The translations under genes were made by a program, and so were the position numbers. Under the pieces are notes generated by a model, which saw only the letters and a list, made by a program, of their open reading frames with translations, did not search any database and was not told where the DNA came from. DNA of 64,000 nt from Patiria pectinifera (lineage: Eukaryota > Echinodermata > Asteroidea > Valvatida > Asterinidae): assembly GCA_029964075.1 (NCBI GenBank), contig CM057136.1, positions 496,001-560,000 of the forward strand, in the 5' to 3' direction. This document shows, piece after piece, positions 1 through 64,000 of the stretch (positions are counted from its first letter, which is position 1; the number at the start of each line of letters is the position of its first letter).

Positions 1-1371
1 ACCTGGAATATTGCAGTTACAATTCCAAAGTAGCTATACAGTCCACTGAGAGCTTGTTTTCCTTTAAAATTGCATCACACGGCCGCCATTTTATTTGACG
101 TTTGAACAAATTTTGGGCGGAGATCCGACAACTGATTGTTGAATATCAGATAACTATTTACTGTACGCTGACTAAAGACATAAAACAGTCATCAAATTGT
201 GCTATAAATACACCTACGACGCGTCGCACTTACGACCTGTTTTGTGAAATGGATCGCAGGACGCGTCACAGCTGCAACGCATCGTAGAGATACAACGCAT
301 TGCAGCGCTGTGATACATCGTAAGTTACGAAGAGTTTGATGAAATCGGGTGCAGGTTTATATTTTGACCATCTCTCTGCCGGGGGGGGGGCCTAATATGT
401 TGGCCATCGAGTGACGATTTTGGAATTATGGCTATTTAATTATTCATGCACGAATGCCTTGTGTACACTGCGTTCATGGGGAAATTCAGTTTGCGTCGGA
501 ATTCTTTTTTAATGTTTTCGGTATCTAAAGATGCGCAAGGCTCGTAGCTAAATAGTCAGAACAGCTGGGGTCGCAATTTTTTTTTTCAAGGCTATCGCGG
601 AAAAGTCGAGGGGGAGGGGGCGGATTCCGCCCGGCTTTTTTAGGGTTAAACAACTGTCTTTTCTTCTAAATGGCTGTTCGAAATATAACGTGGTTAGTCT
701 CAAATACAAATGCTTACCTTGAATATTAAGCCTGGCCCTGGATGGGGCGTGGTTAGGGGAATAAAAAGACGAAGCTGTCATGCGTTCATCCCGGATGCGA
801 CCATCTTCCATCCCGAGAGGTCCCTCCACAGAGCAAGAAGAGTCACCTGAGGAAAATGTGCGATTGTTTTGAGAGCAGGTTTTGTACCGAATCCCATTCT
901 AATAAAAAGAAAAAGAAAAAATAGTAATGGGTCTTTTCCGCAACTCAGTGTACTTGCAACGTCAATTAACATTAAGAAAGGGGGCCCTCTATCTTGCCCG
1001 CTGTTACAGGGACGAATTTGAGTCCCCCCATTTGCATGTCGATGCCTCGCTATTATCGATCGGTACTACTGATGGCGGGTGCATTCATGATCACAAAACA
1101 AATTGAATGAAGTAGCACACGATTAACTTCAAAATTATGTATTTTAGTCTATACTTTTTTCTTTAGTTTGATCTCTCATATCATATTTGTGGTGTGATTG
1201 TTTTACTTCAAGAAGCCATGTCGATAAATAAAGAAAAACATCCCAGACATGTCAAAAATACTATTTAACGCACACAATTTGGATAGTCAAGACAAAAGTC
1301 AGAGAAAACGGTAACGTCGGACCACACACTACAGCGATATCGACATCGTGCATGAGCTGCCAGGCTGGTCA
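1..1371. repeat. Segmental duplicate of 42,041-43,340 (cut by window edge)
   Basis: The first 1.37 kb aligns in the same orientation with 42,041-43,340. Base 1 corresponds to 42,041, and the match ends near GAGCTGCCA(G/C)GCTGGTCA. Between about 280 and 420 the two copies differ completely, and this copy carries a G10 tract there. The shared segment contains the discoidin half-exon and both flanking introns, so it is a duplicated gene piece and not only a mobile repeat. Because the window begins inside the unit, the CUB exon expected further left would lie outside it. Confidence 0.9.
718..846 (-). CDS. Discoidin (F5/8 type C) domain, first-half exon, paralog copy
   Basis: This 129-bp exon encodes 43 codons that begin with DSSCS and continue GPLGMEDGRI, RMTASSF and ARLNIQ. 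That is the start of a discoidin/F5-8C domain, including its first cysteine and the Met-Glu-Asp-Gly-x-Ile hallmark. The acceptor follows a pyrimidine-rich tract ending TCCTCAG and the donor is CAAG|GTAAGCA. Both borders are phase 1. It is the paralog of the exon at 42,692-42,826, with no stop, but differs at several residues (for example RIRDERM against RIPDESI). Discoidin domains are extracellular and bind lipids, glycans or proteins. The second half of the domain is not seen downstream in the window, which ends 717 bp away. It could belong to the gene starting at 20,612 or to another gene cut by the edge. Confidence 0.8.
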
Positions 1372-1569
1372 AAAGTCTGCTTGCGCTAATTAACCCTGCG
1401 CAGCGTTTACAAACAAACTTTGCAACAACTCGTCAACTGCTGCCCTTTGGGCAGCAGGTACTTTCCCGCACTACGCAAGACCCTATTCATAGCAATACAA
1501 CAAAAAGCCACGTGCCAGACAATGTCCTGACAGTTGCCAGACAAGTGCGCTGGAAAGATAATTGACTGG

Positions 1570-4500
1570 CGGTTGTGGTATGCAGTTATGAAGGTAGCCT
1601 TGGTCAAGGCGCTAGTTGTTATTCATCCGGCCGTAGCGCGGTAAACGATATCTTCGCTAGCGCTATGAATGCAGTCATAATATGTCTATGCATGCAGTGC
1701 ATTAAAAATACAGCGCGAACAGCGACCACACGCGGCCACTATTTTTATGCAAATCAGTTGGACCCGATCTAGTGCCTTGGTTCAATCGTCCATGTGTGGT
1801 TTTGGGGGTGGTGCTCATTATAGACCGGGAGCCAGGGGGGTCAGCCTAGCTGGAAAGTTAACCAATTTGTATGTATGCAGCAATGATCCACATGCATACC
1901 AATGTAAGGAAATGGACGTCTGCCGGGCACACTGTGGTGGGTATGGTCAGGAGGGCCATGAGAAAGGGGCCACAAAATTGAGCTAGATCAGCTGGTGAGT
2001 TAACCAAATGAAACCTACTGGAAAATGTTGGGCCTAGTCCCAATGGGAGAGGTATCATGAATGGTCACTGCCAGACATGTTCAGTGGTGGAAGGTGCCAG
2101 CCAGACATGAACAAACTGTATAGGAGGGGGCGTGGCTATAACCCCCTCCCATTCCTTTTCGCTGATACAGTTGCAACGCCACGATATGGAAAATTGTAAA
2201 CCGGTTTTTATAAGTGCTTTAATGCTTGAAGAAAATAAAAATGTAACTTACGAGTAATTTAAGATCAGACTAATTAACTTAAGAGCAATGCCAATAGCAT
2301 GGAGGGGGGTGGGGCCGACACCCCCTCCAAGCATATTTTCGTTTATATCATCGCAACGCATTCTATTAATTCTGTCAAATTTTCCTGGCATGTTTGCCGA
2401 TGCATTTTGGCTATTTTGTACCCATTTCTAAAAAAAAAAAAAGCACAATGTTCTCATCAAATGTCTATTTCCCGAAACAAATAGGCTATTGACCAGGTTA
2501 GCAGAACATGTACATTAGATTACACGTGCTGGAGTCGGAGCTTATAAAAAAGGGTACGGATAGTAAACACTTTAAAACTTACAAGAACAGGTTTTTTTGC
2601 ACCTTTTCCCCTGTTCAGTTATGCTTTAAAATACATTTGGGCACAAGATAAAACATTCTTACGTTATAACACTTGTTATTTTACCCTTTTGTGGGCGTGG
2701 CCTAAATATGTAAATCAGGGTGTGATTAAGAGTACTCTGATTCAAACGAGGTCAATTTGTAATTTTGCTGACAAATGACAGTGGTACTGGTATGTATATA
2801 AAGAAACACGTGCCATGGGGGACACACGGGCATGTAGGGATGGATGGAGAAACATATGAGAGAGATAAAGAGTAAGGAGGGGGAGATACATAGGGTATTA
2901 TGCTTGGGTGAGAATGGATGGTAGGGGGTCGGGAAGGAGGGGGCACAGGGGGAAAAAATACCCAATGTTTAAGTCTCCTATGATCCCACTTCTTGCCACT
3001 CTCTTTGTCCCCCAGCCTGATATCTCTCTCAACCCCCACCCCATTTCGTTTATCCTCGCCCAAACAAATCTCTTTTGTTCGTTGCCGGTCATTTCTTCTC
3101 CATATGATGTTCACCTGTGGATCTTTCCTCAACTCCAATAATCCCTCTTTTGCGTGCTTGCCCCATACATTTTTCTTGTAAATGCCATTTTGAGTTTTAA
3201 TAATATTGTATTTATAAACGCTGTGTACTCACACGAATGTAATACACCTGCCACTTTAATACGTCCCTTCTTCCTTTCTGTTCTCTTCTGTTCCGATAGA
3301 AATATTTAACTAAATACATGTAGCGTTTTCCTCGTCAGGTCGAATTTCTACTGACTTGTTGGGTACCATTACCCCTATACTTTCTCCCTTTGCTCCCGGG
3401 TGCGTTTAAATGCACCGTTTTTTGTTCTGTAGTGATGGGGACAAACACTCGTTGCTAGGATGTATTTGTAGGGACAGAAAACTGGAAGGACAGCAGGAAG
3501 TCGACATATCTCATTCCTAAAATTTGCATAAAAATAAAAAAGAAACTTCCCCATAACGTGGTGACGTCAACTTAAAGGGGCAACTGCTTAGAAAATGGGG
3601 CACCTTCAGTCTGTGTGAAAGTGAGAGCTCTTCGGCCTCCGCAAAGGCTGATCTGAAAATTATTTTTTTTTTGCAGAAAAATGTGGTCCCCCAATAAGTG
3701 GGTCCACAAAATTTCGGCACGTTGGGTTCAGGGGCCGCTTAAGGGCCCGGAATAAAATGGATTCTAGATGCTCTGTGGTGAGATCTGAGGCAATTTCTGA
3801 ACTTGTAACCAATTTGTTTTTAGAAAAAGATGGTGCACGTAGTGGCTGCCTTTTTGTGACATCACTAAAAATACAATTGGGTTCGTTACTGTATTTTATT
3901 ATCACTTGAAATACAATTGGGTTCGTTATTGTGGGGGGAGGCATGGACCCATTGCCCCTCATCCTCTTGGATCCGCCCTTGAACCTTCGGCACACGGCAC
4001 ATTATACGTCCTCCGCCCCTGCCAGTAACCTCTGTGTGTCCCCCCATGAATTTGACTAAAGTTATGTAGAGAGACCAATTTTTTGTATCGTGAGAGGGGC
4101 ACTGTTGCTTTTGATGGCCAGTTCAGTGACTGCTTTATTTGCTATAGTGCAATTATGCTAATGCGTTGGAGGGGCAGTTTTGTTGTTCATATCGATGAGG
4201 TACATTTATAACCACGAGAGGGGCACTTTTGATGACCTGGAAAAATCTGAGTGTCCCCCCCCCCCCAGTTCCGTGGCCCCTGTCAGCAGGCACTGCACCA
4301 AAACTATTGAAACGATGGAATTTGCATCGGAGTGATGTAAATCAAATTTGGGTTTTTGCCCTTCATCAACGTTTTCATTTACATTATAAACGCTGTACAT
4401 GTAGGCCTACACAGACCCCAGAGTATAGTATCACAGTTATTTACCACAGAAAATACGTGCCTATTTCAAAACATCAGACCAATTTATTTTGTTGACTCAT

Positions 4501-6012
4501 ATAAAATGATTAAAAATGAAAGTAACAATGCACAATAATCATTATTTAACAATGCTGACTCTGTGTTTTACCTGCAAAATCAAACATTTTCCTCGTTTCA
4601 TCCAGAATGCAATTATTCACACCTTGGTTTAAATATTTAGGCCACACCCACAAAAGAGTGAAAATAACATGCACTTCCATGTATGAATATATTAACAAGT
4701 GTCAAAGTGTCTGTCAAAGCATCAAAAAACAAGGGAAATGGACCGGGAAAAAAACCGTTTTGTAAGTTTTCATTATCTTTAGCCTTTTTAAACTCCGACC
4801 CAGCACATGTAATGTACAATGTACTGTACATATTGAACATAACCTACTGCATTTGGCAATGACATTTGATGGAACAGTGTGCCTTATTTTGTTAGAAATG
4901 GATACAAAAAAGCCAAAAGGCATCGGCAAACATGCCAGGAAAATTTGACAGAATTAATAGAATGCGTTGCGATGATATAAGCGAAAATATGTTTGGAGGG
5001 GTGGTAGCCCCGCCCCCTCAAAGCTATTCGCACCGCTCTTAAGTTAATTAGTCAGGTCTTAAATTACTCGTAAGTTATATTTTTTGTATTCTACAAGAGT
5101 CAGGGCACTTATAGAAACTGGTTTTACATTTTTCTATTTCGATGGATTGCTACTCTATCGGCGAAAAGGAATGGGAGGGGGTTATAGCCACGCCCCCTCC
5201 TATACAGGTTTTTCATGTCTGGCGGGCACCTTCCACCACTGAAAATGTCTGGCAGTGGCCATTCATGATACCTGGGACTAGGCCCGACATTTTCCAGTAG
5301 GTTTCATTGGGTTAACTCCACCAGCTGATCTAGCTCAATTTTGTGGCCCCTTTCTCATGGCCCTCCTGGCCATACCCACCACAGTGTGCCCGGCAAACGT
5401 CCAGTTCCTTACATTGGTATGCATGTGGATCATTGCTGCATACATGAAAATTGGTTAACTTTCCAGCTATGCTGACCACCCCCCCCCCGGCTCCCGCTCT
5501 ATTATGTTAATAGCCTTAGCTGACCTTAAATGTCGTTTTCTTATTGGTCGATCGTTGCGTGGAAACTTGCATAGTGAAACGTGGCACCGTACATAACCCA
5601 TACACGTACACGTTGTGTGTCTCTGCACACGGCACCAATGCACAAAAACTGTGGTTCCTGTCACGAATAAGCGAATAACTGCAAATAATTTGATGATATC
5701 CGGATTTACCAAGGTGTGATTGGACACTCCACATATTAGCCCCGCCTATATTCTCTGTATTCGCATACGAGGTCGTGCGCTGGAAATCTAGCGCAAAGTA
5801 AAGAAAAACATAAGCTTTTGCCGACGATTGAACTAAGGCTCTCGATCGTCCCCAACTGATTTGCATAAAAAAGTAGTGGCCGCATGAGGTCGCTGTTCGC
5901 GCTGTATTTTTACATGCATGTGCATAGCGCGTGAGGATATATGCCGACGATTGACCGCGTACGGGACGAATAACGACGAGAGCATTGACCAAGGCTAATT
6001 GTAGAACCACAA
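1570..6012. mobile_element. Long inverted-repeat element, arms over 1 kb
   Basis: The segment 1,570-2,740 is the reverse complement, with moderate divergence, of about 4,610-6,012. Matching landmarks include CAGCTAGGCTGACC/GGTCAGCCTAGCTG, the GGAGGGGGCGTGGCTATA block and the GTGGGCGTGGCCTAAATAT block, found in mirrored order. About 1.9 kb separates the arms. No transposase reading frame was recognised in arms or spacer. Very long arms around a non-coding centre suggest a foldback-type or non-autonomous TIR element. The exact termini and a target-site duplication could not be fixed, because the right arm merges into the tandem array. Confidence 0.75.
2741..4609. other. Spacer of the inverted-repeat element, no gene
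   Basis: No convincing gene is present. The part at 2,790-2,960 is purine-rich and low in complexity. The part at 3,500-3,990 belongs to the GC-rich dispersed family that ends in GGATCCGCCC (see 12,655). The part at 3,990-4,270 has several GAGGGGCAC(T) motifs and a C10 tract. The open frames here are short and antisense to each other, which fits chance. Confidence 0.6.
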
Positions 6013-8022
6013 TGTGTTTTGAATGGAAATTTTCAACAGCGACTGACAGTTAATAACGAACGCGAAATGAAAGAAGCTTACCCTTCTCAGTCGAATGCAC
6101 AAAGCAATCAAAGTGGAGGATTGTTAAAGATCGCTTCCTTGACAACGCTGTTTTGGGCGTTGTGTAGTTAGAGTTGAGTACACTGTTAGGAATATTGCAT
6201 TTTTCGACAGTTGTTCCCCATTAATTAACAGCTAAAATTGGCCGATGAATTTCACGGTTGATCTTTGTTATTATAGAAGCTTTTTCTTTAGAGTGAGACA
6301 AAAAGGCCCATATATCCCGCACAGACATCGTACACTGTTTCTGTATATTGTCACTTCCCCATTCGTTCATATCCTAATGAAACTTGGTGTGGACATAGAC
6401 CCTATGCTAAAACAGTTTGTGTGTATGGTACCTCAAACACTGATGTCGTATTGACCACATGTCACGTCCTTTCAGTGTAAAGAATATTATTTAGTGGATA
6501 ACTAAATAACTGATGGTGCATGACTAGGATATAAATGCTTAACAACATCAATGTATCTTTTGCGAAGAAGATTTTCAATTTGATGACGTCCGGATTTACC
6601 AAGGTGTGATTGGACACTCCACATATTAGCCCCGCCTACACTTATCTGTATTCGCATACGAGGTCGTGCGCTAGAAATCCAGCGGGACATGAAGAAAAAC
6701 ATAAGCTTTTGCCGACGATTGAACCAAGGCTCTCGATCGTCCCCAACTGATTTGCATAAAAAAATAGTGGCCGCATGAGGTCGCTGTTCGCGCTGTATTT
6801 TTACTTACATGTGCATAGGGCGTGAGGATATGCCGACGATTGACCGCGTACGGGACGAATAACGACGAGAGCATTGACCAAGGCTAATTGTAGAACCACA
6901 ATGTGTTTTGAATGGAAATTCTCAACAGCGACTGACAGTTAATAACGAACGCGAAATGAAAGAAGCTTACCCTTCTCAGTCGAATGCACAAAGCAATCAA
7001 AGTGGAGGATTGTTAAAGATTGCTTCCCTGACAACGCTGCTTTGGGCGTTGTGTAGTTAGAGTTGAGTACACTGTTAGGAATATTGCATTTTTCGACAGT
7101 TGTTCCCCATTAATTAACAGCTAAAATTGGCCGATGACTTTCACGGTTGATCGTTGTTATTATAGAAGCTTTTTTTTTAGAGTGAGACAAAAAGGCCCAT
7201 ATATCCCGCACAGACATAGTACACTGTTTCTGTATATTGTCACTTCCCCATTCGTTCATATCCTAATGAAACTTGGTGTGGACATAGACCCTATGCTAAA
7301 ACAGTTTGTGTGTATGGTACCTCAAACACTGATGTCGTATTGACCACATGTCACGTCCTTTCAGTGTAAAGAATATTATTTAGTGGATAACTAAATAACT
7401 GATGGTGCATGACTAGGATATAAATGCTTAACAACATCAATGTATCTTTTGCGAAGAAGATTTTCAATTTGATGACGTCCGGATTTACCAAGGTGTGATT
7501 GGACACTCCACATATTAGCCCCGCCTACACTTATCTGTATTCGCATACGAGGTCGTGCGCTAGAAATCCAGCGCGACATGAAGAAAAACATAAGCTTTTG
7601 CCGACGATTGAACCAAGGCTCTCGATCGTCCCCAACTGATTTGCATAAAAAAAATAGTGGCCGCATGAGGTCGCTGTTCGCGCTGTATTTTTACTTGCAT
7701 AGGCATAGCGCGTGAGGATATGCCGACGATTGACCGCGTACGGGACGAATAACGACGAGAGCATTAAGCAAGGCTAATTGTAGAACCACAATGTGTTTTG
7801 AATGGAAATTCTCAACAGCGACTGACAGTTAATAACGAACGCGAAATGAAAGAAGCTTACCCTTCTCAGTCGAATGCACAAAGCAATCAAAGTGGAGGAT
7901 TGTTAAAGATTGCTTCCCTGACAACGCTGCTTTGGGCGTTGTGTAGTTAGAGTTGAGTACACTGTTAGGAATATTGCATTTTTCGACAGTTGTTCCCCAT
8001 TAATTAACAGCTAAAAATGGCC
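5685..8022. repeat. Tandem array, 889-bp unit, about 2.6 copies
   Basis: TCCGGATTTACCAAGGTGTG occurs near 5,700, 6,590 and 7,479, and GATGA(A/C)TTTCACGGTTGATC occurs near 6,244 and 7,133. The spacing is 889-890 bp. Copies two and three are almost identical. The first is slightly more divergent. The array begins inside the right arm of the long inverted repeat, so it amplified that element's end. It stops at GCTAAAAATGGCC near 8,022. Repeated small open frames (for example at 6,245 and 7,134) are consequences of the unit, not genes. Confidence 0.9.
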
Positions 8023-8185
8023 ATCGGTATTGGGGAACATAGGTATTGGGGAACATGGGGTAGACCCCGTTCGTAACTCTGGTGCTACGACGTCATGAAA
8101 CTTTTATGAGGTAATCCATGTGTACATATCTCAAGATAATGCAATGATGGATGATCACACTTCTTTGTACACTTTGTACACTTAC

Positions 8186-8296
8186 AGTCTCAATATCAAG
8201 GTCGCTCATAATATTTCTGTGCTGCAATGCCTTTTCCGCAGACATTGTACACAGATTCCTGGGACTTTTGTAATTTCTTCCATAAGTTAATGGACT
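8186..8296 (-). CDS. Possible 37-codon internal exon, unknown protein
   Basis: On the minus strand a 111-bp open stretch lies between an acceptor (TTTTGTTCATGCACAG|AGT) and a strong donor (GAGACT|GTAAGT). Both borders are phase 0. It encodes SPLTYGRNYKSPRNL followed by CTMSAEKALQ and SDLDIET. I do not recognise the domain. The surrounding frame stays open over 93 codons. It lies just right of the 889-bp array and in the same orientation as the host exons elsewhere. It could equally be a fragment of an unrecognised transposon protein or a chance frame. Confidence 0.3.
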
Positions 8297-8833
8297 CTGT
8301 GCATGAACAAAAGATGGCGCTTTGTTACCACTTTCGAAAGCCAACGTGGGAGGGAGACACCACCAAATAAGCACAATTTCTTAAAAAGACTGTGTGTACT
8401 TTGTGCCTTTCATGCGCGCTTTACACGCACATAGTATGAAAAGTACACACTATTAGTTAAAATTTGGTATGTGCATAAACCCATGGCATCTTCATGTGTA
8501 CCTCAGGCATGACAGGCAGTGTGCTGGAATGTCTCCCTCGACTCACCCTTGGTAATTATTGAGGGGGTACATTGTGCACAGGGTCCATATCATCAGCAAA
8601 TTTGGTGTAGACAAAGACCCTGTGCCCAAGTTGTACACAGTACAATGATGTCTATGTTCGTCAGTGTATTAAACACACTTCAGTGAAAAAAAAACCCTGC
8701 AGAATTAAGAATCTGATGGGGCTGGAACCCCAGTTCTGGATTCACCAATAGGCACAGTAAGCACTGATGTGCCTAGCGCCTACGAACAATTTGGGGGGCC
8801 TACAAAAATGTCGCAGTGTGCCATAAGGACAAA

Positions 8834-9215
8834 CAAAAGTCTCCGGTTTCTGGTTTTCGCGCGCGGCGCCGTAGCCATGCTCGTCGGCAAAATGAAAAAG
8901 TTTTTTTTTTCAATGAAAGATGATGTCTCAAAACCGCCAAACTCACTGGTTTGACTGGAATCCTTCTGCTGCACAATTTTAACGTGTTTTTAGATGAGGT
9001 TATGATCGAGAATAAGCTTTATGTGGCATCTCTAGTCTCTCATAATATTTGCACTAAGTTTAGTCGGCCACCATTTGCAGTCATCAGCCGACATTTGAAG
9101 CAAACAAAACAGGTACTAAAAATAAAAAGCCGCGTCGCCGCACGACTTTTTGGGCAAGCTCCTTACCAGAAACCGGAGACTTTTTTTTTGGGGGGGGGGC
9201 CTACCAACACATATG
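8834..9215. mobile_element. Non-autonomous TIR element, GTCTCCGGTTTCTGG ends
   Basis: AAAAGTCTCCGGTTTCTGG at 8,834 is mirrored by CCAGAAACCGGAGAC near 9,168-9,182, followed by T9 and G10 tracts and GGCC. There is no coding capacity. A second copy at 59,118-59,400 starts with GGCC, C-tract, A-tract and the same TIR, and shares the interior (CTCACTGGTTTGACTGGAATCC; AGTCATCAGCCGACATTTG). The poly-G/poly-A cap is therefore part of the element end. Confidence 0.8.
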
Positions 9216-9994
9216 ACACACAAACCCACACGCATGCAGAGAAAAGCTTTTAGGAAGTGTTGGGGTCTCTCTCAGAATTTTCAATTTCACTGACGCTGTA
9301 TAGGCATACATGTAAGTATACAATTTGCGTGTATTAAAAGTCTGTCGTTATGAAGCATGGTGCCAAGTCCATGGGCGTCGATCAGTGGAGGACGGGGGGA
9401 CATGTCGTTCCCCCTCCCCTCAACTATTTTCGTCCCTAAATAAAAAAAATGATGCCTACATTTGATTCTATAGCTCGAAATAGCCGATTCAATGACTCCA
9501 AACTCGAAAATGATGTTTACATGAATATCTTTTGCTAAATAAAAAAAAATGGTTAAAGTGGTCAGAAATTGCCTTTTTTCCCTTTTACTAGTGGCATATT
9601 AAACAAAGCAAAGTGTGCATGTATGTGGTTACGTTTTGGCTACATTTCTGCCAATGCACAGGTTATCCATCTAAACAAAACAAACAATTCAAAATACTAT
9701 GCAAATTACTATTACAATTACTATACTATGCAAACAGTCACAACACTCACTAAGACAAATGTTGTACATACAGACTAGTACAAGTGTTTCCAAACTTGTA
9801 AACCCTTGCAAAATGCAAGCAGTTCACAACAAATCTCCACAAAATAGTCATTCACTCTCAGCTGTGAAAATGTAAGCCACCACTTTGTTTTGTACATGAC
9901 ATGTACTTGCATTGAAAATGTCGGCCCATGTACCTGTTCATCAGAGCATTCTGAAGGATATCTTTTGTATCAGTTTGCTTCATGCAACCAGTGT
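9216..9994. other. Intergenic stretch, no gene seen
   Basis: It contains CCATGGGCGTCG with a GGGGGG/CCCC tract near 9,370-9,430, a motif also seen at 34,066 and 36,550, and an A-rich segment. It then becomes AT-rich with short repeats of CAAATTACTA type near 9,700. No supported exon. Confidence 0.5.
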
Positions 9995-10446
9995 CTACAG
10001 ATCAGTAGCTGCAATTTGAAGGGCGAGGTCATTCAGCTGGCACATCATCTTGCCCTGGCCTTGGTCCTTCAGATTGAAGGAGCTACATTTGGGATGTGAG
10101 AAAAAGGCCTTACCACAAGACACCAGACCCTGAGCCTGTAACTCCATCAAGACGTGATTATCAATGAGGCACGGGGAGGTGATGCGACCATAAGAGTCGA
10201 TCTGAAGGCAGAATAGAGGGTCGTTGTCGATGATAGCAAGCTCACATGTTGCATATCTAAGATTGATACATAACTGGTTACCCCATTCGCCATTCCTCCA
10301 ATCGCCCATCAATGCACAATCAGCTGCACTGTGCAGATTATCAGGCTTTCCTTCCAACCAGTTCTGGTACTTGTTGGTCTCATCACCTGTCAGAGGACAA
10401 TTCTGCCAATCACCTTCCTTGTCGATGTCTTAGCAGCCAATCCAGA
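9995..10446 (-). pseudogene. C-type lectin plus PAN/apple segment, copy A
   Basis: Reading on the minus strand from about 10,446, a C-type lectin tail is followed directly by a PAN/apple module and a stop. The lectin part has GDWQNCPLTGDE, NWLEGKPD, DCAL and YATCELA. The apple part has ITSPCLIDNHVL, LVSCGKAF and HPKCSSFNLKDQGQ, then MMCQLND. The family's sugar-site triplet is KPD here, where copy B has QPD, and the second Ca-site WxD reads WGN, so calcium-dependent sugar binding looks weakened. A TAA stop interrupts the WIGC-DID start near 10,433, unless the exon begins after it. From there to the stop at 9,995 the frame is open. It could be a terminal exon of a living gene using a later acceptor, but I favour a decayed copy. 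Confidence 0.65.
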
Positions 10447-10637
10447 GATTACTCGAAATACACTATTAATACTTAAAAGCACATGTAGATTGGTAGTATC
10501 ACGCAAAATTAAGGTTCAACTCACATTATAAACATTCTATAGTCACATAAAGATGTTATGAAATTATCCCGTAAATTTCGGGCAAAACGCAGATTCGGCC
10601 ACGACGACGTTTCCCAGTGAACTTCAGCACCTAGACC
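10447..10637. other. Flank between lectin copy A and hAT-like end
   Basis: AT-rich DNA with no recognised signal. It does not resemble the flank of lectin copy B, so the duplication between A and B is limited to the exon segment. Confidence 0.4.
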
Positions 10638-10792
10638 CAGAGTTGTAACGAGTCACTGAATTTTCTGACTCGAGTCTAGTCGAGTCATTTTAAAGAAGTG
10701 ACTCGAATCGAGTCGAATCATTAGGTCAAAAGGTCGAGTCGAGTCGAGACAAATATTTAGCTCGAGTCAATTCGAGTCACGATTATTGAACA
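10638..10792. mobile_element. hAT-type terminal segment with GACTCG repeats
   Basis: CAGAGTTGTAACGAGTCAC is followed by many degenerate GAGTC/GACTCGA repeats. This resembles the short CAGnG terminus plus subterminal motif clusters of hAT elements. A mirrored end with the same style (GGACTCGACCATAGCACTG) lies at 12,381-12,399. The 8-bp flanks of the two ends (CCTAGACC and ATTATTTA) do not match, so they are not proven to be one insertion. Confidence 0.5.
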
Positions 10793-11044
10793 CTATGTTT
10801 ACCAAAATTTATAAAAGGAGGCCATAACTTTAGCGAGCGTTCAAATTCAAAAGCTTCATCAGAATCGCCAAAAACCGATGATAAAACAGCGAATTAGAAA
10901 ATGTGTTTAAAAATCTGGTTCCCGGATGGTATTTTGTGCGTTCTAGAACCATGAGGTGAGAGTCAGTGACACTTTTATATTTGTACATGACTGTTATTTG
11001 CAAAGTAAAGTGAGCATACATTTTGCACCGTGAGTCATTGCGAA

Positions 11045-11470
11045 TACCATCTTGCCCTGTCCTTGTTCCTTCAGTTTGAAGGAGTTACATTTGGGATGAG
11101 AGAGGCAGGCCTTGCCACAAGACACCAGACCCCGAGACTGTTACTCCATCAAGACGTGATTATCAGTGAGGCACGGGGAGGTGATGCGACCATCGCAGCC
11201 GCTCTGATGGCAAAATAGAGGGTCGTAGTCGATGATGGCAAGCTCACACGTTGCATATCTAGGATAAGTGCAAGACTGGTCATCCCATTTGCCATCCGCT
11301 GAATTAATTATCAATGCACAATCAGATGCAGCATTCCAACTGTCAGGCTGCCCTTCCCTCCAGTTCTGGTACGCATTGGTCTCATCACCTGTCAGAGGAC
11401 AATTCTGCCAATCACCTTCCTTCTCGATGTCTTTGCAGCCAATCCAGGCTCCATCCACACGACCATCCAT
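11045..11470 (-). pseudogene. C-type lectin plus PAN/apple segment, copy B
   Basis: This is a second minus-strand copy of the 9,995-10,446 segment. It keeps AWIGCKDIEKEGDW, NWREGQPD, DCALI, GKWDDQSC and YATCELA. The QPD triplet is the form linked to galactose-type C-type lectins, and WDD fits the second calcium-site motif. After the lectin part comes the apple module (ITSPCLTDNHVLM), but a TAA stop at 11,141-11,143 follows DNHVLME. Similarity to copy A (LVSCGKACLSHPKC) continues past the stop to about 11,045 and then ends abruptly. The copy sits between two hAT-like ends and next to hAT coding remains. No convincing acceptor precedes it, so it is probably a pseudogene or a captured fragment. 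Confidence 0.65.
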
Positions 11471-11504
11471 TGGTTAACCCAATTACCACTCCATACCACA
11501 TAAT

Positions 11505-11753
11505 ATGTGGTATGATAATATGCGCCGACATGATATTATCAAGTCGGTGCTTTCCCGAGTGATCAAGTATGGATTTACCAATCACAAGAAGTATTCGGGC
11601 CACAAAACGGACAAGAAGAGACATTCTGCAAACTGTAACCTTTGCAAAGCCACGATTTCTGAAATTAGTGATCATGGAACTACCTCCAACTTCATCCGTC
11701 ATCTCCAGCGTGTACAGAAATCCTGGTATAAGCCTGAGAAACTTCGTAAATGA
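11505..11753 (+). pseudogene. BED-type zinc finger remnant of hAT transposase
   Basis: The 82-codon frame contains KRHSANCNLCKATI followed by TTSNFIRHLQRVQ. This fits the C-x2-C and TSN-x2-RHL pattern of the DNA-binding BED finger at the start of hAT transposases. The last ligand of the usual H-x3-5-H/C pair looks replaced (Gln instead of His). The frame ends at a stop after PEKLRK, and no DDE-type catalytic region follows. It is a plain DNA-transposon fossil and is unlikely to make a working transposase. Confidence 0.7.
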
Positions 11754-11829
11754 TGGGATAGATCCAGTTGCGGGGGGACCTTTTCTCTCCTCCCAAAATT
11801 TTGAACCATTGTGGTAGGCGTTACAATTC

Positions 11830-11985
11830 TGTGAAATATTTTACTTGTATACCCCATCAAGTGCAACAGTGGAGCGCATTTTCAGTCATGAGGGTATAAT
11901 AATGCGTCCCCATCGTGCCAGCTTATCTTCCGGCATGTTGGAAATGCTTATGTGTCAAAGATGTAATGAACATGTTTTAGTTTAA
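11830..11985 (+). pseudogene. hAT C-terminal dimerisation segment
   Basis: In frame from 11,830 the plus strand reads CEIFYLYTPSSATVER, then IFSHEGIIMRPHRASL, and ends ...MCQRCNEHVLV before TAA at 11,983. The order SSATVERIFS, G-x-I, R-x-x-L and the final CN match the conserved dimerisation tail of hAT transposases. It is too short to stand out as a long frame. The frame is intact to the natural stop. Confidence 0.75.
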
Positions 11986-12399
11986 ATCTTAATTAAGCCA
12001 GAACATAATTTTCATACTTGTGACCTTGCAAGGCATTCTGAGTACAAGCAGTGACAATTTTCCAGCAACATCTTTTTTAAAGAGGATCGGAATTTGGGAT
12101 TTCAATAGTTTAAGTTGTTTACACTTGGAAAGCCTTTTAAATCCTGAAGTTCATTTAAAAAAATATTGAGGGCGAAATCTTCTATGAATTTGGTTAAAAT
12201 GTATACTACACATTACCTCTAACTATTGCTATGTATTTGAAGGGGTCAACCAATATACTTTGTCCTGGTTCTCAACCACGATGATGTGTATTTGAGATTC
12301 ACAAAAGGCTTCAAACTCGGAGACAAGGACTCGGACTCAGACTCGGACTAGGATACCAAGGACTCGGACTCGGATGGGGAGGACTCGACCATAGCACTG

Positions 12400-13679
12400 A
12401 TTATTTATTACCTAGAATTTTTTTTTATTTTTCAGTCGTACTTGGTCATCTGCAAAGAGTTGCTCATGTTCTGGCAACGGTTCCAGCCCTACTTTACTAA
12501 AAATTAAACATCTTGGAGGAATATAGGCCTAATAGCTGCATAATATACGACGGATGTTTGCATATGATTTGTTCATTCGTGAAACAATCAATGAATCACC
12601 TCTACCCACCATTTTGAAATAGTTTTAGCTGACTATCTATGTGCGGTAACTTTAGGGGCGGATCCAGGTTTTTCCAAAGGGTGAAGGGCGTGATTTTTTT
12701 AAACCTGTAGGGGAAGTTTTGTCGTGATACACCAACGTGAGAAGCTACGGCGTGGGGTTCGGGGCCGACTTAATGGTCCCAAAATTGTGAACTTTAGAAG
12801 CTCTTTGGTGCCTTTTAGAGCAAATCTTGGTATCTTTGAGGTAGATTTTTCCTCAAAATTCAGAGGAGATAGATAACATTTTTTTTTTAAATAAAAATAT
12901 AATAAATATTTCACAAACATAACAATTTTCTGAACTGGAAAAGTTCGGATGAAAAGTAAGTTTCAAATTAAAACAAATTAAGCACACACAAAAAATTCTG
13001 CTTCGTATTACATGACCTTCCAAAATTAGGGTCGTTAGGTCGGATTTTTTTTTTATTTCGTCAAACAATGTTTTGTGCTGATTGAATTAATGGAGCATAC
13101 AAGGAATCATGCATAATTTGTGCCTTAATAATGTTCATTCGCGCCACAAAAGTAATCGAGACTGTCCATCAAAAGTGATAAAAACTTGCCTCACCTACTA
13201 TGAAAAACATGTTTTTAAGGTGGATGATTCTTAAAAATAATTTTAAGATTGTATAGATTTGTTATTGATTTAAAATATACTCTTACTATTACAAACATCT
13301 TTAAGATTCTTCTGTTCTTCACTTGACAACCACGTATTTTCGTCTGCATATTTTCGTGCATTATATTTTCAAAACGGAATTGTATAGACTTAGTTTGTAA
13401 ACTGTTGCAAGAATGCTTTGTAATAATGTTTCAAATTGAAATTTTTAGTTGATCAATGAGAACAAACCGCTTGAACATGTGAATTGTATTCAAGATTAAA
13501 ATTAGTGCAATTCAATCCAAAAACAGAGGAGCAAATAGGCATCCATGCACATTGGAACTTCAAATCTCAGTTTTATCTCATGACTTTCTCATGCATGCCT
13601 GCATAATGTAATTGCCCAAACATTTTACAGAACTGTTCTTGGTTTTAAATTAGTCCAGTTTCAATTTCAAGAATATGGC
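12400..13679. other. Intergenic; GC-rich dispersed repeat at 12,655-12,850
   Basis: Near 12,655 GGGGCGGATCCAGG begins a segment related to 3,700-3,990. Both contain GGGCCG(A/C)TTAA followed by an AG(A/C)TCTTTGGTG-type stretch. The rest is AT-rich with long T runs and no supported gene. Confidence 0.5.
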
Positions 13680-15184
13680 CTAGTATATACATGTACACGT
13701 ACATGACATCGGGAGATCGGCGGCGCAGCAAGACAAATTGTATAAACTCATCGTAGTTCGTATACATGCGACTCGTCTATACAGAAAATAGTCATCGGGC
13801 CTTTCGGCGCCATGATTGCAATTCACACATGGTATGATACATTGTGAAGGGTTTTTTGTCATTTTGTTACGTAAAAAATACAGTAAATAATTGTAGATGA
13901 TGACGTTGAGAAATAGACATCGGGAATTTGTGTATACATATCCCGACCCGGCACGGACGGGCGCCGGCCCGCGGCCGCCACCGGCGAACTCCGATAACAA
14001 AGTTCCTCGCTTGCACTTGAAAAAGCAACACACTGCGTTCCGTCTAAATTGCCAGAGCATGTCTCGGGTGCTAAAACTTGCCTTTTGGCTATAACTGCTG
14101 ACTTTTTGTCCTAAGAACAAACAGAACTTTTTTAAGTACCAAACTTATCAGATTTGTATTTTCAGCAACGCGTAGTAATGTCAAAACCAGACGGATCGCG
14201 CCATTCTTCGTAAAAAAGAAGAAGACTTTTTATGGACGGATCCATGAATATCTTCAGGGGTGTTTATTATTTTTTTCATGGTTTTACATCGTTTCTGGAA
14301 TAAAGTCTTTACGAAAATTGTATGATGACGTTGAAGAACTCATTTCAAAACAATGAAATGTTTTGGACTTCGTGAAAAGTATAATTTGTAATTTACAAGC
14401 GCGTGGAAATAATGGCAAATTGTTCTTACGAAAACACACCCCTGTGTCGCGCAACACAGCAAAAAGCTGCACGTGCTTTTTCGTAGAGAATGAATCGTAC
14501 GTACATGTACATAAGTATACAGACATGTACATGCAGGGTTACGTTATACGGGGTACGTACGGTGGGATCGCGGTTTATTTCGAAGCTTCTCGATCGACTC
14601 TCGAACTCGCTGTGTCATACTGCCACTACGCAATGTTTGCGGGCTGATGTTTAATATCGGCGCCGGTATTTTTATAAGGAAGTTGCCTCCTCCTTCCCCT
14701 CTTTTCGCTCTCCTCCCTCTTTTTCCTCCCCCCCCCCCTTTTTGTGTGTGTGGAGTCAATTAGACGGGGGGCACGTGCCCCCGCGGCCCACCCCTGGATC
14801 CGCGCCTGATTTTAATGGAAAATACAAACACAGAAAAGAGAAATTACGTTCTGGGAATTAATTGGAATAAATTCTCCTTCTTCATCGATGTTTATTAATT
14901 ATTTGGTATTTTCTAAGATCCAAATTCGTCCTGTCACGTTATGTAGGTCGTAGTCACTGGTTCCAGTCCTACCAGTGAATGGTGATGGCACTGCACTGCA
15001 CTGCCATGCTATGCCGCACGGAACATCGTATACGCGAACAGCGGCATGGTTTTGGTGCATTTTGATCACAAATGCGTCAATAGTTTAGGCTTTTTCGTCA
15101 AGATTTAGCATGTCGAGATGAACTAATTTTTTTTAACGATTATAGTGCCATATGTAATTCCAGCGTATCGGGCCGATACGCACG
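13680..15184. other. Intergenic stretch with GC-rich island, no gene supported
   Basis: A GC-rich patch at 13,935-14,000 is open on the plus strand but shows no known domain. A pyrimidine-rich tract with C9 lies at 14,690-14,745, and CACCCCTGGATCCGCGCC at 14,787 is an end of the GGATCC dispersed family. Palindrome-like TACATGTACA motifs occur near 14,510. I cannot name a gene here. Confidence 0.5.
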
Positions 15185-16020
15185 CATAACCCAATGTGTG
15201 TCTATAAATGGCTTAAACTCAAACTCTAGTTTTCATACACACGGAGTACCCCAAGGCTCAATTTTAGGACCTTTGCTTTTTATAATATATAATAATGATT
15301 TTACAAAGTCTTCTAATTTGCTCTCCTTTATATTGTTTGCTGATGACTCTTTTTTATTCTGTTCCCATAGCAACCTCAATTACCTCACTGACACTGTTAA
15401 CACCGAACATATATCTGTTTCGAGTTGGTTCAGACTTAATAAATTATCCTTAAATATTTCCAAAACTAGCTTCATGTTGTTCAACTACCCTGTAATATTA
15501 TGATTGTTGATTCTGTAATTATCAAAACCGATTGTTGTAAATGTTAGGGTTTGTTTATTGACTCAGGGCTAACATGGAAAAATCATGTTGATCATTTATG
15601 CAAAATCATTGCAAGAAACGTAGGTATATTAACAAAATCAAGCATCTTTTACCTGTAAATGTTTTGGAATTTCTTAATAACACCCTAATTGTCTCTCATC
15701 TTAACTATGGTTTACTTGCTTGGGGTAGTAGTTCTGCTACAAGACTACTTCTATAACAGAAAAGAGTCTTGCGTGTAATTAATTTTGCCGACTTCTATGA
15801 CCACACATATCCCCTTTTTATAAAACATAAAACTTTAAAACTTAATGATATGTATAACGTTCAGCTTGGGTCTTTAATGTATCAATCTTCTCGCAATACT
15901 TTACCATGTTCCATTAATAATATTTTAGCCAGAAGTGAATTTCATTCTCATTGGACTCCCCAAGCTTCTAATTTTTATATTCAATTTAGTCGTACCTCTC
16001 TTGCTCAATTGTCAAAAAAC
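15185..16020 (+). mobile_element. LINE fragment 1, reverse transcriptase C-terminal half
   Basis: The 101-codon frame at 15,198 has THGVPQGSILGPLLF and LFADDSFLF, the reverse-transcriptase motifs around the catalytic Asp-Asp of jockey/CR1-type LINEs, then KLSLNISKT. A second frame from 15,769 (VINFADFYDHTYP, YNVQLGSLMYQSS) continues the RT thumb and C-terminal region. Between them the sequence keeps similarity (GLFIDSGLTWKNHVDHLCK) but is broken by stops and shifts. The endonuclease and the first RT motifs are absent, as usual for a 5'-truncated LINE. It ends abruptly at about 16,020, where LINE 2 begins. Confidence 0.75.
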
Positions 16021-16117
16021 AAAGGAAGTGGTCTACTGGTGCCAAGGAAACACTGCGAGGATGTTTTGAGTGTACTGACTGGGATGTTTCTTCGATCATA
16101 GTTCAATTGAAGAAGCA

Positions 16118-17959
16118 GTGGATGCAGTGAGTGGATACATCATGTTCTGCGAAAATATGATTGTCCCTGAGGTGGAGTATACATTTTACCCAAATAACAA
16201 ACTTTGGGTGACTAAAGATATTAGGGAGCTTCTAAACAGAAAACATAAAGCCCTCAGAGACGGAGACAAAACGGAGAAGCGGCATGTACAGAGACTGTTA
16301 AAGAAGCAGATTCAACGTAGTAAGGAAAGATATGGCAAATCAATCCAGGATAAATGTCAACAAAGGGACCCAAGAAAAGCATGGGCGGGATTTAAGAACA
16401 TAACAGGTTGCGGCAAGAAGACTAACACCCCTCTACCGCTAGGAGACACGGAACAGTTTATTGGTGATTTAAACCGGTTTTATGCCCGGTTTGACACTCT
16501 GGATTTTCGTGCAGTTAACCACCAGCTCTCTAATGTCTTACAGGAACAGATTGATGACTCCGACAAGACTGTGATAAGTGTGGAGGCAGTGGAACAGACC
16601 TTCCGGAAAATTCAAACTAATAAAACCATGGGACCTGATGGTGTCACTGGAAGGGTTCTGAAACTCTGCTGGAAGGAGCTATCAACTGTTTTTCATAGGC
16701 TCTTTCAGTGGTCTTTGGACTGTAGTGTTATTCCTAAGCTGTGGAAAACAGCAACAATTATCCCCATTCCTAAAATACCCAAACCAGTAGTACTAAATGA
16801 TTTCAGACCAGTAGCTCTAACATCAGTAGCTATGAAATGCCTGGAGAAAATTATCAAGGAGGTTTTGCTTGTCCAGACAAAAGAATTTGTTGACCCATTT
16901 CAATTTACTTTTGTCCTAAACGTGGTGTAGATGATGCTGTTCTAACATTTATGCATGCTGTTTATGAACATCTAGATAGACCCAAAAATTATGTTAGGAC
17001 TCTTTTTGTAGATTTTTCATCTGCATTTAATACGATCCAACCACATGTTTTGGTTAAGAAACTACAAGGTATGAACGTCAATCCCCAGATTTCTTTGTGG
17101 ATTAGCAGATTTTTGTTAGATCGTGTACAGAGAGTTAAGTTTTCGAATTCCTTTTCAGATACTATTAGCATAAGTACTGGAGCTCCCCAAGGCTGTGTGC
17201 TTTCTCCTGTCTTGTTTTCTCTCTACACAAGTGATTATAGGAGCAGTAACATGTCTTGCCCTGTGATTAAGTATGCTGATGACACTGCACTTACCGGTAA
17301 AATCTCTTCAAATGATGAATCTTTTTATCGTTGTGAAATTGATAATTTTTTGAATTGGTGTAGTCAGAATTTTCTAGTTCTAAATGTAGAAAAGACCAAA
17401 GAAGTTGTAATTGATTTTCGGAAGACTGAGAGTAACATCGAACAAATTGTTATCCATGGCCAAGAAATTGAGAGAGTGACAGAATACAAATACCTTGGAA
17501 CGATTATAGACAACCAATTAAACTGGAATGGAAACACTTACAAAATAGTCTCTAAAGCTAATCAGCGGATGTTTTTTTATCAGAAAGCTCAAATCCTTTA
17601 AGGTGTGCAGAGAACTACTTCATCTGTTTTACCAGAGTGTGATTCAATCTGTAATGACATTTTGTATATGTGTGTGGCATGGCTCTCTAACGGTTAGGAA
17701 TGCATATAGGCTCGAACGTGTAACCAAAACTGCTGCTAAGGTGATTGGTATGGATGTTGGAGACCTTCGTGTCATCTTTCAGGAGGTAACATTGAAAAAA
17801 CTTAAGTCAATCATGCAGGACCCCACCCACCCAATTCATCACCTGGTAACTGTGCAAAAATCTGGGAGAGTCAGGCCTCCACGCACAAATACACAACGTT
17901 TTAGAAGATCATTTTTACCCAACTCATGCCACCTTTTTAATTCCACTTTTAAAAGATGA
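16118..17959 (+). pseudogene. Reverse transcriptase of LINE 2 (broken frame)
   Basis: Three plus-strand frames follow each other: 16,118-16,930, 16,951-17,601 and 17,603-17,959. Visible RT features are KTMGPDGVTGRVLK, LNDFRPVALTS, FVDFSSAFNTI, STGAPQGCVLSPVLF, the catalytic VIKYADDTAL and YKYLGTIID, then a C-terminal part ending RFRRSFLPNSCHLFN. One single-base shift lies near 16,905-16,930 and a second near the T7 run at 17,571. Otherwise the coding is well kept, so the insertion looks fairly recent. The enzyme would copy LINE RNA at a nicked target but cannot be made whole from this copy. Confidence 0.85.
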
Positions 17960-18085
17960 TTTTATCTTTTTAAATAAATCATGCTTCCACGTACAAATAC
18001 ACAGCGCTTTTAAAGAGATCTACTTGCCCAAGTCATACCACATTTTAATTAATTAATTATCACTTTTAAAAGATGATTTTATCAT
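17880..18085. repeat. Tandem duplication of about 105 bp in LINE 2 3' end
   Basis: The stretch from CACGCACAAATACACAACG through CTTTTAAAAGATGATTTTAT is repeated about 105 bp later, with small changes (CACGTACAAATACACAGCG and the same closing motif). The first copy covers the end of the coding frame and the second lies in the 3' UTR. Confidence 0.8.
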
Positions 18086-18285
18086 TTTAAATAAGACTGT
18101 AAATGGTGTACTCGTTTGTACTCATATTGTGTTTGAGTGTGATTGTAAGCTGTTTTGATAAATTGTTGTGGATTTGTCTTGTCTTTTAAACTGTTTTGAA
18201 CACACGGGGTGTTGATTTTCATGTTTTTAATCATGATGGTTAATAATAAATTGAAATTGAAATTGAAATTGAATTGAAAAGCTCT

Positions 18286-18425
18286 ACTTCTTAATAGCCC
18301 CTCTGCAGTGTCTCTAAAATATCAGTTTTGTTGTATTATTTGTAATTCTTTTCTGCTATGCAATTATTTTATGTCATTTATAGATTTGATGCTGTGGAAA
18401 TAAATGAACCTTGAACCATGAACCA
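18286..18425 (+). mobile_element. 3' end of another LINE or SINE
   Basis: After the ATTGAA tail of LINE 2 comes an AT-rich piece that closes with GAAATAAATGAACCTTGAAC and CATGAACCA. The short TGAACC repeats resemble the tail of a CR1-type element. No coding part is present. It may be the displaced 3' end of LINE 1, but this is only inferred from position. Confidence 0.4.
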
Positions 18426-19489
18426 CGTGTGTACGTGGGGAGAACATCTTAATGTTTTATCTGAAGGAAAGGGGGCATGCCCCCCCACCCCCCCCCCCCC
18501 CCCCCACTCTGGATCCGTCCCTGAACTTACAATTCTGTCACAAGTACAATGTAAAAGCCACCTCAAATAACTGCGTCATGCCATAATTTGTTGAGCAATC
18601 CACAGACTTACGCACTGAGAAACTTTCTTAAAATTGTCGTGACTGAAATGTTGCGCAACGTACACTATAAATGGTGGCCCGAGTGTTCTTTGTCATCGCA
18701 TAAGGTTTACATGAAATCGGCTGCAGGAATGAGATTGTCAAATAAAAAAGTCTGAAAATTGAAAGGTGTGAAAGATGCGTATCTGTCTATGCATTTTCAT
18801 GAAGGACCAAATATAACTGTGTGAACTTGAATTATACTGGGTTAGTCAAAAAGAAAGTGACCTATATTAATGATTTTGTATTTAAAAACCAATTTAATTG
18901 GACACACTAATGAAGTACGTTTTAAAAGAGCATTTTTTTATATAAAAAAGACAAAGGCAAAAGTAATGGTCCAGCCAAAATGACAAAACATAATGAAAAA
19001 AATTTCAGTGCCACACTGAAATTAAGTAAGATTGATTGATAAGATTGACCTGGAAAGATGACACAGCCACCAGGAATAAGATATTGCACGAAGTACACAA
19101 TAGACCCAGACATAGTATGATAGTGCATAAAGCACACTAGACCCAAACATATTATGAAAATCAAGAATTTAATAAGCATGGTCTTGTATACTCATCTAAA
19201 AAGGTGGGTATATTAAAATAGCTTTTAAAAAATAGCAAATGTGAAGTTACAGGCCCCGTACCACACTAGTTACAATGTTAGTGACGTTAAAAATAATAAT
19301 AGGACATGTTTCCTTAAAAAAAACTGTGATAAAAATCACACAACGTAACGTGAAAAGATGGTTATCGGCGCAATGTACTGTGAAAAAGCAGAACCGCGTT
19401 CATGTCGCTACGCAATGCATCAGCTGAAAATGCGTAGAAAAATGTCTAGTGGATATTATGCCGGATCCGGTTTTCTTTAAGTAGGCCTA
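18426..19489. other. Intergenic; C19 tract next to GGATCC motif
   Basis: At 18,478-18,520 GCATGCCCCCCC, a long C run and CTCTGGATCCGTCC form an end of the dispersed GGATCC/poly-G family. The rest is AT-rich. The minus-strand frame at 18,922-19,179 is hydrophobic, but no signal supports it as a gene. Confidence 0.5.
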
Positions 19490-19735
19490 TGGGTGCATAC
19501 CAGTAAATAGACCAAATATCCGTCCGCCGAGCTCATGAATACAAGTTATGCACTCAAATTCGTCTATATTAGAGAGTTCTGAGAGCCATGGAATTGGGAG
19601 ATTGAAGAGATATGGCAATGCACCTCTGGCCCGGACTTTTTTTAGCCATGTTGTGGAGGGATCCCTTTTTGAGATGGCTACTTTTTCACTTTGGGAAATA
19701 TCACTAATTTTAGGGGTCGTCTTCTTTGGATGAGA
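19490..19735. repeat. Dispersed repeat, copy 1 (see 21,775)
   Basis: CCAGTAAATAG, CCGAGCTCATGAATA, GATTGAAGAGATATGGCAA and CACCTCTGGCCCGGACT occur here and again, in the same order and orientation, at 21,775-21,940. No coding content. The two copies flank the signal-peptide exon at 20,429-20,612. Confidence 0.8.
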
Positions 19736-20428
19736 ATGTCTCGAAAAGTCATCGGTTAACCACACCAAAATTAAAAATAAAATGAAATATGACATGTTGA
19801 TTATCAGTTTTCTGTTCAGCCTGAACACATGTGAGAGTTTTGAGTATTTTTAACAGAATTTTGAAGTATGAGCATTTACACTGTTGTCTATTGGAATTTA
19901 TTTGATTGGGTGCACCCCTATACGATGTTAAGCCGGGAAATCTTACAGCGCCCTCCTTGACGCATAATTATAGACAAAGACTTTTCTGCAACTATGCAAA
20001 AAAGCAAAAACCAAAAAAAAAAAAAAAATGGGAAGAAAAACAATGGCTTTTCAGTTGATGGTGGAAAAGCCAATCTGCAAAGTTGACGGAATAGCCTGAA
20101 TACGAAAAGTAATTGCATTTTAAGAAGTTCGAATCATGGGAAAAACTCCATTGCACGGTCTTTTAAATGTCTATTCGATAAGATGAAGCTCGACTTTGAT
20201 TCTGATATAGAGACTAACACTATAGTTACGTGGCCTCCTAATTTGCATACGGATCGCAAAACGCCAGCAAACAGATCATTTTAGAAATCTAGTTTTGCAA
20301 TGAAATGATTGCAATAAAAAAACTCAAGCTAGTGATTTGGCACACCCACCACATTTCTGAGATTTGCCTGTAAGACATCATGCTATAGTTGCACTTTTAA
20401 CAGATTTTTATGGAGTAGAATTACTTAC
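19736..20428. other. Presumed intron or intergenic, nothing recognised
   Basis: AT-rich sequence with an A15 run near 20,010. If the 20,429-20,612 exon is real, this is the start of its first intron. Confidence 0.4.
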
Positions 20429-20612
20429 CTTGTTTACGACGGCACTGGGCTCTGAAAGACGCGAAAGCCTTGTTACGAAGTGCGGTCAGATCATCACCAG
20501 GTGCAGCCTGGACCATGGCACTACACGTGTTCCCTCGTACAGGTAGAATAAAGAAGGAACTAAAAAGCCCCAGAGTCCAACTGAAGACCCACATTTTACG
20601 CGGGTTTCTCAT
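20429..20612 (-). CDS. First coding exon of a secreted protein (signal peptide)
   Basis: The minus strand reads MRNPRKMWVFSWTLGLF followed by SSFFILPVRGNTCSAM, a clear signal peptide: basic n-region RNPRK, hydrophobic core of about 17 residues, and likely cleavage near VRG|N. About 34 further residues follow (PGDDLTALRNK, FRAQCRRKQ), with two cysteines in the mature part. The exon ends at the donor AAACAAG|GTAAGTAA in phase 1, the phase used by the discoidin and CUB exons in this window. The start at 20,612 is the first Met; M7 is an alternative. I do not recognise the mature segment. Downstream exons on the same strand could be the lectin/apple pieces at 11.5-10 kb or the discoidin exon at 718-846, but no linking exon proves it. 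Confidence 0.6.
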
Positions 20613-21774
20613 AACCAGCCCGGCGGCAGGCCTTCACTTTGATATCTGCGATCAAAACGGGCAGAGCACCACTCCCTGGCACGATGAGCCTTATGTTTGG
20701 AATATCGCTTGCTGTCGTCACATAGTTTCCACGGTAACCGTAACAATGGACGATCATGACAGAGCGAAACCCAATATCATGTGACGCTCGTTTTTTTTAT
20801 TTATTTATTTTTTCCCCTGGAAGAAATATTTTATTCACAACCTCAAAGCAACATCTCAACTATACATAAACTTCTTAAGAAACCAAAGCAATGCCGCAAA
20901 ATATCTTGACCTATAATACATTTGGAATACAGAGTTAGTTTTGACACAGTACTTCAAAGGAGTCTCATTTTGTATGACATTTTGCAGTAGATCCATTTGT
21001 AATCAAGATGTACTTTTCCAAACTAAAATAACGTTTAACATCAAGATTCAATAGTGCAAGAGATGATCTGCTATCGTTCATCTTCATCTTATAAATGTGA
21101 AAACGACACAAAATAAGGATCAGGTTGAGAGCAATCCACGATTTTTTTTTTACTTATGCCGAAAAGTATAGCCTCATCGTCTAAGTGTATGTTTAAATTA
21201 AGAGTCCTCTCAAACCAATCATTATAACCTGGGTCCAAACACAGATGAAATCTCAAAATAGATCTCTCCTACAAAATAGATGAACAAGCGTTTCGCTCTC
21301 TAAGATATAGAATATCTATGTAACGAACCGGATAGGGCGCTCGCGCGCTATGCACGTCAAGTCACGTGCAAACATGCGTACGAACATTTTTTTTCTTGCG
21401 CGATGCCTGTACGCTATGGATTTTGGTAGCCTCGTTTTTCGCCCAAAAGAACCTGTATCTTCGGTTGTAAAGGGACGAAAGAGGTACGTACATTTAATAT
21501 AAATCCTTGCTAAATAACGCAACGTCGAAACCTTGTGTTGGAAAGGATTGATTCTTCAAAAACCAACTTTGAACATTTTAAACATGGCGTCGCGCGTTAG
21601 ATACATCGACTGCAGTCCTAGTTTAAATATGCCATTTTTTGACACATTCAAATGAGACAATACCAGTGGTTTAGATCGCGCAAGGCATGATGGTAAACAA
21701 CATGGTGCAGCAAGATCGTTCCCATGGAAACGAGGTTGCCCAGCAGGCTTCAGTTTGCAATTCAATACAGCCTA
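20613..21774. other. Upstream of the signal-peptide exon; no gene seen
   Basis: The first ~180 bp upstream of the ATG is relatively GC-rich and could hold the promoter or 5' UTR of the minus-strand gene. No TATA element was identified with confidence. Further right is AT-rich DNA with T-rich runs and, at 21,310-21,400, a GCGCTCGCGCGC palindrome-like patch. Confidence 0.4.
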
Positions 21775-22015
21775 TGCTTGCACTCCAGTAAATAGGCCAA
21801 GCCGAGCTCATGAATAAAAGTTGTACCCTCAAAATATTCTATATTAGATCTAGAGAGTTTTGAGAGCAATGGAATTGGGGAATTGAAGAGATATGGCAAT
21901 GCACCTCTGGCCCGGACTCTGGGCTTCGAATTCTGAGCAATGTGGATGCATTTGGGCCCGGAAGTGGCGCTATTTAGACATGTTGTAAAGGGATCTTTTT
22001 TTCAAGCCGTACTAA
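21775..22015. repeat. Dispersed repeat, copy 2 (see 19,490)
   Basis: Direct-orientation copy of 19,490-19,735 with an extra segment (GGCTTCGAATTCTGAG...) before the shared GACATGTTGTAAAGGGATC end. The divergence suggests an old family. Confidence 0.8.
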
Positions 22016-23267
22016 AGCTGTACTACATTTCGAGTTTTCCATTTGTTTGTGCACAAACGTGGATCCGACCATCAGGCTTCACTTTGTACAGCGAGTTAGT
22101 TATAAAGTTCAGTTATTCATTGCATTTCACTTGTATAGTTCGCTGAAGCGCAAAGCACAGAGTACGCATAACCCTCGGTGTAATCCGTCTGTGATACGCA
22201 CCAATGGCGGCGATTTCAAGTCAGGATTTGGAGAGAAAGTGGTGTCAACAGATGCATCTCCAAGGGGAAGGCGAGGGGGCAGGGGGGGGGTTGATTGCCA
22301 TGTAGGCGCAAAAACTGAACATTAAAGTCCTGGGAGTTCTTAGACTTTATTCTTTAAAAAATGCACCAGACGCGTCAAGCAAAGGCTTGCACAAACATCT
22401 TTGTTTTTTTGTCCCATATTTTTGCTCGTTAGCATGGTTTTCCCTCTGGAAAAAGGTATGGGGCCTGGTTGACGGGGATAGTCGAAGTTTACCCAAGTAG
22501 TGTCGAGCCCCATCACCATGCGTTTCTTGGGATTGCTTCAAGACATCTTATGCGAAGTAGCAACATGGAAGAGGCGCCGTCGTGAGCGCCCTCATTTGGA
22601 TGGGAACCACCTTGATGAGGGCACAGTGCGATGTTACAACGCGATACAAGTCGCGAGGGACAACGTGATGCACGACACAAAGTACGACGCGACGCACGAC
22701 AAGACTTACGACGCCAAGAATAACGAAAAGCAAGATGCGCAACAAAAGGGGCAACGTTCGGGCATAAAATCTGCGAGACGGTAGGGCGCAATGTACGGGA
22801 GCGGCGGTGCGACACGACGGCACGACGCAACGGAGACGTCGTGCCAACGCGTCGTGTACTCACGTCGCATGTATGTTGAAGACACGGTGTGTCGTCAATA
22901 ATTCCCCTTTCGTTGCCCTTTGCAGCGCACCTTCGTGCTTCGCGCCGTGCGTTGCCTCGTGAGTCGGATGGAGACGTCGCTGTTTTAAGCAGCTTTTTCT
23001 CTGGGGTTAACCCCACCTCGCTGGCTGTTGACGACTATAGCCGCGGCTTGAAGAAAAGCTATGTGCCGGGAGACTGCTAGAGCCGCATTCCCACACATTT
23101 TATTCATCATGCACATGCGGTTGCTACAAGATTGTCTTTTCTAGAAGTAGAAAGTTCGGTGAACACTTATTAGTCATGAAATGCGAAATTATTCAGCAAA
23201 ACCACTTATTAATCTTAGTTGAGTAGTCGTTTTTGTTTTTTTCGAGCACGGCGCACGGCTCACAAGG
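22016..23267. other. Intergenic; ACGAC-rich low-complexity stretch
   Basis: Between 22,640 and 22,860 many overlapping ACGACG/GCGACG motifs produce long antisense frames on both strands. These look like products of base composition, not genes. A G9 tract lies at 22,280. Confidence 0.5.
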
Positions 23268-23526
23268 CCGGATCTCCTCCCCCCCCCCATGAACCCATTT
23301 TTTAAGTGACGTCGCAATAAAGGCAGGCACTGCGTACACAACCATTAGCGTGTTAAAGTGGTCAGAAATTGCCTCAGATCGCACCATAGAGCATCTGGAA
23401 CCCCCCATAGTTAGGGGCTGTTATTCGTGGCCCACGCCGTATTTGTTTTGACCCACTCTTTGGGGGCCGAACCAATTTTTTTTTGCCCCCCCCCCCTAAA
23501 AAAAAATGTGTTCTGGATCCGGCCTT
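23268..23526. mobile_element. Small TIR element with poly-C next to each end
   Basis: AAGGCCGGATCTCC at 23,268 mirrors GGATCCGGCCTT ending at 23,526. Each end is followed inward by a C-rich run (C10). The interior has AAAGTGGTCAGAAATTGCC, which also occurs at 9,557, linking this to the GGATCC dispersed family. Non-coding. Confidence 0.65.
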
Positions 23527-23633
23527 GCAGTGTACGTGCTCGTTGTTCATGGATACGCTCGGTTGATCACACTGGGCTTTCCGTATAAATTATTGTGCGC
23601 ATGCGTCCTCAGTGAAAACCGGTGAACAGGTGT

Positions 23634-24188
23634 CACGGTCTCACTTCTCCAGCGTGCTAGCTTCTCCGAAAGGGAACTTTCGCTTCAACACGCAAGCGAA
23701 AAATTGCGCAGTAGTGTACATTTTCGCCAATTGTATTTGTGTGCTGAGTCTGGTGTTGTACTGGTGCACGTAAGATCTTGGGATATGTGTATGTATACGT
23801 TATTTACAGGGTACCAGTCGAATCCATAATTTTCGTGGCGTGCGCAACTCCAAATAACCAAAGAAGACCACGAACGAGCAAGGAGTTCTTTCTTAGTATT
23901 TATTCCCTCATGATCACACACACACATGACACTGGGAACACAAATCAGAATGCTTGCAAGACCATGGAATGACTTGACCCACTAGAAGTGTTACATAACA
24001 CATTCTTGGGTGTCCATCACTGTGTTATTAATATACTTGGTAGACTTCAGAACACAGCCCGACTGAGGAAAAATAAGCACAGTGGACACTTGAGCATGTA
24101 GCTTGCTCATGTAACGTGCACTGTAATGTGCTCAATTATCCGCCGAATCCACCCGGAGAAGCTAGCACGCCGGAGAAGTGAGACCGTG
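23634..24188. mobile_element. TIR element, 35-bp ends with one mismatch
   Basis: The left end begins CACGGTCTCACTTCTCC and closes GCGTGCTAGCTTCTCCG at 23,668. The right end, 24,154-24,188, is its reverse complement over all 35 bases except one (A against G at position 18). The 555-bp body contains a GTACCAGTCGAA region and an ACACACACA run but no transposase. No target-site duplication was found. Confidence 0.85.
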
Positions 24189-24265
24189 ACTCCGGTTAGG
24201 TATCGAAAAACTATACCATCCTGGAGGAGTTTTAAGCATGCTTTTACTGTGCTTACTGCTAAATC

Positions 24266-24490
24266 CCGCCGCACACGCGTACGATAGCTACCCTACGCGC
24301 TGAGCAAAAAGCCGTTTGAGCCGTTTGCATAGCACGTAGCTCAATGTGTACGGTGAATTTTTGTTGAATTTTCTGTCTCGCAAGGCCGTGAGGCAAATAT
24401 TTATTCTGTTTGATTTCTTAAATTTGGCCTCGCGAGGCAAACGGCCTCGAATGACTTTTTGCTCAGCACGTAGCTCTCGTGTGCGGCGGC
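24266..24490. mobile_element. Small TIR element, CCGCCGCACACG ends
   Basis: CCCGCCGCACACG, GCTACC and CGCTGAGCAAAAAG on the left are mirrored at 24,455-24,490 by CTTTTTGCTCAGCACGTAGC and CGTGTGCGGCGG. Further inward GCCGTTTGC/GCAAACGGC also pair. The open frames on both strands inside are products of this palindromic design. Confidence 0.75.
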
Positions 24491-25739
24491 CTTTACGGCC
24501 TCTGTGCCATAAACGGAGGCTGGGTAAGCACATAACCGGCCGTTAAGCAGCGGTATAAAATTAGGCCCTGATGTTTACATATGGAAATGAGGGGAAAATA
24601 ACATAATTTTAATAAGAAATCACTTTGAACTTTTACTCATTCATCCACCAATCACATCTTAAAGATAATCAGATGTAAATATTCATGATATAAAACGCGT
24701 TCGGCCTGGCGTCTGTATATATGGAGATCAATGGGCCCGACCCACAAAAGGTGCCGACGATGTCATAATAACAGCGATTCCGCCTGGCACGATTCAGACG
24801 TCAGAGTGCGCTGTTAATTCGCGCGTGCACAGCCGTGGAACACAGGGTCATTATCTTTTTTTTGCAAAAGTTGTCACAAACTTCACAACATCATCAACGG
24901 TTGAAGCTCTTCCATCAACAATTGTAATGTGATAGACCCTCTTGCGAAGATCCCAGGGCGATTTCTCTACAATCTGTGATTAGCTTGCCCATAGTGTCCA
25001 GTGTCGCTCGACAATTCCTCAAGTCAGTGGAGTAAATCCACTGACTTGTCTCGGATGTCAGGCCGATTGATGAGTTTATTGACCCATGCCACCAGTGATG
25101 TCGTACTCATTCCCGAATCGGTCATTGAGTAGCTTTGTTGAAGAGCATAACCGTTTGCACCGGTTCATATAACCGTGCATAACCTGGTAATTATCCCTAA
25201 TAAGGTGGTTTTATCCAAAAGTATGAGTTAAACCAAGGTTTGTGCAAAGGAAAAAACCTTAACTGATATGAAAATGGCTACTATGAACAGCGTCACCAAC
25301 GGTGTCTAAAATCTCTCGGAGGCGGCAGGACCTAAACAATACAGATTCTGCTCTTTTCATAACAAAAATCCTCTTTTTCACGCTCTTATATATCATAAAT
25401 CACCTCAATATCCTTTGACAGAAGTAAAACAAAATTAATCACTATCTTTGCTCAGCTGTCCTAATGTCAAAGAAAGATGATGACAAAATTTGATGGAAAT
25501 GTTCACGGTGTAAAACGATGACAAGTATAATGGTGGAAAGGAGTAGCGCCCTCTAAAGCTTGAACGCAATGTCTACCATATTAATGAATGGTACACTGAG
25601 CGATAATTCTGGCGACTGCAGACGGCATTGGATGCCATTCAATGCCTAGGTAAGAAGAGATGTTAATTAAGTATCGATTTGGCATCATCGACTCCTTGGG
25701 TATAAAATGTGTGTTCCTCCAGTAGACCCCAGCATTCTT
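24491..25739. other. Intergenic; possible degraded coding at 24,900-25,140
   Basis: On the minus strand, 25,140 to 24,900 has short stretches that look protein-like (GMSTTSLVAWVNKLINRP; LITDCREIALGSSQEG) in different frames interrupted by stops. I cannot name the family. The remainder is AT-rich without recognised signals. Confidence 0.3.
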
Positions 25740-26165
25740 GTAATGAGCCCGTGAATACTGTGACGCGAGTCCAGTCAAGTCATACTATTTGCAGTGACTC
25801 AAGTTGAGGCTTTGTAAGAACACAGTGACTTAAGTCGGTGGAGTCGTTCAAAAACAGGCACTTGAGTGACTCAAATTCGGGTCGAGTTGTTCAGAAATAA
25901 TGGCAGCTACTGAATTTGAGTAGTTCTGAGGAGTAATTCGAGTAAAGTTTAGTGTTCTTAGGTAGCTACTCAAGTTGAGTCGTTCTAAGTAAGTGATTAC
26001 ATTTAAATAGTTCTTAGGCATTGACTCAAGCTAAATCATTCTAAGGCAGTGGCATGAGTCACATTGACTCATTCTAAAGAAGTGAATGGTTGAGTTTAGT
26101 TATAAGGCAGTGACTCGAATCAAATTAAGTACATCGAAGGCAGTAACTCGAGTCAAGTCTTTAAC
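25740..26165. repeat. Degenerate GACTCAAGT-type repeat block
   Basis: Irregular repeats of GTGACTCAAGTTGAG, GAGTCGTTC and AGTGACTCGAATC type run for about 400 bp. They resemble the subterminal repeat clusters at 10,638 and 12,330, so this may be the eroded end of a related hAT element. No paired terminus was found. Confidence 0.6.
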
Positions 26166-27242
26166 CTTCGAGCTTCAAGCCCAGAAACATTTACGCGGAA
26201 TGGCCACCGGGAGAATTTTATCGCCACACGTGTTTCTAGGTCAATAACCCCCGCATGCCTGGATATGCACAAGATATAGGTCATTCACATCGTCCGGGAT
26301 TGTTTACAACCTGTCTGAAATCTGGGCGGCATGAGGGATTGACACAAAGAGATCGGCGGCACTTAGGGGTTGGCCACTAAGATCTCCAATTACTGCACAA
26401 AGGCATTATGCGCCATCTTGGCTTCTGTCTCTCAACACTTATTACTCTGGAGTTGCTAGGGGGTCTGGCCAATGGGAGTTTACAGGCTTGTGGTGTATAG
26501 TAGGGGTGATGATTACATTCGGCTCGCTGCGCGAAGTTAACCATTCTTGTTTGATTAACACCAATCTGGGAAGAGTTCGGGCGTGGGAAGAATTCGGATG
26601 AATACTATCTAGAATTTGCTTGGTGTTGTGCAAAACTTGTCGGATTTGAAAAGGGTCAATTTTCCATGGACTGACCTTCTTGTCCCTCTTTTTTGTTGTG
26701 TTTTAGGTGGAATAATGTCTTTCACACACATTTTGTGCGCGTGACGTATTCACTTCGATACTCCATTATGTGCTCGTAGTAGTGTTTTAGTGTTTTTTTT
26801 GGCGAGAAGTTTTAACTTCTAAGTACAAAAATGTGTTTCCAGTAGGTTTTTAGGATTTTTTTTGCAATGAGTTTTAATTTCGAAGACTTGGCCGCCAGTT
26901 CAGACGTGTTTGCCCGTGACATCGAGAGAGAAACTCAGTATTTTTAGAAAACATTCTTTTAATTTCATCTTAAACCAGTAAGAGTTTAATGGGAATTTTT
27001 TTTTCTTCTTCGGGATCTTACCAAAAGTAACTTTTAATTGCTCTGCCAGCTTTTTGGGGTTTCTGATTTACTTGTTAACTATTAGCTCAAAGTTGGTTTA
27101 CAACAACCACGAAAGAAAACAAGACTAGGCACTTCTAGTAAAGATGGTCTCAGACCAACTTGGTCTGAGGAATCTAGAGAGTTAACACGGTCATTTCTTC
27201 GGGGGCCACGGTATACGGCTTAAGTAAGTCTAAATCTTAAGA
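26166..27242. other. Intergenic; tiny open frame at 26,867-26,947
   Basis: A 26-codon frame (MSFNFEDLAASSDVF, then ARDIERETQYF) has more balanced coding composition than its T-rich surroundings. It has no visible splice donor or homology. Nothing else was recognised. Confidence 0.3.
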
Positions 27243-27575
27243 GACAGTCAGTCAGGTCAGTTAGGTCAGGTCAGGTCAGGTCAGGTCAGGTCAGGTCAGG
27301 TCAGTCAGGTCGGGTCAAGTCGGGTCGAGTCGGGTTTATTCAAGTCTTGATTTAAGAGACAGTCAGTCATGTCAGTGGGTAAGGTAAGGTCAGGTAAAGT
27401 CAGGTAAAGTCAGGTTAGGTCAGGTCAGGTAAGTCAGGTCAGGTCGATCAGATCAGGTCAAGTCTGGACAGTCAGGTCAGGTCAGGTCAGGTCAGGTCAG
27501 GTCAGGTCAGGCTTGGTCAGGTCTGGTTGGGTCTAAATCACAAGAGACAGTCAGTCCGGTCCGGTCGGTCGGTCA
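27243..27575. repeat. AGGTC minisatellite
   Basis: Dozens of AGGTC units, perfect in two runs (27,265-27,303 and 27,470-27,510) and degenerate between. The whole block appears in two or three larger periods, each starting near AAGAGACAGTCAGTC (27,240; 27,354; 27,541). Confidence 0.9.
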
Positions 27576-29839
27576 GTGCGTGCGTGATTTGGAGCACACT
27601 AGGCTTGCCCTCTGGGACCAGCACAAATGTAGCCTTGAAAGATACACGTAAGACCATGAGACAATTTAACAGATCACTGACAGTAATAAATGATATCTAG
27701 AAACAACACAAAACAGCAGGTGCACGCTTACACTCTATCTGAAGTGCTTTTATTGAATGAATGTAATTTTAACACATAAAAGAGACGTGGAAGAAAAAGG
27801 CTTTTGTCGTGATATGCCAAACTTTCTCTATCATGTCTCTGACTACATATTTATTTAATTTATTGGGCTTTAAGTTAATTGCCACCATTTGCAAACAGTT
27901 TTTTTGGCGTTTCAAGAAACGCAAAAATAATGCAATCAATCTGATGCAGGTTATCAATGACAAACAAACAACAAAAATTGTCGAAATTATGCACAGTAGA
28001 CGTCGTACTTTTGAGAAAACTGTGGCAATGCATCTTCATTTTCTCACGCAAAGCATGTTTTCGTTGACCGCCTAACCATCGCGAGGAAAGGATGGTTATT
28101 CCTCTTGTCTGGAAAAAGACAGCATACTAGGCGCATTTTACGGGATGCTTAATTCTATTATTTACTTACAATAAAATGGGATTTTTCATGATATTTTGAC
28201 AGTGTAAATTTGCAAATGGTGTAGATTACCTTTAACATCTCCAACAGTTTAAGGAAAAAAGAAAGAGACAAAGAAAGAATAGAAACTATTTGCTGAAAAA
28301 TATTTCATTTCGTGTTTTGATGTTTGCAAATGTTGTATCTTCTCTTTAACCCTGTTCGAAAGGACAATTAAGAAAGAGTAATAATCTATATAATTATGCC
28401 AACTTCTAAAAAGAAAATGTTGTATACCAGATTTGCTATTATAATTAAATAAGCTATATTGGATATTTAAAAAGTTTCTTGCAATATTTATTGGAATTCA
28501 AAAGTCTTGTAAAATCAAGTTGTTTGCAGTGCATACTGAATAATATTCATTTCATGGGTTTAGCGATTTTGAGTGGGTAAACTTTTTTGTATTGACTCAA
28601 ATTTACCCACTTCAAATAGCGCCCTCTTATTGCATTCACCATACTTCAACAAGTAAAATAGTTTGGGACACTTGAAGTAATTATTATCAAAGTTTCAGGC
28701 GCACTTTCATCTGCAGAATGTCAAAACGTAGTGTTTTCTGGGTCCCAGAAAGTCCTGTGCAAAATGTCTGACATTTCCAGAAAAAAATGTTGAAAACACC
28801 CGTTTGTTTACTTTTTTTGCGCGTCTGCGATTTTTGCCTCTCCTTTAAGTATTTCTAGCAGTGAAAAAAAGCCATTGAATTTCAACACACAAATGAAACC
28901 GTCATTATAGTTGTGTGTACGTTTATATTCCACTTGTCATTAATCTTTCCAATGATTATTATTTCGTGAGAATTGCGTTTTTAGAGCCCAAAAGAGCGCA
29001 ACCGGCCAAAAGTCTCCCTTTAAGAGTTTTGAATTTTGATGAAATAAAAATCCATATTCTAGCTGGTCTTCCAAAAATACCCTTTTCACAATTTGCTTCA
29101 TGACAGAAGGATACTACAAAATGTAAATACATGTCATTGTATATTACTACTGATTAAGCCACTACGAGTCTAAACAAATCTGAAAAAAAAATTAAGTTCC
29201 TGTTAACAATCAGTTTTCATCCAACCGATTTCTTTTGCCGGCATCAATGTAGCATGGGCAACTCCTGCCTCTAAAGATCATTGGAAAATTTGACAATTTG
29301 AAACTGTGGAGGAGTTTTTTTAGTCAGTGGGACGAGGCCTTTTTTTCGCTCGCCACGCGGTCTGGTTCGCCGAATTGTTTAAAACTTCACAGAAGATTAT
29401 GATGTTTTTACAATACTGGTGAGATTTTAAGGTGAGATAATTGGATCCAGATTGAATAACCTTCTTGTTACCTTCCGGTCTTTTTTATTGTATTTTCAGG
29501 TGCGTACATAAGAGATTTAAAGGAGATAATTTTATGACCACTGGACATGGGAATTAATTAAGAGTCATATATCGAGACTTTTTGCAGTAGAGGTACATAA
29601 AAATGAAATTGGAAAACTCTCTCTTATGGGAGCGGGGATACATTTCATAATTTGGGGTAGGAAAAAAAGGAATAACAAAGATACCATGCCATCAATTCAA
29701 ACTCTGGTCACTTTTTTTCTGTGTTATGTTGGCCAAAACAGTCGAAGCGGTAACTTGAAAAGCAAAATTGTATTTCGCTTTTATACAAGAGGAAGTACAC
29801 TTTTTGCTAAAAATGGGGAATGATAACAAGATAAATGTC
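27576..29839. other. AT-rich intergenic stretch, no gene seen
   Basis: A small hairpin pair, GAGTGGGTAAA and TTTACCCACTTC, lies at 28,571-28,612. The frames at 27,809 and 28,915 show no known domain or splice signals. Otherwise nothing was recognised over about 2.2 kb. Confidence 0.5.
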
Positions 29840-30170
29840 CTTAAGATCACTATATTCAATTTCAAGTACAACTCTAGAACGAATGATGGTAAACCCAAGC
29901 TCTGCATTTCTACCATTTGTTGCCTTCCGAAGAGCATATCAAGCACAATTATAAACAGGAATAGAGCCAGAATGATGACCTACTGACATATTGAATTCAG
30001 TTGTTTCACCATCAGGCGTGATCTGGTGTTAGTATGCATTGATTTTAGGGCCCTTTGAGGTCTGGGAGGAACTCCATAAGCCTTAAGGATTCCCATCATT
30101 TTGCCTAGATGAATTGACTCAAACGCCTTCTTGAAATCTATGAAGGTCAAGACGGCAGGGAGAAACATTT
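29840..30170 (-). mobile_element. Small LINE reverse-transcriptase fragment
   Basis: The minus strand from 30,168 reads LTFIDFKKAFESIHLGKM and MGILKAYGVPP. This is RT motif A (F-x-D-F-x-K-A-F) of a LINE. Closer to 29,900 a separate frame resembles the later ALRKATNGRNAELGFTI segment of such RTs. The part between them that should hold the catalytic Asp-Asp is absent. It is a short, old, internally deleted remnant unrelated in detail to the LINEs at 15-18 kb. Confidence 0.6.
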
Positions 30171-30423
30171 CGACTTTTAATTAGCCTTGTCCATGTTGTT
30201 TTTATCTACACTTGAATCGTTTGAATTCTAAAGGGATATAGCTGCAGCTCATTTGACACGTATATATACAAAGCGATATATCATGTGCTACGTACAGTAT
30301 GTTTAGTAGTTTTCAATTTTTAATAATTACAAGAGTTTTGCCAATTTTTTTAAGCATCTTGAAGATACCTTGACGTAACAGCTTCAGTACTTTTCTAATA
30401 TATATTATAAGTTATCCTGCGAG

Positions 30424-30536
30424 CGCGAGTGGAACACGGAATAATGTAGTGCGTCTGTGTCCCACATACCACGAGGCCGAAGGTCGATTGGTATTATGGG
30501 ACACAGACGCACTACATTTTCCGAGTTCCACGAGCG
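30424..30536. repeat. Hairpin element, about 48-bp arms
   Basis: CGCGAGTGGAACACGG, TAGTGCGTCTGTGTCCCA and TACCA are mirrored by TGGTATTATGGGACACAGAC, GCACTACATTTTCCG and TTCCACGAGCGCG, with a 17-bp loop. This is a compact foldback element. The antisense frames across it are its by-product. Confidence 0.8.
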
Positions 30537-31058
30537 CGAGTGTGATAACGAATTTATCTTCAAGCAAACATGACGCGCAGTACAGTTGGACCATTGCTTT
30601 ACACGAACCGTTTAGCGGTTTAGCGCATGCAGCTGGAATGTCGCTCGCATCCATAGATACAGAATAAAAAGACTATTCTATATCTATGCTCGCATCTTGG
30701 AATAACGCAATACGCAGGGTGCGATATGGACCGTGCAATACAGCCTCATATCATACTGTTGTTGCCATGGATCGACCAATCAGGATCGAGGATACAGGTT
30801 TGCTTAAAGATAATATATGATAACGCATTCAATGAATGAACATATATGTGCCACCTTTAAAGCGCAAGTTGGCATAATTGTACATGCACATTTATCGGCT
30901 ACATTAAAAGTCACAATTAAGCAAATTCACTTTCTCTACTTATTGACAACACGAAAAATAAAACAGATGCATGTTCAGCTCAGAAAAAGCCTCTGATAGA
31001 AAAGTGAAAAAAAAAGTCTTTATCGTTTCTCTGATCTGACGGCGGTGCTACACATGGT
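30537..31058. other. Intergenic, no gene seen
   Basis: No recognised element beyond short AT-rich runs. Confidence 0.4.
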
Positions 31059-31487
31059 GAGTAACAAAAAACACGAAACCAAAATGTCGGGACCATTGTT
31101 CTATTAAAGTTCTGCATGTAGCACTTTCAAAATCTAGGATATAAAATCTCAATTCATGAGCTTTTTTTAGTACAAGAATCATTCAAATCACTTATTTGCT
31201 TTTTAAGTTACGGAATTTTAAACACAACCACTGTTTTAAAGTTCTGTCCATGGATCACACAAAAGGTGTGCGTTCTTTCAGCAAACCGAAAACAATTCAC
31301 ATACATCCCTATGTGATTTTTTTTCGTTTTGACGAAAGAATACTCACCTGTTTGCAATTCGAATGATTCTTGTACTAAAAAAAAAGCTCATGAATTCAGC
31401 TTTCATATCTTAGATTTTGAAAGTGCTACATGCAGAACTTCACTAAAACAATGGTCCCGACATTTGGGTTTCGTTTTTTTATACTCA
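31059..31487. repeat. Inverted-repeat element, arms about 130 bp
   Basis: 31,059-31,189 is mirrored by 31,357-31,487: GAGTAAC plus AAAAAACACGAAACC against GGTTTCG plus T-run and ATACTC, TGCATGTAGCACTTTCAAAA against its complement, and GTACAAGAATCATTC against GAATGATTCTTGTAC. The loop is about 165 bp. No coding content. Confidence 0.85.
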
Positions 31488-32764
31488 TACTGTATTCGCA
31501 TATTATCTTCAGTCATGGAAACTTCAGACTGGCCACTTTTTTTGGGCTTTATATTTATCGGATCCTTCTTCAAAATACAATGAGACGTGACATACCTATG
31601 CTGATGGGGGCAATTGAGCTATCCATCCATTTATAAGAGTGTCAATCTGCTGTAATATTGCGAGAGTCAATCGTTCACCGCACACAATAGTTACGCCGCC
31701 ATGTTTGTTTGCGTTATGCCTCGGTTTGATTTTCAAGATGGCGTACCCTTGATAAAGGTCTTTTGACATATACATTTGCTAATACAAACGGCTTCTTGGG
31801 CGGATATAGCATAGTGAATGCTGGGGGTCCGGGGCATGCCCCCCCCCCCCCCCCCCCGCCCTGAAAATTGTGAAATCTACGATGCTTTCCCCGCCACTCT
31901 ATAACACTATTTGAGAATATAGGAACTTTAGAATTCTTTTTCTTTTCTTTGGGCCCCATTTTACTGGTATCATAACATTATCAGAAGCTCAGGGGCTGCA
32001 TCCGCCCCCAGATTTGGGCTTAATATGAAATAAATAGAGCGAGTGTTTCTCAAATGCTTTTTTCCGATTTACAAAATTCCAGGATAATAATTTCTCCCAT
32101 ACTAATTCTTTGTAGACACACCGCAACTAACACATAATAATTCCTCATTTTTCATAACGAGGAAATTTCTTTCTTAAATTCGTACATAACATTTCTCTTA
32201 TTTATTGTCATGTTCTAAAGTTATTAAGTTCTTAAAGTACACAAGAAAAAGCAACCTTGCTCTACGACTGTCCAGATTTCCCTGGAGATTTGCCTTTCTT
32301 TTTAAAGTGTACTCCCAGGGTTTGTTTTCACTCTAAGTCTTACCAATCAGCTAATTATCTATACGTACACCCTGACTAACGATTAACCAGTATGCATTTT
32401 AAATGCATCAGTAATATACATTTACAAATTTTAAGAAGAAAAAAAGAACTAATAAATATTCATCAAATTTCATTCGAACTACCGACTAATTCTTGAGTAG
32501 AGCCGGTATTTACAAGCATGAATATTTTCGTTTTGTTATACGACAGAAGTAATGTAATGAGTCTGACTAATAGCAGCCAATCACTTCAAACCTCATGCTG
32601 CAATGTCCGTTCCATTCCGTGGGGTTAATGCGCAGGATTCTGGTGCGCAAGGCAAACGGCAGGCGAGTAGTTACCAGGGTGTTCCTGTCCTTATTACCAG
32701 GGAACTGTTTAAAAAAGAAGATCGGTGTGTTCATGTTGTAGACAGTCGAATGGATTCATTATGT
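31488..32764. other. Intergenic; C18 tract at 31,840
   Basis: GGGGTCCGGGGCATGCCCC plus a long C run at 31,827-31,860 belongs to the poly-G/poly-C dispersed families. The rest is AT-rich, with no gene recognised. Confidence 0.5.
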
Positions 32765-33130
32765 CCAGTGGCATACCCAGGGGGGGGGGGGGGGCAGGGT
32801 CCCCCCCCCCGATGATTTTTTGAAAGCTATTTTGCTCAGTAGGTATTTCCGTAAATGTTAAGAGAGTTGTGACATCAACCCCAAAAAAGAAACCAGCTAA
32901 AAAAAAGGCATTACAATGCGCTGTGAAAATCGGCACATATTTTCCAGTATGCATAATGAAGGTTTTGAAGAGCGCCCTCATTTGGAAGATGGTCCTCCCC
33001 CACCAATTTTTGATTTTACGGAGGCCAAATGTCGGAAGACAAAAAAACATGTCTACATTTCGCTGTGGATGTGCGGTTCCCCCCCCCCTCCCCCCCCCCC
33101 ACTTACACACCCACATCATGAGCTGGATAC
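32765..33130. mobile_element. Poly-G TIR element (family with TGGCATACCC ends)
   Basis: TGGCATACCCAGGGG with a G-run at 32,770 is mirrored by C-runs and GAGCTGGATACGC at 33,120. The interior, on the minus strand, contains TTTGGCCTCCGTAAAATC. The same interior occurs at 35,065, and the same right end at 36,180-36,255 and 55,190-55,265 (CGCGGATGTGCG(A)GTGCGGTT, C-run, GACATCAAAAGC(T/G)GGAT). It is a non-autonomous family whose ends carry G-runs of 10-16. Confidence 0.75.
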
Positions 33131-33702
33131 GCTACTGATTATGACGTAACATAGTCAGCAAAACAACTTTTGACATTTTGATACCTTTAAACATTTCTAT
33201 TAGTCAGAAAGCTTAGACCCAATTATTGACAAGATCGTGACCGACTGGTTCAAACCACCAGATTTGGCAGATAGATTGTTATAGCCCTAGAGTGAAAATT
33301 TAAGAAGGGAAGGGTGTCTAATTTGCATAAATCGTTAATCCCTACAGTGTAATATATTTTTCCTACTTTTAATTTTTTGAAAAGTATATTTTTTTAAATT
33401 TTTTGAAAAGTATATTTTGGGGATTTCACTTACACATCCTTACTTCAATAACATTTTCGAAAGCATTTAAGACTGACTGGATAATAATATGAGGACATAG
33501 TAACGATCCTAAATGGCTACTTTTATACTCTAAAGTTGCACTCATTAACGCTTTAATATGCATAATAGGCACTCTTCCCAAAAGAATTTCAGGGGTCAAC
33601 CCTTCTAAATATCTTCTTTATTTCTTTAATAATTTATCTGTCAAGTTTGGTGCTTGGGACCAGTCCGTCACGATTCAAACCGTGTGCAAACTGACTATAT
33701 AC
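33131..33702. other. Presumed intron or 3' part of the discoidin/CUB gene
   Basis: On the minus strand this follows the donor of the discoidin exon at 33,703. I looked for the final discoidin exon (the ARYIRI...LELLGC type) here and further left and did not find it. Confidence 0.4.
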
Positions 33703-33911
33703 CTTTATTGGCGTGCCATCTGCATCAGTCACGTTATTCCAGGACTGACCGTCGTTGCTGTACGTCACTTGGTACTCCGTCACCCATTCGTCGTAATCTC
33801 CGCGCCCCTGGGTGATCAGACCAGTGATGGTGACTGTGCCATTGAAGTCAACCTGTATCCATGGACTGATATTATCAGTGCTGCCAGCGTGAACCCAGCC
33901 TGCAGCGTGTC
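33703..33911 (-). CDS. Discoidin (F5/8 type C) domain, middle exon
   Basis: This 209-bp exon starts after TTTTTTGTTGTACAG and ends at ATAAAG|GTATATAG. It enters in phase 1 and leaves in phase 0. It encodes HAAGWVHAGSTDN, SPWIQVDFNGTVTITG, LITQGRGDYDEWVTEYQV and TYSNDGQSWNNV, the core strands of a discoidin domain (W-(I/L)-Q-V-D, V-T-G-(L/V)-I-T-Q-G-R, Y-S-N-D-G). Its first two bases complete the codon left open by the phase-1 donor of the exon at 42,692, giving the expected RLNTQ-G-HAAGW join. The final exon with the second conserved cysteine was not found to the left, so the gene is either incomplete in this window or the last exon has diverged or been lost. The domain would act outside the cell. 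Confidence 0.88.
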
Positions 33912-34407
33912 CTGTACAACAAAAAACCTAAGATTTCTTACTGCTTTCAACGATTTAGCCATATTGCAGGAATCTGTAATTTGGACTTCGAGGTTTGTTT
34001 AACAATCTTTGTTAATAATCTTTGTCTGACCCAACGCTAGACGACTAAGTTGACTAGCGTATCGTCCATGGGCGTCGTTAGACCATTTTGAAAGGGGGGG
34101 GGGTGTCATCATGAAATTTTGCATCACAAAATATTTGATAATTTCCGCCCCAAAAGATCCCTTAAATCCATTTCTAATTCCCCTACATCATGTATTATAA
34201 TGGTTTATTTTGTTGATTACTTTGAATGGGATTAATTTTTTAGTGGGATAAGTTCAACTTCAAACTAAAGAAAATCGTCAAAATTGGCCCTATCATATTG
34301 AAAATGTTTTGGACATGCTCTTCGCAAAACTGTGTGTACACGCCCAGTACCTGTGGACATACCTTGTTCAGGACAATTCCCTGATCCCAGCCTGGGGGTT
34401 TGTTACA
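33912..34407. other. Intron; CCATGGGCGTCG/G9 motif near 34,066
   Basis: GTCCATGGGCGTCGTTAGACC, here written in parts CCATGGGCGTCG and TTAGACC, precedes a G9 run. The same start motif is at 9,371, and its complement CGACGCCCATGG is at 36,551, marking another dispersed poly-G family. Confidence 0.5.
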
Positions 34408-34655
34408 ACTGATAATGTAGTAACCAACGGATAACGTATCACCAACCGATAATGTATCACAAATTGACCGATATTGTATCACTAACCGATAATGTACCAA
34501 AAATTGACTGATAGTGTAGTAAAATTTGTATCCGATAATGTATCACGTGTCGACGGATAATGTAACTACAAAATAAGTGTATCCGATAATGTATCACCAC
34601 GGAACGGATACTGTATCAACCGATAATGTATCAAAAATCAACCGATAATGTATCA
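34408..34655. repeat. CGATAATGTA repeat array, direct units
   Basis: About twelve units of the type ACCGATAATGTATCA, separated by AAATTGACCGATA(T/G)TGTA and similar spacers, run in one orientation. The first ~110 bp (GATAATGTAGTAACCAACGG, ATCACCAACCGATAATG) is closely shared with 63,011-63,120. Confidence 0.9.
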
Positions 34656-34969
34656 GTATGGGGAAAAGGTGTACACAAGTGTTTGTTTTATGTCCGATTA
34701 TCCGCCCCACGTTTTGACCAGGGAGGGGGGTCTGGGCTAGTTGATCACCACCCTCCCATTATTTGTATTTATAGAAAAAGGGCAGATTTTGAGGTATTTT
34801 TTCAAACTTTCCAACCGCCGAAATGTATAAAATAGTACTGAACAAGGGAGAAAAAATACAAATAGCTTGAAATGTGCTGGGACGTCTGTATCATGAACAG
34901 CGCCCCCATTTTTTTTTTTTAGCTATCCCCCATCCCCAAGTCCCCAGCACAGATTTACGCTACTGTTGT
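34656..34969. other. Intron; fragments of dispersed repeats
   Basis: T13 run at 34,909 and GAACAGCGCCCCCAT at 34,894. No coding signal. Confidence 0.4.
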
Positions 34970-35346
34970 AGGGGCGGATCCAGGAATTTTCGCGGGGAGG
35001 GGGGGGAGGGGGGTTCATCAGCAAAACAATCTGAAAATGTACACAGGATTTTTTTTGCCGGACACTTGGCCTCCGTAAAATCAAAAACTTGGGGAAGGGG
35101 GTATCATATTTCAATAGGGGACGCTGTTCAAATTTGACAATTATTAACACTGGATTACAGAATGGTGTAAAAATACCCCCTATCTAAGCTGCCTCCGTCC
35201 GTATTTTGAACAGGCGGACATTATACCAGTAAATATTTTGGGGGTGTCACCGCAGGGGGGGGGGTGTATTATTTTTTTTAGGAATTTGTATGCAATTTGT
35301 TTTGGGACACAGCTGGGGGACTCCCCCCCCCCCCGGATCCGCGCCT
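34970..35346. mobile_element. GGATCC/poly-G element, two GGATCC ends
   Basis: GGGGCGGATCCAGGAATTTT with G8 runs at 34,972 and a C13 run with CGGATCCGCGCC ending at 35,346 point inward as an imperfect TIR pair. Inside are GGACACTTGGCCTCCG and TAAAATCAAAAACTTGG, shared with the minus strand of 32,765-33,130. The segment may be one element or two overlapping insertions. Confidence 0.55.
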
Positions 35347-38300
35347 GTGTTGGCCTCAAGTAAGCGGCAGGCTAGTGACGTATGGACTCCAAACTGTGTG
35401 GGTTGAACAAACTGAAGTAAGTGGGTAGACAAATAACAAATGACGTCACATGCGAACGGTGCCCCCCCCCTAAAAAAACCGGGGCATTATTTTGTACGGT
35501 ACAGTAATATTGTGTACATGATTGTAGGATTTTATCAGCGCTCCCCGTTGAAAATATGGCACGACCCCCTCCCCCCTCATCGACCCCCTCCCCTCATCCC
35601 CTCCCCCCTCACCCCCACTAAATGAGCAGTAATGCTGTGATTGTGCCCTTATCAAATCTGTAAGAAAAAAAATCGACTGGGGTCGACAAGGGACCCATGA
35701 AGCTTGATCGCATGTAGACTATCTTTGACGATTGCCGCCTAAATCCGGTAAACTTGTTACATTGTATCTTTTGTGACAGCTCAAGTTACATGATCATTTC
35801 AGATGGTAGTTTTGCTATACTATGCCTCGCCACTCGTATGTGTTCCCGGTTCATGCACAGCGCGTATTTTGAATGATGCAAAGTTATTGGGGGAGGGAAT
35901 AGTCTGGGAGACCATCGCAAGTTAAATTGAATGTGTGCGCGCGCCGACATTGCCTAACGCTCATGCGAAGACGCTGCTGCTAATAGCCACATTCTGGCAC
36001 ATTCTGGAAGTGGTGTGGAACTTCGCGCGCGAACCAGTACAGTACAGTACGCACATGCTGTGTCCCGTCCATTGATCGGAGATCAATGGTCCCGTACGTC
36101 CACGGGGCTCTCAAAAGAGGTAAAACGCACCCTCTTGTGTCGCAGCACGCAGCCCATAATTTGTCCGGAGAAATGAACTTGTCCACATTTCGGCGCGGAT
36201 GTGCGAGTGCGGTTACCCCCCCCCCCCCCTTGACATCAAAAGCTGGATGCGCCAATAGCCTAGGCCCACTTGGAAGTAGAGCGTCTCCAAACCAGAGCAA
36301 CTCCCTACCTCCCAAACAAAAAAAATATTCTTAATGATAAACTTTCTCGAGTGGGGACTTATCATAGTAGAGGCACTTATTAGACTTTAATTAATTTGCA
36401 ATATTTCCACGGTGTCTTTTATATTCTCCATATTTTCTTCTCTCTTTTTTCCCCCTTCTTTCTCTATTTTTCATTTTTTTGGCCGACAGCACCATGATTT
36501 TACCGACGAAAATGTTTAATGGGGGTCGTGATACGCCCCCTCCCCTTGCACCGACGCCCATGGTATTGTCGGCTCTTCAGGACCGCTTTGGTGGTTGGTC
36601 GCATTGCTGGTTACGCGTACGATAGCCGCACGCCTCACAATGCGCAGCAGGGACCCGTGACCCATATAATTTCCTGATGATGCTTTGCCGATATCGTCTG
36701 AACATTAACGTCCGCACATTACTTGTAGTGCACAGTCGAAATGGATTAGGTTGCTACGAATCAACCACAAATCGAGCAGTAAATTGTGCAACTGAAGGCA
36801 CATTGCGAATGCGCCCAATTGGGCTACAACATGCAAATTAATGAAATTATTTTAATTAAAAAGAACATTTAATAGTAGGACATCAACGTCTACACAACCA
36901 TCATTTAAAACTGGTTGTTTTTGTGTGATTCTTGTGTGACAACTAATTTTGGGTGTCATAATTGTGAGTCTCAAAAATCGAGCTGTTGACAGTCAGTAGC
37001 CGTGTCACGCACACAGCCTCGTTTGACCTCAGTTTCTCGTCCCGAGGTCAAGCGTACATGGGATTTTACGAGATTTATTCGAGACTACAGAAAAACACAA
37101 AAAGGTGCCTCGATACATGCACTGTTTGGCCAAGATGGCTAAATAAGTGAAAAGTTGAAATCGTGTGCTTTATTTTGATAACAAAAATAACTGCTTTTGA
37201 CAAATATAAAGTGTTGTTATGGCCTGTCAAACAAAATCGTATTTTTTATCAACAAAATCAAGGGCCGATGGTTTTTAGGTGTACATTCGATTCTTAAAAA
37301 AGTGCCGAAACAAATGGCAAGGCTTAGTAGATAGAGGAAAGTATACGCTTCATTTTCATGTGAAACACGTGCAGGGGGCTTCTAATGTTTGGTCCAAATT
37401 GCCGGTTGAAAAATGAAGACATGCGAGATTTCATGATTTGCAATCACATGTACGCGTGTAATCGAATGTAATTACGCCGACGTACAAAATGTACGTTGGC
37501 CTGAAAACATTGTGAATAGCACGTGCGAACGCGCAATGACTGACTTATGAACCATACTCATACTCGTACAGGTACCATACTCGTACAGGCCCATACTCGA
37601 GCTCGACCAATCAGTAGGCGTATGGGTCACAAGGTCACACCGTGTTTGGGTTCCTCGCTCTATGCTTTACAATGGCGACGATCTTTTCGCGTTGTTAAAA
37701 ACGGAAGTTGTTAAAAACGTTAGGTGTACATTGAATTCTTAAAATATGAACGACATCATGTTCACGAGATTTTTTGTGGATGAAAGTTCACTCTTTCGTT
37801 TGATTACCTCAACATTTGGGAGACTTTCGTCGTTCTCGAAAAAAAACCCCCGAAAACTCGAAAAAAAAAACATGAAAATTGCGAATTTTCTGAAGCCCTT
37901 TTTACGGCCATCGTTCGCTGGCCACGCGTTGCTATCAACTGTGTGGACGAGAAAATAGAGGAGCTGCGCGTGACACGGCAACTGACTGTTGAGTGCTAGT
38001 TGTGAATCCGGCCTGGCACAGTGTATTGCATGATGCAGACGTGCAAGAAACAACATTTGTGTTGGTGCTGTTTGTATTATGTGACGCACACACGACGTGT
38101 ACTGTACATTGAATGGAAACGGCGGGACATACGTATATGTATGCCACAAAAGTTTGGAAAAGGGATGTAAACAACTGTTCATCCATCTTTCTCAGAAACG
38201 GTAAGACATTAGGTTAGTTTCCTTTCAACCAGACATTTGAAATAGTATAAAGAAACAACCCTAACTAGAGATTTGCGTTTGTTGTTACAAACGCAGAGTG

Positions 38301-38599
38301 GTCGGGTAGAAACGAGTTTATCAAACACTGTCCAGTTAAGTAATGAAAATTTTCATGTAAGAGCAAATGATCAAGAAATTCAATCCTGTCCAGGACAATC
38401 AATTATTTTGTTTAAAAAATTGCATCTTTAACGGTGTGATAAATTTTAGTAATCATTCTATGTACTCATACACGTTATTTCTGGGTTTATAACGTCTTAA
38501 GTCAAAACTGGGAAGTGAATACTGATTTCAAGTTCGGAGTGAATGTTCATTGTAAAGTTAAATAACGTATGAAAATTTGGAAAACTTAAGTGTATGTCT
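35347..38599. other. Long intron or intergenic stretch, no gene seen
   Basis: It includes a C-rich run CCCCTCCCC at 35,565-35,610, a partial poly-G TIR element at 36,150-36,255, and CGACGCCCATGG at 36,551. ACGCGTA and TACGTA palindromes are scattered through the rest. The overlapping frames at 37,740-38,186 on both strands have no recognised domain. If the discoidin/CUB gene is one unit, all of this is intron. Confidence 0.5.
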
Positions 38600-39400
38600 T
38601 CATAACACCGAACTTCCGGTTTCATGACGTCACAGTATTTGGAAGGAAAAGAAAAACATTGTATTGGATATCGTTGTTTGGGCTAAGATATATGACATGG
38701 AAGAATTAATTTAAACTAGGTTCGTTGGCAAATTCTCATAGAAGTAACTTCCGGTCTAATGATGTCATGAATTTAAAACCTTGCCAAGTTATCTGTGGTT
38801 AATCGAAGAATATCAATGAGCGATTCGGTAAAAGTTGAACCTATGGTTTGATAAATTAAAGAAAACCCACCTTTTATGTGCCGCTAGGGGGGGGCGCCCT
38901 TTCGTTTGATGACGTCATCACACTGTTTTTTGTGTGTCTGGCATTCCTCACTTAACACTTTCATAATATATATGTCTTTATCGCTTTTGAGTTATATCAA
39001 GTTTTTATTGCACTTCCGGTAACACTGGAAGTAAAGGTCAAGAGGTTTTGTGTCTGGGAGTACGTAATGTTTCTCACGGCATAGTCTACAACCTCACGAA
39101 AAAAAACGAACGCGATACTCTATTTAGTTCAAAAGATATAAAGCAAGCTATTTTGTCCAAATTTGCCCTTAAATCGCTTGTAATTTGATACCTGATGACG
39201 TCATGATGGCGTAACAAAATTTGTAACATCTTTGTAACATGGTACAAGTTCACACAAGGTTTTGTGATCATACCGTTAACCGTTCGGAAGAAACCGTGCT
39301 TTATTTTGATATCAGGCTAACTTCTTTATTTTGAATTCACCTAACTTTGATCTTCCGGTAGACCCGGAAGTAAAGGTCAAGCGTGTTTACGTACACGACA
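38600..39400. repeat. Degenerate repeats of CTTCCGGT and TGACGTCA motifs
   Basis: ACTTCCGGT occurs near 38,610, 38,748 and 39,012, and TCTTCCGGT at 39,352. GGAAGTAAAGGTCAAG follows at 39,028 and 39,368. TGACGTCA occurs near 38,625, 38,910 and 39,193, with the variant TGATGTCATG at 38,760. The spacing is irregular (roughly 140-350 bp). The TGACGTCA palindrome is the CRE-type half-site pair known for bZIP proteins, but use here as a regulatory site is only a possibility. Confidence 0.55.
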
Positions 39401-39619
39401 AAACGTGTTAAGCAATCAATGGTCTATCTGATTGCAGAATACAAACATCATTGATTTTTAATGACTAGAGTTCGAATTGAAGTTGCAAGTTTGACTGTAT
39501 TCAACTACAATCTTACTTGTTGTAATGAGGGTGCAATATTCAAACTTTATGCCCTGACATTACTTGAAAATTCTAAATCTATGCAGGGATAGATCTGCTC
39601 ACAACTTATACTGACGTAC

Positions 39620-39961
39620 CCGTTATTGAGACGCTTTGGGCAACAATATAAAACCCTTGATAGGTGACACTGCCGTCCGAAGTGAACCTCAGCCACATCT
39701 TGTTTCCTGATGAAACTTTGTCAGTTGGTATCACGCTCCCAGATAGGGAAAAGAGCTGCGCTGTGGATGCGTTTTCACCATCGCCCCCCTTCAGGTTGTC
39801 GAACGTAGACTCGAGTCGAAAGGAAACGAATGTGAGCTGGATGATTCGACCTTTGTCAGTCTGAAGATACCAGATGTCATCAGCGTTGTTGGGATAGTTG
39901 CTCGGGTAGTTGGTAGAGGTTATGGTGTAATTACTCTCTGCACTTACAAATACAGTTCGAG
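39620..39961 (-). CDS. CUB domain exon, copy 1
   Basis: A 342-bp exon (114 codons) runs on the minus strand between the acceptor TGATTTGTCGAAAG|CT and the donor AACGG|GTACGT, phase 1 at both ends. It encodes TITSTNYPSNYPNNAD, IWYLQTDKGRIIQLTF, VSFRLES, GDGENASTAQLF, SSGNKMWLRFTSDGS and YQGFYIVAQ. This is a complete CUB fold by motif order (YPxxYPxN, ...I.L.F..F.LE, G...W..F.SD.S....GF). It has no cysteine, whereas typical CUB domains have two or four. One N-glycosylation site (NAS) is visible. Symmetric phase allows inclusion, skipping or duplication without frame loss. It differs from copy 2 at only a few residues (STFDNL against SRYDNL, SITG against SMTG). Confidence 0.9.
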
Positions 39962-41109
39962 CTTTCGACAAATCAGACAGAAACAATATTATTTTACTTC
40001 AGTCAGTTAAAAATATCCAACAAAACAGAACAATTTAACAGATAGTGTTCTTGTACGTGCGAGTAAGCTAAAACAAGTAACTTTCGATATATATTGAAAG
40101 TTACAAGTTCATACCTTACAGCATTTAGGAGAAAACCCGCGAAGTATTGATCAGAAAAAAAGAAAGAAAGAAATAAAGGAAGATTAATCGTAACAACTCC
40201 AAACAGTGGTCGGGTTGTGCCCGACCACTGAACAACATAATAATTTTGTGAATTGCAGGCTGAATAATACCCGTTGGCTAAAAGGGCCAGTACCCGATTT
40301 AACTAAACGATGCGACGCGTCGCTACTCAAGTTACACGTGTAACACGTCGCAACTGGCGATGCGTCGTATCATCCATTAAACGAAACTTGCAATGTGTTG
40401 AATGCGTTGTATTCAAGTGGTCATCGCCAAATAAGAAGAGTCCTTTTCTCAGCCAGTTTTATGCCTTAATCATCACATAAACGAGATTATACTACCTAGG
40501 CAGTGTGTGTAAAGTTGTAAATAGAAAATTCATTGAATAATTATGAAATAACCTGGAATATTGCAGTTAAAATTTCAAAGCAGCTATACAGTCCACTGAG
40601 AGCTTGTTTACCTTTACAATTGCATCACACGGCCGCCATTTTATTTGACGTTTTAACAAATTTTGAGCGGAGATCCGACAACTGATTGTTGACATCAGAT
40701 GACTATTTTCTGTACGCTGACTAAAGACATAAAACAGTCACCGAGTTGTGCTATAAATACACCTACGACTCGTCTCATTTACGACGTGTTTTGTGAAATG
40801 GATCGCCGGACGCGTCGGTACATGCGTAGAACAACTTATCATAAACATATCCAAGAAATTTCATGACTATAGGTTAAAGGGTTTTGGAATTATGGCTGAT
40901 TGATTATTCATATATGCACGAATGGTAATTCTGCCCTGCGTACACTTACGTTTATAGGGAAATTCATTTTTCACTATCACTATAATTTGTTATGATTTTG
41001 GTATCAAAAGATGCGCAAGACTCGAAGCTAAAAAGTCACAACAGCTTGGGTCGCGAACTTTTTTTTCTTCAAGGCTATCGAGGAAAAAGTTAAGGTCATT
41101 GAGACGTAC

Positions 41110-41451
41110 CCGTCATTGAGACGCTTTGGGCAACAATATAAAACCCTTGATAGGTGACACTGCCGTCTGAAGTGAACCTCAGCCACATCTTGTTTCCTGA
41201 TGAAACTTTGTCAGTTGGTATCACGCTCCCAGATAGGGAAAAGAGCTGCGCTGTGGATGCGTTTTCACCATCGCCCCCCTTCAGGTTGTCGTACCGAGAC
41301 TCGAGTCGAAAGGAAACGAATGTGAGCTGGATGATTCGACCTTTGTCAGTCTGAAGATACCAGATGTCATCAGCGTTGTTGGGATAGTTGCTCGGGTAGT
41401 TGGTAGAGGTTATGGTGTAATTACTCTCTGCACTTACAAATACAGTTCGAG
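41110..41451 (-). CDS. CUB domain exon, copy 2
   Basis: Near-identical tandem copy of the 39,620-39,961 exon, 342 bp, phase 1 to phase 1, donor ATGACGG|GTACGT. All CUB motifs are kept (YPSNYPNN, QLTFVSFRLES, KMWLRFTSDGS, GFYIVAQSV) and there are no stops. It lies 1.24 kb downstream of the discoidin half-exon at 42,692 and upstream of CUB copy 1. In a transcript reading every exon the order would be discoidin first half, CUB, CUB, discoidin middle part. A CUB domain inside a discoidin domain would be odd, so these exons may be alternative cassettes or belong to a paralogous unit fused by duplication. Confidence 0.9.
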
Positions 41452-42040
41452 CTTTCGACAAATCAGACAGAAACAATATTATTTTACTTCAGTCAGTTAA
41501 AAATATCCAACAAAACAGAACAATTTAACAGATAGTGTTCTTGTACGTGCGAGTAAGCTAAAACAAGTAACTTTCGATATATATTGAAAGTTACAAGTTC
41601 ATACCTTACAGCATTTAGGAGAAAACCCGCGAAGTATTGATCAGAAAAAAAGAAAGAAAGAAATAAAGGAAGATTAATCGTAACAACTCCAAACAGTGGT
41701 CGGGTTGTGCCCGACCACTGAACAACATAATAATTTTGTGAATTGCAGGCTGAATAATACCCGTTGGCTAAAAGGGCCAGTACCCGATTTAACTAAACGA
41801 TGCGACGCGTCGCTACTCAAGTTACACGTGTAACACGTCGCAACTGGCGATGCGTCGTATCATCCATTAAACGAAACTTGCAATGTGTTGAATGCGTTGT
41901 ATTCAAGTGGTCATCGCCAAATAAGAAGAGTCCTTTTCTCAGCCAGTTTTATGCCTTAATCATCACATAAACGAGATTATACTACCTAGGCAGTGTGTGT
42001 AAAGTTGTAAATAGAAAATTCATTGAATAATTATGAAATA

Positions 42041-43340
42041 ACCTGGAATATTGCAGTTAAAATTTCAAAGTAGCTATACAACCCACTGAGAGCTTGTTTA
42101 CCTTTACAATTGCATCACACGGCCGCCATTTTATTTGACACTTTAACAAATTTTGAGCGGAGATCCGACAACTGATTGTTGACATCAGATGACTATTTTC
42201 TGTACGCTGACTAAAGACATAAAACAGTCACCGAGTTGTGCTATAAATACACCTACGACTCGTCTCATTTACGACGTGTTTTGTGAAATGGATCGCCGGA
42301 CGCGTCGGTACATGCGTAGAACAACTTATCATGAACATATCCAAGAAATTTCATGACTATAGGTTAAAGGGTTTTGGAATTATGGCTGATTGATTATTCA
42401 TATATGCACGAATGGTAATTCTGCCCTGCGTACACTTACGTTTATAGGGAAATTCATTTTTCACTATCACTATAATTTGTTATGATTTTGGTATCAAAAG
42501 ATGCGCAAGACTTGAAGCTAAAAAGTCACAACAGCTTGGGTCGCGAACTTTTTTTTCTTCAAGGCTATCGAGGAAAAAGTTAAGGTGGGGGCGCGGGTTC
42601 CGCCCCGGCCCCTTTAGGGTTAAACAACTGTATTTTCTTTTAAATACGGGAACTAAGTATAACGTGGTTAGTCTCAAATACAAATGCTAACCTTGAGTAT
42701 TCAGTCTGGCCCTGACTGGTGCATGATCAGCGCGGTTGTGCCAAAACGACGAAGCTGTGATGCTTTCATCCGGGATGCGACCATCTTCCATCCCGAGAGG
42801 TCCCTCCATAGAGCAAGAAGAGTCACCTGAGGAAAAATGTGCGATTGTTTCAAGAACAGGTTTTGTACCGAATCCCATTTTAATAAAACAAGAAGAAAAT
42901 AGTAATGAGTCTTTTTCCGCAACCCAGAGTGCTTGCAACGTCAAATAACATATGAAAGGGAGCCCTCTATCTTGCCTGCCCCTACAGAGACGCATTTGAG
43001 TCCCCCCATTGGCATGTCGCCGCCGCGCTATTATCGATTGGTACTACTGATGGCGGATGCATTCATGATCACTAAACAAATTGAATGAAGTAGCACACGA
43101 TTAACTTCAAAATTATGTATTTTAAGTCTACACTATTTTTTTTAATTTGATCTCTCATATCATATTTGTGGTGTGATTATTTTACTTCAAGAAGCTGTGT
43201 CGACAGATAAAGAAAAACATTCCAGACATGTCAAAAATACTATTTTACGCACGAAATTTGGATAGTCAAGACAAAAGATACCGTCGGACCACACACTACA
43301 GCGATATCGACATCGTGCATGAGCTGCCACGCTGGTCATG
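42041..43340. repeat. Segmental duplicate of 1-1,371
   Basis: Partner of the segment at the window's left edge, in the same orientation. Its first 540 bp also forms the end of the 1,490-bp tandem duplication, so this stretch exists in three versions in the window (1, 40,551 and 42,041). Confidence 0.9.
42692..42826 (-). CDS. Discoidin (F5/8 type C) domain, first-half exon
   Basis: A 135-bp exon (45 codons) runs from acceptor ACATTTTTCCTCAG|GT to donor ACTCAAG|GTTAGC, phase 1 to phase 1. It encodes DSSCSMEGPLGMEDGRI, PDESITASSFWHN and HAPVRARLNTQ. This is the beginning of an F5/8C domain: the conserved first Cys, PLGMEDGRIPD, ITASS and ARLN. It joins in frame to the N-terminal exon at 45,208 on one side, and to either a CUB exon or the discoidin exon at 33,703 on the other. 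The paralog at 718-846 is two codons shorter. The product would be secreted, and discoidin domains usually bind membranes, glycans or matrix proteins. Confidence 0.88.
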
Positions 43341-43678
43341 TTCCAGATACAAAACCATCACTCCTCAGTCTGGCTGCCAGACGCACAATTACAAAATTAC
43401 AACAACGTCTGCATAGGGTGCCCGAATAAATTTAGTACAAAATGTAAGGGAGCTCAGAGAGGTCACATAACGCTTATACTTGATTGTAACTTCATGCCTG
43501 CCTCGTCTCCTTCCTAAATGTCAATTGCGTTTGAATGAGTCCAGATGTTATTTGTTTCAAATTTGCATATTACAACTTGCGACACAAAGGTCTGGTCATC
43601 CAGACCAGATGCGAGATGTGAGATGGCAGATGGGGAACAGCTTAGTAGCGCAAATTTCACTTTAATAGTGCGCCTAGG
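43341..43678. other. Intron, nothing recognised
   Basis: No exon-like signal between the end of the segmental duplicate and the minisatellite. Confidence 0.4.
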
Positions 43679-43845
43679 CTCGTTTGAACGAGAGATAAAT
43701 AAGTCATCTATAAGATAAATAAGTCGTTTAAACCAGATAAAAAAGTCGTTGAAACCAGATAAAATCCGTCGTTTAAACGAGATAAACAAGTCGTTTAAAC
43801 AAGATTAATAAGTCGTTTAACCGAGATAATAAGCAGTAAATTAAT
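43679..43845. repeat. Minisatellite, GTCGTTTAAACGAGATAAA units
   Basis: About six units of 24-28 bp of the form AGATAAATAAGTCGTTTAAAC, here given in its core AGTCGTTTAAAC. Each contains the palindrome GTTTAAAC. Confidence 0.85.
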
Positions 43846-44506
43846 ATAATAAAACGACATACTATGTCGTTTTTTGGCTTGTTTGTTTGTTTGGCAGCAA
43901 TACCGGTACGTTCTACAAAAACGCAGAGCCAGGCCATGTTGGTTTTTTTTTATTTACTCGCTAGCGGTTTTGGCGCAAAAGTCGGCGGCGCAATGGCATG
44001 AAACAATCCAAATGCGCGTCAGTATCAGATTTTTTTTTCTGAAACCGGCATTTTTTTAAAGGGATATTACGTTCTCGAATGTGCCAAGTTGGGCAACAAA
44101 ATTGGAAAGAGCATTTAAAAAAAGGATATAAAGATCGACATCATAACCATCCTTTAAAAGCCAAAATCATGTGCCACATTCGCGCAACGAGTACCGTACA
44201 TTGAATGGACACGGCTGAAATGTCCGCCGCGTCCGATCCACGCGATGTGAACGACCGCCCCCCCCCTTCTTTCTTTAGAACGGTAAGCCATTAGAATAGT
44301 TTCCTTTCAATCAGACCTTTGAAATAGGATAAGTATTAATCAATCCAAAACATGACATTTCCGGGGATTCTAGGCCGCAATTCCCATTAGAAACGCTAAA
44401 AACCGCGAATACACGAGAAAGTTGCATGCCTTATTTCAATGATTTTGACTCGCCAGGGGGACTTTAATAGTTCTGATTGATTGATTAATTGATTTGGTTG
44501 ATTGTC

Positions 44507-44543
<37 letters not shown>

Positions 44544-45207
44544 GTTATTATTATTAAGGGAATAAATGTGTGTTTGGGAGGTATTATAACACTCTGTTTA
44601 AGACCGGTTTGAGTCTGGATGGACGATAATTACCTGAGGCGAGAGGCTAGAGCTGCCATAAAAAAAAATAGCGTTCCGTATTCCTGCAGCAAAATTTCCG
44701 AATTTTTTTTTTCCATTCCGTAAAATAAATAGACCCTTAACTTGAGTTTGGACATGTGTACACGGTTGTGGGTGAAATAACAATATGTACTTAGATGTAC
44801 TTTATTATGTGTAGGTGTTTGGGCAAATGTGGTTGATTGTTATTACGCTAATTAGCATAATTAATATTTACATTTACGGAAAGTCAGTAAAATTACGGCG
44901 AAAATACGGAAACATTTCACTTTACGGAGTCCGTAAATTTACGGACATTTTTCACAGTGTGTTTTGTTTGATTAATATACCCGACGTCGAGGTTCCAGGG
45001 ATGAGTGTGGCTAATTTTCGAACCTTTGAACGAATATCGTCAAAAAAAAAGAAAGTACTTTCCAAAACCACGTTCAATAATTGTTTTCTTTGGAAAGGTA
45101 TACAATTTCTGCCAAAATATTTTCACATGGTATTTAGTACCAGTCCTTTCTGCACTGTCAGCAAGATTTATTTTATTAAATCGGTAGGATTGTTTCCTTG
45201 TATATAC
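43846..45207. other. Intron; ATT microsatellite at 44,509-44,556
   Basis: A run of about 16 ATT units lies at 44,509-44,556 and a C9 run at 44,260. The frame at 44,815-45,219 on the plus strand is antisense to the splice end of the host exon and is not supported. Confidence 0.5.
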
Positions 45208-45513
45208 CATCGTTTCTAGGTGCCTCAGAGGTGATTTGAATTCCGTGCGTCGTCTCCTCCACTTTGCCCGTAGTGCAGTTGAACCAACGGCCGATGACCT
45301 CAGCAGTCACCTCTGGCAGCATGTCCATATACACCGGTGGATCCTGTCCCTGCATCTCAGGCGCGTAGCGGTGGTAATGACCGCCTAGTCTGACCCCTGT
45401 ACAGGTGCAAGGATCCCCCGGTGGCAGGACATATCTCCCCATGCGCTGGCCGCAACCGCGTGAGTCTAGGTCAATCATCAGAGTACAGACTCGGGCCGAG
45501 ACTGAACTGACCA
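45208..45513 (-). CDS. N-terminal module exon of the discoidin/CUB gene, unknown fold
   Basis: A 306-bp exon (102 codons) runs between acceptor CTGAATAATGCAG|TG and donor AAACGATG|GTATATAC, phase 1 at both ends. It starts VVSSVSARVCTLMIDLD and continues SRGCGQRMGRYVLPPGDP, CTCTGVRLGGHYHRYAP, EVTAEVIGRWFNCTTGK and HGIQITSEAPRND. There are five cysteines and one N-glycosylation site (NCT). I do not recognise the domain. It follows the signal-peptide exon directly and joins in frame to the discoidin exon at 42,692 (RND-G-DSSC), so it forms the mature N-terminus. Codon content and absence of stops support real coding. Confidence 0.75.
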
Positions 45514-45778
45514 CTGCATTATTCAGTGAAACAAACAAACAAACAAGCATGCAAGCGAGTTAAAACATATCGTGTGAAACCACAGGGCAGGAAGAGAGAA
45601 AAATGGAGCAAGGTGCACCTAAGCCTGATGCAAGGAATCTGTTGACCAAATTGCAACGAAATTGCAAGATGAAAACAAAACTTTTCCAAAATGAAGGGAT
45701 CTTTGAAACCTTTCAGACCTTAATGCCTGGATAGATTCAGTGGTAGACGTATTTTCAAACTTCACACTTGGCAACGTG
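45514..45778. other. Intron 1 of the discoidin/CUB gene
   Basis: Ordinary AT-rich intron sequence between the N-terminal exon and the SINE. Confidence 0.5.
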
Positions 45779-46136
45779 AAGTGAAATAATATGTTGTTAT
45801 AGGGCAATCGGTACCAGATGGACTCTCAAAGCGCTTAACATAATTATTACCCCTGCTCGTTGGGCTCATAAAACAACCGTCTCAGCTCCCTGGGGAGTAT
45901 ACAACACAACGCTTCCATTTAGGTGCAAAGCAGCCAAAAATTAACCACAAAAAATGCTGCCCAGGCTCACAGTTATACCCATTTACCCATGGAAAAACAA
46001 GAAGTGAGGACAAAATATCCTGCCCAAGGACACACGCACCGCAAGCCCAGGATGGACTCGAACCAACAATCTGATTGAACAATTAACCACAGATTTTGAG
46101 TTTGATGCTGCAGACCATGAGGCGACACCACTCTAC
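45779..46136 (-). mobile_element. tRNA-headed SINE inside intron 1
   Basis: On the minus strand from 46,136: GTAGAGTGGTGTCGCCTCAT resembles a pol III A box region, and GTTGGTTCGAGTCCATCC gives a good B box (GGTTCGAGTCC). After that come CCTTGGGCAGGATATTTTGT and, near the end, GTTAAGCGCTTTGAGAG, a tail seen in several invertebrate SINE families. It is non-coding. A matching LINE partner could not be named. Confidence 0.75.
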
Positions 46137-46209
46137 TTGTTAATTGAAAACAAGGGAGCCATATAAATATAACATTGCAACTGAACGAACTTGATAATTA
46201 GTAACGTAC
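46137..46209. other. Start of intron 1
   Basis: Short stretch between the SINE head and the donor of the first coding exon. Confidence 0.5.
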
Positions 46210-46291
46210 CTATAGCAATTAGTGCTGTCAGCAATGCATTTAAATTCCAGCCCGATGCCATGGCTTGATGGCCACTTCTCAAGTTAAACAT
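46210..46291 (-). CDS. Signal-peptide exon of the discoidin/CUB gene
   Basis: The minus strand has a strong acceptor, GCTTTTTCTTTTCTTCAG, directly before ATG at 46,291, and a donor GCTATAG|GTACGT at 46,210. From the first ATG it reads MFNLRSGHQAMASGWNLNAL then LTALIAI; from the second (46,261) it reads MASGWNLNALLTALIAI. Either gives a signal peptide with hydrophobic core LNALLTALIAI. I prefer the second as the shorter, more typical one, but the first is possible. The exon leaves in phase 1 and fits the next exon at 45,513. Because an acceptor precedes the ATG, an untranslated first exon and the promoter should lie further right. Confidence 0.75.
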
Positions 46292-47036
46292 CTGAAGAAA
46301 AGAAAAAGCAAGAGTCAAACATGACGTAAAGTTGGAGGCAGCAAAGAATTTTAAAATAAACCACTGTCGGGTCTATGTCTGTTCATTGAACAGAACATAG
46401 GGCTTTTCAACATAACGATTATTTATAACTCTATGTCTGTGCAGTCAGGTAAATCATCAATTTCATGTATGACCAAAGTTCCATGAAGTCTCGTAGTTAT
46501 TTATGGGAATTTACGATGGCGTCACATGACCCATGGTAACGCCATAATGAAATCAACTCCATTTCTGTCAATAACACGCCCCTATTTACTTTCATACCGA
46601 GTCACAACCCGGTCAGACTTGTAGTTCTCTAAATATAGGACTTTAAAATATACACCTTTAAGATGACGTCCCATGACCTATGGTGTCACCATGACATAAT
46701 GTTTCGCGGACCGTCTTAATAATAATACCGGAGTCTTATAGCACCAACAATTAGGTACTTTATCCCGTACCTTTTCTTTGTCGTGTTTACACATCACTTT
46801 ATGCCTTCTTCGATACAACAATAATCTATTTGTTTGTCGGATTCCATTGCTTTATCTTTGCAGGCCTGGTTAATTGAAATGGAACAAATTTCGTGTGCCA
46901 AGAGAAAAGACGTTAGCAGCCAAGGCACGCAAAAAAAAAACACTTTTGGAGATAATCGAGTTTAAAAGCTTTTGTGCTCCCATCTCTAAATTAGAAATCG
47001 CATAAGGCTGACATTTATGACTTGCGACATTTGTTA
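46292..47036. other. Upstream region of the gene, no element named
   Basis: It may contain the 5' untranslated exon and promoter of the minus-strand gene. Imperfect repeats of the type CATAACG/ATGACGTCCCATGACC(T)ATGG occur at 46,505-46,540 and 46,660-46,685. No TATA box is assigned. Confidence 0.4.
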
Positions 47037-50000
47037 ATATAGGTTTTCCCGGCGAATTTCCTAATTTTTCTAATCAGTTTCATTATCAGCCATTCAATTT
47101 CGCATGAGTTTTGCACATGTGGTCAAATTGGGGTTTCTTTTTCATTTTGGGTTCATTCACTTTTCATTTTTAGGCAGCCAAGATTTTGCTCTGAATGTTC
47201 GTTTTCATTTTCGGGCAGCCTATTTTGTTTTGGTGCATTCACGACTTAACTTGTAGCAGTCTTTAATTAAGTCTTTGCAACTTTTGACGGTTGATGCATT
47301 CAAATTAGCGAACATCTGTGCGCTTAAAACGTACAACCATGCTTTTCGTTTTTTATTCGTTTATGGGCAATCACTTTCATCGTTTGGTCATTTAAATTAG
47401 TAACCTTTTTTAATCGATATATATTTTCCTATTTTCCTCCGAGGTTCATTCCCCCCCCCCTCAATTTTTTTTTTTTGATGGCTGTAACATTTACAATGTT
47501 ACAAATTAATTAACTGATATGAGGGAAACAAGATGTAAGGAAATTATCAACTGAAAGAAACTAAGATAATTTCTTTTTTCACTGTTGATCTTTTCTACTT
47601 GTTTAAGCGTTTGAGCAAGGGACATCTTTACGTTGACGATTTCTTGACGAGCAAGACATCGGGACACGTATGTTTGGCAATGGTTGTACCATCAGGAACA
47701 CTTCTCTTGCGTTATTTCTTAAATCTTTTCTTGCGTATGTCTGACTAAACGCTTACCGTATTCAAAGGGCCCATGCAAAGTAAGTTTTCAATGCAAACAT
47801 TAAAAATACATCTTTGTGTCACATTTAACCTTATTAGCAAGTTTAATTTTCCATTTTGAAGAGTGTTTTGGTGCCTTTTTTGTTTTTATGCTAATGCAAA
47901 GTTTCATATTCATTAAAAAACCTAAGATGGCATTCTGGGCATGATTAATGTTACATGGCTATTTCAGCACAAAAAGTTGCTAGAATTTTGGATATTTTGC
48001 TGTCAGAATTTTTTTTTTATTTTTGGTGATTCTATGATGTGTCAGTACATGGCAGTAAGCCAATGAGCGACCCTTTCCCACAAATGTTTTCAATTAGCAA
48101 TTTTGGATGAATAATTTGAAAGAAAAACCCCTAAACTGAACAGTGTCTTCCTGAAATGACATCATAGTAACAACGCGCTCATACGTAGTCCGGAAAAGCA
48201 TGGACATTTTTAAATGTTTAAAAAAGTGCACTTTTGCAATAAGATTTAACAACAACATGTTGTCAGATGTGTAGTTTCCTTACATTTCACAGTAGTAAAC
48301 AGTTGCACTACAAAATCCTGAGAAAAATTCATTGCACATACCCTTCAATTATAAGCAGACAAAGTAAAAATCACAAACAACACAAACAATTTGTATGTCT
48401 ACGCCTCAGCCAGAAGGTTTTTATTCAAAAAATGTCGGGTACCGAAACCTGGGCAGCCGACCCATCATCCATATAGCACACTATTATTATTGTCAATATT
48501 CACATTTTGGGCACCACAAAGGCCCAGAGCACCAATAGCTCATCCAAGCACCATTTGACTCGGAGACCATAGCTCTTCCGTTTTTTGGGCACCCACAAAG
48601 GCCCAAGGGCAGCTCCAAGCACCATTTGACTCGGAGCACCACAGCTCAATCATCAATGCAATAAATGACCTATTTACGATAGGCCGAACTGAAAATCTAT
48701 AGGTTTTCCCGGCCAATTTCACCAAGTTTTCATTCAATTTAGCGCCTGGCTCATTCAATTTAGATTGAAATTGAAAGATCACGCAGATCGGCATTTGACA
48801 ATCAAAAAGAATCATTCAATTTCCCTATCCGAGCATTCTATCGCCTTTTAGCTTCACTCGTCCCTATCAAAGATGCATTCATTTTAAAAGTATTGCGTTG
48901 TTCATTCAATTTCGTCTAAACCATTAGTAAGGGGTTGATTGGGCATTCGTTTTCATTAATGGGCAAACATATTTCACATTTTGTCAAACATCTTCATACG
49001 TGTCCGTATTCCTTAGCATAAATCATATTTGATGACTTCAATCCGTAGATGCCCTTCTTTCTTAATTGAAGGGTATGTGCAATGAATTTTTCTCAGGACT
49101 TCTTATTGTGCAACTCTTTACTACTGTGAAATGTAAGAAAACTACACATTTGACAATTTTTTTTGGTTAATCTTCCTGCAAAAGTGCACTTCTTTAAACT
49201 TTTTTCCATGCTTTTACGGACTACGTATGAGCGCGCTGTTACTGTGATGTCATTTCAGGAACACACTGTTCAGTTTAGGGTTTTTTCTTTAAAATTATTC
49301 ATCCAAAATTTGCTAATTGAAAACATTTGTGGGAAAGGGTTGGTCATTGGCTTACTGCCATATACTGACACATCAAATAATCACCAAATAAAAGAAATTT
49401 ATGACAGCAAAATATCCAAAATTCTAGCAACTTTTTTTGGTGAAATAGCCGTGTAGCATTAATCATGCTCGGAATGCCATCACAGGTTTTCTAATGAATA
49501 TGAAACTTTGCATTAGCATAAAAACGGAGAAGGCACCAAAAACGCCCCTCAAAATGGAAAATAAAACTTGCAAATAAGGTTAAATGTGACACAAAGATGT
49601 ATTGCATTGAAAATTTTGCATGGGCCCTATGAATATGGTAAGTGTTCGGTCAGACATACGCAAAAAAACATTTAAGAAATAACGCGTGAGAGAAGTGTTC
49701 CCGACGGTACAGCCATTTCCAAACATATATACGTGTTCCGATGTCTTGCACGTCAAGAAATCGTCAACGTAAAGATGCCCCTTGCTCAAACGTTTAAACA
49801 AGTAGAAAAGATCAACAGTGAAAAAGAAATTATCTTAGTCCCTTTCAATTCATTATTTCGTTGCATCTTGTTTCCCTCATATCAGTTGATTTGTAACATT
49901 GTAAATTTTACAGTCATGAAGATTTTTTTTCAGGGGGGGAAATGAACCTCGGAGAAAAATAAGAAAACAAATATCGATTAAAAATTCTTATTAATTTAAA

Positions 50001-50357
50001 TGACCAAACGATGAAAGCGATTGCCCATAAACGAATAAGAAACGAAAAGCATGGTTATACGTTATAAGCGCACAGATGTTCGCTAATTTGAATGCATCAA
50101 CCGTCAAAAGGTTGCAAAGACTTAATTTAAGACTGCTTCAAGTTAAGTTTTGAATGCACAAAAACGAAATAGGCTGCCCAAAAACGAAAACGAACATTCA
50201 CAGCAAAATCTTGGCTGCCTAAAAATGAAATTGAATGAACCCCAAATGAAAAAGAAACCCCAATTGGACCACGTGTGCAAAACTCGCGCGAAATTGAATG
50301 GCTGATAATGAAACTGATTAGAAAAATTCGGAAATTCGCTGGGAAAACCTATATTAA
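47037..50357. mobile_element. Long palindromic element, arms about 1.3 kb
   Basis: 47,037-48,360 is the reverse complement of 49,046-50,357 over its whole length with moderate divergence. The ends read TTAATATAGGTTTTCCCGG and, mirrored, GGGAAAACCTATATTAA. Inner landmarks include GCACATACCCTTCAATT against AATTGAAGGGTATGTGC at 48,337 and 49,066. If TAGGTTTTCC is the terminus, the flanks fit a TA target duplication. The middle (48,361-49,045) contains the left end of a second inverted repeat. No transposase was recognised, and the small frames in the arms do not stay in the same frame between arms. Confidence 0.85.
48509..48665. repeat. Two direct copies of a ~78-bp unit
   Basis: GGGCACCACAAAGGCCCAGAG and GGGCACCCACAAAGGCCCAAG, each followed by CCAAGCACCATTTGACTCGGAG, here named by the core CACCATTTGACTCGGAG, lie about 78 bp apart in the centre of the palindromic element. 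Confidence 0.8.
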
Positions 50358-50860
50358 GAAAGTGCCAGTAAACTTTATATCACCACAAAGCTTATGATAA
50401 ATTGTTTCTATGTACAATTACATTGTATGCCAAGTCCACAAAAGATTTTGATGCACCGTTCTTTCTTCGTTTGAACTTACAGAAGACAGAACGGTTCATC
50501 CTCCCCTGTTGTACTGACTCAGGGGAAGACATGTTGACAGCAACAATAAAATACTAACTACTCATTAAATTACTTACATAATGTTGCACACTGTGCTTTG
50601 TTTAACCTAAGTATTATTTACAAATCGTAATGGCAGGAGTAAAAAATCATTAATGAACCATGGGGTGTTTTATCCGCTTCAAAAAATGCCACACGCGCAG
50701 AGCGCGGACCAAGGAAGAAAACACCCATTGTCTACACCCCTACCCCACCTGCGGCTGCAGAGATTGCCTAATGGCACAGCAAAGGTTTGCCCTGAAAATC
50801 AGGGTCCCTTCAGGAGACAGATGGACACCATCATGTCTGTAAAGATTGAAACTTGTCCGA

Positions 50861-51292
50861 CTAAATTGATTGTGCCTTATTGAAAAGGCACCAAGGCGGC
50901 CGCAACGAGAACGAGCCCACCTGTTGACAGACCGCCTTTGCCTGTCCATCGCCTCCTGGGGATTGGCACCAAAATAAAAAGCCCTTGGCAAGATCTCTGA
51001 CCAAAGTAATGTGGCGTAGGGGTACAGTTCCCGACAGCACTGCATATAAATCACTAACCTCTGTCGGATTGAGAAAAAAATCAATATTGCCCAGGTCATT
51101 GGTACCTAAATGAACTATTATAATTGAAGGAGGTGGGCCCTGCATATCATGTAATAAATTTGGGAGATCACCGATACCGGCGCCGCTCTTGCCATGCCAC
51201 AGTACTGGTATATTAACCTCTAGGGGTCTCGCCGCCCAGCGTATTATTGAATCCCCAATGATCCATACCGGGCCTGTGAAGACAATATACAA
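50861..51292 (-). pseudogene. SGNH-hydrolase-like segment of the retroelement
   Basis: The frame shows VWIIGDSIIRWAAR (block I GDS with the nucleophile Ser) and IIIVHLGTNDLGNIDFF (block III GTND) of the SGNH/GDSL esterase family. In Ngaro elements such a domain follows the recombinase; its role in the cycle is not established. It is part of a fossil and the copy is broken. Confidence 0.7.
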
Positions 51293-51335
51293 TGAAAACC
51301 AGATGAAGGCAAAGAGTGGGCCGCCATAAATTGTT

Positions 51336-52253
51336 TTAAATAGGGGGGATAGTGACCACAGGCATGGGGCGAATGTAGGTCAATACTGCGTCTGACCGCC
51401 AACGTCCCATATGTTGAATGTCAGTTGATGGAACACCTAATTCAAATGCAGTAGTTGCCGCCCCAATTCGAAAGGAATGGGGGCGATAATGCAAGTCTCC
51501 TTTCCCACAGAAAGTCAATGCCTTTTTGAGGACCGCATTAAATTGGTAGGCGGTCAATGGGGACCCGTCAAAATGACAAAAAAGAGGGCCATGGTCTGAG
51601 GGGCGAATTGATATATATCCCTGCAAGGCCATTACTGGACACAGTGCTGGGTTTTGTGTGGTGACTAGTTTAACCCTTTGTGGAGCACCAGTTTTATTGT
51701 TTTTACTGTATGGAAAAGAAATCACCACTGATTGCTGGGTTGATGCCAGGTCACAAAACTCAATGTCAGAAATATGCAACAGAGATTCTTGTAACTTGGT
51801 CTTTGAAATGGCAGTAAATTCACCCAAGCGCATGAAGCCAAAGAATGTACACATCACTGCAGCTTTAAAGAGTGTAGCTTCGTAATGTGAGGAACATACA
51901 TGTGTAAATGCCTCAATAATTTGGGCAAGCAACGGTAGAGACATTGGCAGGCGTTCATCGACCCTGCTGCGATCCCTGCGACAGCCTTGCATGAGTTTGG
52001 AAACAATGAAATCTTTAGTAGGGTCAGGCCACCCCCGAATTTTATGATAATAACCAACCCCAGATACATAAGTGGTAATAGTGGCGTGTGCCAAACCTTG
52101 TAAGGATAACCAAGCAATGAATTCTCTAGTTTCTGCTACAGAAGCGGGCAAGTTTGTTCGTATGTTTTTTCTAAATCTACAAAAGGCACTCCAACCCGAT
52201 GCATATGCCCTATGAGTGTTAGGCGAGAAAGCCGCCGACAGCAAGCGTACCAT
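51336..52253 (-). pseudogene. Tyrosine recombinase of the retroelement
   Basis: The 305-codon frame begins with an N-terminal SAM-like core-binding part (SPNTHRAYASGWSAFCRF, TITTYVSGVGYYH) and continues to a catalytic domain. Visible active-site motifs are GFMRLGEF (first Arg), HSFRIGAATTAFELGV (His-x-x-Arg) and LTYIRPMP (Tyr). In DIRS-like elements this enzyme replaces the integrase used by LTR elements and joins a circular DNA copy to the genome. This frame looks nearly whole by itself, but it belongs to an element that is broken overall. Confidence 0.85.
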
Positions 52254-52261
52254 CTCCTCGC

Positions 52262-53161
52262 CTACCAGATTTGAGGGAGGATGGGTAAAGGAGTCATCGT
52301 GCTCGCTGCCCCGGGAAGCATCGTTCGGAACCGTTCTGTCTGGAAACGGGACAGAGCATCAGCAATGTCATTGTTTGTGCCGGGAACATGTACAGCTTTA
52401 AACTGGATATTAAAGTTTAAGCATTCCAACACAAAAAGTCGCAAAAGGTGCATTATTCTCGAACAACGAGATGTTTGCTGGTTAATTATATGAACCACAG
52501 CTAAGTTATCACAGTGAAATAACACCCGTTGATTGGCCAGTGTCCGGCCCCAACACTTAATAGCAACCAGGATAGGGTAAAATTCTAACAATGCAATGGA
52601 GGGTTTGGTCTGTAGTAAGCCTGCTGACCATTTACCTTGAACCCACTGTGAACCAAAACATGCACCAAAGCCAATACTGGCAGCTGCATCCGTGTACAAT
52701 TGCATGGATGTGTTAGATTGCCATTCAATCTCCACAAAGGGGGAAACCCCATTGAAATGTTTCAGAAATTCGATCCACATAAGTAGGTCTTGTCTTGCCC
52801 CTTGATTGAGCCGGATTCTGTGATGAGACTGAGTGACCCCTCGTGTAAAGGCAATAAGGCGTCCCATAAATGCCCGCCCAGGCGCAATGGCTTTACAGAT
52901 AAAATTAAGCGAACCAATTAATGACTGCAGTGCTACTAGTTTGATCTTTTTCTTACTCAAAGTTGAGTGTAACTGGTCATTGAGTGCACTTACTTTAGTC
53001 ATAGGGACTCGGACCTGCTTAGCCAGGGCATCAATCTCTAAGCCTAAATATGTTAATTTCTGAAGGGGACCCTCTGTTTTTTCTTTTGCAATGGGCACAC
53101 CAAGTACCTTGCATACCGACTCTGCTGTCCGTTTTGGTCGCGGCATCGTCCACAATGTCAA
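52262..53161 (-). pseudogene. RT connection and RNase H segment of the retroelement
   Basis: The frame covers the sequence after the polymerase active site: KLTYLGLEIDALAKQVRVP, LQSLIGSLNFICKAIAPG and then RNase H motifs LYTDAAASIGFGACF, LLEFYPILVAIKCWG, VLFHCDNLAVVHIIN and HVPGTNNDIADALSR, giving the D-E-D-D set. RNase H removes the RNA template during copying. It is part of the Ngaro-type fossil; the polymerase part is mostly gone. Confidence 0.8.
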
Positions 53162-53262
53162 TGGTCATCAACTGATGTAGTGAAACGTAGATAATTGTCC
53201 TTATCGAGTTCAGCCAAACACTGCTAAGTCCGTGACGTTGGCCACTGGTGTCACACTGCTGT

Positions 53263-53530
53263 TCAGGAGGTGGAAGCGAACGTTGATGCAGTTGTCGAAA
53301 CTGTCAGTTTAATTAGTCAGCTCCAATCCACGCTGGAAGATCCTTTTAGAAGTTTTCGACAGGGAACGGGCCAATCTCGCCCGAAACAAAAACGCTGTAT
53401 CCCAGGCTCAAAACAAAAGTGTGGGACCTTAATTATGCAAAAGATGTCATGGAAGACTCCAGATTTGTACGAATGTAAGAATTAAAATTGTGAAGTAAAA
53501 TTTGCTATACAAGTTGTTTCTTCAGAGGCT
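53263..53530 (+). other. Coding-like stretch of unknown origin
   Basis: A 71-codon plus-strand frame at 53,270-53,485 begins MEANVDAVVETVSLISQLQ. Its first part looks like a short amphipathic helix, and the composition is more coding-like than that of the neighbours. I recognise no family. It lies opposite in direction to the retroelement and directly beyond its broken front edge, so it may be the sequence the retroelement joined. Confidence 0.25.
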
Positions 53531-53759
53531 GAGACAAAAGTGACTGGCCAGCAACTTTTCCATCCCGCCTAAACTTTCTACTTCTAGAATGTAAAGAACC
53601 AACCCTACTTCTCATTGGCCCATAGCCAGGCCTTGCCAAGTGTCACAGAACAAGAACTCTTATTGGTTGGTTGCTTCTCCAAGCCTTCTCAGCAATTGGT
53701 TAAAATTCGTGGCTGCTGATTGGCTCTTCTCCTGTTTACAGGATCTCACTTTTGTCACA
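53531..53759. mobile_element. Small TIR element with CCAAT motifs
   Basis: GAGACAAAAGTGA at 53,531 mirrors TCACTTTTGTC(A)C at 53,747. The ~230-bp interior has four ATTGG/CCAAT pentamers (CATTGGCCC, TATTGGTTGG, CAATTGGTT, GATTGGCTC). Non-coding. Confidence 0.6.
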
Positions 53760-54341
53760 AAATTGTCACTAGGGTTTCATGTACACAGTTCTTCATACGA
53801 AAGTACAGTATGAAATGCATTCACAGTGATCGAGATGTGTGTGCATGGAGTTAGCCTACATTTTGCACAACACATATAATATAACCAACAGGAGAAGATC
53901 AATGGAAATTTTGCTGCTTATAAATAATTTGATCATTTAGTGATAAAATTGATTAAGAATGAAAGGTATCTACGGATTGAAGACATCAAATATGATTTTA
54001 ATACGCTAAGGAATACGGACACGTATATGAAGTCTTAAAAGACGTTTGACAAAATGTGTAATATGTTTGCCCATTAATGAAAACGAATGCCCGATCAACA
54101 CCTTACTACTGGTTTAGACGAAATTGAATGAACAACGCGATACTTTTAATATGAATGCATCTTTGATAGGGACGAGTGAAGCTTAAAGGCGATAGAATGC
54201 TCGGATAGTGAAATTGAACGATTCCTTTTTATTGTCGAATGCCCATCTGCGTGATCTTTCAATTTCAATCTAAATCGAATGAGCCAGGCGTTAAATTGAA
54301 TGAAAACTTAGCGAAAGTGGCCGGGAAAACGTATATATAAT

Positions 54342-55084
54342 TCGAATAAAATTGTGCATATTTATTCCAAAATGCTACTGACCACTACAATCCATATCTG
54401 TGCACTATAACAAATCGTTGGATGAACAACCCTCCATGTCAGTTTGAAATCTTTGTTGTATCGCGCGCTTTGCAGGACCATGCTACAGTTTGCGACAGTT
54501 TGTAGAAGTAATACTATTGATCGATATTCACGGAACTGTTTCCTGTCTATCAAATTCGGGTTGTGAAGTGATCGGACGACTGAAAACTCCCGTTTTTATT
54601 TGACAATCTCAACTAATATCTTACAAAGAACAAATGAACATTAAATTAAATTGAAAACAGACTAGAATCACAGAAATACAGAAATACAATGTGTATCCGA
54701 GGCATTGTCGAGGTATAACACACAAAAAGCTAAACGCAGCTTAGTTCCATTGTGGTCATCTACATTCAAAAAGTACAATGGTTTCAATACATGAAATTAA
54801 AACATAAATGAAATTAAAACATACTTCCACAGACAGACAGTACATGGTATATCCAAAACATTGGTGAGGATAACACAAAAAAGGTGGTTTGACATTCATA
54901 AAAAGACCGAGGTTCAGAATACTTTCATAAAATAAAATTACGAGAAGTCAAATTGGACATGAAATTTTTGGCAGATGAAATTGTAATGAAACACAAAATA
55001 AGTGCGGACACCAGTTGGAGAAAGTGAGGTGCCCAATAGAATCAGGACCATTGATCCTTTATGCCCTCCCCCACCCCACCACAA
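54342..55084. other. AT-rich stretch, no gene seen
   Basis: It includes a short direct repeat (ATGAAATTAAAACAT twice near 54,795 and 54,810; GTATATCC/GTGTATCC... ACAcAAAAA stretches near 54,690 and 54,845). No coding signal. Confidence 0.4.
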
Positions 55085-55265
55085 ATGAGAGGCGTATCCA
55101 GAGGGGGAGGGGGCATCTTGCCCCCAGGGGATTTTTTGGAAAGATATTTTTTAAGTAACTATTTTCATCAAAAGTGTCCGGAGAAAAACATGTCTACATT
55201 TTCGGCGCGGATGTGCGAGTGCGGTTGCCCCCCCCCCCCCGACATCAAAAGCGGGATACGCCACA
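55085..55265. mobile_element. Poly-G TIR element, compact copy
   Basis: GAGGCGTATCCAGAGGGGG at 55,089 is mirrored by a C12 run and GCGGGATACGCC at 55,262. Interior GTGTCCGGAGAAAAACATGT, ATTTTCGGCGCGGATGTGCG is shared with 36,150-36,255 and, less closely, 33,040-33,130. Total about 175 bp. Confidence 0.8.
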
Positions 55266-57166
55266 CTGACCGCAGTGGTATCGCATTTTCCACAGTTGTC
55301 TCATTATGTATGACAGCTCGGTCAATTTGGTGTTCACCATATTATCAGTCATAACGACTTATTCATAATTACACACGTTAAAACTGAATTGGCAATTGCC
55401 AACAAATGGCATGACCTATTATTTATTTATTTAGCAGACGGTTTTCAATTTTAAGTCTGATTCAGTATTCTAGAGGCAGCCTCCCACATACATTTCAAGG
55501 GTATTTTTTTCTGCCACGAGTCAAACACAATGAATTCATGCATCGGCCCGGGGGTGATTCCTTTGCAGTCAATAAAGTTTAGCAATAGCGAATACGACTG
55601 GGCAAGCTAGTACTGCATTATATATGATAGCAGTTTACGTGTTTTCCTTATCAAAAACCTCTCGATGTCAATTAACATTTGGAAATACAAGTTAATGGTT
55701 TTGTCTCTTTGTGTCAATTCCCGTGCTTACTGCATTATGTATGACATGATTTATCTGCGTATCGCAGGCTGAGCAACAATGCTTCAATAGACAGGCTTTA
55801 TCATCACGGGTTATATTTTAAAGATTATATCCATGTAATACATTTTAACCCTCAGTGAATTTTTGGGTAACATATCACTCTTCTTAAAATAAGCAGATAC
55901 ACCTTAATTTAATTTGTTTTCAAAGTGTAATTTTCACCCTTTCTTTTCCATGTTAGTTTCTGAAAATTTAGGGTTTTGCTGTAATATGCTTCTCCAGCTT
56001 TAATTTCAAGAAACCATGTAGCATTTCCACTTTTGATTTTAAAACCAAGCTCAAATTGATCTAGATGTATTTCTCTCTCCATTACAAAATAAGATGGAAT
56101 GATACTTTTTTAACCCCCTTTTTTAATGTAATGTTTCCCGTCCTTCACAGTAAAAATGAACATGACTGCCCTTTTTCAAAACTTGGTTTCATTTCCGGCA
56201 GGGTTCGACACGGACTGGTGCCTGGAGTGCTCTGAAACGTGTAAAACTAAATCAGGCCCACTTTACTCACTTTGTAGCCAGCAAATTTCTCCAAAACTTC
56301 CACTGGGCAAAGAAAAAGTCCTCTGAATTTCACCAACCAAATTTGCAGACTCAATTCAATGTTTAAAGGAGACATTTCTTCAATATTTTGCACGTGAGAG
56401 GGAATTTAAGTGATTTCAAAATGAGGCTAAAGACTAGACTGGTACATGTCCAACCATGGTCCAACTATTTGAAAAGACTGACCTGTTCATTCATAGTCAT
56501 TTGTCTGGTGGCTGACTATGGATAAATGTGTAGTAAACATAGAGACAAGTTCGCGGTTCATGCCACACGTTTCTTTTGGCACAGTTGATCGATGCAGTAC
56601 TGCTGAAGAGTTGTTGGACTGGTTGTTTCAGGTACAAGTCTATTTTCTTGTATTGCATGTTTTCAATTCCTTAAATTTTGGGACTCTCATACACAGTATT
56701 GAGAGTCCCAAATTTTTGGACTAAAAATACAACATTTGCAAACATCGAAAATAAAACTACCAAGTTGTTACGAAATACCTTACTAGGATGTTGGTAAATG
56801 ACAGTCTAAAGCATCATGTAAAATTAGGGCCTCTGGTGTGAAGTCATTTTCAAGCAAAAAATGGTACTTTTGTATACATTTCCAACGGTGGTCGGCCGAC
56901 CACCGTTGGAAAAACCTGACTATTTTTCAACTACTGCTCCTAATTTACTATTTTTATTTCAGTCCATTGCTATTGGTTCCATGTTCATGAACGGGTGCAG
57001 GCCAGCTAAACTGGTTCCCTTACAATTTTCCGGTATTTTTTTATCCATTTCATCTTTAGTGGAGTCAGGGAACCAGACTACTTGAAAGTTTTTGTTTTCT
57101 CTCAGCATTTTCGAACACAAAACTTCAAACGTGTCAGTGTAACAATATTTGATCCATTATACTAAC
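55266..57166. other. Intergenic; two strong hairpins at 56,690 and 56,879
   Basis: TTGGGACTCTCA and TGAGAGTCCCAA form a hairpin near 56,679-56,712, and a perfect 34-bp palindrome lies at 56,879-56,912. No gene is supported; the frames at 56,518 and 56,861 lack domains. Confidence 0.5.
56879..56912. repeat. Perfect 34-bp palindrome
   Basis: TTTCCAACGGTGGTCGG is followed without spacer by its exact reverse complement CCGACCACCGTTGGAAA. Such a perfect, spacer-free palindrome is unusual in AT-rich DNA. The core GGTGGTCGGCCGACCACC is self-complementary. Possible roles are an insertion scar, a protein-binding site or a young foldback; none is shown. Confidence 0.95.
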
Positions 57167-57325
57167 CAGTGTTGTAGTCGAGACCGGATAGTCCGAGACC
57201 GAGACCAAGACCGAGACATGAAGTTGCGAGACCGAGACCGAGACCGAGACCAGCCCCTTCAAGGCGGACCGAGACCGAGACCGAAATGGTCCGAGACCGA
57301 GACCGAGACCGAGACCGCGGATAAT
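57167..57325. mobile_element. hAT-type end with GAGACC repeats
   Basis: CAGTGTTGTAGTCGAGACC starts the block and is followed by about 15 GAGACC/GAGACCA units to 57,320. The CAGTG start plus repeated subterminal motif is the pattern of non-autonomous hAT ends and parallels 10,638 (CAGAGTTGTAACGAGTC). The opposite terminus was not found. Confidence 0.6.
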
Positions 57326-59117
57326 AAATAACAATAATTTAATTAAACAACAAGACACTAATTACAGCTGAACAGTCTGTCCTTGAGATGTTGATGTTCA
57401 TGGGGATGTGAAGGAAGTGATTGAAAGTTATAGGAATCACTTGTACCTGCTTAATTGTGTCATGCGAGTGCTCCTCGTGTTTGCTTCATGCCATAAATTA
57501 CAACATGGCAACAGAATTTGTTATTGTCACAATCACTTAAAAAAATAGGAAACAACCTAATTTCAAGAAGGGGAAAACCTTATTTGATGAACTCCATATA
57601 TTTTTGCCACTTTTAATTTTTTTTTAAAATATTGTTTAACTACTATAAAGTATAAATCTGATGAAGAAACTCTAACTTAGGAGTGCGACAATTTGGACTA
57701 GTTTTTGCAAAACTTGAAAATGTTGAGACTTGACAAAAGTAAAAAGTTAAAGGTGGATGTTTCATCTGTTATAGGAACTCGGGCCCTAAACTGCACAGCC
57801 ACTCCTTGGTTTCAGCAATGACCACTAACGGATGTTTAAATGCAACTTTAATTTTACATTGGACCTCCTTGTAAACCTGAGTCGAAAAAAATTTGGAGCA
57901 AGAAAATATTGATTTATTTTTTTAAATTTCAGTCATGAGATATAGATTTGTACATGTAGACCAAAAAATTGAGAGATGGTAGCCAGATATGGATTGGTCT
58001 GCCCCCTCTCCGATCCCTCTTTGTGATTCTCCTTCCAATGCTGCATGTTTGTGTGTCCCCTACATGTTTGTTTCTTGTTCCTCTGTCATTTAGCTCTGAA
58101 GAAGGTCTGGCTAAGGCTGAAATGTAATGCCACTTTATTTTTGTTTAATGTCAATACCGTTAAATATACTATAGAAGATTGATGAACCATATTTGCCTGA
58201 TCTATCTTCTGTTAATCTGCCCGCCGTCATCATCGCCATTAGCCTATTTGAGAATATGGCCGACACAATAGAAGGGCGCTGTCACAAACTGAATGTGGTG
58301 GGCGAGATGTACTTTTAGGATTCATGGCTCAGTGCCCACGCCTCTCTGGTTTTGTACCGTGCCAGCGTATCGCCAACATCGGCTACTTTGCCGAGCGATT
58401 TACTTGAATATTTTAGTGATTAACAAGTACGACATATTGCCAATATATTAATCGTTTATTGTGATGGCCGTAAACAGCATATAGCGATTAATGGAACACA
58501 ATTCTTCTCGACTCATGCAAATGCAATTGACATTTAGGAAGGAGACGAGGCAGGCATTAGACTCTATGTTTGTGTGACTATGGCAGTAGCTCAATTTGTG
58601 TTTATCACAGATGAAAAGATGAATACATGGCGTGTCAAAAACAAAGTTACAGTATGATTAAAAAAAATGGCAAGCTCCATTTTGTAAAAAATATAATTGG
58701 GATAAAGAACATGTTATTGAGTAGTAGCTGTGAACATTTCACGTAATTTGCATACTCTGTTCTCAAGTCGTGTCTATTTTAATAAAGAGATCACAAAATT
58801 CAGCTTTTCACCACTAATACCAATTTAACGGTCTCCGAATTGATGAATATCCATTAATAAATATAATGAAAAAAAAAGTTTTCCCGCCTCCACGAATGAA
58901 GGAAAAATTGAAAAGGAAAATTTAAAAAAAATCACCAATATTTCTAGGGAAAAAGAGTTGAATTGTTCCCCATAATCAAAACACAAAATCTGACGGTAAA
59001 AATAATGTTTCAGTCTTGATTCATAAGACTTAAATCTCAGTTGTATTTGGAATCATTGAGGATGGCTATAAAGTACTTGTTTCAACAGATCATCCCACAA
59101 TAAAAACGAGAAATAAG
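57326..59117. other. Intergenic; possible retroelement tail at 58,030-58,190
   Basis: CTCTGAAGAAGGTCTGGC and GGCTGAAATGTAATG near 58,094 resemble the conserved tail motif (CTGAAGAAGG...GAAACGT) of several retroelement 3' ends. The rest is AT-rich without recognised genes. Confidence 0.4.
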
Positions 59118-59400
59118 GCCCCCCCCCCCCAAAAAAAAGTCTCCGGTTTCTGGTATGCGCGCGCGTCGCCGTAGCCAAGTTTTTTTTTCAATGAAAAATG
59201 ATGTCTCAAAACCGCAAAACTCACTGGTTTGACTGGAATCCTGCTGCTGCACAATATTAACGTGTTTCTAGATTGGGTTATGGTCGAGAATAAGCTTTAT
59301 GTGGCCTCTCTTGACTCCCTTATATTTGCACTATGTTTAGTCGGGCACCATTTTGCAGTCATCAGCCGACATTTGAAGCAAAAAATATAACCTTTTATTT
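59118..59400. mobile_element. Second copy of the GTCTCCGGTTTCTGG element
   Basis: It starts GGCC, C11 and A8, then GTCTCCGGTTTCTGG, and shares the interior of 8,834-9,215 up to CAGTCATCAGCCGACATTTG. The right TIR is missing; the sequence diverges after 59,385. The 5' GC cap matches the mirrored right cap of the other copy. Confidence 0.8.
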
Positions 59401-59544
59401 ATACCCGGATATACCCGGGCGCTATCCGAGATTGTCGAAGAAATGCATTCGACAGACTTCGGACTTTTCGGAAACCGCGTGCCGATATTCTTCAGAATTT
59501 CAGGAATAGTCAGAAAATTTTGGTCTGGGAACCAAACTATAGCT

Positions 59545-59716
59545 ACAATCCTGGCCAAATCTCGCTGAACCTCCAACCCCCCGGCCCCCGTTCAATGTTG
59601 TCTCTAATTGCGCAGTGTGTGCTCCATCAGCTGGAGAGAACAACATTGACCGGGGGAGCGGGGGAGTGGGTGACCATGGCAGGCCCAGGAAGTGTCCCAA
59701 CTTTGGCCGGGATTGT
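59545..59716. mobile_element. 172-bp palindromic TIR element, copy 1
   Basis: ACAATCCTGGCCAAA at the left mirrors TTTGGCCGGGATTGT at the right. Inside, CCCCCGTTCAATGTTGT mirrors ACAACATTGACCGGGGG around CAGCTGGAG. The element can fold almost completely. Long frames on both strands across it arise from this symmetry. Confidence 0.9.
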
Positions 59717-59822
59717 CTGAATGTACAATCCCGGCAAATAGCCTTGCTAGTTTGGACAAAATAATAATACACACGCGCGCGCTGGTTTCATAATACAACA
59801 TGGTCAATGCATATACACGATT

Positions 59823-60132
59823 CACCATGACGGTTCACCATGTCATTTCGGCCGATATTTTTACAAAGTTGGACGAAAAATCCATCCAAACCATAGTGTA
59901 ACCACGGTTCACCGCTGTAAATTATATAAGAAGCAGAGTCACTCACTTCCTTTATATATTGGTCTGGATGGATCACCGTTTAATTTTTCGGCAGAATAAC
60001 GGACTTAGTGAATACAAACCAATTAAAAAATATTGTATTTTGTTTGCGTATCCTATAAGAGCCTTTTAAGTTCAACACAAACTGTATTTTGTACAGTTAT
60101 TGGGCAAAATGGCATGGTGAACCGTCATGGTG
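59823..60132. mobile_element. TIR element with perfect 20-bp ends
   Basis: CACCATGACGGTTCACCATG at 59,823-59,842 and its exact reverse complement at 60,113-60,132 bound about 310 bp. Part of the interior (59,943-59,998, CTGGATGGATCACCG) recurs inverted at 63,945-64,000, so further copies exist. Confidence 0.75.
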
Positions 60133-60195
60133 CACCGTTACGATGCACGCTACACTAAGTTGGGATGGCCTCTTAATTATTGTCGCCGGTACTTT

Positions 60196-60330
60196 CGGTG
60201 GTCTATTGGTTTAAGACGTGTGCTCAATTCAACAAAGCAGGGATCGTGGTGGGTTCGAATCTCACCGGATATAAATACATGTAGATTATTTCCCTGCAGC
60301 ACTCGGGAAGTAAAACGTATACCCTGATTA
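60196..60330 (+). mobile_element. tRNA-derived SINE head
   Basis: GGTGGTCTATTGGTTTAAGAC fits an A-box region of a tRNA and GTGGGTTCGAATCTCACC a B box, with spacing typical for pol III promoters. A full tRNA cloverleaf cannot be formed convincingly, so a SINE or tRNA pseudogene is more likely than a tRNA gene. The sequence after it, to about 60,330, would be its body. Confidence 0.6.
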
Positions 60331-60512
60331 CCACCCATACGTGTTAGGGCAAAAACGACAAAATATATATGGATTTGTTATTTCGATTTTACTATCAATA
60401 ATTATTATCTTGCCCAAATATGTGTTCATTCATTCAACCTTCGGCCGCCATTTCACATTTTGGAAACAAAACTAAAAAAAACAGACCCTGAAACGGCATA
60501 TCATGCACATTT

Positions 60513-61159
60513 CGTCACCGTTTTCACGAACAGCCACATATGTCAAAAATTACCATTTTTCGATTTTGATTTTTTTTCAATATTTTGCTTTAAAACAATG
60601 TACTTAACCATTTTGACATGTTTTTGTAAGCTAAACATCATTAATTTCCAAGTTACATTAATGTTGCAAGGGGCCAAAATCTCGATAAATGAATTTTGCG
60701 TTTTCACAAAGAGCCACATACATTTTGGCCCTTTGAACGCGTACAAAACCCATTGCACGGAAAAACGTAAAAGTAGGTCAAATGAGATTTGCGTTTTCAC
60801 GAAGAGCCACATATCTTTGTTACATTTTCAGCTGCGCGCGCGTACTCATGCGCGCCTATGGAAATACACATTGAACAGAAAGGGCCAATATGTCGGAAAC
60901 ATGAATTTGCGTTTTCACGAAGAGCCGCATATCTTTACTAATTAATTTTCACTAATTAACTGCTGAATTAAGTCTTATTACTGGGTTCATGTAAAAATTC
61001 AGCTCACAAAGAATAGTGTGATGCTTTCCTTAATTCACAAAGTTGTTGCAAAGTGGTATATTTGGCAGTTTTAAAATATGAGAAACTTCTTTTGCGATTA
61101 TCTCGAAAACACTTTTTCTTCAAAATCGACATATGAGGCTCTTCGTGAAAACGGTGACG
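60513..61159. mobile_element. TIR element with internal copies of its end motif
   Basis: The 32-bp left end (60,513-60,544, CGTCACCGTTTTCACGAACA...) is mirrored by 61,128-61,159 with two mismatches. The inner motif GCGTTTTCACGAAGAGCC and CACATA also recurs at about 60,700, 60,793 and 60,911 in direct orientation. No coding region. The frame at 60,460-60,945 is produced by the repeats. Confidence 0.85.
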
Positions 61160-61183
61160 CTTTGGAACTAGAAAGAAATTCAA

Positions 61184-61358
61184 ACAATCCTGGCCAAATC
61201 TCGCTGGACCGTCAACCCCCCGGCCCCCGGTCAATGTTGTCTCTCATTGCGCAGTATGTGCTCCATCAGCTGGAGAGAACAACATTGACCGGGGGAGCGG
61301 GGGAGTGGGTGACGGTGGCAGGCCCAGGAAGTATCCCAACTATTTTGGCCGGGATTGT
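61184..61358. mobile_element. Palindromic TIR element, copy 2
   Basis: A 175-bp copy of 59,545-59,716 with the same ends ACAATCCTGGCCAAA and TTTTGGCCGGGATTGT, and a cleaner inner palindrome (CCCCCGGTCAATGTTGT against ACAACATTGACCGGGGG). It lies 25 bp to the right of the 60,513-61,159 element. Confidence 0.9.
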
Positions 61359-63010
61359 AGCTCCCATTTAAAGCCATTGATTTGATTTTCTTTGCGGGCG
61401 CAGCACGATTGTTTGTTTTTGTGCATGGGCGATACTTGAACACAATGCATGGTTTAAAAAAACCTGGTTTTGTCTTACGCAAAATCACTTCATGAAGGCA
61501 ACTTTCAAGCATTTCAACTGCAAAGTTTTTAAATACTGATCAGTCCCTCTCTTTTATTGATATTTGCCAGAGACAAATCATAGCGCAGGACATGCATAGG
61601 TCTATACACTGCCTGGACACCTACAAAATAACCATTACATTTTGTGCACACTTTAGGCATTTTACACAAAAAAAGTGACACACAGACAGACCGACAGACA
61701 GACAGACATCAGAGTGCAGTCACCGTATGATCTTTTAATAATAATAGGATACAGGATAATTTAACACGTGCGACTGCACAGCTAGCCGTTTTGCATGTTA
61801 GTCTTGCATGAAATCTATCAAAATGATCCCTGCCAGAGCTGAAAAGTGCGACGCCCAAAAAATGCGAGGCCGTGCTCCTTTTCCGCAACAGTGCCAATAA
61901 ATAACCGTGTGCTTCGGGGTACCACCACGCCGGCACAAATGATTTCACCGTGCAACGGACGATAATTTTGACCGGAGACTGCGTACAAGCCCGGGCCGCC
62001 ATCCCTCGCAAAAATCACGCTGCGCTAGTCTGTCCCCCAAAATAATTGACCAAAATATACCCCTAATTAAGTCTCCCATAAAATAAAGCGTGCTATACAG
62101 GGCGGATAAAAAAAACCCACGAAACTGAGATATTGTTGCTAATTGGAGCAAAAGTAGAGCACATGTAAACCAAAGGGTATGGTTGCCAATCAAGGCAGGT
62201 GGGGAAAAATTATTGCCATTTTGAAGGTTGATATTGATAATTTTAAATGAACAAATTTCAAACATTTCAAGTACTTTTAATTATTTGACACGAACGTAAA
62301 CCATTTTCCACACTTGAAACTGACCATGATTTGACACAAACATACCTGTGTTAAACGTGCAAACATCGCGACGATCTCAAAACTTGAATTCTCAAAGTAC
62401 ATGAAGTACGATTATTTTTGCACAAACGCACCCAGGTGCGCCTGGCCGACGGCCGGCAAGATTCTCCCCACGTACAAACATTTTTTTTCAGCCTCCGATA
62501 CGCACAATATAATTATTATACTCGCAATTAAAATGCACAATATAATCGTTACATACGTCATTATTTCACCTTGACATGCAAAATCTTATAAAATCCTGGT
62601 TTTTTTTCTGATGCATGTGTGATCAAAATGCACACGATGACGGGTTCTGTCGACCACCAGCTGACAGGCATGCAGCGCGCGCATACAGCATGGTACACTG
62701 GTTCCCTTCGCGTGCTAACGGAATCAATGCTATGATAAAGGACTGGAAACAGTGACTACTGCCTATACAAACGTCGTATCCATAATGATGTAGTGCCATC
62801 GGCCGAAGTTGGATCGTAAAAATACCAAACAAACATCGATGGAGAAAGAGAGTTTCTGCGAATTAATTCACACAACGTGATCTTTATGTTCTGTGTATGT
62901 GCTTTCCATTAAAATGACGAGAAGCTCAAACTTGTGGCGTAACAATAAAAATCGTAGCGTGTTTCTGCAGTAGTGCAAGATTCTCGGCCACGTGGGATGA
63001 GCCGTATTAC
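61359..63010. other. Intergenic; GACA microsatellite at 61,680-61,710
   Basis: A short (GACA)n run lies at 61,683-61,707. The remainder has no recognised element or gene. The minus-strand frames at 61,709-62,265 lack domains and splice context. Confidence 0.5.
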
Positions 63011-63285
63011 AATGATAATGTAGTAACCAACGGATAATGTACCACCAACCGATAATGTCACACAAATTGACCGATACTGTATCACTAACCGATAATGTAA
63101 CAGAAATTGACCGATAGTGTAGTAAAATTGTACTACACTATCACTTGTCACATTATCGGTCTTAACCGATAATGTAACAAATATTGACCGATAATGTAGT
63201 AACATTTATTACACTATCGGTCAATTTGTGTGACATTATCGGTTGGTGATACATTATCAGTTGGTTACTACATCATCAGTTGTAA
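63011..63285. repeat. CGATAATGTA repeat array with inverted halves
   Basis: Left part: ACCGATAATGTA-type units as at 34,408. Right part: the complement (TACATTATCGGT, CACATTATCGGTTGG) in mirrored order, with a pivot near 63,135-63,215. The whole can fold into a long hairpin with TAGTAACCAAC/GTTGGTTACTA near the ends. Confidence 0.9.
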
Positions 63286-64000
63286 CACGCCGTACACATA
63301 CTGCGCCGTATAAGCACGGCGCGATGTACGTCCAGCCCGGACTGAATGTCGGTGGCGCCAGCGGGCCGTGATGTATGTTAAGCATAGTGGAATCACCCTC
63401 CTCAAAAATATTTTTAATTAGGTGAGGCAAGTTTTAATCACTTTTGATGGCCAGTCTTGATCATTTTCGTGGCGCAAATGAAAATAATCCAGACGCAAAA
63501 TAAACATGATTCCTTGCTTTATACTAATATTATTATGATGCTCTATTAATCAGCACCCCAACAAAATTGGCGAAATAATTTTCCGACCTATTAATGCTAT
63601 TTTGAAAGGCATGTATTCGGAAGCAAATTAAGGATTTTTTTTCTTCACCTTAATTTTTTAATTTGAAACATACTTGTCAATGTAAACCATACTTTTCTAG
63701 TTCAGAAAGCTTTATCACAGGTTGTGACATGTTGATTTTTTTTAAGTTAACAATTTTGACTTTTTTCTTTAATTACAAAAATAGGGGCTAGCTACAAGAT
63801 CTTCTCTCAAAAATGTTCGGGCCCATAAACAGTGGGCCCCGAACCTCACGCCATGGCTTCGCAGGTTGTTGAATCACAGCAAAACTTCCCCCACAGGTTT
63901 GAAAAAATCCCAGGGAGAACCATGGGACGGTACGAATTAATTTGCCGTTATTTTGCCGAAAAATCCATCGGTGATCCATCCAAACCAATACATAAAGAAA
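63286..64000. other. AT-rich stretch; inverted repeat match at right edge
   Basis: 63,945-64,000 (GCCGAAAAATCCATCGGTG, ATCCATCCAAACCAATA) is the reverse complement of 59,943-59,998. No gene is seen. The window ends inside this repeat copy. Confidence 0.5.

What the first reader, a model, noticed from the sequence alone, without database searches (positions are those of the whole stretch)
33703..46291. Secreted gene with CUB cassettes placed inside a discoidin domain's intron
Seen: minus-strand exons with good borders in the order signal peptide, unknown Cys module, discoidin first half, CUB, CUB, discoidin middle part. All junctions but the last donor are phase 1. Skipping both CUB exons restores a normal discoidin join (RLNTQ-G-HAAGW). 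Including them would place one or two CUB domains inside the discoidin fold. Known: discoidin and CUB modules are often shuffled as phase-1 units. Inference: this may be an alternative-splicing switch, or a scrambled paralog cluster.
Basis: partly seen in the sequence, partly recalled or inferred. Interest (0 to 1): 0.78.

Follow-up and report, generated by a model that had tools for sequence, protein, structure and literature searches.

The report
Transposon-delivered CUB exons inside discoidin gene
A jumping piece of DNA picked up a complete, ready-to-splice protein-module exon from one gene and dropped it in the middle of another gene, where it was then doubled, so donor, carrier and target of an exon-shuffling event can all still be read; whether the new exons are used in RNA is not known.

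Summary
The discoidin domain is complete: its third exon (32567-32704) was missed. Spliced with 0, 1 or 2 CUB exons, the gene reads open for 289, 403 or 517 aa.

The odd layout is neither chance nor a scrambled paralog cluster. Both CUB exons come from one transposon insertion (38266-40230) in the discoidin intron. Four of four chromosome-C8 paralogs read at this site are empty. The element has the marks of a HINE, a non-autonomous Helentron (rolling-circle transposon): 11-bp palindromic subterminal repeats, a 3' palindrome before CTAG, and TT flanks. Between its arms lies a 627-bp fragment, 97% identical to a CUB exon with its splice sites in a CUB-SRCR gene on C6; five of five other element copies read here lack it. 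A later 1,490-bp tandem duplication (99.2% identical) doubled the CUB. The signal-peptide and Cys exons are also foreign: a 2.5-kb piece, 92-96% identical to C21/C22 loci, the one read downstream encoding EGF and fibrinogen domains.

So this is exon shuffling with donor, vehicle and empty target all visible. Whether the CUB exons are spliced into mRNA is untested, and I found no clear sign of selection for it.

The parts
46210..46291 (-). exon SP: MFNLRSGHQAMASGWNLNALLTALIAI, donor phase 1
   Evidence: copies 93-100% identical on C21 and C22
45208..45513 (-). exon Cys: Cys-rich module, phase 1-1, no Pfam family
   Evidence: 97-99% identical to five C21/C22 exons, only about 32% to the native C8 type
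44503..47039 (-). foreign 2.5-kb segment with SP and Cys exons, of C21/C22 type; 3' edge at an (AAT)n run, 5' edge at TTAA beside an inverted repeat
42692..42826 (-). exon DSa: first part of discoidin (F5/8 C), phase 1-1
41110..41451 (-). exon CUB-A, 342 nt, phase 1-1
39620..39961 (-). exon CUB-B, 342 nt, phase 1-1
33703..33911 (-). exon DSb: middle part of discoidin, phase 1 to 0
38266..40230 (-). HINE-type element carrying the CUB exon (element 5' end at 40230)
   Evidence: high-copy ends; empty sites in four of four C8 paralogs read
39457..40083 (-). captured host fragment: CUB exon plus 5' and 3' intron pieces with both splice sites
   Evidence: 96.8% to C6 over 39457-40079; absent from five of five other element copies read here
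40084..40230 (-). element 5' arm with palindromic subterminal repeat CAGTGGTCGGG-CACAA-CCCGACCACTG
38266..39456 (-). element 3' arm: CCCGACCACTC, palindrome GCGTTTG..CAAACGC, CTCTAG
39613..41096 (-). tandem duplicate, copy B (CUB-B, rest of the element 5' side, native intron)
41103..42586 (-). tandem duplicate, copy A (CUB-A); junction filler at 41097-41102 repeats neighbouring CGTCTCAATGAC

Best explanation
This is a discoidin gene of a large C8 family, rebuilt by recent exon shuffling. Shown: (1) a non-autonomous rolling-circle element of HINE (Helentron) type holds between its arms a 627-bp fragment of a CUB-SRCR gene, with the whole CUB exon and both splice sites; (2) it sits in the phase-1 intron that splits the discoidin domain, in the gene's own orientation, at a site that is empty in paralogs; (3) a later 1,490-bp tandem duplication, starting inside the element just past the CUB donor site, made a second CUB exon; (4) the SP and Cys exons lie on a 2.5-kb segment of C21/C22 type, and the one C21 gene read further downstream encodes EGF and fibrinogen domains. 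Inferred: the element took up the fragment by template switching during rolling-circle replication and then transposed; splicing can skip the CUB exons (intact secreted Cys-discoidin protein) or include one or two, which nests CUB in the discoidin fold. I think skipping is the main outcome, with inclusion in an unknown fraction of transcripts.
For: Empty site: in L046 the flanks AAACAACCCTAAC / AACAACATAATA join directly; the same in L064 (the neighbouring gene), L065 and L066: four of four paralogs read. Ends are those of a repeat family: 40 scored matches (own copy included) of 993 candidates, all starting at the query's first base; 40 of 1,019 for the other end, the 38 outside this locus stopping at query 150-166, 20 of them at 153 (end = 151). 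Of 24 3' ends inspected 23 read CTCTA, 21 are then followed by GTT and 3 by CTT; 23 of 23 distinct 5' ends are preceded by TT. Five of five other copies read across the point lack the fragment. Donor: C6 CUB exon 96.8% identical over 623 bp, followed by SRCR exons, no element arms there. SP-Cys: 92-96% to C21/C22 over 2.5 kb, whose mutual homology runs past both edges; native C8 sequence resumes at 44502. Helitron_like_N: 148 matches.
Against: No RNA evidence. CUB dN/dS against the C6 copies is 0.55-1.15 and between the two duplicates 0.7 (few changes); it is lower (0.36-0.42) against the older C12 copy, which mixes in constraint on other lineages. Window-specific changes in the SP-Cys segment are as frequent in exons (3 of 384) as outside (19 of 1,870). 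So no selection for use here is shown. Only one element with the CUB fragment was found; 0 of 8 other close CUB copies has arms at the fragment edges, so transposition of the loaded element is inferred. No autonomous partner with the same ends was sought. Three of 24 3' ends (and L050, not in the count) run into CTT instead of GTT; 6 of 23 5' ends share one flank, and some 3' ends share flanks, so they are not all independent. Only four of the many C8 paralogs were read at the site.
Confidence: 0.85

Rival explanations
1. Splicing switch in use: the CUB exons are spliced in as 0, 1 or 2 cassettes and the resulting nested discoidin-CUB proteins are made and folded.
For: Three in-frame products without stops; CUB donors match 7 of 9 consensus positions, like DSa and DSb; acceptor with 13 of 20 pyrimidines versus 14 for DSa, DSb and DSc. 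The captured exon is the donor gene's own exon with its splice sites.
Against: No transcripts; no clear purifying selection since arrival; insertion into the fold would probably disturb many molecules (inference).
Confidence: 0.3
2. Inert passengers: the element and its CUB exons are intronic cargo that is always or nearly always skipped.
For: Near-neutral changes against C6 copies; insertion recent; DSa-DSb join intact when skipped.
Against: Intact acceptor, donor and frame in both copies after the duplication.
Confidence: 0.5
3. Capture in place: an empty element inserted here first, and the CUB fragment was copied into it later by gap repair or template switching from C6.
For: Only one loaded element found; 0 of 8 other close CUB copies has arms at its edges.
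Against: None decisive; both arms and flanks look the same under either order.
Confidence: 0.25
4. Assembly artefact: unrelated pieces were joined, or two alleles were laid in tandem.
For: The duplicates are 99.2% identical; no reads could be inspected.
Against: The insertion ends exactly at family termini and at an intact paralogous target; the duplication junction has a short templated filler rather than a clean overlap.
Confidence: 0.04

Closest known systems
HINE / DINE-1, non-autonomous Helentrons (PMC4067079 and PMC5148889, passages seen)
   Same: Palindromic subterminal repeats near both ends, 3' palindrome close to the terminus, TT target, paralogous empty sites, high copy number; some head-to-tail copies.
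   Different: Carries a complete host domain exon with splice sites; [quoted passage not shown] Repeat length 11 bp versus 12-15 bp in the mite families; the 3' repeat ends about 31 nt from the terminus versus about 38-60 bp there.
Helitron gene-fragment capture (maize PMC4528327, fungi PMC4289320, bat-derived element PMC4778049: abstract starts seen; bat survey PMC4224331 not held)
   Same: Rolling-circle element mobilises gene fragments and can make chimeric transcripts.
   Different: Here the fragment is one phase-symmetric extracellular module, placed in frame inside another domain of a second gene, in what by its lectin and receptor families I take to be an animal.
Pack-TIR transposons in animals (PMC8277862, passages seen)
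   Same: DNA transposons carry host fragments that can join neighbouring genes; tandem duplication of a loaded copy is also described there.
   Different: Those are terminal-inverted-repeat elements; this one has Helentron-type ends.
CUB plus F5/8 C proteins such as neuropilins and DCBLD (recalled; neuropilin discoidins are among the solved relatives)
   Same: Combine CUB and discoidin modules.
   Different: There the modules are side by side (recalled); here CUB would be nested inside the discoidin domain.

Membership tests
HINE (non-autonomous Helentron) | palindromic subterminal inverted repeats at both ends (at least 11 bp identical within a family, PMC4067079) | tested here: met
   Family sequence GAGTGGTCGGG near the 5' end and CCCGACCACTC near the 3' end, 11 bp; hairpin folds at both ends of the window copy; the window copy has C for the first G at its 5' end
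HINE (non-autonomous Helentron) | 3' subterminal repeat about 38-60 bp from the 3' terminus (mite families, PMC4067079) | tested here: inconclusive
   its inner edge is about 42 nt and its outer edge about 31 nt from the CTAG end (counted)
HINE (non-autonomous Helentron) | palindrome about 8-35 bp from the 3' terminus | tested here: met
   GCGTTTG..CAAACGC about 9-10 nt before the CTAG end
HINE (non-autonomous Helentron) | insertion at TT with paralogous empty sites | tested here: met
   TT before 23 of 23 distinct 5' ends; 3' ends followed by GTT in 21 of 24 and CTT in 3; four of four paralogs read are empty
HINE (non-autonomous Helentron) | autonomous Rep/Helicase/endonuclease partner with the same ends | not tested
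   Helitron_like_N gives 148 matches in the genome, but ends were not linked to any of them
canonical Helitron (Helitron1) | 5'-TC, 3'-CTRR, insertion between A and T (PMC5148889) | tested here: not met
   3' CTAG in 21 of 24, but the 5' end reads TTGA in 22 of 23 distinct ends and the flank is TT, not A/T
F5/8 type C (discoidin) domain | Pfam PF00754 over the whole domain | tested here: met
   97.8 bits, positions 1-127 of 127 when CUB exons are skipped
CUB domain | Pfam PF00431 above cut-off | tested here: met
   73.6 bits, cut-off 21.4; the exon has no cysteine
functional alternative-splicing cassette | inclusion seen in transcripts | not testable with these tools
   no RNA data on hand

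The most novel reading that the evidence does not exclude
Rolling-circle HINE elements act as natural vehicles for phase-1 extracellular modules in this genome: one brought a splice-ready CUB exon into a discoidin intron, it is spliced in, and the organism makes secreted proteins with one or two CUB domains nested in a discoidin lectin fold, under a signal peptide and Cys module taken from a fibrinogen-lectin family, i.e. a new recognition protein assembled from three gene families in the recent past.
Probability: 0.2. Interest if true: 0.88.

Novelty: new variant of a known kind. Interest (0 to 1): 0.68.

Why it matters
Shuffling of phase-1 extracellular modules is held to have built many animal receptors and lectins (general knowledge), but the physical event is usually too old to reconstruct. 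Here donor exon, carrier element with recognisable ends, target with four empty paralogous sites, and a later exon duplication can all be read, and the DNA step is recent (3% from the closest donor copy, 0.8% between duplicates). It gives a concrete case for exon shuffling by a Helentron-type element, and one RT-PCR asks whether such an exon is used at once. If spliced, it is also a natural test of one domain nested in another.

Tried and rejected
Scrambled C8 cluster: rejected, because in the 150 scored CUB matches no other C8 copy exceeds 39% identity and four of four paralogs read are empty at the site. A 3-bp target duplication (AAC) by a cut-and-paste element: set aside, because GTT (AAC on the other strand) follows this end in 21 of 24 copies, which fits a TT-target element better. 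Native Cys exon still present upstream: not found in the window by tblastn or by a four-sequence HMM; the native type occurs 8 times in C8 0.2-2.7 Mb, the nearest at 209 and 974 kb. Selection tests: CUB and SP-Cys gave no clear signal; discoidin exon 2 against three paralogs gave dN/dS of about 0.5-0.7, and 0.7-1.2 among those paralogs (the exon-3 figure there is invalid, the frames were not aligned). HINE arms at other CUB copies: 0 of 8 joined to the fragment; four of the eight (one C12, three C14) have HINE-like remnants elsewhere in their flanks, the four C6 copies have none in the stretches read. No structure prediction was run: a spliced chain is not one stretch of window DNA. Papers: searches listed no report that I recognised as a HINE carrying a domain exon into another gene; I read only titles and abstract starts of those lists, and they cover only the held open-access library and those terms.
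Full report
The observation. The exons lie on the minus strand as described. All have AG acceptors (SP too, upstream of its ATG) and, except the last, GT donors. Joined with 0, 1 or 2 CUB exons they give 289, 403 or 517 aa without an internal stop. Pfam recognises the complete discoidin domain (97.8 bits) and the CUB (73.6 bits), and nothing in the Cys module (the discoidin query held one extra Q at the last join).

The gene family. Discoidin exons of this kind form a large family with many copies on C8 (0.07-2.7 Mb and elsewhere), and on C3, C14 and other contigs (150 scored of 418 and of 307 candidates). The C3 relative that I read (L043) has a related Cys exon about 450 bp upstream. The C8 gene used as reference (DSa at C8:220789, DSb at 225386) has a native-type Cys exon about 12 kb upstream at 208729. 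Cys plus discoidin is therefore an ordinary architecture here; CUB inside the discoidin intron is not.

How the CUB exons came. Compared with the reference paralog, the window's intron aligns up to 38265 and again from 40231, with 38266-40230 inserted. The same join, without insertion, is present in the neighbouring gene whose first discoidin exon lies at 719-847 of this window (L064), and in L065 and L066: four of four paralogs read at this site are empty; the other C8 paralogs were not read there. The ends of the insertion are ends of a high-copy family: the first 200 bases gave 40 scored matches, own copy included (993 candidates), all starting at base 1; the last stretch gave 40 (1,019 candidates), the 38 outside this locus stopping at query 150-166, 20 of them at 153, where the element ends at 151. 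I fetched 20 further 3' ends and 20 further 5' ends (of 39 and 38 other listed matches) and added those in loci already held. Of 24 3' ends (window included) 23 read CTCTA and one TTCTA; 21 are followed by GTT and 3 by CTT; L050, whose 3' end follows a piece of another copy and reads CTCTA then CTTTC, was left out of the count. All 24 5' rows are preceded by TT; two rows (L054, L087) are the same place, so 23 distinct ends, of which 6 share one flank. Among the 3' ends L072/L073, L079/L084 and L069/L086 share flanks. Two 3' ends run straight into a 5' end, i.e. head-to-tail copies (all).

What the element is. Read on the minus strand it begins TT(G/C)AGTGGTCGGG-CACAA-CCCGACCACT, and ends CCCGACCACTC, palindrome GCGTTTGTAACAACAAACGC, about 9 nt, CTAG, then TT. 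Passages of PMC4067079 describe HINEs with palindromic subterminal repeats near both ends, a palindrome 8-35 bp from the 3' end, TT or T-rich targets, optional tandem repeats and empty sites; PMC5148889 gives hairpins at both termini and an asymmetric inverted repeat for Helitron2, and TT insertion for Helentrons. The element meets these structural tests, except that its 3' repeat ends about 31 nt from the terminus where the mite families have about 38-60. No autonomous partner with the same ends was sought, although Helitron Rep domains are common here (148 matches). Canonical Helitron1 tests are not met.

The cargo. Five other copies read across the relevant point (L050, L051, L054, L059, L060) have their arms separated by about 96-122 bp; in the window 627 bp (39457-40083) stand there instead. 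Of this, 39457-40079 is 96.8% identical to C6:22275471-22276093, where the CUB exon is followed by SRCR exons; two of these were confirmed by Pfam (102.5 and 119.4 bits), a third was seen by eye only. The 13 kb read at the C6 locus has no element arms. The fragment holds the whole exon, its acceptor with about 120 bp upstream, and its donor with about 160 bp downstream, so it arrived ready to splice, phase 1-1, in the gene's orientation. Of eight other close CUB copies (79-95% identity), none has arms at the fragment edges; four of them (one C12, three C14) have diverged HINE-like pieces elsewhere in their flanks.

The doubling. 39613-41096 and 41103-42586 differ at 12 of 1,484 positions. The unit begins inside the element, 7 bp beyond the end of exon CUB-B, and ends in native intron, so it is later than the insertion. 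The junction carries a short filler repeating the neighbouring CGTCTCAATGAC; the donor GTACGT survives in both copies. Five of the 12 differences are in the exon, three of them within codons 53-54; with so few changes I draw nothing from this.

The front of the gene. The SP and Cys exons lie on a 2.5-kb stretch 94.8-95.9% identical to three C21 copies and 92.5% to one C22 copy, introns included; a fourth C21 copy (L013) matches over only 543 bp at 97.8%. Homology between C21 and C22 continues past both edges, while the C8 reference resumes at window 44502: the stretch moved into C8. The 3' edge is an (AAT)n run, the 5' edge TTAA next to an inverted copy of a repeat; three C21 copies and the C22 copy do not have this repeat at the 5' edge. 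How it moved is unknown. The one C21 gene read further downstream (L063) has EGF and fibrinogen C-terminal domains (24.1, 74.9 and 38.4 bits). The gene is thus a mosaic of three families.

How it would work. Skipping both CUB exons gives a secreted Cys-discoidin protein like the family's others. Inclusion places CUB between RLNTQ and HAAGW, which aligns with ARLHLQ / GRSNAW of factor VIII C2; from memory, not from a call, this is beside loops that bind membranes. The CUB exon has no cysteine, so it would not compete for disulfides (inference). CUB donors match 7 of 9 consensus positions, like DSa and DSb; acceptors have 13 of 20 pyrimidines against 14 for DSa, DSb and DSc. I found no clear selection for use: CUB dN/dS is 0.55-1.15 against C6 copies and 0.7 between the duplicates, on few changes; the lower 0.36-0.42 against the C12 copy includes constraint on other lineages. 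Window-specific changes in the SP-Cys stretch are 3 of 384 in exons and 19 of 1,870 outside. I put about 0.3 on real inclusion and 0.5 on near-complete skipping.

Against what is known. Helitron capture of gene fragments is described for maize, fungi and other eukaryotes (abstract starts seen), and Pack-TIRs do it in animals (passages). New here is a complete, splice-ready extracellular module carried by a HINE-type element into the intron within another domain, with donor and empty targets visible. My searches (titles and abstract starts) showed no such report in the held open-access library. I call it a new variant of a known kind.

Noticed in passing
window 36990-37985: A second insertion in the same intron relative to paralogs: inverted ends (CAGTCAGTAGCCGTGTCACGC / TCAGTTGCCGTGTCACGC) and a 7-bp repeat CTGTTGA at both sides, resembling a hAT-like element (name recalled).
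   Followed up: partly
window 47036-48351 and 48698-50355: A repeat present in the C8 reference paralog in one long copy (plus a shorter related piece) stands here as an inverted pair, one outer end at TTAA exactly where the C21-type segment begins.
   Followed up: partly
L107 (C22:12952168-12954400; matches listed at C22 12.95-13.10 Mb): Matches to the HINE 3' end recur about every 2.12 kb here; the one unit read holds the last 300 bp of the element and a phase 1-1 EGF exon. Possibly an EGF exon array with the element caught in its intron.
   Followed up: partly
window 719-847 (C8:496719-496847): First discoidin exon of a neighbouring paralog (its DSb is at C8:494223-494429); no Cys exon for it was detected in the window. 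Several C8 discoidin genes have no nearby match to the Cys types searched.
   Followed up: no
L034, L035, L036, L110 (C12 and C14 CUB loci): Diverged HINE-like pieces (67-87% identity, most of them short) lie within about 1.5 kb of these CUB exons, though not at the captured fragment's edges; old copies in CUB introns might have helped the capture.
   Followed up: partly
C14:28808937-28823846: Many CUB matches share one open frame of 5,506 codons, i.e. a giant multi-CUB protein in a single exon.
   Followed up: no
window 29980-30180, minus strand: Open frame (LTFIDFKKAFESIHLGKMM...) that looks like a piece of a reverse transcriptase (judged by eye).
   Followed up: no
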